From contig JAIXQU010000091.1 of the NCBI GenBank assembly GCA_027485575.1, positions 1 through 33,510 on the forward strand: 33,510 nt of DNA, in the 5' to 3' direction. Of the stretch, positions 1 through 33,510 are shown piece by piece (positions within the stretch are counted from its first letter, which is position 1; each line of letters starts with the position of its first letter). The position numbers and the translations under genes were made by a program. Origin of the DNA: Cytophagaceae bacterium. Its GTDB lineage: Bacteria > Bacteroidota > Bacteroidia > Cytophagales > Flexibacteraceae. Under the pieces are notes generated by a model. It worked only from the letters and a program-made list of their open reading frames with translations. It had not been told where the DNA came from and did no database searches.

Positions 1-374
1 ATGGCAAAAAGTCCATTGCATATAGTATTTTCTATGATGCTTGTGATTTAGTAACGAAAAAGACACAGGAAGATGGTTTAGAGGTATTTAAAAGAGCCTT
101 GAATAACATAATGCCTGGGGTGGAAGTAAGAAGCAGAAGAGTGGGAGGTGCAACTTTCCAGGTTCCTTCTGAAGTGAGACCAGCCAGAAAACTTGCAATG
201 GGAATCAAATGGATGATTTTATATTCTCGAAGGAGAAGTGAAAAAACCATGACCGAAAGATTAGCAGGTGAAATTGTTGCAGCAGCAAAAGGCGAAGGTG
301 CAGCAGTAAAAAAGAAAGACGATACACATAGAATGGCTGAAGCGAATAAGGCATTTTCACACTTCAGATTCTAA
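1..374 (+). CDS. rpsG: 30S ribosomal protein S7, C-terminal part (5' end outside window)
   Basis: S7 is a primary 16S rRNA binding protein that nucleates the 30S head. The reading frame is open from base 3, with no start inside the window, and gives residues such as KKSIAYSIFYDA, then MPGVEVRSRRVGGATFQVP and the RPARKLAMGIKW block, all typical of the middle and C-terminal part of S7. The ATG at base 99 is internal (MPGVEV motif), not the start. The gene stops 12 nt before fusA, the usual str-operon order, and is surely cotranscribed with it. Roughly the first 30-35 residues lie upstream of the window. Identification is secure. Confidence 0.96.
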   Translation, partial: GKKSIAYSIFYDACDLVTKKTQEDGLEVFKRALNNIMPGVEVRSRRVGGATFQVPSEVRPARKLAMGIKWMILYSRRRSEKTMTERLAGEIVAAAKGEGAAVKKKDDTHRMAEANKAFSHFRF

Positions 375-386
375 GAAAATAAAGAA

Positions 387-2486
387 ATGGCAAGAGATCT
401 TAAATATACCAGAAATATTGGAATTGCAGCTCACATTGATGCTGGAAAAACAACGACAACTGAACGAATTCTATATTATTCTGGAGTTAGTCATAAAATC
501 GGAGAAGTTCATGATGGTGCTGCCACTATGGACTGGATGGCTCAGGAACAAGAAAGAGGAATCACAATTACTTCTGCTGCAACAACAGTAGAATGGAAAT
601 ACAGAGAAAAAAATTATCATATCAACATCATTGATACCCCAGGACACGTAGATTTTACAGTAGAGGTAAATCGGTCATTAAGGGTATTGGATGGATTGGT
701 GTTTTTGTTTTCAGCGGTTGATGGTGTTGAGCCACAATCTGAAACCAACTGGAGATTGGCAAACAACTACAATGTTGCCAGAGTTGGATTCGTAAACAAA
801 ATGGACAGGTCAGGCGCAGATTTCCTAAACGTTTGCAAGCAAGTTAAGGAGATGCTAGGCAGCTATGCTGTACCTCTTCAATTGCCAATTGGTTCTGAAG
901 ACCAGTTTCAGGGTGTAGTTGATTTGGTTAACTTCAGAGGTATTAAATGGAATGAGCATGACAAAGGAATGACCTTTGTTGAGATTCCTATTCCTGATGA
1001 TATGTTGGAGGAAGCCAAAGAATATAGAGAAAAACTTCTTGAGGCAGTAGCTGAGTTTGATGATACTTTGATGGAAAAGTATTTTGAAGATCCTACTTCA
1101 ATTTCAGAAGATGAAATTCTTGCAGCTTTGCGAGCAGCTACTGTAAGCATGAAAATTGTTCCTATGCTATGTGGTTCTTCTTTCAAAAATAAAGGAGTAC
1201 AAACTATGCTGGATTATGTAATGGCGCTCCTTCCATCACCAATGGATAAGCAAAGCATTACAGGTATCGATCCAAGGACTGAAGCAGAAATTGAAAGAAA
1301 ACCAACCATTACGGATCCTTTCTGTGCCTTGGCATTTAAGATTGCAACAGATCCTTATGTTGGAAGACTTTGTTTTATAAGAGCTTACTCGGGAGTACTT
1401 GAGTCTGGTTCTTATGTTTTGAATAACAGATCCGGAAGCAAAGAAAGAATTTCAAGAATTTTTCAAATGCATGCCAATAAACAAAACCAAATTGAGCGGC
1501 TGGAAGCTGGAGATATAGGTGCTGTTGTTGGATTTAAAGACATTAAAACGGGAGATACACTTTCTGCAGAAAATGCGCCAATTGTATTGGAATCTATGGA
1601 TTTTCCAGATCCGGTAATTGGTTATGCAATTGAGCCTAAGAAAACTGCCGATCAAGACAATTTTTCTAAAGCAATCGGAAAGTTGATTGAAGAAGATCCA
1701 ACGCTTAAAGTTGAATCTAACGAAGAAACGGGTCAAACCATCATTCGTGGAATGGGAGAGCTTCACCTTGAAATTATCATCGACAGGATGAGAAGAGAAT
1801 TCAATGTGGAAGTAAACCAAGGTGCACCGCAAGTTGCATACAAGGAAGCTTTAACTAAAACCACTACCCACAGGGAAGTTTACAAAAAGCAAACTGGTGG
1901 TAGAGGTAAATTTGCGGATATCAATTTTGACCTTGGTCCTAGAGAAGATGGCAAGCCTGGACTTGAATTTGTGAATGCAATTGTTGGTGGTGTTATTCCA
2001 AAAGAATTTATACCTGCCATTCAAAAAGGATTTGCCGACTCAATGAAAAACGGTTCGTTAGCTGGTTATCCAATTGATTCAATGAAAGTTAGAATATTCC
2101 ACGGTTCGTACCATGATGTCGATTCTGACTCTCTATCTTTCGAAATGGCAGCTAGAATTGGTTTCAAAGAAGCTGCGAGAAATGCTGGTGTAAAAATCCT
2201 TGAACCAATCATGGCTGTAGAAGTTGTTACTCCTGATGAATACACCGGACCAATAACCGGAGATTTGAACAGAAGAAGAGGTATGATGAAGGGAATGGAT
2301 ACAAAAGCTGGTTCACAGGTTATCAAGGCAGATGTTCCATTGTCAGAATTATTTGGTTATGTAACAGACTTACGGACAATGTCCTCAGGTCGGGCAACTG
2401 CAAACTTAACATTTGCACATTATGAATTTGTTCCACAAAACCTTGCAGAAGGAATTATATCAAAAGCAAAAGGCGTAACCGCATAA
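387..2486 (+). CDS. fusA: Elongation factor G
   Basis: EF-G is the GTPase that drives mRNA-tRNA translocation and, with RRF, ribosome recycling in the cytoplasm. The 699-residue length is normal for the family. The G domain is intact: P-loop AHIDAGKT at residues 15-22, the RGITI switch I block near 57-61, DTPGH at 83-87 and NKMD at 137-140. Domains II to V follow, including the GMGELHLEI segment of domain III and the [15 protein letters not shown] region of domain IV. It sits between rpsG and rpsJ with gaps of about 12 nt on each side, so it is in the str operon. Nothing unusual is seen, and this looks like the housekeeping EF-G rather than an EF-G2 paralogue, given its location. Confidence 0.98.
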
Positions 2487-2499
2487 AGATTATAGAATT

Positions 2500-2805
2500 A
2501 TGAATCAGAAAATTAGAATAAAACTAAAGTCTTTCGACCACACATTGGTAGACAAGTCTTCTGAAAAAATTGTTCGTGCAGTAAAGGCGACTGGTGCAAT
2601 CGTTAGCGGTCCTATTCCTTTGCCGACTGAAAAAGAAATTTTTACTGTATTGAGGTCTCCTCACGTAAATAAAAAATCAAGAGACCAATTTTCATTGTCT
2701 ACTTACAAAAGATTGGTTGATATCTACAGTACTAGTTCAAAAACAGTAGATGCTTTGATGAAACTTGAACTTCCATCCGGAGTTGAAGTTGAAATTAAGG
2801 TGTAA
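2500..2805 (+). CDS. rpsJ: 30S ribosomal protein S10
   Basis: S10 is part of the 30S head and, as NusE in other bacteria, of the antitermination complex. The 101 residues match the family length. The signature [20 protein letters not shown] is near residues 51-70. It begins 13 nt after fusA. What is odd is what follows: rplC is normally the next gene, but here a strong terminator lies directly after the stop and rplC appears about 11 kb further on under its own promoter. Thus rpsJ is the last gene of the str transcription unit in this genome. Confidence 0.97.
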
Positions 2806-2817
2806 CTTAAACAAAAT

Positions 2818-2855
2818 AAAAAAAAGCCAACTCGAATTGAGTTGGCTTTTTTTTT
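2818..2855 (+). terminator. Intrinsic terminator after rpsJ
   Basis: Stem GCCAACTC (2826-2833), 5-nt loop, GAGTTGGC (2839-2846), followed by nine T. The stem is preceded by eight A that can extend the pairing with the T run. It starts 12 nt after the rpsJ stop and closes the str operon. Confidence 0.92.
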
Positions 2856-2908
2856 GAAAAATAAATTAAAATCTTAAAAAGAAGCGCTTTCTACGCTCTC
2901 AATATTAT

Positions 2909-2916
2909 TAGTTTTG
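2909..2916 (+). promoter_or_regulatory. Candidate promoter -7 box for the cystathionine synthase/lyase gene
   Basis: TAGTTTTG fits the Bacteroidota -7 consensus TAnnTTTG and lies 25 nt before the ATG at 2942. The -33 region at the expected spacing is poor (CTTT rather than TTTG), so this is a half match only. Confidence 0.45.
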
Positions 2917-2941
2917 CCTGAGTTTAATTATTATACAATCA

Positions 2942-4081
2942 ATGGAATTTGCCACCAAATTAATACATGCAGGTATTGAACCTGACCCTACCACAGGAGC
3001 TGTTATGACCCCAATCTTTCAGACTTCCACCTATGCACAAACCTCACCGGGAGTGCATAAAGGATATGAATATTCAAGGACTCACAATCCAACAAGAACA
3101 GTTTTGCAAAACAACCTTGCCGCACTTGAAAACGGAAAGTATGGGATTTGCTTTGCAACCGGTTTGGCGGCAACTGATGCGGTTATGAAAATTCTAAAAC
3201 CAGGAGATGAAGTGGTTGCTTCTTCTGACCTATATGGTGGAACTTATAGATTGTTTACCAAAGTTTTCCAGGAATTTGGCATCAAATTTCACTTCGTAAA
3301 GATTCAATCCGGAGAAGATATTATTCCGTTTCTCAATTCAAATACCAAATTGGTTTGGGTGGAAACACCAACAAACCCTTTGCTTCAGATTGTAGATATT
3401 TTATCTCTTTCGTCAGTAACCAATCAAAAAGGTCTGCTGCTGGCTGTGGACAATACTTTTGCAACTCCGTTTCTTCAAAATCCATTGTCACTTGGTGCAG
3501 ATATTGTAATGCATTCTTTGACAAAATATATGGCTGGCCATTCAGATGTGGTAATGGGGGCATTAATTGTAAAAGATGATGCTTTGCACCAAAAGTTGGC
3601 ATTTATCCAAAATGCTACCGGCGCCACCCCAGGCCCAATGGATTGTTTTTTGGTTCTTAGAGGGCTAAAAACACTTCATGTAAGGATGGAAAGACATTGT
3701 CAAAACGGCAGGGAAATAGCAGATTGGCTTTATCGACATCCTAAAGTAGGGCATGTTTATTATCCGGGATTGCCACACCATGTGGGACATGCATTGGCCT
3801 CAAGCCAGATGAATGATTTTGGTGGAATGGTTTCATTTACTTTAAAAAATGATGACCTCGCAGAGGCCGTTAAGTTGATGGAAAATCTTAAACTTTTCAC
3901 CCTTGCAGAATCCCTGGGAGGTGTAGAATCTCTTTGTACTCATCCTGCTTCTATGACTCACGCCAGTATTCCAAAGGAGGAAAGAGAAAAAAATGGATTA
4001 AAAGATACTTTAATAAGGCTAAGTGTGGGGTTGGAAGATATCAAGGACCTGAAAGAAGATCTTTCTCAGGCAATAGGTTGA
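2942..4081 (+). CDS. Cystathionine gamma-synthase / gamma-lyase family PLP enzyme
   Basis: This is a Cys/Met-metabolism PLP enzyme of fold type I, cytosolic and tetrameric in its family, acting in trans-sulfuration (forming or splitting cystathionine). The 379-residue length fits. Visible motifs: YEYSRTHNPTR (43-52, phosphate-binding Tyr/Arg of the neighbouring subunit), FATGLAA (71-77), DNTFATP (170-176) and SLTKYMAGHSD, in which K195 should carry PLP. The C-terminal block AESLGGVESL with CTHPASMTHA is that of the synthase/lyase branch and binds the substrate carboxylate. Sequence alone does not separate metB-type synthase from gamma-lyase or a homocysteine-forming relative, so no symbol is given. 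It is monocistronic by appearance: a terminator upstream, its own -7 box, and a 140-nt gap downstream. Confidence 0.9.
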   Translation: MEFATKLIHAGIEPDPTTGAVMTPIFQTSTYAQTSPGVHKGYEYSRTHNPTRTVLQNNLAALENGKYGICFATGLAATDAVMKILKPGDEVVASSDLYGGTYRLFTKVFQEFGIKFHFVKIQSGEDIIPFLNSNTKLVWVETPTNPLLQIVDILSLSSVTNQKGLLLAVDNTFATPFLQNPLSLGADIVMHSLTKYMAGHSDVVMGALIVKDDALHQKLAFIQNATGATPGPMDCFLVLRGLKTLHVRMERHCQNGREIADWLYRHPKVGHVYYPGLPHHVGHALASSQMNDFGGMVSFTLKNDDLAEAVKLMENLKLFTLAESLGGVESLCTHPASMTHASIPKEEREKNGLKDTLIRLSVGLEDIKDLKEDLSQAIG

Positions 4082-4223
4082 TTTTCTATTGACTTATTTG
4101 TGATTGAATTTCTTATATTTCATTTTTAAATCAGGGAATTTAAAAGATGGGTTACCAATTGGTTTTGTTTTCTATAAAGGATTACTAAAAGGGAACTTGA
4201 AAGTATTATTCAATTTTGAAAAA

Positions 4224-5111
4224 ATGAAAATCAAATATTTTTATACCGCCCTTCTTTACTTTGTGTTTTGTGTATTCGCTGCGCAAGGTGAAGTAAATTC
4301 ACCCCCATTCGCTGATATTGATTTAATCTCTTATTCCCCTGAAACCAATTTTTCGCAATATCATTCTGGAAAAAAGAAAAGGCCAAAAAAAAGGTCATCT
4401 GGAAATAGGTCAAAAGGCGGCAAGGGAGGTTCAAATATTAAGATGTTTAATGGTGATCTTTTTGTGGGTGCGGCTTTAAACTATGCATCCGGGAGCTTCA
4501 TTGAATTTCAAAATGAATTTTATCAGTCAAGGTCTGAATTATTCCCATCAGAAATCAAAACAAATGATTTCAATGGCTTTACTTTTGGCGGGCAGTTCAG
4601 GGTTCATCCAGTTTTAAACCAGGGAAATTTTTTAGAATATATAGGTTTTAGTATAGGTCTTTCTTATTTAAGAAGGGGTTTTGGCTCCGAATTTATTATG
4701 GAAAATAAAGGCCTGGACTATACTGACAAAACATCAATTTCAGAAACATATAAGGCCAATTTTTTATCCACACTCATTCTTTTCAGATATGGAGGCAAAT
4801 TGTATTTGGATGTTGGACCCTCCTTTGATTGGTTTTTATCCGGTAAAAAAAACTTTAGTTTAAAAAGAAGTACCGAAGGTGACAAAGCCTATAATGGTCC
4901 GTTTAATACAGACCAAACAGGTCCTGAGGAAAAGCTTTCATCTGATTTAATAAAATCCGGAGGAGTTAGTTGGAATTTTGGAGCAGGATATAACATTACA
5001 AATATGTTTGGAATTCGGGTTATGGGTAATTCAAGTTCAACTTTTTTTAAGGAGGGTGCCAATATGAAAAACCTTCAACTATCGGTTCAGGCCACAGTAA
5101 CTTTTAACTAG
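4224..5111 (+). CDS. Secreted outer-membrane beta-barrel-like protein with a polybasic linker
   Basis: The function is not recognised. The ATG at 4224 is chosen over an upstream in-frame ATG at 4104 because it gives a clean signal peptide (MKIKYFYTALLYFVF..., cleavage near residue 22). After it comes an unusual Lys/Arg/Gly/Ser-rich stretch (about residues 49-69), then repeated alternating hydrophobic strands with glycines and a C-terminal segment ending in LQLSVQATVTFN, a typical final barrel strand. It is compatible with an 8-10-stranded porin-like or PorT-like barrel of 295 residues. A lipoprotein gene starts 2 nt after the stop, so the two are likely cotranscribed and may work together at the outer membrane. 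No catalytic motif is seen. Confidence 0.6.
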   Translation: MKIKYFYTALLYFVFCVFAAQGEVNSPPFADIDLISYSPETNFSQYHSGKKKRPKKRSSGNRSKGGKGGSNIKMFNGDLFVGAALNYASGSFIEFQNEFYQSRSELFPSEIKTNDFNGFTFGGQFRVHPVLNQGNFLEYIGFSIGLSYLRRGFGSEFIMENKGLDYTDKTSISETYKANFLSTLILFRYGGKLYLDVGPSFDWFLSGKKNFSLKRSTEGDKAYNGPFNTDQTGPEEKLSSDLIKSGGVSWNFGAGYNITNMFGIRVMGNSSSTFFKEGANMKNLQLSVQATVTFN

Positions 5112-5113
5112 CA

Positions 5114-6088
5114 ATGAAAATACTATTAAGAGTCCTTATTTTAATTTCTTCCTTTGCTTTTCTTCAGTCATGCTCTAAAGAAAATGATTTAACATCACCT
5201 GCCCTTCTCGGAATTGATCCGGTTGCAAATAGAGATGGTCTGAATAAAGTTCTTCAAATGGAAGGACATTATTATGATGGAGAAGAAATTCCAAGAGATA
5301 AACTATTTTTAAATTCAATCCTTGATCCATCAAATAATGGCTTTCCGTTATTAAGTTTATCGGGTACGCAAAGGATAATCGAACTTGCACAAGGGGTTCA
5401 GATTTATTTGCCTTTTAAATTCACTCAAAATGGACTTCCTTTTAATCTACCTGCAGGATTTAGAATCTGCAATGCCTATATTCAGGTAAGTGGGTCAAAT
5501 GGATATTGGAAAACACCGGTTAAAGTAGAGGATAATGGAACTGAATATTATCTCGAAACTTTGATACCTAAATTTGTAAAAGAAGGCGCATTTAATTTTT
5601 CGTACAGCGCAGAAATTTGCGGAAAATACTTAGGTAAAGAAATAAACTATATAACGGATACGACCACCACCAACATTGATGTTTTACCAAAGCTGAATTG
5701 CGCAGATACACTTCGTGTCCCCCCCATCGTAGATACACTTCATGGCTCCGTTGGATTAACCATTAGAAAGGTTCAATTGGGCGAAAAGAAAGGAAGGGTA
5801 AGAATCCGATGTTTTACCTATACCGTTGGAGACCGGATTGATATAAAGTTCAATAATAATTATGTAATAAGTACAGCAGGTGCTCTGCTACCGGAAGGAA
5901 AATATCCAAGATGTAAATCTCCAAATGGGCCCGCAGAAGGTTTTTTAACAACTGGTATACTTCCCAATTTTAAAGATTACTTTTTTGATTATGATCCAGC
6001 CAAAGGAAGAGAACTAACCATTTATGGTTTAGGTAGTTGTAATGATGGAAGAACCGTTTGGGATGTGATTGTTTATTGTCCTGAATAA
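5114..6088 (+). CDS. Uncharacterised lipoprotein
   Basis: No family is recognised. The N-terminus MKILLRVLILISSFAFLQSC is a textbook lipoprotein signal with the lipidated cysteine at residue 20, followed by SKEND. The body (324 residues) is beta-rich, with several cysteines in its second half (NCADTLRV, RIRCFTY, PRCKS, GSCNDG, VYCPE) that could form periplasmic disulfides. It begins 2 nt after the barrel-like gene, which implies a shared transcript and perhaps a shared complex. The 3' end faces the NlpE-like gene, leaving 3 nt between the two stop codons and no obvious terminator hairpin. Confidence 0.75.
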   Translation: MKILLRVLILISSFAFLQSCSKENDLTSPALLGIDPVANRDGLNKVLQMEGHYYDGEEIPRDKLFLNSILDPSNNGFPLLSLSGTQRIIELAQGVQIYLPFKFTQNGLPFNLPAGFRICNAYIQVSGSNGYWKTPVKVEDNGTEYYLETLIPKFVKEGAFNFSYSAEICGKYLGKEINYITDTTTTNIDVLPKLNCADTLRVPPIVDTLHGSVGLTIRKVQLGEKKGRVRIRCFTYTVGDRIDIKFNNNYVISTAGALLPEGKYPRCKSPNGPAEGFLTTGILPNFKDYFFDYDPAKGRELTIYGLGSCNDGRTVWDVIVYCPE

Positions 6089-6091
6089 TAT

Positions 6092-6547
6092 TTACCTGAT
6101 CTTTGGAAGCCAAAAATTCTGCTTCTTTTCCACCACTCCTTTTCTATCCAAAAACTTCAAAACAGAATCTCCTTCCAATATAAAGCGGGTAAATAATGAG
6201 TCCGAATCTGGTCCAATTGAAAATGTCTGGTCAAGGCTATTAAAAGCCAGCTTACCGGAAAAGCTGAATGAATTGTCAAAAACAGGCTCTTTCCCAAGTA
6301 ATACAATCGACTTTTTATATGTTGAGTCGCTATTCAGGTCTATTTTAGTTAATTGTCCAACGCAATCTTTACAAGGCAAAGTATCCTGGTAAGAACCTGC
6401 CCAATTTGGAATTTCTATAAATGAACTTTTTACTTGTTCCTTCTCTTCGATGTCGGACTTCGCTTTTTCAGGTTCTCCTTCAGAACAGGAGAACTGGGTA
6501 ATCAACAGAACCAACAAACAGACAGTACCTTGAATGATTTTTAGCAT
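6092..6547 (-). CDS. NlpE-like copper resistance/envelope-stress lipoprotein
   Basis: The product is 151 residues with a lipoprotein signal (lipobox ITQFSC, Cys21) and an acidic Glu/Lys-rich linker, then one NlpE N-terminal-type domain: WAGSYQDTLPCKDCVG (49-64) carries the diagnostic GxYxxxLPCxxC pattern with the CxxC at 59-62, followed by a small beta-barrel with ...LNSDSTYKKS.... In enterobacteria NlpE activates Cpx signalling on adhesion or copper stress. Here there is only the N-terminal domain, which is common in Bacteroidota, and no Cpx genes nearby, so the role is open. It is transcribed alone, divergently from the DUF2723 gene. Confidence 0.8.
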   Translation of the reverse strand: MLKIIQGTVCLLVLLITQFSCSEGEPEKAKSDIEEKEQVKSSFIEIPNWAGSYQDTLPCKDCVGQLTKIDLNSDSTYKKSIVLLGKEPVFDNSFSFSGKLAFNSLDQTFSIGPDSDSLFTRFILEGDSVLKFLDRKGVVEKKQNFWLPKIR

Positions 6548-6636
6548 AGAATCAAATTTCAGCGCCGGAAAATTGGTAAAATTTCAGCTAAAAACTTCAA
6601 TTCCTTTGCTTAAAAAAAATGTAGTTGAATGAAAAC

Positions 6637-6666
6637 TTGGCAAAGCCTTGTTTTTAACTAGTTTTG
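6637..6666 (+). promoter_or_regulatory. Bacteroidota-type promoter upstream of the DUF2723 gene
   Basis: TTG at 6637-6639, a spacer of 19 nt, and TAGTTTTG at 6659-6666 match the -33/-7 consensus (TTTG, N19, TAnnTTTG). Predicted transcription would start some 60 nt before the ATG at 6736. Confidence 0.7.
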
Positions 6667-6735
6667 CGCTCTGTTAAACCGAGAATAAAAACTCTCCTTT
6701 TTTTGATATTCTTTTTCAAGACTATTTAGTTATTC

Positions 6736-9700
6736 ATGACCTCATTCCAAAGATCTAATAATCTTGTTGGCTGGCTGGTTTTTGCCATTGCAACTTATAC
6801 CTACACTGTAACCACCGAACCAACTGGCAGCTTCTGGGATTGCGGTGAATTCATCGCTGTATCCTACAAACTAATGGTTCCGCATCCTCCAGGGGCGCCG
6901 TTCTTTCTATTGGTCGGCCGTTTGTTTTCTATGCTTGCAGGCTCAGATGTTACCCAGGTTGCTTTTTGGGTTAATATGGTTTCTGTCCTATGTTCCTCCT
7001 TTTCGTCCTTGTTTTTATTCTGGTCAATTACCTTGCTGGCACGAAAACTTGTTGTTGAAAAAGGACAGGAAATTACAAATACCCAATCTATTGGGATTTT
7101 GGGAGCCGGTCTTATTGGAGGTTTGGCCTATACTTTTAGTGATTCAGCCTGGTTTTCAGCGGCTGAAGCCGAAGTCTATGCCATGTCAAGTTTTTTCACA
7201 GCAATCGTGTTCTGGGCAATCCTTAAATGGGATGCTGTAGCGGATGAGCCTCTGGCTGACAGATGGCTAATTTTCATTGCTTACATGATGGGCCTTTCGA
7301 TAGGAGTTCACTTGTTAAATCTCGTTACTATACCTGCAATGGCATATGTCTATTATTTCAGGAGGTACGATAATTCCATCAAAGGTTTGGTCTATACTTT
7401 TCTTGTAAGTCTTGTGATTTTAGGCGTGATACAGGTTGGAGTTATAACTGGTTTGCCTTCAATTGCCAATAGTTTTGAAATCTTCTTTGTCAACAGTCTT
7501 GGACTTCCCTTCAATTCGGGAATATTATTTTTCGTTTTTGTCTTTTTGGGTTCATTGGTTTATGGCATAATCTACACCCAAAAACACTCAAAAACCCTTG
7601 CCAATATGGCTTTGCTTTGTTTTTCCTTCGTTTTGATAGGTTATGCGTCATACGGAATTATTCTAATCAGGTCCAATTTTAATCCGCCAATTGACGAAAA
7701 TGACCCTGAAAACGCGATTACTTTTGTTAGTTATCTCAAGCGAGAACAGTATGGTGACAGACCTTTACTTTACGGTCCTCAGTATAATGCTTCCCCAATT
7801 GCAACCAAGGAAGGTGATCCTGTATATTTGAAAGGGAAAGATAAATATGATGTTATCGAAAAGAAACTGGTTCAGGAGTATTCCAGCAAAGACAAAACCC
7901 TGCTGCCAAGAATTTACAGCCCACAAGGAAACCATATAGCAGCGTACAAAAGATGGGTTAAATTACCTGCCGACCCCGAAGCAAAACCATCTTTCGGACA
8001 AAATATAGCCTTCCTTTTTAAATACCAGATTGGGCATATGTATTGGAGATATTTTGGTTGGAACTTTATTGGAAGAGAATCAGATAATCAGGACGCAGGG
8101 GTTTTATCGCCGTTTTCAAGTGATAAAGGGCTTCCTGAATCCATTTCAGAAAACCGGGGAAGAAATAAATATTATGCCTTGCCTTTTCTTTTGGGCATTG
8201 CAGGTTTAATTTTTCAACTCAAAAGAAAGGGTAAAAATGCTTTTATCGTCGGGCTTTTGTTTTTCTTCACGGGAATTGCCATTGTCATTTATCTCAATCA
8301 ACCACCCGTGGAGCCAAGGGAAAGGGATTATACCTTTGCCGGCTCATATTATGCCTTTTGTATTTGGATTGGTTTGGGGGTTTTATTCATTGCTGATTAT
8401 CTAACCAAGCTCCTTAAAAATCAGGCGCTTGCAGGTGTCATTTCTACAATACTTTGTTTAATTGTCCCAACGGTAATGGCAAAAGATGCCTGGGACGATC
8501 ATGACAGATCTGATAGATACCACTCTGTAGATTCGGCAAAAAATCTGCTGAACTCTTGTGCAAAGAACGCCATTCTATTTACCGGGGGCGATAACGATAC
8601 ATTCCCATTGTGGTATGCTCAGGAAGTAGAAGGATTCCGAACTGATGTAAGAGTCTGTAACCTCTCATTACTAGGCACAGATTGGTATGTTGGGCAGATG
8701 AAGAAGAAAGCCTACGAATCAACTCCATTGCCTATTTCCCTTGAACTTAAGCATTACATTCAAGGAAAAAATGATTACATTCCTTTCTATGAAAATACGG
8801 CTGTTAAAGGCGGAATCGACCTGAAAATGCTGATGAAACTCATTGAAAATGAAAATTCTGCGGTTATGGTTGCTACCCAGGGTGGGAAAAGCATTGCCTC
8901 CTATCCTACCAAAACTTTGTCTCTCGATGTAGATAGTGCAACAGTTGCCGAAATGGATTGGATACCGGCCAAAGACAAAAATAAGGTCGTAAAAAATATA
9001 ACCTGGACAATTGGGAAAAATGCATTGTACAAAAATGATTTTGTAGTGCTCAACATTCTGGCTAATATGGACTGGTCCAGACCAATATATTTTTCAACTA
9101 CCCTATCTGGTTCTTCTTATTTGAATTTAAAGCCTTACATGCAATTGGAGGGTCTTGCATATCGTCTAATGCCAATTTACAATCCCGGCGCAAGTGATGG
9201 AGTTGTGAACACACCAGTTATGTATGAGAACATGATGAAGAAAATGTTCTGGAGAAATCTGGATAATCCAAAAGTTTACTATGACGAAAACTACAAACGA
9301 TTTCCACTTAATGCCAGAAAATCATTTTATATGCTGGCTTCACAATTGCTGAATGAAGCTAATTTTGAAGGAGATACTTCCAAACTAACCAACCTGACAA
9401 ATCAGTCTGAAGGGGAAAAGTCAAAAAAACAAAAAGCAAAAGAAGTTCTGGAATATTGTTTCAAAATTATGCCTGACAAGGCGACAGCATATGATGTGTA
9501 CACACCTCAGTTTATTCCATTGTTGCTTGAAATAGGGAACAAAAAACTAGCAGATGAAATCTCAACAACCATGCATAAAAGAGCCATGGACGACCTCGAA
9601 TATCAAGTAAAAAATCCAGCGAGATTTTCATTTGATATTCAAACCAACGTATATGTTTTGCAACAATTATTTATGGCCTATAAAGGTGCCGGGCAAAATG

Positions 9701-9789
9701 ATTTGGCAGATAAATACCAGAAAGACTTTGAAAAGTATGTAAGCTATGCCCAAATGGGTGATGGCGGAGGAAATTATGAAGAAGAATAA
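6736..9789 (+). CDS. DUF2723 family multi-spanning membrane protein (putative glycosyltransferase, GT117/TMEM260-like)
   Basis: The protein has 1017 residues. The first ~560 hold about a dozen hydrophobic helices. The rest is a soluble C-terminal region. The diagnostic DUF2723 start is present: TTEPTGSFWDCGEFIA (27-41, with D35 and E38) and PHPPGAPFFLLVGRLF (49-64), a GT-C-like arrangement with acidic residues in the first extracytoplasmic loop. A second conserved block, PVEPRERDYTFAGSYYAF, occurs near residue 527. The family is related to eukaryotic TMEM260, a protein O-mannosyltransferase, so transfer of a lipid-linked sugar to exported proteins is a reasonable inference for this copy. It has its own promoter and terminator and so is a monocistronic unit. 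Substrate and acceptor cannot be read from the sequence. Confidence 0.85.
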   Translation: MTSFQRSNNLVGWLVFAIATYTYTVTTEPTGSFWDCGEFIAVSYKLMVPHPPGAPFFLLVGRLFSMLAGSDVTQVAFWVNMVSVLCSSFSSLFLFWSITLLARKLVVEKGQEITNTQSIGILGAGLIGGLAYTFSDSAWFSAAEAEVYAMSSFFTAIVFWAILKWDAVADEPLADRWLIFIAYMMGLSIGVHLLNLVTIPAMAYVYYFRRYDNSIKGLVYTFLVSLVILGVIQVGVITGLPSIANSFEIFFVNSLGLPFNSGILFFVFVFLGSLVYGIIYTQKHSKTLANMALLCFSFVLIGYASYGIILIRSNFNPPIDENDPENAITFVSYLKREQYGDRPLLYGPQYNASPIATKEGDPVYLKGKDKYDVIEKKLVQEYSSKDKTLLPRIYSPQGNHIAAYKRWVKLPADPEAKPSFGQNIAFLFKYQIGHMYWRYFGWNFIGRESDNQDAGVLSPFSSDKGLPESISENRGRNKYYALPFLLGIAGLIFQLKRKGKNAFIVGLLFFFTGIAIVIYLNQPPVEPRERDYTFAGSYYAFCIWIGLGVLFIADYLTKLLKNQALAGVISTILCLIVPTVMAKDAWDDHDRSDRYHSVDSAKNLLNSCAKNAILFTGGDNDTFPLWYAQEVEGFRTDVRVCNLSLLGTDWYVGQMKKKAYESTPLPISLELKHYIQGKNDYIPFYENTAVKGGIDLKMLMKLIENENSAVMVATQGGKSIASYPTKTLSLDVDSATVAEMDWIPAKDKNKVVKNITWTIGKNALYKNDFVVLNILANMDWSRPIYFSTTLSGSSYLNLKPYMQLEGLAYRLMPIYNPGASDGVVNTPVMYENMMKKMFWRNLDNPKVYYDENYKRFPLNARKSFYMLASQLLNEANFEGDTSKLTNLTNQSEGEKSKKQKAKEVLEYCFKIMPDKATAYDVYTPQFIPLLLEIGNKKLADEISTTMHKRAMDDLEYQVKNPARFSFDIQTNVYVLQQLFMAYKGAGQNDLADKYQKDFEKYVSYAQMGDGGGNYEEE

Positions 9790-9823
9790 AAAAAAGAGGG
9801 TCTTTCGACCCTCTTTTTTTTTT
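9788..9823 (+). terminator. Intrinsic terminator after the DUF2723 gene
   Basis: Stem GAGGGTC (9796-9802), TTTC loop, GACCCTC (9807-9813) and ten T, with eight A before the stem. It overlaps the stop codon at 9787-9789. The A and T runs let it act in both directions, which suits the convergent trmB gene. Confidence 0.92.
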
Positions 9824-9895
9824 AAAAGCCAGTAATTAAATGCGTTTCTGGTTATTCCCTTTTTATCAAACTTCCTATGGAAATCGAATCCCAAC

Positions 9896-10612
9896 TCAAC
9901 CCATTTCTTCTTTTCTGAAAAAGATTGGAGGTATAGTTCCTTCTGGTTCGCTTAATTCTGGCAATCTGAATTTCAAATAATTTATCTTAAATCCTTTTTG
10001 GGTAAACTTATTTTCAAAATAGGTCTTGATACCCAAATGCTCTTCCCGCCAGTCAGATTCATATAAGTCGTGGGTTAGAACTAATATTTCACCTCCCAGG
10101 TCAGTGACAGATTGCACAGTATAATCCATGAGGGAACGGTTGTCGGTTTTTAGGTGAATAATCGAATTGGCTTTAATCACATGCTGGTACAACTTTAAAA
10201 ACCTGGAGAAGGTGAGCCTCTTTTTTTCATCTTTATCCCTGGGTCGTGGATCAGGAAATGTGATCCATAGTTCATCCACTTCCTTCCAGCCAAAAAAAGA
10301 CCTTAGATTTTCAATCTTACCACGTAAAAAAGCAACATTAGAAAGGTCACTTTCTATTGCAGACCTGGCACCAACATAAATTCTGGAACCCTTTATATCC
10401 ATTCCTACAAAGTTCTTTTCAGGGAAGGCCTTACCCAATCCAAAACTATATTCCCCTTTTCCACAAGCTAGTTCAACGACCAGAGGCTGGGTATTCAAAA
10501 AAAAATCTGAATTCCATTTTCCAGCCATTTCTAAAAAGTTAGGTTTACCCATTTCTATAATATTGGGCATTATTTTGCTCTCCGCAAAACGCTTACTTTT
10601 TTGTCTGGACAT
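9896..10612 (-). CDS. trmB: tRNA (guanine-N7-)-methyltransferase
   Basis: TrmB forms m7G46 in the variable loop of tRNAs using SAM, in the cytoplasm. The product has 238 residues, the usual length. The SAM-binding motif ELACGKGEY is at 47-55, followed by the acidic end of the next strand in VGMDIKG (69-75). The family signature FPDPRPRDKDEKKRL is near residues 119-133 and the substrate-binding HLKTDN follows. The conserved tryptophan in FPDPW is replaced by arginine here, a modest deviation. The gene has its own -7 box and converges with the DUF2723 gene across a bidirectional terminator. Confidence 0.93.
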   Translation of the reverse strand: MSRQKSKRFAESKIMPNIIEMGKPNFLEMAGKWNSDFFLNTQPLVVELACGKGEYSFGLGKAFPEKNFVGMDIKGSRIYVGARSAIESDLSNVAFLRGKIENLRSFFGWKEVDELWITFPDPRPRDKDEKKRLTFSRFLKLYQHVIKANSIIHLKTDNRSLMDYTVQSVTDLGGEILVLTHDLYESDWREEHLGIKTYFENKFTQKGFKINYLKFRLPELSEPEGTIPPIFFRKEEMG

Positions 10613-10636
10613 TTTTGATTTTAATTTTTAAAAGCC

Positions 10637-10644
10637 CAAAACTA
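10637..10644 (-). promoter_or_regulatory. Candidate -7 box for trmB
   Basis: On the minus strand TAGTTTTG matches TAnnTTTG and lies 24 nt before the trmB ATG (10612). No good TTG is found 19 nt further upstream, so only the -7 element is supported. Confidence 0.45.
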
Positions 10645-10705
10645 TGTATTTCAATTATGATTTGTGCTTAGTAAAAAATCCCAACAAGCTACAAAAAAGA
10701 AAAAA

Positions 10706-11134
10706 CTAGTAAACCATTGTTATTTCAAGATTGGTGGTCTTGCTTTGATGCTCAAACATAGCATCATCAAAATCCGGGATATTCAGCAAAGATGATTTGT
10801 AATTACTAAATGCAAATCCCTCCTTTGGCAAATGCAAAATGTTATAGGTCATTTTGAAATTGCCATCCTCATCATGCAATAAGGCTATGGCGTACTTACC
10901 TGGTGGAATATTTTTCAATACTATTTCCTCTTTCGGGTCTTCAACAAAAGATTTAAAAGCACTTTTTTCATCCTGTGGAAATCCCCTTGCTGATTTAAAA
11001 ATTGAAATCAGAATTTTTCCTTTTTTTGTTTTTAGCTTCGAAAATTTAAGGATGACGTCATGATTTTCATTTTTAGAAAAAACAGCACCATTGAAAAATA
11101 CTGAAAGCCAAGTAATTAAACCCAAGAAAACCAT
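10706..11134 (-). CDS. DUF2141 family exported protein
   Basis: The start at 11134 is preferred to a far-upstream in-frame ATG because it gives a signal peptide (MVFLGLITWLSVFFNGAVFS) and avoids running under the promoter region of the divergent epimerase gene. The 142-residue product shows the DUF2141 pattern: KKGKILISIF, then IPPGKYAIALLHDEDGN and LPKEGFAFSN, and the C-terminal LEITMVY strand. The family is a small Ig-like beta-sandwich secreted by many Bacteroidota and Proteobacteria. Its biochemical role is unknown. It is divergent from mce, with about 210 nt between them in which I find no perfect promoter match on either strand. Confidence 0.8.
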   Translation of the reverse strand: MVFLGLITWLSVFFNGAVFSKNENHDVILKFSKLKTKKGKILISIFKSARGFPQDEKSAFKSFVEDPKEEIVLKNIPPGKYAIALLHDEDGNFKMTYNILHLPKEGFAFSNYKSSLLNIPDFDDAMFEHQSKTTNLEITMVY

Positions 11135-11345
11135 CTTTAATTCTTTAATTTTTATACCGATGCAAAATTGCTTGTAAAATGAATACTTAAAACCCTTTTG
11201 AATTCTCAAAGGAAAGCCGAAAAACAATTCCTGTCCAAAACTGAAATATTTTTTTTCACTCTTCCCAACAATCAATTCTGAATAAATCTTAGGAAACAGA
11301 ATTTTGTTTGATTTTTTTTGTCTTTTTAAAATCGAAAATTTAAAT

Positions 11346-11750
11346 ATGTTTGAAAGCATAGAACACCTTGGAATTGCAGTTTCTAACCCTGAAAAAGCAA
11401 AAATCACTTTCGAAAAGCTATTGGGAATTAAAATGACCAAATCGGAAACAGTGGCCTCTGAAAAAGTTGAAACTCATTTCTTCCAAATCGGAAATAGCCA
11501 AATTGAACTTTTGGAAAGCTTGAGTCCGGATGGTGTTATATCAAAATATATAGAAAAAAAAGGCCAGGGAATGCACCATCTGGCTTTAAAGACCAATAAT
11601 CTTTTGGAAGAAATTTCAAGGCTAAAAGAATTGGGTTTTGAGTTTATAAGCGAGATTCCCAAAAAAGGCGCTGACAATAAATTGATAGTTTTTATCCACC
11701 CAAAATTCACTGAAGGAGTCTTAGTAGAACTTTGTCAGGAAATCGCATAA
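11346..11750 (+). CDS. mce: Methylmalonyl-CoA epimerase
   Basis: A glyoxalase-fold (VOC) enzyme that interconverts (2R)- and (2S)-methylmalonyl-CoA in the propionyl-CoA/succinyl-CoA route. The 134-residue length is typical. Expected metal ligands are all visible: H7 in IEHLGIAV, Q52 in NSQIELLE, H78 in GMHHLAL and E128 in VLVELCQ. The start at 11346 was chosen because the family begins with the MxxIEHLGIAV strand; an upstream in-frame ATG at 11304 would add 14 unrelated residues. Methylmalonyl-CoA mutase genes are not in this window, so the partner enzyme must be encoded elsewhere. The next gene overlaps or abuts its stop, suggesting one transcript. Confidence 0.92.
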   Translation: MFESIEHLGIAVSNPEKAKITFEKLLGIKMTKSETVASEKVETHFFQIGNSQIELLESLSPDGVISKYIEKKGQGMHHLALKTNNLLEEISRLKELGFEFISEIPKKGADNKLIVFIHPKFTEGVLVELCQEIA

Positions 11751-12625
11751 ATTTGGCAGACCAGTATTTTTATAACACGGACCCATTTCTGTCAAATCAG
11801 GGAGAACCCTGTATCATGGAATTAAGCCAGGGGATATCCAATGCCCGAATTGCCTGGTTTAAAAAAAATGCGGAAGGATTTAGTCCTTTGAAGGCTCCGT
11901 TTGGTTCCATAGAAATTCAAGGTCCCTATTCTAATTCACTTACTAATCAACTAATTGAAAAACTTTTGGCTAGGCTGAGGGATGAAAAGGTTACTTCAAT
12001 CACAATAACAATGCCGCCAGATGGATACAATAAAGAAGCTGGATTTCTAATTTCAAAAGCCTATGAAAACTATGGTTTCAATATTTTATTTCAGGACTTT
12101 AATTTTCATATTGAAGTAAATTCAGAATTCAGAAAACACCTTCATAGGTCAGAAAGATGGAAATTAAATAAATCAATAAGAGAGGGCTATACTTTCCGAA
12201 AAGTCGAAATTCCTAATTGGGAAGAAACTTTCAACCTATTACAAGAAAGTAGAGAGCGGAAAGGGTTTTTGTTAAGTATGGATAGACTTAGTCTGGAAAA
12301 ATCATTCAAAGACTTTCCTGAAAAATACCAGCTTTTTTCTGTTCTAAAGGATGAAAAAACAGTTGCTATTGCCGTAACCATAAGGGTGAATAAAGAAATA
12401 TTATATGTCTTTTACACTGCTGATTCCCTAATCCACAGAAAATTGAGTCCGGTTGTCCTTCTTCATAACGGGATTTATCAATATTGTATATCTGAAAAAA
12501 TTGAAATTTTAGACCTTGGAACCTGCTCTTTGAAAGGACAGGTAAACAGTGGCGTTGCTAATTTTAAAAAAAATCTTGGGGGAATTGTCTCTCTAAAAAA
12601 CACTTTTATAAAAAGATTTCAATAG
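11732..12625 (+). CDS. FemAB/GNAT-like acyltransferase-fold protein, function unknown
   Basis: The product, up to 297 residues, resembles the FemAB/Acetyltransf_6 group: a first half with ISNARIAWFKK and APFGSIEIQG, a basic RKHLHRSERWKLNKS helix, then a GNAT-like half with AVTIRVNKEILYVFYTA and a terminal LGTCSLKGQVNSGVANFKKN motif that is usual near the end of such domains. The donor and acceptor are unknown. The start is uncertain: TTG at 11732 overlaps mce by 19 nt, TTG at 11753 lies 2 nt after the mce stop, and the first ATG is at 11816. The reading frame before that ATG (LADQYFYNTDPFL) looks protein-like, so a TTG start coupled to mce is preferred. It converges with the NlpC/P60 gene, 3 nt between stops. 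Confidence 0.65.
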   Translation: MSGNRINLADQYFYNTDPFLSNQGEPCIMELSQGISNARIAWFKKNAEGFSPLKAPFGSIEIQGPYSNSLTNQLIEKLLARLRDEKVTSITITMPPDGYNKEAGFLISKAYENYGFNILFQDFNFHIEVNSEFRKHLHRSERWKLNKSIREGYTFRKVEIPNWEETFNLLQESRERKGFLLSMDRLSLEKSFKDFPEKYQLFSVLKDEKTVAIAVTIRVNKEILYVFYTADSLIHRKLSPVVLLHNGIYQYCISEKIEILDLGTCSLKGQVNSGVANFKKNLGGIVSLKNTFIKRFQ

Positions 12626-12628
12626 GAT

Positions 12629-13423
12629 CTAACCGAAAACCCGTCTTGCAAATAGAAATCTTCCTTTGAAATATGGATTGGAACTTTTGCTAACTACCAC
12701 TCCCTGAGACGAAGACGCATGTATAAATTCAAAGTCTGAACCAATTTTAGAAACAACAAACCCGACATGATTCACATCTTGGTTGTTCTTATACTGTCCC
12801 GAGAAAAAAACCAAATCTCCGGGTTGAATTTCCTCCTCTGATATTTCCCTTCCTTTTGCACCTATTTCGGATGCATAATAGGGCATTTCTATTCCAAATG
12901 GTTTAAAAATGAAACGTACGAAACCAGAACAATTCATCCCATCGACGCCATACGGAGTCCCGGTTTTTGAATTAGCCAGTTTCAGTGCTTCCCCGAAATT
13001 GAAAATCCGGTACGGAATGGTATCATTCTTTATGAAAACAGAATCAACTTTAACAGGAAGTCCTGCCTTGTTGTAGTACTCCGTAACATTGGCAAAAACA
13101 GGGTCGAAATATTGCACTTTAAACAACCCATTTACTGACTCCAAAGGCGTTTGGTCTGACCACCTTCTTGTATTAAACATAACATGTCCTTTCTTATTTA
13201 TAAACCACCAATAGCCGTCATCCCGTACTACTGGTGCAATTGAACCTATAAATGGATAGGCTTTCTGGTATTCTTGTTTTATAACAATAGTTTCATTGAG
13301 ATCGCAATACCCCCATAAATCACCCGTATGGCAAGGCCGTAAAACACTCTGGCCCAATACCTTAAATCTAATAAAAAATAAAGAGACAAAAAATAACAGG
13401 AATAAAAAAATTTTAAATCTCAT
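12629..13423 (-). CDS. Exported NlpC/P60 cysteine peptidase with a WG-like repeat
   Basis: Members of this family cut peptidoglycan stem peptides. The start at 13423 gives a hydrophobic signal sequence (MRFKIFLFLLFFVSLFF...) and a 264-residue product; an upstream in-frame ATG at 13507 is less likely. Residues about 30-100 contain a WG-type beta segment (GDLWGYCDLNETIVIKQEY, ...GYWWFINKKG). The C-terminal NlpC/P60 domain has GMNCSGF with the nucleophile C165, NHVGFVV with H219, and FIHASSSQG with H235. The usual DCSGF reads NCSGF here, a small deviation next to the nucleophile. The gene stands alone and is divergent from the small ORF at 13537. Confidence 0.85.
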   Translation of the reverse strand: MRFKIFLFLLFFVSLFFIRFKVLGQSVLRPCHTGDLWGYCDLNETIVIKQEYQKAYPFIGSIAPVVRDDGYWWFINKKGHVMFNTRRWSDQTPLESVNGLFKVQYFDPVFANVTEYYNKAGLPVKVDSVFIKNDTIPYRIFNFGEALKLANSKTGTPYGVDGMNCSGFVRFIFKPFGIEMPYYASEIGAKGREISEEEIQPGDLVFFSGQYKNNQDVNHVGFVVSKIGSDFEFIHASSSQGVVVSKSSNPYFKGRFLFARRVFG

Positions 13424-13536
13424 ACCAAATTTTATAATTTGACCTACACCCAAAGAAAAATACCAAACCATTAACTTATTGAACAAAATAATAAACCAAA
13501 TTTGCAAGTACTAAAATCATCATTATTCAATTTTGA

Positions 13537-13944
13537 ATGGAACTAAAACCAAGTGAAAGCGAAATCTTGTTTCCTTCCGAGGAGATACTATATATGAGTG
13601 AAATGCTGGTAAAAGTAGCAATACCCAAAAGCCCGTATTTATTGCCTCAGGAAACTGAATTGATTAAAAAAATTTGTGCTTCGCTTGGTTACAAAACACA
13701 GGAAATTCTATGGCATTATTATGACAATCAAATTACGTTGCCAGAATTTTCAAAAGCAGATGAAAAGATAACCAACGAAATTCTATTAATTTTTGATGAC
13801 AATAAATCCATTAATGAAACGCCAAACTACCAACTATTTGAAAAAACACATGTATTCAATTTACCACCAATATCAAAATTGCTGGCAAACGAAGACATAA
13901 AAAGAGGCGTATGGAAACAATTAAAGCCTTTTACCAGGAATTAA
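13537..13944 (+). CDS. Small hypothetical protein, possible distant HolD (DNA polymerase III psi)-like
   Basis: The protein is 135 residues, acidic, with no signal peptide or membrane helix. No family is recognised with confidence. An N-terminal segment predicts a beta strand (LVKVAIPKS), then helix (ETELIKKICASLGY) and strand (ILLIFDD). The C-terminus HVFNLPPISKLLAN then KRGVWKQLK has the shape of the end of the psi subunit, where a strand leads into a proline, a helix with L-x-x-N, and a basic helix with a Trp. This is a memory-based resemblance, not a demonstrated homology. The gene stands just upstream of the promoter for the rplC operon and would be transcribed from its own signal. Confidence 0.55.
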   Translation: MELKPSESEILFPSEEILYMSEMLVKVAIPKSPYLLPQETELIKKICASLGYKTQEILWHYYDNQITLPEFSKADEKITNEILLIFDDNKSINETPNYQLFEKTHVFNLPPISKLLANEDIKRGVWKQLKPFTRN

Positions 13945-13986
13945 ATGTCTCAAAATCAAAAATTAAAATATTTTTACAAAAAAGTT

Positions 13987-14015
13987 TTGATCGTCAATCT
14001 CTTTCCTTAATTTTG
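13987..14015 (+). promoter_or_regulatory. Promoter of the rplC-rpsN ribosomal protein operon
   Basis: TTG at 13987-13989 (within TTTTG), an 18-nt spacer, and TAATTTTG at 14008-14015 form a near-consensus Bacteroidota promoter. It leaves a leader of about 40-45 nt before the rplC ATG at 14065. It explains how the rest of the S10 cluster is expressed without rpsJ. Confidence 0.75.
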
Positions 14016-14033
14016 CACTCCCATTTTGAAACC

Positions 14034-14047
14034 CTCGGCCTGCCGAG
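14034..14047 (+). promoter_or_regulatory. Hairpin in the rplC leader
   Basis: CTCGGC, CT, GCCGAG is a perfect inverted repeat; as RNA it would fold as a 5-bp GC-rich stem with a CCUG tetraloop. It lies in the short leader 17 nt before the rplC ATG, in otherwise AT-rich DNA. In enterobacteria the S10-operon leader is the target of L4 autoregulation; whether this hairpin serves such control is inference. Confidence 0.4.
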
Positions 14048-14064
14048 TAAATTCAATAATAACA

Positions 14065-14682
14065 ATGTCTGGAATAATAGGAAAAAAAATTGGCATGACC
14101 ACCTACTATGGTGAAGATGGTGCCAGCATAGCCTGCACTGTAGTGGAGGCTACGCCAAACGTGGTAACACAAGTCAAAACCAAGGAGAAGGATGGCTACG
14201 CAGCTGTTCAACTTGGATTTGGAGAAAAAAGAGAGAAAAGTACCACCAAACCTTTGGCAGGTCACTTTAAAAAATCTGGAACAACTCCAAAACTTAAGCT
14301 TGTAGAATTCAGAACCTTCAAATCTGGATTAAATCCAGGTCAGGAAGTAGATCTAAATATTTTCGAAATCGGAGATTATATAGATGGAATAGGTACTTCT
14401 AAAGGGAAAGGATTCCAAGGTGTTGTTAAAAGACACGGCTTCGCTGGTGTTGGTGGACAAACTCACGGACAGCACAACAGAGCAAGACATCCAGGTTCAA
14501 TTGGAGCTTGTTCTTTTCCAGCCAGAGTATTCAAAGGTCTGAAAATGGCCGGCAGAACAGGCGGAAGCAGAGTCAAAGTTCAAAATTTAAGAATTCTTAA
14601 GCTGATGCCAGAAAAAAATCTGATTCTGGTTAGCGGCTCTTTACCAGGTTATAATAATTCATACGTAATTTTAGAGAAATAG
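14065..14682 (+). CDS. rplC: 50S ribosomal protein L3
   Basis: L3 is an early-assembly 50S protein near the peptidyl transferase centre. The start at 14065 gives [12 protein letters not shown], the canonical L3 N-terminus; an in-frame ATG at 14026 would add 13 residues and overlap the leader hairpin, so it is rejected. The product has 205 residues. Typical blocks are [33 protein letters not shown] and KMAGRTGG. It is the first gene of its transcription unit here, unlike the usual arrangement with rpsJ just upstream. Confidence 0.97.
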
Positions 14683-14686
14683 AGAT

Positions 14687-15313
14687 ATGAATCTTTCAGT
14701 CATTAATAAAGACGGACAGAATACAGGTCGTTCTGTTTCTCTTCCGGAATCAATTTTCGCAATTACACCAAATGAACATGCTGTTTATTTGGATGTAAAG
14801 CATCACCTGGCCAATCAAAGGCAAGGAACCCACAAGGCAAAAGAAAGAGCAGAAATTGCCCGAACTACCAAAAAGCTTAAAAAGCAAAAAGGTACTGGAG
14901 GAGCAAGAGCTGGCTCTATGAAATCCCCTGTTTTCGTGGGTGGTGGTAGAATATTTGGACCAAGACCAAGGGATTACGATTTTAAACTTAACAAGAAAGT
15001 TAAAGATCTCGCCAGAAAATCAGTTTTGACAAGCAAGGCTACTGAAGGAAAGATTTCATTTTTGGAATCAGTTAATTTAGGAACTCCTTCAACCAAAGAT
15101 TTTATCAAAATGCTTGAGGCAATGTCTTTGGGTGGTAAAAAATATGTATTCTACACAAATGGTGTAAATTCTAATTTTTACTTGTCAGGAAGAAATATAC
15201 CATCAGTAACCATTCTTCCAATACAAAATGTTAATACTTATGACCTCATTAATACGGATGTCATTGTTTTTGAAGAAGGTACAGTAGAAATTTTACAAAC
15301 AATTTTAAGTTAA
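14687..15313 (+). CDS. rplD: 50S ribosomal protein L4
   Basis: L4 lines the peptide exit tunnel and in some bacteria represses its own operon. The product is 208 residues. The tunnel loop is recognisable: KKLKKQKGTGGARAGS (about 62-77), then FVGGGRIFGPRPRDY. The gap to rplC is 4 nt and to rplW 1 nt. The sequence shows nothing unusual in the loop. Confidence 0.97.
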   Translation: MNLSVINKDGQNTGRSVSLPESIFAITPNEHAVYLDVKHHLANQRQGTHKAKERAEIARTTKKLKKQKGTGGARAGSMKSPVFVGGGRIFGPRPRDYDFKLNKKVKDLARKSVLTSKATEGKISFLESVNLGTPSTKDFIKMLEAMSLGGKKYVFYTNGVNSNFYLSGRNIPSVTILPIQNVNTYDLINTDVIVFEEGTVEILQTILS

Positions 15314-15314
15314 A

Positions 15315-15602
15315 ATGCCAGTCCTTAAGAAGCCGGTAATCAACGAGAAATTTGCAAAGCTCAATCAACAGGGCGTCTATGGTTTTATAGTAGACAAAAA
15401 TGCAAATAAGATTGAGATTAAAAAGGCAGTTGAAACCATGTTCGGTGTCAATGTTGATAGTGTCAATACACTAATCACCATTGGAAAGGTAAAAAACCGA
15501 AGTACAAAAGCCAGATTTATTTCGGGCCGAAAAAGTTCTTACAAGAAAGCCATTATTACATTGGCAAAAGGTGAAACCATAGACATTTACGCTGCTATTT
15601 AA
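15315..15602 (+). CDS. rplW: 50S ribosomal protein L23
   Basis: L23 sits at the tunnel exit and is the docking site for trigger factor and SRP. The 95-residue product begins [17 protein letters not shown] and contains [19 protein letters not shown] and [11 protein letters not shown], the standard L23 core. It is separated from its neighbours by a single nucleotide on each side. Confidence 0.95.
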
Positions 15603-15603
15603 T

Positions 15604-16431
15604 ATGGGACTAAAGAAATTCAAACCAGTAACCCCGGGAACCAGATTCAGGATTCTTCCTGATTTCGCGGAAATTACAACATCGACCCCTGAAAAAAGTC
15701 TTGTAACTTCAATCAAAAGATCTGGAGGAAGAAATAATACAGGGAAAATGACCATGCGATACCTGGGTGGTGGTCACAAGAAAAGTTACAGAATAATAGA
15801 CTTTAAAAGAGATAAACACAACATCCCTGCCAAAGTTGCATCTGTAGAATACGATCCAAACAGAACTGCCTACATCGCACTATTGGTATATGCAGATGGT
15901 GAAAAAAGATATATCATAGCTCCGACCGGAGTTAAGGTAGGGTCTATTTTATTGTCAGGTCCGGAGGTTGCACCAGAATTAGGAAATTCGTTGCCTCTTT
16001 CAGCAATTCCTTTGGGAACGATTATTTACAATATAGAGCTGAAGCCAGGAAAAGGAGGTTCAATTGCCAGGTCTGCCGGGGCTTATTGCCAACTATTGGC
16101 AAGAGATGGCAAATACGCCACAATTAAAATGCCTTCAGGTGAAATGAGAATGATTCTTTTAACCTGTTATGCCACCATTGGTTCAGCCTCAAATTCAGAC
16201 CATTTTAATGTAACTTCAGGTAAAGCCGGAAGGTCAAGATGGTTTGGAAGAAGACCTAGAGTTAGAGGTGTTGCAATGAATCCTGTCGATCACCCTATGG
16301 GAGGTGGAGAAGGAAGGGCTTCAGGAGGGCATCCAAGAAGTAGAAATGGACAGATCGCTAAAGGTTTAAAAACCAGGTCTCCTAAAAAATATTCAGATAA
16401 AATGATCATTAGCCGAAGAAAATCTAAATAA
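15604..16431 (+). CDS. rplB: 50S ribosomal protein L2
   Basis: L2 binds 23S rRNA near the peptidyl transferase centre and is needed for subunit association. It has 275 residues, normal length. The N-terminal half contains [19 protein letters not shown], and the C-terminal block reads [20 protein letters not shown]. In many bacteria the second His of DHPHGGGEG is present; here it is Met, which I believe is a lineage variant in Bacteroidota. The stop and the rpsS start overlap by one base (TAATG). Confidence 0.97.
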
Positions 16432-16709
16432 TGGGTAGGTCGTTAAAAAAAGGTCCTTATATAGACTTTCGTCTGGACAATAAGATCCAGGCATTAAATA
16501 CATCAGGAAAGAAGTCAGTGATTAAAACATGGTCACGAAGAAGTATGATTTCTCCTGATTTTATAGGTCATACTTTTGCAGTGCACAACGGAAATAAATT
16601 TATTCCTGTTTATGTAACTGACAACATGGTAGGACATAAATTGGGTGAATTTGCTCCTACCCGAAATTTTAGGGGGCATGGTGGTAAAAAGGACAAAGGC
16701 AAAAGATAA
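16431..16709 (+). CDS. rpsS: 30S ribosomal protein S19
   Basis: S19 contacts 16S rRNA in the 30S head with S13. The 92-residue product begins [15 protein letters not shown] and has [20 protein letters not shown] and [18 protein letters not shown], all canonical. Start and stop codons overlap those of rplB and rplV by one base each, so translation is probably coupled. Confidence 0.97.
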
Positions 16710-17053
16710 TGGAAGCAGTAGCAAAATTAAATAATGTCCCTACCTCACCTCGCAAAATGCGTTATGTGGTAGACCTTATCAGAAATAAACCTGTAGCCAA
16801 TGCGCTAAGCACGCTTCAGTTTTTAGATAAGTCAGGATCGGTATTTGTTGATAAAGTTTTAAGGTCTGCAATTGCAAACTGGCAAACAAAAAATCCTGAC
16901 CTTTCCATAGAAGATGCAAACCTCCATGTAACCAAAGTATTTGTGGATGGTGGCAGAGTCTTAAAAAGACTTCGTCCAGCTCCTCAGGGAAGAGCACACC
17001 GAATTCGAAAAAGATCAAATCATATCACACTAGCCGTAGATTCAAAAGCTTAA
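16709..17053 (+). CDS. rplV: 50S ribosomal protein L22
   Basis: L22 crosses the 50S to the exit tunnel with an extended beta hairpin. In 114 residues it shows [20 protein letters not shown] at the N-terminus, LRSAIANWQ in the core and the tunnel hairpin around [20 protein letters not shown], followed by [14 protein letters not shown]. The ATG overlaps the rpsS stop by one base. Confidence 0.97.
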
Positions 17054-17054
17054 A

Positions 17055-17888
17055 ATGGGACAGAAAACTAATCCCGTAGGTCTACGTCTTGGCATCATCA
17101 GAGGATGGGAATCCAACTGGTTTGGTGGCAAGACCTACGCAGATAAAATTGTTGAAGACGATAAAATCCGCACCTACCTCGCCCGACGTATAAACAAGGG
17201 TGGAATATCAAAAATAGTAATTGAACGAACCCTCAAAAGGGTTACCTTAACAATAAATACTGCCAAGCCTGGTGTGGTTATTGGAAAGGGAGGAGCGGAA
17301 GTTGATAAAATCAAAGAAGAATTAAAGCGCTTTACCAGCAAAGATGTTCAAATAAACATCTTTGAAATAAAGAGGCCGGAATTGGATGCCAAACTTGTAG
17401 GTGAAAGTATTGCTCAACAATTAGAAGCAAGGATTTCATTTAGGAGAGCTATGAAACAAGCAATTGCCGGTACAATGCGGGCAGGTGGTCTTGGAATCAA
17501 AGTTAAAGTATCTGGCCGATTGGGCGGAGCTGAAATGGCCCGAAGTGAGCAGTACAAGGATGGAAGAATTCCTTTGCACACACTGAGAGCTGATATTGAT
17601 TATGCAATCTCAGAAGCTTTGACAGCCTATGGTAAAATAGGTATCAAAGTTTGGATATTCAAGGGCGAAGTTTTTGGAAAAAGAGATTTATCTCCAAATG
17701 CTGGCCAGGCTGCTCAATCTACATCTGGCGAAAACAACGACAGAAGAGGAGGCGGAAATGACAGAAGAAATGATAGAAGAGGTGGAGATAGAGACAATCG
17801 CGGTGGAGGAAGAGGAAATCAGGGAGGAGGCGATAGAAGATCTGGAGGAGGCTCTGGTGGAAGAAGAAATGAAGGTTCTAAATCTTAA
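17055..17888 (+). CDS. rpsC: 30S ribosomal protein S3 with an Arg/Gly-rich C-terminal tail
   Basis: S3 forms the mRNA entry channel with S4 and S5. Residues 1-210 are a normal S3: [14 protein letters not shown] start, KH domain with [12 protein letters not shown] (72-83), and the C-domain ending [15 protein letters not shown]. From about residue 211 to 277 follows a low-complexity tail of Asn/Asp/Arg/Gly repeats ([33 protein letters not shown]). The reading frame stays intact to its own stop, 12 nt before rplP, so this is not a frameshift artefact in the downstream gene. The tail resembles eukaryotic RGG boxes and could bind RNA, but that is inference. Confidence 0.96.
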
Positions 17889-17900
17889 ATAATCTGAGAA

Positions 17901-18320
17901 ATGTTACAGCCTAAAAGAACCAAGTTCAGAAAACAACAAAAAGGAAGAGTAAAAGGTATCGCAACCAGAGGTTACACTGTGGATTTTGGTAGCTTTGGAA
18001 TAAAATCTTTAGAAGCTGGCTGGATTACAGCCCGCCAAATAGAAGCAGCTCGAATTGCCGTAACCAGAGCAATGAAAAGAGAAGGTCAGGTCTGGGTAAG
18101 AATTTTTCCTGATAAACCTATCACAAAAAAGCCGGCTGAAGTACGTATGGGTAAAGGTAAAGGAGCTCCGGAATATTGGGTAGCCTGCATCAAGCCTGGT
18201 ACTATCATTTTTGAAGCCAATGGTGTTTCATTAGAGCAAGCACAGGAATCATTAAGACTAGCTGCTCAAAAGCTTCCGGTAAGAACAAAATTTGTTACAC
18301 GTCCAGATTACGCTGAATAA
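17901..18320 (+). CDS. rplP: 50S ribosomal protein L16
   Basis: L16 helps organise the A-site side of the 50S. The 139-residue product has the standard start [16 protein letters not shown], then [30 protein letters not shown], and [15 protein letters not shown]. The Arg targeted for hydroxylation in other bacteria sits in the RMGKGKG block and is present. It stops one nucleotide before rpmC begins. Confidence 0.97.
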
Positions 18321-18321
18321 G

Positions 18322-18507
18322 ATGAAAAAGAAAGATTTCAAATCGCTGAGTAAAGAACAACTCAAGGAAAAATTAGTTGAACTATCGGCACTTTATGGAA
18401 AAATGCAATTTGCCCATGGAGTCACAAATCTTGAGAATCCATTACAGATAAGAACTATCCGTAGAGATATTGCAAGAATTAACACTTTTCTTTCAACAGG
18501 AAAATAA
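18322..18507 (+). CDS. rpmC: 50S ribosomal protein L29
   Basis: L29 is a small two-helix protein at the tunnel exit near L23. The start at 18322 ([18 protein letters not shown]) gives 61 residues; an in-frame ATG at 18292 would overlap rplP by 29 nt and add a meaningless extension. The second helix [16 protein letters not shown] is the usual end. It is 1 nt from rplP and 2 nt from rpsQ. Confidence 0.95.
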
Positions 18508-18509
18508 TC

Positions 18510-18764
18510 ATGGAAAGGAACGAACGAAAAATAAGAATTGGCAGAGTGGTAAGCGATAAAATGATGAAATCTGCTACCGTGGCTGTGGAAAGAAGCTTCA
18601 AGGACCAAAAATATGGTAAGGTATTAACCCGAACTATGAAGTTTGTTATTCATGATGAGAATAACGATTGTGGTGCTGGTGACCTTGTTAAAATAATGGA
18701 AACAAGACCTTTGAGCAAAAGGAAGAGATGGAGATTAGTTGAAATTTTAGAAAAAGCAAAATAA
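18510..18764 (+). CDS. rpsQ: 30S ribosomal protein S17
   Basis: S17 is an OB-fold primary binder of 16S rRNA. In 84 residues it shows [20 protein letters not shown], the tail of strand 1-3, [20 protein letters not shown] and [14 protein letters not shown], all canonical. One nucleotide separates it from rplN. Confidence 0.96.
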
Positions 18765-18765
18765 A

Positions 18766-19134
18766 ATGGTACAACAAGAATCAAGATTGTCTGTTGCAGA
18801 TAATAGTGGAGCCAAAGAGGTTTTGGTGATACGAGTATTGGGCGGTACAAAAAGAAGGTATGCTTCAATTGGTGATAAAATTGTTGTAACTGTTAAATCA
18901 GCACTTTCCAGTAGCAGCTTGAAAAAAGGAACAGTAACCAAAGCTGTAGTAGTAAGAACCAAAAAAGAGGTTAGAAGAAAGGATGGTTCCTACATACGCT
19001 TCGAAGATAATGCCGCGGTATTATTAAACAACAACGACGAACCCAGAGGTACCAGGATCTTCGGACCAGTAGCCAGGGAGCTTCGTGAAAAACAATTTAT
19101 GAAAATTATTTCTTTGGCCCCCGAGGTATTGTAA
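18766..19134 (+). CDS. rplN: 50S ribosomal protein L14
   Basis: L14 lies at the subunit interface and is the site contacted by the silencing factor RsfS. It has 122 residues beginning [20 protein letters not shown] and contains [30 protein letters not shown] and [14 protein letters not shown]. It is the standard form. Confidence 0.97.
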
Positions 19135-19135
19135 T

Positions 19136-19459
19136 ATGGCAAAGCTTCACATTAAAAAAGGAGACACCGTACAAGTTATTAGCGGTGACGACAAAGGGAA
19201 ATCGGGATTGGTTTTAAAAATCGATTCTGAAAAAAACAGAGCTTTGGTTGAAGGTCTTAACCTTGTAACCAAACACAAAAAACCGACAGCTGGCGATCCG
19301 CAAAGTGGTGGCATCAGCAAAGTTGAATCAGCAATTCATACAAGTAACCTTTTGGTAGTAAATCCTGCCACTGGAAAGGGCGAAAGAACCGGAAGGAAAA
19401 AGAATTCTGAGGGAACGCTTCAAAGATATTTTAAATCAAACAATGAATTGGTGAAATAA
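19136..19459 (+). CDS. rplX: 50S ribosomal protein L24
   Basis: L24 is an assembly initiator with a KOW domain. The 107-residue product shows [19 protein letters not shown] (KOW motif, about residues 6-24), [14 protein letters not shown] and [13 protein letters not shown]. Its stop overlaps the rplE start by one base (TAATG), implying coupling. Confidence 0.96.
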
Positions 19460-20013
19460 TGGCTAATCCAAGATTAAAAGATATTTATTTAAAAAAGGTT
19501 GTGCCTAGCCTTATGGAAAAATTTCAGTATAAATCCATAATGGAAGTGCCTAAAGTTACCAAAATCTCTATAAACAAAGGTATTGGAGCAGCAGTTGCTG
19601 ACAAAAAACTTGTGGATGTAGGTGTTGAAGAGCTAGGAATTATAACAGGTCAGAAAGCAGTTGCCACCCGTTCTAAAAATGCAATCTCTAATTTTAAACT
19701 TAGAGAAAATATGCCTATCGGAGCAAGGGTTACATTACGAGGAGATAACATGTATGAATTTCTTGACAGATTGACTGCAGTTGCCCTTCCAAGGGTTAGA
19801 GATTTCAAAGGGGTAAATGAAAAGGGGTTTGACGGTAGAGGTAATTATACCCTTGGCGTTAAGGAACAAATTATTTTTCCTGAAATATCTATTGATAAGG
19901 TAAGTAAAATTACCGGAATGGATATTACATTTGTTACTACGGCTAAAACCGATGAAGAGAGCTACGAGCTTTTAAAACTTTTGGGGATGCCATTTTCAAA
20001 CATTAATAAGTAA
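19459..20013 (+). CDS. rplE: 50S ribosomal protein L5
   Basis: L5 joins 5S rRNA to the 50S and contacts the P-site tRNA. In 184 residues: [73 protein letters not shown] and [16 protein letters not shown]. All are canonical. The start overlaps the rplX stop. Confidence 0.97.
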
Positions 20014-20022
20014 TCATTAGTC

Positions 20023-20292
20023 ATGGCAAAAGAATCCATAAAAGCCCGAGAGCGAAAAAAAGAAGCCACAGTTGCCAAATATGCAGTAAAAAGAGCTGCG
20101 TTGAAAGCTGCTGGTGATTATGTAGGTCTTGACAAACTTCCTAAAAATGCATCACCGGTAAGGTTACACAACCGATGTAAACTTACTGGCAGACCGAGAG
20201 GTTATATGCGGAAGTTTGGTATCTCAAGGGTAACTTTCAGAGAATTGGCAAGTCAGGGAAAAATACCTGGAATTGTTAAAGCTAGCTGGTAA
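20023..20292 (+). CDS. rpsN: 30S ribosomal protein S14 (zinc-free type)
   Basis: S14 is an inner protein of the 30S head. The 89-residue product is the C-minus form: it has only one cysteine ([20 protein letters not shown]) and no CxxC zinc motifs. The end [11 protein letters not shown] is standard. It is the last gene of this ribosomal transcription unit: an intrinsic terminator follows within 10 nt, whereas rpsH would normally be next. Confidence 0.96.
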
Positions 20293-20300
20293 AACTATCA

Positions 20301-20327
20301 AACCCTTGAATTCAAGGGTTTTTTTTT
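20301..20327 (+). terminator. Intrinsic terminator closing the rplC-rpsN operon
   Basis: A perfect 20-nt palindrome AACCCTTGAATTCAAGGGTT (20301-20320) folds as an 8-bp stem with an AATT loop and is followed by a run of T to 20327. gltX starts 18 nt later, without a visible consensus promoter in between, so partial read-through into gltX is possible. Confidence 0.9.
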
Positions 20328-20345
20328 GTATCAATAAAAGAAAAG

Positions 20346-21881
20346 ATGAAAGACGTTAGAGTAAGATTTGCCCCCTCTCCTACTGGTTCACTTCATATTG
20401 GAGGTGTCCGTACAGCACTTTATAACTACCTTTTTGCAAAAAAGTATCACGGGAAATTTATTATTCGAATTGAAGATACTGACCAAAACAGATTTGTAGC
20501 AAATGCTGAGCAGTATATTTATGATTCCCTGGAATGGCTAGGCATAAAGGCGGATGAATCAGTAATAGAAGGAGGTCCTTATTTTCCCTACAAACAGTCT
20601 GAAAGAAAAGATATTTATAAAAAATATGCCAATGAACTTTTAGAAAAAGGCCTGGCATATTATGCATTTGATACGAATGAAGAACTGGAGTTAATCAGGA
20701 CAAAACAAAAAGAGTCCGGAGAAAATAATTTCCAATACAATGCGGCAACCCGGATGTCCCTGAGAAACAGTCTTTCTCTTAGCAAAGGCGAAGTCAATAG
20801 ACTTATTCAAATGGGTACGCCATATGTTGTTAGATTAAAAGTTCCTGCAAAGGAAGAAATACGATTGTTCGACTTGATAAGAGGCTGGGTAATGGTTCAC
20901 TCCTCCACGTTAGACGACAAAGTCTTAATGAAAAGTGATGGACTACCTACTTACCACCTGGCAAATGTAGTAGATGACTACCTGATGAAAATTTCCCACG
21001 TAATACGTGGTGAGGAGTGGTTGCCTTCAGCCCCCACACATGTGCTGCTTTACAAAAGTTTTGGGTGGGAAGCTGACATGCCACAATTTGCACATCTTCC
21101 GCTTTTATTAAAACCCGGAGGAGATGGAAAACTCTCGAAGCGGGATGGTGAAATGCTCGGATTTCCTGTATTTCCGTTGCAATGGCGGGATAAGGAAACC
21201 CAAAAATTAATTCCAGGATTTAAGGAAGAAGGCTATCTGCCAGAGGCTTTGATTAACTTTTTGGCATTTTTAGGTTGGAACCCCGGAACAGAAGAGGAAA
21301 TTTTTTCTCTCGATGAACTCATAGAAGCATTTTCAATAGAAAGAATCGGGAAATCAGGAACCAAATTTGACATTAATAAAGCCAAATGGTTCAACCAATT
21401 CTACCTTCACAAAAAAGACCCTTCCTATTTTACAGAAGAATTTAAAAAAATATTAGACCCGGCTGGACTATGGAATGGTGGAATAAAACTAAATCTATGG
21501 GTCAAATTGGTTCAGGAGAGAAGTACATTTGAAAGTGAAATGGTACTTGAAATTAAGAATCTGATTTCAAAAATTGAAGCATTTGACCAGTCCTTAATTG
21601 ATAGCAAGTGGAATATCGATGCTAAAAATGGATTGAAGGAATTTTCTGAACAGCTTGCCTTGCTTAATGAAATTACAGCTGAAGAAGCCAAAACATTATT
21701 AAACAAAATACTGGAAACTCAAAATACTAAACCAGGAAAAGTATTGCAGATTCTCAGAGTTTCCCTTACCGGTAAGGGCGCAGGGCCAGATTTGATGACC
21801 ATAATTGAACTACTTGGACCTCAGGAGATATCAAAAAGAATAATTCACTTTATCAATCGGTTTCCACTTTCAATGGATTAA
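20346..21881 (+). CDS. gltX: Glutamyl-tRNA synthetase
   Basis: A class I synthetase that charges tRNA-Glu (and possibly tRNA-Gln in organisms using the transamidation route). In 511 residues the HIGH-type motif is PSPTGSLHIGG (10-20) and the KMSKS-type motif is GKLSKRDG (261-268). GEEWLPSAPTHVLLY and the C-terminal anticodon-binding helical domain follow. Length is in the normal range. It is separated from rpsN by a strong terminator, so its transcription is either by read-through or from a promoter I cannot see. Its 3' end faces a minus-strand gene across a small hairpin. Confidence 0.97.
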   Translation: MKDVRVRFAPSPTGSLHIGGVRTALYNYLFAKKYHGKFIIRIEDTDQNRFVANAEQYIYDSLEWLGIKADESVIEGGPYFPYKQSERKDIYKKYANELLEKGLAYYAFDTNEELELIRTKQKESGENNFQYNAATRMSLRNSLSLSKGEVNRLIQMGTPYVVRLKVPAKEEIRLFDLIRGWVMVHSSTLDDKVLMKSDGLPTYHLANVVDDYLMKISHVIRGEEWLPSAPTHVLLYKSFGWEADMPQFAHLPLLLKPGGDGKLSKRDGEMLGFPVFPLQWRDKETQKLIPGFKEEGYLPEALINFLAFLGWNPGTEEEIFSLDELIEAFSIERIGKSGTKFDINKAKWFNQFYLHKKDPSYFTEEFKKILDPAGLWNGGIKLNLWVKLVQERSTFESEMVLEIKNLISKIEAFDQSLIDSKWNIDAKNGLKEFSEQLALLNEITAEEAKTLLNKILETQNTKPGKVLQILRVSLTGKGAGPDLMTIIELLGPQEISKRIIHFINRFPLSMD

Positions 21882-21901
21882 TTGCCGGAAGTCAGGCAAT
21901 T
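21880..21901. terminator. Convergent hairpin between gltX and the coiled-coil protein gene
   Basis: AATTGCC (21880-21886) and GGCAATT (21895-21901) form a 7-bp stem with an 8-nt loop that overlaps both stop codons. A T-rich stretch follows on the plus strand. It is a moderate terminator candidate in either direction. Confidence 0.5.
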
Positions 21902-22617
21902 TATTTTATTTGATTAAGCTTTAGCTTTTTCTCCTCAGCAATTTTTCTGACTTTGGAAATTTCTTCAATTGCAGTTTCTTGCTCTGAAATGTTTTGTGTG
22001 GAATCTGTTTGAAGCCTTCTTAAATTGGTTGCATTCTGTTCCAAATCCTGAATCAATCTAATTCTGTCTCTTTTATTCCTTGCAATTTTATTCTTAATAT
22101 TTCGACCCTCGTTTTCCCTTTTGTCATGGGCCTTGACTGCTAAATTAACCACTCTTTCCGCCTCAGAAATTTGAGAAATCAAATCCTGACGGTATTGTTC
22201 CAGTGCAAAATCATTCAGAAGTTTCTTTATATTTTCAACTTGGTTTTCCAACATCTCCATGGTAGAACCGGCCCTTAAAGCACCTAAAAAAACCTGAACA
22301 CACCTTGGAGAAACGGATAACTTTGAATAGAAATCCAAAGCATCACTTGAAACATTAGGCACCATCAGATTTAAACCTACATAAGACTGACGTTCCACAG
22401 TTTCAAATTTGCCAATAGATTTCAAAAATCTAGTCCATCCCTTTTCTACTGTTTTTACATCCAATTCGATACAAACAACAAAGCCTTTCAATGATTTATC
22501 CGAAAAACTGGAATTGGCTGAATTAACCTCGATGCTTTGAGAAAAAAGGTTTCCGGAAATAAAAATGCAAAAAACCAGAAAACTAAAAAAAAAGCGTATT
22601 CGACTCACTAATAACAT
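21901..22617 (-). CDS. Uncharacterised exported coiled-coil protein
   Basis: The function is not recognised. The 238-residue product starts with a signal peptide (RIRFFFSFLVFCIFISGNLFSQ, cleavage near residue 27). Residues about 40-125 form a mixed domain with LKGFVVCIELDVKTVEKGW and RQSYVGLNLMVP. From about residue 130 to the end the sequence is highly charged and heptad-like (QVENIKKLLNDF, QISEAERVVNLAV, NKIARNKRDRIRLIQDLEQN, AIEEISKVRKIAEEKKLK), a long coiled coil. A periplasmic scaffold or adaptor is conceivable; nothing stronger can be said. It is divergent from the next plus-strand gene, only 56 nt apart. Confidence 0.7.
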   Translation of the reverse strand: MLLVSRIRFFFSFLVFCIFISGNLFSQSIEVNSANSSFSDKSLKGFVVCIELDVKTVEKGWTRFLKSIGKFETVERQSYVGLNLMVPNVSSDALDFYSKLSVSPRCVQVFLGALRAGSTMEMLENQVENIKKLLNDFALEQYRQDLISQISEAERVVNLAVKAHDKRENEGRNIKNKIARNKRDRIRLIQDLEQNATNLRRLQTDSTQNISEQETAIEEISKVRKIAEEKKLKLNQIK

Positions 22618-22673
22618 TTTATATACAAATTTGGTAGCACTTCAGTGTAAAGAAAAAAAAATGATTTCGCAAA

Positions 22674-23606
22674 ATGAATGAATTCTTCGAAGTTTATGCC
22701 AAATCTATGCATAGCAAATTTAATTGGCCTGATAAGTTTAAAAACCAAATGGTTTTTTTTCAACTAGTTTTTCTATTTATCCTTTTGAATGTTTGCCCGA
22801 ATCCTGTTTTCGCTCAAAATGAAAAGGAAGAATTTATCCTAAGTCCAAGGGTTGGGTTGGAAATTGATTCTAATGAAGTGGAATATTTTAATATTTTTCC
22901 TGATTTGAATAATGTTAAAGGAGTCATTTACAAGCTTGACAATTTTATGAATTTAAGGATGCTTGTAAGTCTGGCCAACGGTAAGGATACCACCATTACG
23001 TTTTCTAAACTTGGCGTTGAAGAGCTTCGAACCTATATCAACAAACATGAAATTTTGGCTGACAGTCAAAACATTGTGAATTGGGACCTTTTACCAGGAT
23101 ATGGCATATCAAAAATGAATTTTTTCGAAAGGCACGGTTCAATAGTATTTGTTCATTGTGATAGCGTGGTTTACTCTGGCAAACTTTTAAGGGTTACGGA
23201 CAACGAACTGATTCTTTGGGCGTCTACACAACCATTCAGACCCGAAACGTGGAATGTTTTTTCGAAAAAAATTCCAATTGAGAAAATCGATAAAATCGAA
23301 AGAAAACAAGACCTCACAGGAAAAATATTTGGCATTACACTTGGTGCGGGAATTGGGGCAGCCCTTCTAAACATTGGGTTTAGTGTATTCAATTCACAAA
23401 ACTTAAGCGTTGAAAACACACTTTATCTGGTAGCAGGAGGTGGTGTTATCGGGGCAGGATTGGGTTGGTTTTATGATAAGCTTACTTTGTCAAGAAGAAA
23501 ATATCGAATATTCAAAAATAGAGATAACTTCCTGAAAAACAGACCAAACCTTGAGAAAAGAGCTATTTTTACTTCTATTTATCCCCCAGAATTAAAAAAC
23601 TTATAG
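22674..23606 (+). CDS. Uncharacterised membrane-associated protein
   Basis: No family is recognised. An N-terminal hydrophobic stretch MVFFQLVFLFILLNV then NPVFAQ (residues 26-48) is a signal peptide or anchor; the true start may be at 22674, at ATG 22707 or at ATG 22749. A predicted beta-rich region follows, with SIVFVHCDSVVYSGKLLRV and NELILWASTQP, which resembles small RNA-chaperone-like or SH3-like barrels only by pattern. Two glycine-rich hydrophobic segments come later (GKIFGITLGAGIGAALLNIG and YLVAGGGVIGAGLGWFY), separated by about 20 residues, suggesting a membrane hairpin of the glycine-zipper type. A basic C-terminal tail ends the protein. menF begins 22 nt downstream and may be cotranscribed. 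Confidence 0.7.
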   Translation: MNEFFEVYAKSMHSKFNWPDKFKNQMVFFQLVFLFILLNVCPNPVFAQNEKEEFILSPRVGLEIDSNEVEYFNIFPDLNNVKGVIYKLDNFMNLRMLVSLANGKDTTITFSKLGVEELRTYINKHEILADSQNIVNWDLLPGYGISKMNFFERHGSIVFVHCDSVVYSGKLLRVTDNELILWASTQPFRPETWNVFSKKIPIEKIDKIERKQDLTGKIFGITLGAGIGAALLNIGFSVFNSQNLSVENTLYLVAGGGVIGAGLGWFYDKLTLSRRKYRIFKNRDNFLKNRPNLEKRAIFTSIYPPELKNL

Positions 23607-23628
23607 ATTTAAAACTAGTTAATCACTC

Positions 23629-24762
23629 ATGGATGTGATAATTGAAAAAAATGTGGGAATTCAAGAGATACCTAAATCTGACATTCCTGAATTAATAAAA
23701 TTATTGGTTTTAAACGCCCAGCTGCCTTTTGGAATCCTGAAAAACTCTGCATCAGATAACTTCCATATTTCTATCTGCAGCCCGGCTTCATTGGTTTCAA
23801 TATCAGATGTTTTAGAGATTTCGCCGATTGAAAATAAATCCGGCTTCATTGCATTCCCTTTTGATGAAAAGGAAGGATACTTTATTCCTTCGGAAATAGA
23901 TGCATTTGAATTGTTTGAACTTTCAAAAATTGGCTATAAAAAAGAGTTTAACCCAGATTCCGATTTTCAATCAACAAACAAAACTTTTTTCGAATCTGCC
24001 GTTTCAAAAGCCATACAAGAGATTAAACTAGGCAAATTTGAGAAACTGGTCCTTGGCCGGAAAAAGGAAGTGAATTTTAGTTTCGACTCTTTAGAGCCTT
24101 TAATTAAATCCTTGATTTCAAATTATTCAGAAGCAAACATTTGCTTTTTTTATTTCCCAAAAGATGGCTTCTGGATTTCAGCTTCACCAGAAATTCTGGT
24201 TGAGAAAAAAAAGGGAGCAAAAGAAATGGAAACTATGGCTTTGGCAGGAACAAAAGCCTACAATGGCCAGGATATCCGGAATCAGGGATGGGCTGAAAAA
24301 GAAATTGAAGAACAGGCTTTGGTTTCCAGATTTATCAAAGAACAACTTAAATACTCCAATTTTCTCAATTATGAGGAAAAGGGGCCAATTACAATTCAGG
24401 CAGGAAATATTTTGCACCTAAGAACCGACTTTAAAATTAAAGCAGATTTTTCTTTTGATTTTTTAAGGATTGCAAAATCATTACACCCTACCTCTGCTGT
24501 ATGTGGAAGTCCAAGAACAGCGGCTATGAATTGGATTCTGGAAAATGAAGATTATGAACGAAACTTTTTTACCGGCTTTGCAGGGATAATAAGCCCCGAC
24601 TTTGGTAAACTCATTGTAATACTGCGCTGTGGCAAAATTGAAAGCAATAAAATAACCTTATATGCCGGAGCAGGTATTACCTCTAATTCCATTCCAAATA
24701 ATGAATGGGAAGAAACACAAGATAAATTACAAACCTTAGGAAGATTCCTATTGGATTCTTAG
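23629..24762 (+). CDS. menF: Isochorismate synthase
   Basis: Converts chorismate to isochorismate, the first step of menaquinone synthesis, the respiratory quinone of Bacteroidota. In 377 residues the chorismate-binding fold is clear: FEKLVLGRKKEV with the putative water-activating K139, WISASPEILV with the putative general acid E188, ALAGTKAYNG, HPTSAVCGSPR and the C-terminal NFFTGFAGIISP. No siderophore genes are nearby, so a menaquinone role is favoured over entC-type siderophore synthesis. Other men genes are not in this window. The stop overlaps the stop of the convergent gene by 3 of 4 nt (24759-24762). Confidence 0.9.
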   Translation: MDVIIEKNVGIQEIPKSDIPELIKLLVLNAQLPFGILKNSASDNFHISICSPASLVSISDVLEISPIENKSGFIAFPFDEKEGYFIPSEIDAFELFELSKIGYKKEFNPDSDFQSTNKTFFESAVSKAIQEIKLGKFEKLVLGRKKEVNFSFDSLEPLIKSLISNYSEANICFFYFPKDGFWISASPEILVEKKKGAKEMETMALAGTKAYNGQDIRNQGWAEKEIEEQALVSRFIKEQLKYSNFLNYEEKGPITIQAGNILHLRTDFKIKADFSFDFLRIAKSLHPTSAVCGSPRTAAMNWILENEDYERNFFTGFAGIISPDFGKLIVILRCGKIESNKITLYAGAGITSNSIPNNEWEETQDKLQTLGRFLLDS

Positions 24763-25262
24763 CGGGAGAGGACAGAATCAGACGATAAATTTGCCTTTGT
24801 CAATTTTGGATTCGGGATTCCTTTCTGAAACTCCTCCGATTTGACAAACCTGACATTTTGATTTGTGTTTCGCTTAGATAAAATAGCTTGGCTAAATGAT
24901 GCTGAAAAAGAGACTAATACCTGAATGGATATCAAAAGCATTCCTATTCTGCTAAACGAGGGTGGAATGATCTTGTGTCTATAGTAAATCGATCCTACCA
25001 CTACGCATAAAATACTTAAGGCTATTGCACATAATGAAAATAAAAAATTTGCCCCATAGTCAGCTGATTGTGAAAGGACAAACCAATCCTGAACAATAAT
25101 TGCCTTAAAAATTGAAATCAAAAGGGCCAGGAAAGTAAACCCAAATCCAAAATAGGAAAATTTACTTATGTTTTTGGTTTGGGATACAATCAATAAACCT
25201 AACCCAACGATAAGAAAAAATACAATTAAAGCCTGAAATACAGCGCTATGAACAATAGTCAT
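24759..25262 (-). CDS. Small integral membrane protein, function unknown
   Basis: The product is 167 residues with four predicted membrane helices: VFQALIVFFLIVGLGLLIV (8-26), YFGFGFTFLALLISIFKAII (37-56), FLFSLCAIALSILCVVVGSI (about 73-92) and RIGMLLISIQVLVSFSASF (about 105-123). A polar C-terminal tail of about 40 residues follows. No family is recognised. It is downstream of the flavoprotein gene on the same strand with a 64-nt gap that contains a strong hairpin ending 2 nt before the start codon. Its 3' end overlaps menF by 4 nt. Confidence 0.65.
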   Translation of the reverse strand: MTIVHSAVFQALIVFFLIVGLGLLIVSQTKNISKFSYFGFGFTFLALLISIFKAIIVQDWFVLSQSADYGANFLFSLCAIALSILCVVVGSIYYRHKIIPPSFSRIGMLLISIQVLVSFSASFSQAILSKRNTNQNVRFVKSEEFQKGIPNPKLTKANLSSDSVLSR

Positions 25263-25264
25263 TT

Positions 25265-25295
25265 AATGGTATGAAAAGTAAGCTTTTATACCATT
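25265..25295 (-). promoter_or_regulatory. Hairpin abutting the start codon of the small membrane protein
   Basis: Outer arms AATGGTAT (25265-25272) and ATACCATT (25288-25295), inner arms AAAAG (25274-25278) and CTTTT (25283-25287), one bulged G and a 4-nt loop give a 13-bp stem. There is no T run after it on the minus strand, so it does not look like a terminator; it would cover the ribosome-binding region of the gene starting at 25262. Confidence 0.5.
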
Positions 25296-25326
25296 GGATG
25301 CGTATTTGTAACCTTAATTTTTTATT

Positions 25327-26208
25327 CTATTTTGTATAAATCAAGTTTAAAAGAACTTCCCATGCTTTTTCAATCTGAAACTCACTGATTAGATTTTTTA
25401 ACTGGCGTTTTTCAATTTCAAATTGGGAACTATGGACATCAATTGAAATCTTAAAAGGGAGATATTTCTCGATGTGAGGTATCACCTGAACATTTGCCAA
25501 TCTGGCCAGTTCACTGCCAGTTAAGAAATCTGATTCGCGTATCTCTTTTGGCAGTCCATCAAAACCGATTACATCTTTCGAACCTGGCTTGGGCAATTCA
25601 AAAATGGACTCTGCATTGGCCCTGACATAAAAATCATAACCCATTCTTCCTACAAGATCCATTGCTATCTGATCAATTCGATTGTCATTCATTACCAATT
25701 GATTGTCAAAATGCAGCGCCAGAATTTTACAAACAACCAGATTTCCAGCTCCTCCTTCTGTACCGGTATAGATGATATCTGTAACCTCACATTCAAAAGC
25801 AGCAGGCGCCTCCAATATTCTTGCAGGTCGCACAAAATCTGATTTGACAGGAGTAAATCCAGCTTTTTCAAATTCATTAATTCCTTCATCGAACTCTGAG
25901 CTGGCGAGTGACATTTGGTCAACCATTGAATAAGAAACCACATTAATTACACATTCTTTCACTGCCTCCACATTATGCAAAGTATGCTTTGTGGTGTTAT
26001 CCCTTCCTCTGCGGGCAGGGGAAAAAATTAAAGTTGGTGGGTTAGAGCCAAAGGCATTAAAGAAACTAAAGGGAGATAAATTGGGTCGGCCATTGGCATC
26101 AATTGTTGAAACAAATGCAATTGGCCGGGGCCCGACTGCTGCAAGCATATAACTATGCCAACTCGCTAACTTTTCGTCTTTAGGAAGTATTGTTTTCCAG
26201 GTTTTCAT
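25327..26208 (-). CDS. Flavoredoxin-type FMN-binding split-barrel flavoprotein
   Basis: The product has 293 residues. Its first ~190 residues are a flavin-reductase-like split barrel: VGPRPIAFVSTIDANGRPNLSPFSFFNAFG is the family signature, with RPIA and the NLSP/SPFSFFNAF block that hold FMN, followed by FSPARRG and HNVEAVKECVINVVS. The C-terminal ~100 residues are an extra domain with no recognised function. The partner oxidase or substrate cannot be named. The ATG is only 1 nt after the polX-like stop, so the two genes are in one operon and probably translationally coupled; whether that reflects a shared pathway is unknown. Confidence 0.85.
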   Translation of the reverse strand: MKTWKTILPKDEKLASWHSYMLAAVGPRPIAFVSTIDANGRPNLSPFSFFNAFGSNPPTLIFSPARRGRDNTTKHTLHNVEAVKECVINVVSYSMVDQMSLASSEFDEGINEFEKAGFTPVKSDFVRPARILEAPAAFECEVTDIIYTGTEGGAGNLVVCKILALHFDNQLVMNDNRIDQIAMDLVGRMGYDFYVRANAESIFELPKPGSKDVIGFDGLPKEIRESDFLTGSELARLANVQVIPHIEKYLPFKISIDVHSSQFEIEKRQLKNLISEFQIEKAWEVLLNLIYTK

Positions 26209-26209
26209 T

Positions 26210-27898
26210 TTAATTGCCTTTCTTGTTCTTGATATAATCGAGTATTGCCTCCAGTGATAGGGCGTTTAACACATTAGAAATTTCTGCTCCGGCTTTTCTT
26301 GCCATATAAGTACCATATTCCATCATTTGCATCCCTTCTCTCTCATGGGCATCCGGGTTTATAGAAATCATGGCCCCCTTTTCGATTGCTCTTGAAAGAT
26401 TTTCCCAGTCCATATCTAATCTCGAAGGATGGGCATTGATTTCTATCACTACCTTATTGGCAATGCATGCATCAATTATTTTTTGATACTCTAAAGGGTA
26501 TCCAGGCCTTTTTAAAAGAATTCTCCCTGAACAATGCCCCAAAATTGTGGTAAATGGATTTTCAATAGCCTTGATTAACCTTTGTGTGGCTGTAGATAAG
26601 TCCATTTTCATAGAGGAATGAACGGAAGAAACAACATAATCAAATCCCTTTAAAATATCTGAAGCGTAATCCAAAGAACCGTCAGAAAGTATATCTGATT
26701 CTATGCCTTTAAGAATTTTAAAGCCTTTATACTTTTGATTCAAATTGTCGATTTCTTTCCATTGCTTTTCCACAGTTTCTTCAAATAAACCATTGGCGTA
26801 CTGAGCGGATTTAGAATGGTCTGCAATCCCGAAATATTCCCAACCTTTTTCAATGCACCAATTGGCCATTTCTTCAATGGTGTTTTTCCCATCACTATAT
26901 TTTGAGTGGTTGTGCAGACAACCTTTTAAATCTGAAAAGGAAACCAAAGCTGAATTCTTTTCGGGAAAATTTTCATTCCACTCAAATCTACCGGTTCTCA
27001 ACTCTGGCGATATATTGCCTTTGCCCAACAATTCATATAACTCAGAATCAGAATTATAGCTGGATTTTTTCCAGGTTTTGTACAAAGGGACACCTTTTTC
27101 GTGGGCCGATTTCCAATGACCATCTGTAGCGTTTAACAGAAAAGACTGTTTTGACCAATCATCTTTTCCGGAAAAAAAGATACGCACCAGGGTTCTTTTC
27201 TCAGTATGAAAACCTGAAAACAGAAATGGCCCGGATGCCATTGGATCCATTTCAAATACCCTGGAATGAGAAAACCATGTTTTTACCTTTTGTCGTTCAG
27301 AAATAGGAATTAAATATTCTATGGCTGAAACCACCTCTGATTTCAATACCAAATCACCAACAGGAACAAAACCAGCAATCTGAAATTCTAAAAGCTCCTT
27401 TTCCAGAACTTTAGAAAGTTCCAATCCTTTGTGCATCAAGGCCTTTCCTTCTACACTTTCCAGAAAACCGATTCCAGCCAGGATTGATTCCTGTGCTTTG
27501 TTTCCAAATCCTTTTACCAACGCCAATTGGCCTGACAAACAGAATTGTTTTAAAACATCAATGGTTTCTACTCCTGCTTCTTTCCAAAGTGTTTTTACTT
27601 TCTTAGGCCCCAATCCGGAAATAAGCAACATAGATCTGACTCCCTTTGGAATTTGCAATTCCATATCAGATAACTCTGAAAAGGTTTCAGATGCAAGCAT
27701 TTGGTTTAAAACCAAAGCCATTCCCTTGGTATATTTGGCCGAAATGCCTGCTTCATCCAACTGATTGAGCTGGGTAGACTCCTTTTCTATTTCCTGAGAT
27801 AACTTTCGAAAAGCATTAATTTTAAAAATATTGGCATCCAAAAGCTCCATATAGGAAATGGCTTCTTCCAGTTTTTCTACTATTTCAGAATTGGTCAT
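26210..27898 (-). CDS. PolX-like protein: PHP-domain phosphoesterase with a degenerate polymerase domain
   Basis: Family X polymerase/exonucleases join a Pol-beta-like half to a C-terminal PHP nuclease and act in base-excision repair. The 562-residue length fits. Two helix-hairpin-helix motifs are visible (ISGLGPKKVKTLW 93-105, VKGFGNKAQESIL 128-140). The PHP site looks complete: H329 and H331 with D336 (LHNHSKYSDG), D360-H361, E400, H427, H455, D516 and H518. By contrast the palm motif normally reading GSxRR...GDID is replaced by AGFVPV...SAIE: the two aspartates align to A192 and E194, and the third, in the VDLR strand, to L237. Polymerase activity is therefore doubtful, while nuclease activity is expected. 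It heads an operon with the flavoprotein gene. Confidence 0.88.
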   Translation of the reverse strand: MTNSEIVEKLEEAISYMELLDANIFKINAFRKLSQEIEKESTQLNQLDEAGISAKYTKGMALVLNQMLASETFSELSDMELQIPKGVRSMLLISGLGPKKVKTLWKEAGVETIDVLKQFCLSGQLALVKGFGNKAQESILAGIGFLESVEGKALMHKGLELSKVLEKELLEFQIAGFVPVGDLVLKSEVVSAIEYLIPISERQKVKTWFSHSRVFEMDPMASGPFLFSGFHTEKRTLVRIFFSGKDDWSKQSFLLNATDGHWKSAHEKGVPLYKTWKKSSYNSDSELYELLGKGNISPELRTGRFEWNENFPEKNSALVSFSDLKGCLHNHSKYSDGKNTIEEMANWCIEKGWEYFGIADHSKSAQYANGLFEETVEKQWKEIDNLNQKYKGFKILKGIESDILSDGSLDYASDILKGFDYVVSSVHSSMKMDLSTATQRLIKAIENPFTTILGHCSGRILLKRPGYPLEYQKIIDACIANKVVIEINAHPSRLDMDWENLSRAIEKGAMISINPDAHEREGMQMMEYGTYMARKAGAEISNVLNALSLEAILDYIKNKKGN

Positions 27899-27915
27899 TG
27901 CTCAAAATTGAATTG

Positions 27916-27923
27916 CAAAATTA
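27916..27923 (-). promoter_or_regulatory. Candidate -7 box for the polX-like gene
   Basis: On the minus strand TAATTTTG matches TAnnTTTG, 17 nt before the ATG at 27898. The -33 region 19 nt upstream is only T-rich. A palindrome lies just upstream (27954-27967). Confidence 0.5.
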
Positions 27924-27953
27924 AACCTATCCTGCATTGTAAAGGATAAAAAG

Positions 27954-27967
27954 TGGAAACATTTCCA
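27954..27967. promoter_or_regulatory. Operator-like palindrome between polX-like gene and msrA
   Basis: TGGAAA, CA, TTTCCA is a perfect 6-bp inverted repeat with a 2-nt centre. It is placed upstream of the expected -33 position of the polX-like promoter, in the 210-nt divergent gap to msrA. No other element was found in that gap, and no cognate regulator gene is in the window. Confidence 0.3.
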
Positions 27968-28108
27968 GAACAAAAAGCATTGATATTCAGTTGAATGTTT
28001 TCTTTAATTAGAAAAATATTGGGTAATTTTTTTAATAATTGTAAGATATTGACTCAATACCAGACTTAAATCAAAATGATTCAATTACAAATTGTCCAAA
28101 AATAAAAA

Positions 28109-28789
28109 ATGAACTTTAAAAATAAATTCCAGTTTTTACCAATATGTTTATTTGCCTTTTCGGCTTTTGCGTCTTCCTGTGGGATGGCAAAAACTGAAAA
28201 AGATACAATTGAAAATCAGGGAAAAACTCAGAAAACAAATCTCAACAATAAAAACCAAAAAATGGAAGTAATAACTTTAGGTGCCGGATGTTTCTGGTGT
28301 ATTGAAAGCATTTTTCAAAATCTAAAAGGAGTAGAAAAAGTTGTATCAGGGTATAGCAATGGCCAAAAGCCAAATCCTACTTATAAAGAAGTTTGTACAG
28401 GAACCACAGGCCATGCAGAAGTTGCTCAAATAACTTTTGACCCATCTGTAGTTAGTCTTTCTGAAGTTCTGGAGGTGTTTTTTCAAACCCATGACCCAAC
28501 AACATTAAACAGACAAGGCAATGATGTCGGAACCCAGTATCGTTCCGGAATTTATTATCATACAGAAGAACAAAAGAAAATTGCTTTGGAAATTATTAAA
28601 GCACTGAATGAATCAAAGGCCTATGACAGGCCAATAGTAACCGAAGTAGCCGCAGTTGCTACATTTTATCCAGCAGAAGACTACCATCAGAATTATTTTA
28701 ATGACAACACCAATCAACCTTACTGCCAATATGTTATCCGGCCTAAACTTGACAAATTCAAGAAAGTTTTCAAAGATAAATTGAAGTAA
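28109..28789 (+). CDS. msrA: Peptide methionine sulfoxide reductase A, lipoprotein form
   Basis: MsrA reduces methionine-S-sulfoxide in proteins. The 226-residue product starts with a lipoprotein signal (FAFSAFASSC, lipidated Cys24) and a polar Asn/Lys linker, and the catalytic domain begins near residue 52. The active site GAGCFWCIE places the nucleophile at C61; GYSNG, GHAEVAQITFDP, FFQTHDPTTLNRQGND and VGTQYRSGIYY are canonical. A further cysteine in QPYCQYV near the end could act in recycling. The signal implies repair of envelope proteins rather than cytosolic ones. An internal ATG at residue 52 could in principle yield a cytosolic form. It is monocistronic and closed by a bidirectional terminator. 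Confidence 0.94.
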   Translation: MNFKNKFQFLPICLFAFSAFASSCGMAKTEKDTIENQGKTQKTNLNNKNQKMEVITLGAGCFWCIESIFQNLKGVEKVVSGYSNGQKPNPTYKEVCTGTTGHAEVAQITFDPSVVSLSEVLEVFFQTHDPTTLNRQGNDVGTQYRSGIYYHTEEQKKIALEIIKALNESKAYDRPIVTEVAAVATFYPAEDYHQNYFNDNTNQPYCQYVIRPKLDKFKKVFKDKLK

Positions 28790-28799
28790 GAAGAATTAA

Positions 28800-28841
28800 T
28801 TTTGTAAAAAAGCTCCTTTTCGAAGGGGCTTTTTTACAAAA
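28800..28841. terminator. Long bidirectional terminator between msrA and alaS
   Basis: Arms TTTTGTAAAAAAGC (28800-28813) and GCTTTTTTACAAAA (28828-28841) pair perfectly, and an inner TCCTT/AAGGG (one T-G wobble) closes on a TTCG loop, for about 19 bp in all. A and T runs on both sides suit both directions. It overlaps the alaS stop codon, so the last alaS codons are part of the stem. Confidence 0.9.
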
Positions 28842-31488
28842 TTGCGTTCGCTTTTTCCAAAACTCTATCCAAACCACTTATATCCTGGCCTCCTGCAGTT
28901 GCAAAAAAAGGCTGACCTCCTCCCCCACCTTTAATCTCCTTGCCAAGCTCTCTGGCAATCTGACTTGCATTGAGGTTTTTTGAGGATATCAAATCTTCTG
29001 AAAGCATTACAGCAAGTTGAGGTTTTCCTTCAATATCTGCGGCCAAAACCATAAATAATGGTGCTATTTCTTCTCTGATTTCAAAGCATAACTGCCTGAG
29101 AATCTCCGGACTGCCAACTGAGACTTTCGCTACCAACTTTGAAATTCCCCCTTCGGATTTTGAATTGGCCATTAATTCCTTTTTTAATTCATTTTTTCGC
29201 TCCAGGTCCGCCTTTTCAACCTTTTTTGCCAATAGGTCTCTTTCTAAAATCAATGCAGAAACCGCTTTAGGAATGTCAGTTGGGTTGTTTAAAAGAGATG
29301 AAACAGATTCTATGGCAGACAATTGTTCATCAATATAATTTTGGGCGCCTGAACCGGTAAGTGCTTCAATTCTGCGAACTCCCGCAGCCACAGAACTTTC
29401 AGAAACCAATTTAAACCAGCCTATTTCACCGGTTTGACTCACATGTGTTCCTCCGCAAAGCTCCATGCTGTAGGCAGGGTCAAAAATTATTACCCGGACG
29501 AAATCACCATATTTATCACCAAACAAGGCAGTTGCACCCATTTTTTGAGCTTCGGCAATTGGAATATTTCTCAATTCCTTAAGCGAAATATTTTCTCTTA
29601 TTTTTTGATTCACACGCCCTTCAATTTTTTTCATTTCTTCATCCGTAATTTTCGAAAAATGCGAAAAATCAAATCTCAATTGGTTAGGTGCAACCAAAGA
29701 CCCTTTTTGGGCAATATGTGAACCCAGTGTTTCTTTGAGCGCAGAATGCAGAAGATGTGTTGCTGAATGATTTCCGGCGGTCTGAGACCTAAGCAAATTA
29801 TCGACCTTTGCTTCTGCACTATGGCAGGTGGTTAAAAGATTTTCTGCTTCGGGATGGAACTTACAAATCAGAATGATCAGTTCATTTTCTTTTTTTGTAT
29901 CCAGCACATCTAAAACAAGCAAGTCATTGCCTGATTCATTTTTAAGGGCCAGTTTTCCTTTGTCTCCAACCTGACCACCGCTTTCCCCATAAAAAGGATT
30001 TTGCTCTAAAACTACCTGAATTACAGTCTCTTTTCCAATTGTCTGCTTTCTGAATTTAACGATTTGGGTTTGAGAAACCAAGGAATCGTACCCTACAAAA
30101 CTGCTTTCCAAATCTTCGGCAACCACACTCCAATCACCTGTTTCAGTTTCAGCAGCTTTCCGGCTTCTTGTCTTTTGGGCCTGCATTTCGACCTCAAATC
30201 CAGCTTCATCAAGTTTGAATCCTGACTCTCTGGCTATCAAGGCTGTTAGGTCAAGTGGAAATCCAAATGTGTCGTAAAGTTCGAATGCTTGTTTTCCGTC
30301 AAGTAAATCTGAACCTGCATCTTTGGCTTGTGCCATAAGTTGTGCAATTCTTTTTTCTCCATTCTCCAATGTTCTTAAAAAAGATGATTCTTCTTCTTCC
30401 ACAACTTTAGAAACAAAAGCCTTCTGGGCCTCTAATTCCGGAAAAACACCGGCAAACTGTGCAGCCAATAAAGGGACAAAACGATAAATAAATGGAGATT
30501 TTTGACCCAGATACCTAAAATAATAACGAATGGCTCTTCGCAAAATCCTTCTAATCACATAGCCTGCTTTTGCATTTCCCGGAAGTTGCCCATCTGCAAC
30601 AGCAAAACAAATTGCCCGGATATGATCGGCTAAAACCCGTAATGCAACATCAATTTGCTCATTTTCACCATATTTCACACCACATTCTTTTGCCATGGCA
30701 TCAATCATTGGTGAAAAAACATCGGTATCATAGTTTGAAATTTTTCCTTGCATGGCCATGCAAAGCCTTTCAAAACCCATTCCGGTATCTACATGTCGGG
30801 CAGGGAGCTTTTCAAGGCTACCATTTGAAAGTCGATTGAATTCTATAAAAACATTGTTCCATATTTCTACCACTTGTGGATGTCCTTCATTTACAAGTTC
30901 CCTCCCAGGCTTGGCGGCAATTTCTGCCTCGGTGCGAAGGTCAATATGGATTTCAGTGCATGGACCGCAAGGGCCGGTCTCGCCCATTTCCCAAAAATTA
31001 TCTTTCTTATTCCCTTTTAAAATCTGGGCTTCCGGCAGATTAAGTTTCCAGTAATCCCAGCTTTCCTGATCAATCGGTAGGTTTTCAGAGGCATCTCCTT
31101 CAAAAACGGTGGCATATAATCTGGTTTTATCCAATTGATATCGTTCTGCCAAAAGCTCCCAACTCCAGGCAATTGCCTGCTTCTTAAAATAATCACCAAA
31201 TGACCAGTTGCCCAACATTTCAAACATGGTATGGTGATATGTATCATGGCCAACCTCTTCTAAGTCATTGTGCTTTCCACTGACTCTCAAACACTTTTGA
31301 GTATCGGCAATTCGCCTCGAAGGTGGTGTGCTATTTCCCAGAAAGTAATCTTTGAACTGGTTCATACCCGCGTTGGTAAACATTAAGGTAGGATCGTTTT
31401 TTACTACCAATGGAGCGGAGGGTACTATTAAATGGCCTTTGGATTTAAAAAAGTCGAGAAAGGTTTGGCGAATTTGATCAGATGTCAT
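28834..31488 (-). CDS. alaS: Alanyl-tRNA synthetase
   Basis: A class II synthetase that charges tRNA-Ala, with editing of mischarged Ser and Gly. The 884-residue product is full length. Catalytic core motifs: FFKSKGHLIVPSAPLV near the N-terminus, TFTNAGMNQFK-like segment (FTNAGMNQFKDYFLG), GCGPCTEIH-type loop (GPCGPCTEIHID) and HVDTGMGFERL. The editing domain carries the zinc ligands HSATHLLH and CGGTH (MELCGGTHVSQTGEIG). The C-Ala domain with glycine-rich KGGGGGQPFFATAGG ends the protein. It is transcribed from its own -7 box and faces msrA. Confidence 0.98.
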   Translation of the reverse strand: MTSDQIRQTFLDFFKSKGHLIVPSAPLVVKNDPTLMFTNAGMNQFKDYFLGNSTPPSRRIADTQKCLRVSGKHNDLEEVGHDTYHHTMFEMLGNWSFGDYFKKQAIAWSWELLAERYQLDKTRLYATVFEGDASENLPIDQESWDYWKLNLPEAQILKGNKKDNFWEMGETGPCGPCTEIHIDLRTEAEIAAKPGRELVNEGHPQVVEIWNNVFIEFNRLSNGSLEKLPARHVDTGMGFERLCMAMQGKISNYDTDVFSPMIDAMAKECGVKYGENEQIDVALRVLADHIRAICFAVADGQLPGNAKAGYVIRRILRRAIRYYFRYLGQKSPFIYRFVPLLAAQFAGVFPELEAQKAFVSKVVEEEESSFLRTLENGEKRIAQLMAQAKDAGSDLLDGKQAFELYDTFGFPLDLTALIARESGFKLDEAGFEVEMQAQKTRSRKAAETETGDWSVVAEDLESSFVGYDSLVSQTQIVKFRKQTIGKETVIQVVLEQNPFYGESGGQVGDKGKLALKNESGNDLLVLDVLDTKKENELIILICKFHPEAENLLTTCHSAEAKVDNLLRSQTAGNHSATHLLHSALKETLGSHIAQKGSLVAPNQLRFDFSHFSKITDEEMKKIEGRVNQKIRENISLKELRNIPIAEAQKMGATALFGDKYGDFVRVIIFDPAYSMELCGGTHVSQTGEIGWFKLVSESSVAAGVRRIEALTGSGAQNYIDEQLSAIESVSSLLNNPTDIPKAVSALILERDLLAKKVEKADLERKNELKKELMANSKSEGGISKLVAKVSVGSPEILRQLCFEIREEIAPLFMVLAADIEGKPQLAVMLSEDLISSKNLNASQIARELGKEIKGGGGGQPFFATAGGQDISGLDRVLEKANAIL

Positions 31489-31501
31489 TGTTTATTTCTA
31501 G

Positions 31502-31763
31502 GAAAGGGCTGCAAAGCTAAAAAAAGGAAATCTTTTTTTGCCTCCTGAACGGAAATACAAGAAAATATTAGGTCAAAGATTTGGTGAAGTGCTATTTGAC
31601 TTAAGCGATGAAAAAAATAAAATCGATTTGACTTACAAGGGTTTGAGGAAAAATTCAATAAAAATGAAAATGAAAGCCTTTGGATGATAAATGGTAAAAA
31701 ACCGTTAAGCAAAAAACCAACGAATTCAATCAACTGATTGTCAGATATTTTCAATTAGATTAA
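31502..31763 (+). pseudogene. Possible remnant of a protein gene, broken in three frames
   Basis: In the 500-nt gap between alaS and the PorE-like gene, conceptual translation on the plus strand gives protein-like text that changes frame at A-rich tracts: LPPERKYKKILGQRFGEVLF (frame of base 31502), then ESLWMINGKKPLSKKP (frame of 31672), then EFNQLIVRYFQLD and a stop (frame of 31722, stop 31761-31763). No start codon is present, and the left end runs into the alaS promoter. This could be a decayed gene tail, but AT-rich non-coding DNA can mimic it. The family is not recognised. The minus strand also has a long open frame here (31485-31754), which I regard as spurious. Confidence 0.3.
31512..31519 (-). 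promoter_or_regulatory. Candidate -7 box for alaS
   Basis: On the minus strand TAGCTTTG matches TAnnTTTG and lies 23 nt before the alaS ATG at 31488. The -33 position is not convincing. Confidence 0.5.
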
Positions 31764-31915
31764 AAACCAAAATTCAAAAAATCCTATTCAAAAATAACCG
31801 AAATTAACCATTGATCTCATCCTTCAATGACGAAGCTTTTGAGAGGATTTTTAGGTTAAAATTTTAGAAAACTATTAACTAAAAATTAATTGTAGCTAAT
31901 TTACCTACATTCCAT

Positions 31916-31946
31916 TTTGACCTTTCCATGCTTAAATGTTAATTTG
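31916..31946 (+). promoter_or_regulatory. Promoter of the PorE-like gene
   Basis: TTTG at 31916-31919, exactly 19 nt, then TTAATTTG at 31939-31946 (one mismatch to TAnnTTTG). The ATG follows 46 nt downstream at 31993. Apart from this and the possible remnant, the stretch 31764-31915 shows nothing I can name. Confidence 0.65.
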
Positions 31947-31992
31947 GCATTTACTCAAAGAGTTGGCAATCCATGGCTTTGAATTTTATCAA

Positions 31993-33510
31993 ATGAGAAA
32001 ATACATATACGCGTTTTTAATTTCCGTCTTCTTTTCATTTCAATTACTTGCGCAGTCATTTAATGCCTCTGCTCATAAAGCTGGAATGAAACTTTTTGAC
32101 GATGGTGACTACAGACTGGCCATTCCCTATCTTTTGGAAGCAGTGCAATCTGACCCTGAGGCGAATAGCAATAGAACAATTGAAGCAAATTTCTTTCTTG
32201 GCCTTTGCTATTTAAAAGTTGGTGAAGGAGGGAATGGTCTGACCTATATGCAAAAGGTCTATGAAATGGATAAGGATTTTTATCCTGAGATTGATTATAT
32301 GATGGGGCAGTGCGCAGAAGATGCCCTTAGATTTGATGATGCCCTGAAATATTATGATAAATTTTTAGCGCTGGAAGGGGTCAAAAAAGAAGAAATCATT
32401 GTTGCAGAAGTAACAAAACACGTGAATGAATGTAAAATAGCCAAAAAGCTTATTGCCAATCCTGTGAAAGCAAAAATTGACAATGTCGGCCCGGTCGTCA
32501 ATGGGGTCTATCCGGATTATGCTCCTGTAATTACCGCCGATGAATCTGTTATGATTTTCACCTCAAGAAGAGAAGGAAACACAGGGAAAAACACGTCCTC
32601 TTACCTTGACCAGGAAGAAGAATTCCCAATGGAAGATATTTATCAATCTACAAAAACTAATAACAAATGGTCAGAGCCGATAAATCTTGGATCTCCGGTT
32701 AATACTGAAGACCATGATGCAGCCATTGCCTTGTCTCCGGATGGTAATCAATTGTTTATTTATAAGGATGTGCAGAAAGGAGATATCTACCTTTCTAAAA
32801 AGAAAGGTTTGGCATGGAGCGAACCCCAATCTTTGGGAGATAAAATTAATCTGGCAAAATTTTCAGAGCAATCCTGCTCCATTACTGCCGATGGAAAAAC
32901 CTTATATTTTAGCTCCAACAGACCTGGTGGTTATGGGGGACTTGACATTTGGAAAAGCCAATTGATTAAAGGCAAATGGTCCGAACCATTAAACATGGGA
33001 CCAAAAATAAATACAAAAGAGGATGAGGATTCCCCATTTATACACCCGGATGGTGTTACGTTATATTATAGCACAAAGGGAAAAACTACCATGGGCGGAT
33101 ATGATATCGTGAAAACTTCTCTTGAAAAAGGGGGATGGTCGGAACCTGAAAATTTGGGATATCCCATTAACTCAGTTCAGAATGATATTTATTTTGTGCT
33201 TTCAGCTGACGGCAAGCATGGATATTATGCTTCCTACAAAGAAGGTGGATTTGGAAAGCATGATATTTATACGATTACGATGGGTCAGACGGAGGATGTG
33301 AAAGAAATTGCTGCTGCGAAGGTGAATACCCAGGTAACCGGTAAAGTAAAAGAAACTGAAGCTCAGAAAACATTAACACCAGTTGCCCTGACAAAAACAA
33401 AAAGCCGTGTAACGCTATTAAAAGGTGTCATCCGGGATGCCATTACAAAACAGCCCATGGAGGCCCTTATTTCCTTGGTTAACAATAAGACTGGTCAAAA
33501 AATCTCAGAA
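31993..33510 (+). CDS. PorE-like outer-membrane protein: TPR, PD40 beta-propeller, carboxypeptidase-regulatory-like domain (3' end outside window)
   Basis: The frame is open from ATG 31993 to the window end (506 codons). A signal peptide is clear (MRKYIYAFLISVFFSFQLLAQ). Residues about 25-150 are TPR-like helices (AGMKLFDDGDYRLAIPYLLE, FFLGLCYLKVGEGG). From about 165 to 430 five PD40 propeller blades are seen: APVITADESVMIFTSRR, AAIALSPDGNQLFIY, CSITADGKTLYFSSNRPGG, SPFIHPDGVTLYYS and YFVLSADGKHGYYAS, several followed by G-x-DIY/DIW. From 475 on, LLKGVIRDAITKQPMEALIS starts a carboxypeptidase-regulatory-like fold. The order TPR, propeller, regulatory domain, with an OmpA peptidoglycan-binding domain usually last, is that of PorE of the type IX secretion system. 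The OmpA part would lie beyond the window and is not seen; many Bacteroidota have several such paralogues. Confidence 0.85.
   Translation, partial: MRKYIYAFLISVFFSFQLLAQSFNASAHKAGMKLFDDGDYRLAIPYLLEAVQSDPEANSNRTIEANFFLGLCYLKVGEGGNGLTYMQKVYEMDKDFYPEIDYMMGQCAEDALRFDDALKYYDKFLALEGVKKEEIIVAEVTKHVNECKIAKKLIANPVKAKIDNVGPVVNGVYPDYAPVITADESVMIFTSRREGNTGKNTSSYLDQEEEFPMEDIYQSTKTNNKWSEPINLGSPVNTEDHDAAIALSPDGNQLFIYKDVQKGDIYLSKKKGLAWSEPQSLGDKINLAKFSEQSCSITADGKTLYFSSNRPGGYGGLDIWKSQLIKGKWSEPLNMGPKINTKEDEDSPFIHPDGVTLYYSTKGKTTMGGYDIVKTSLEKGGWSEPENLGYPINSVQNDIYFVLSADGKHGYYASYKEGGFGKHDIYTITMGQTEDVKEIAAAKVNTQVTGKVKETEAQKTLTPVALTKTKSRVTLLKGVIRDAITKQPMEALISLVNNKTGQKISE

Follow-up and report, generated by a model that had tools for sequence, protein, structure and literature searches.

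The rpsJ-rplC junction in Cytophagales is very probably a border between two transcription units that was in place before the two genes were physically separated, repeatedly, in this order; the stretch of DNA analysed here, a 33,510-nucleotide contig from a Cytophagaceae bacterium (the window), would be one such case. Few gene neighbourhoods in bacteria are as conserved as rpsJ-rplC, and the order of the str-S10-spc-alpha cluster is known from the E. coli and B. subtilis type. The window shares with that cluster the order rpsG-fusA-rpsJ and the order rplC-rplD-rplW-rplB-rpsS-rplV-rpsC-rplP...rplE-rpsN, but differs in that rpsJ and rplC lie 11 kb apart, with a terminator and a promoter between them, and in being cut again after rpsN. 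A search of titles and abstract openings, with most subscription journals outside its reach, found no published account of a split, of leader control or of a promoter at this junction. The features of the window are:

3-374, plus strand: rpsG, truncated at the contig start and 95-98% identical to two congeners
387-2486, plus strand: fusA (EF-G)
2500-2805, plus strand: rpsJ (S10), following fusA, predicted last gene of the str transcription unit (PF00338, 127 bits, sole copy)
2818-2855, plus strand: predicted intrinsic terminator 3' of rpsJ (-20.6 kcal/mol, z -7.2)
2942-4081, plus strand: Cys/Met-metabolism PLP enzyme of the metB/metC type (PF01053)
4104-5111 and 5114-6088, plus strand: two genes without a family match, by eye outer-membrane-like and lipoprotein-like
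6092-6547, minus strand: NlpE-domain lipoprotein (PF04170)
6736-9789, plus strand: TMEM260-like membrane protein (PF11028)
9896-10612, minus strand: trmB (NF001080)
10706-13944, both strands: DUF2141 (minus), glyoxalase/mce-like (plus), FemAB-like (plus), NlpC/P60 (minus) and an orf at 13537-13944 (plus), the portion of the block retained beside rplC within the genus
13986-14015, plus strand: predicted rplC promoter, TTTG (13986-13989), 18 nt and TAATTTTG (14008-14015)
14020-14064, plus strand: rplC leader with the hairpin CUCGG-CCUG-CCGAG, its start predicted by the -12/-5 rule
14065-14682, plus strand: rplC (L3), ATG at 14065, predicted first gene of the S10-spc transcription unit
14687-20292, plus strand: rplD, rplW, rplB, rpsS, rplV, rpsC, rplP, rpsQ, rplN, rplX, rplE and rpsN (rpmC, between rplP and rpsQ, outside the test)
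20346-21881, plus strand: gltX, directly 3' of rpsN, at a second cluster break (rpsN|rpsH)

Both rpsJ and rplC are intact and 11.3 kb apart, and a genome-wide search found one copy of each, so the distance reported by an earlier, sequence-only reading of this DNA holds. The eleven genes on both strands that it placed between them are likewise plausible genes, and its claim that the block lacks a transposase or integrase agrees with our scans: no such model matched among the eleven block proteins in Pfam, or among the ten compared with NCBIfam. Gene order within each half of the cluster is conserved (tested up to rpsN), and a search of the window for Rfam families and tRNAs found none.

Separation of rpsJ from rplC is the majority state in Cytophagales, and the window is ordinary for its order. 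We searched 118 genomes of the order, its own included, and found both genes in 114; one of these (G093) carries both in duplicate, possibly through contamination, giving 115 entries. A comparison of the interval across relatives, which had been proposed as a check, returned 40 entries with adjacent genes and 75 with separated ones. Among the latter, the genes lie within 20 kb in 11 (the window's genome included), farther apart or reversed on one contig in 16, and on different contigs in 48. We rejected a contig-edge artefact for this last class, because all 48 have at least one flank of at least 450 nt without the partner gene (the rplC side only for seven of them), where the gaps of unsplit genomes reach 401 nt. 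Every entry is separated in families f2 (the second G093 copy aside), f4, f14, f18, f21 and f22; f1, f8, f10, f12, f15, f19 and f20 are mixed, and the remaining families are adjacent. In a phylum sample, the two genes are adjacent in 18/23 genomes from other orders of the class and, outside the class, in 75 of the 76 genomes that have both, the sole exception lying at contig ends. Given the 75 separated entries of 115, the premise that typical Bacteroidota have the two genes contiguous fails for this lineage. A two-gene tree of 105 genomes, itself weakly supported, requires 18 changes of the adjacent/separated label; separation arose more than once, since f8 and f12, both mixed, are starred clades on it.

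The window itself carries both elements of the putative border. The stem-loop and T-run at about 2818-2855 was matched by none of 200 shuffled sequences, which bears out the strong terminator described earlier. Bacteroidota sigma-A promoters have a -33 element, TTTG. The rplC promoter of the window, TTTG-18 nt-TAATTTTG, fits the sigma-A pattern TTTG-18 nt-TAnnTTTG of this phylum, in line with the earlier proposal that rplC has a promoter of its own; it shares both boxes, with a spacer of 18 nt where 19 is the modal length for the order, but differs in a conserved GCAnTCC tail after the box, which tRNA genes and others in this genome also have. The -7 box, TAnnTTTG, is placed at -12 to -5 in a published account (PMC9723704), and this placement predicts a start near 14020 and a leader of 45 nt. 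The 14-nt extended form, TANNTTTGCANTCC, has 19 matches in the window's genome against one for the reversed control pattern. Six stand directly ahead of tRNAs; others precede rplC, rpsH (S8 by Pfam) and, as identified by reading, a putative groEL, phosphoglycerate kinase, argS and four more genes, while four (L182, L184, L191 and L193) have no clear gene. The extended promoter thus looks like a form used by growth genes.

In the E. coli model, which may never have applied to Bacteroidota, the S10 operon is under autocontrol by L4, via a leader ahead of rpsJ. As in that system, a structured RNA in the window precedes the L3-L4 genes and may well be the control site; unlike the E. coli leader, it comes after rpsJ, directly ahead of rplC, and has no Rfam match. 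The altered autocontrol of the S10 unit that the sequence-only reading took as necessary is plausible, and control of S10-spc would most likely be set at rplC, by a promoter and a short structured leader, rather than ahead of rpsJ. The hairpin CUCGG-CCUG-CCGAG folds with z -3.1, and in 4/4 congeners it reads CUCCG-CCUG-CGGAG, a compensatory swap that changes both sides of one pair. The chances are even, however, that the hairpin is merely a 5'-end stabiliser or neutral and that the genus has no leader control of S10-spc: the stem has 5 bp, the swap is a single one among five genomes, and in one congener (G223) a stretch of 58 nt has no more stable a fold than its shuffles (z -0.8). Against this, rplC leaders across 104 genomes of the order have a mean z of -1.6, with 43 beating shuffles at p up to 0.05, and conserved elements of other families occupy the same site. 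Leader shapes differ strongly between families, and Rfam found no ribosomal leader family at rplC in 20 related loci, where its only matches were one tRNA and one Flavo-1.

Two such elements occur elsewhere in Bacteroidia, and neither matches Rfam. In Pedobacter, Sphingobacterium, Mucilaginibacter and relatives, CACC-UUGAACGAAGC-CCUACU-GCUUCG-AUGGGUG stands directly ahead of rplC. Over eight distinct sequences, pairing holds in 97.5% of cells, and 5/10 pairs change on both sides, in a structure drawn by eye from the same sequences that were scored; shuffles gave a mean of 2.0 such pairs and reached 5 in 1/500, and slid versions gave 0-2. Six f23 genomes have this element immediately 5' of rplC, and in three of the six, with rpsJ known, rpsJ lies 12 kb to 2 Mb away; in the unsplit locus L243 the element sits within a 71-nt rpsJ-rplC gap. 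A model of this leader (R1) gave 10 matches in 197 genomes of the class, six of them strong and just 5' of rplC and four weak (E 0.001-0.004, one in the window's own genome) in loci without rplC. It did not match the window leader, and had one match elsewhere at E 1.5.

In part of the Flavobacteriaceae, the rpsJ-rplC gap contains ACAUGUCC-hairpin-GGAAAAACGG and, 3' of it, a terminator-like hairpin. In all the DNA examined, only 15 loci have this element, 12 of them named and three from f26. We binned 80 named loci by rpsJ-rplC gap, one of them having too little upstream sequence; none of the 80 was dropped from the leader set, which lost 13 of 30 phylum-sample loci (L302-L331) because their match lay on the other strand. 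The Flavobacteriaceae element is found in 10 of the 13 named loci with a gap of 100-499 nt and no promoter box, and this location in gaps lacking a box suggests an attenuator. In two loci (L264 and L265) a box precedes the element. It is not family-wide: named Flavobacteriaceae loci such as L258, L290, L298, L299 and L301 have gaps of 27-57 nt without it. Its inner helix shows modest covariation (3/6 pairs, equalled in 14/500 shuffles); MAFFT misaligns the terminator stems of these gaps, and we therefore make no covariation claim for them. The corresponding model (R2) matched 2/197 genomes, with 33 candidates scored per genome, so that its absence elsewhere is uninformative; it had no match to the window or to nine other loci tried beyond two hits at E 3.7 and 8.

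A broader reading of these observations is that, in Bacteroidia, the S10 control point moved from a site 5' of rpsJ to the rpsJ-rplC junction, where group-specific devices would be unrecognised ribosomal-protein leader RNAs, and that this let the superoperon fall apart. We give this reading, with its devices counted in, slightly less than an even chance. The devices would be, in part of the Flavobacteriaceae, the element of about 33 nt with its terminator-like hairpin, acting as an attenuator and usually with no box in the gap; in Sphingobacteriaceae, a promoter and a compact, covarying leader element of about 35 nt; and in Cytophagales, the window included, a promoter and lineage-specific hairpin leaders.

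Central to the border itself are the relatives in which rpsJ and rplC are still neighbours. The box TAnnTTTG occurs within 200 nt upstream of rplC in 39/39 adjacent genomes and in 67/76 others (G099, in which no rpsJ was found, and the 75 separated ones), compared with 17-19% of shuffles and with 5/39 and 18/76 on the opposite strand. The 14-nt form TAnnTTTGCAnTCC is present in 31/39 adjacent and 42/76 other genomes, and in no shuffle or opposite strand. Column counts across the order also place a TTTG about 19 nt upstream of the box. Nine of the 76 have no box within 250 nt of rplC (four in f2, two each in f10 and f21, one in f18). A predicted terminator lies within 140 nt past the rpsJ stop in 28/39 adjacent genomes and in 50 of the 66 separated ones with the rpsJ flank present, against 20/210 shuffles; a stricter scan gave 24/39, 42/66 and 26/1050. 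In all 28 adjacent genomes that have a terminator, it precedes the promoter. The fold scan found none in 11/39 adjacent and 16/66 separated genomes, among them all seven f8 genomes and the four f21 genomes examined, and read-through at rpsJ may persist in these two families.

Both arrangements can be seen within single families. In f12, whose leaders are of the same kind as in named Hymenobacter, the unsplit genomes G012 and G087 hold a terminator and a promoter inside gaps of 229 and 380 nt. Six f12 relatives have about 1.2-3.8 kb of extra DNA between rpsJ and the rplC promoter, with a terminator detected in 5/6. The sample has a single unsplit genome from the window's own family, G058, with both elements in a 185-nt gap. 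Among the named loci, the box is absent from all 26 with a gap below 100 nt, even over the full 200 nt upstream; it is present in 16/29 with gaps of 100-499 nt (15 within the last 200 nt), in 6/6 with gaps of 500-2000 nt, and in 17/18 whose upstream sequence, at least 2 kb, lacks rpsJ.

As judged from these comparisons, division of the superoperon into two transcription units most likely preceded its physical separation, which then happened more than once. The str unit (rpsG-fusA-rpsJ in the window) would end at an intrinsic terminator just past rpsJ, and rplC, with a sigma-A promoter of its own that often has the extended form, would open the S10-spc unit. DNA inserted or moved between the two would leave every gene with its promoter, and the halves could then have separated several times without obvious cost. 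A border found in both the adjacent and the separated class fits this order of events without proving it. The reverse order, in which a chance rearrangement broke the pair before rplC acquired a promoter, whether by chance or through selection, draws on the lack of a box in the tight-gap named loci and on the adjacency of the genes outside the class, which suggest that the promoter is derived. We consider it improbable, as the box is present in all 39 unsplit genomes examined, 33-83 nt from the rplC ATG, and in 31 of them in the 14-nt form. The same promoter in relatives whose rpsJ and rplC are still neighbours also contradicts the sequence-only reading where it called the start site new.

The window combines a genus-wide separation with recent reshuffling beside rpsJ. 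In congeners G072, G099 and G223, rplC is preceded by the NlpC/P60 gene and/or a homologue of the orf at 13537, and not by rpsJ; in a fourth, G085, the contig begins 512 nt upstream of rplC. G072 also has 11.5 kb past rpsJ without rplC. The series DUF2141-glyoxalase/mce-FemAB-(NlpC/P60)-orf is kept beside rplC in the genus, its first three members being found in G072 and G099. Other parts of the block lie elsewhere in congeners: metC is near polX in G099 (polX between metC and gltX) and in G085, with no match in G072; G072, G085 and G099 have the NlpE and TMEM260 genes still side by side, on other contigs; and in G072 a uracil-DNA-glycosylase-family gene and others lie 3' of rpsJ. We rejected a single recent insertion, since pieces of the block sit at different places in congeners. 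The old rearrangement proposed earlier thus holds for the separation, which is common to the genus, but not for the block. This did not arrive as one old insertion, and the genes that now flank rpsJ are a recent mosaic. Because congeners show rplC without rpsJ beside window-type neighbours, the separation is independent of this one contig, while the exact 11-kb arrangement, with rpsJ beside metC, rests on the window contig.

More improbable still is a chimeric window or an assembly join within the 11-kb interval: the window is one contig (C75) of a 198-contig assembly, listed as 100% complete, and its rpsJ-metC junction is in none of the relatives examined, but in congeners rplC independently adjoins the right-hand genes and not rpsJ, and the parts are alike in GC (0.34-0.39) and tetranucleotide profile (correlations 0.81-0.96), which is weak evidence. 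Of the two doubts raised with the original observation, a chimera is opposed by three of four congeners that show rplC without rpsJ, and a second rpsJ elsewhere was rejected, as the genome has one.

The junction offers candidate ribosomal-protein leader RNAs, without an Rfam match in the window or in the 20 related loci. An order that most likely split this junction first transcriptionally and then physically, more than once, offers a case of how an essential operon may come apart without loss.

The ribosomal protein gene cluster is broken a second time within the window, at 20023-20346, where gltX comes directly after rpsN. The genes that would be expected to follow, rpsH-rplF, form the head of a separate piece elsewhere in the same genome (locus L190, from G000:C136:42751), and the predicted promoter of this piece has the TACTTTTGCACTCCC form, the same as at rplC. 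The order rpsN-rpsH-rplF is still intact in G058, the one sampled member of the window's family whose rpsJ and rplC are unsplit.

In some Flavobacteriaceae the rpsJ-rplC gap holds a conserved element, ACATGTCC...GGAAAAACGG, with a hairpin resembling a terminator after it, and we regard the combination as a candidate attenuator. The element lies in the gap at the following loci:

L259, L264, L265, L271, L277, L279-L281, L285, L288, L292, L296, L307, L325 and L331

Directly upstream of rplC, mostly in Sphingobacteriaceae, lies a different element, the covarying R1 leader (L229, L231-L234, L237, L240, L243, L251 and L253; also L337-L342), for which an Rfam search returned no match.

Other conserved stretches were seen at this junction. 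The rplC leader of about 156 nt in one genus of family f18 (L102, L118, L124 and L132, from G034, G063, G077 and G090) is predicted to fold strongly and contains a conserved stretch near AAGGACCAGACGGGGAG. The rpsJ-rplC gap of L074, L084 and L223 carries a conserved stretch resembling GAAGGTCCG...GGAAACCACATCTG, without a match in Rfam, with a terminator-like hairpin 3' of it in L084 and L223. Directly 3' of rpsJ, three f22 genomes (L147, L160 and L175) have what reads as a tRNA-like sequence.

Three Bacteroidales MAG records (L262, L267 and L294) have no rpsJ within 4 kb 5' of rplC, and the TAnnTTTGCAGCCC box is present in all three. These records add a further case of rpsJ/rplC separation, beyond the order of the window.
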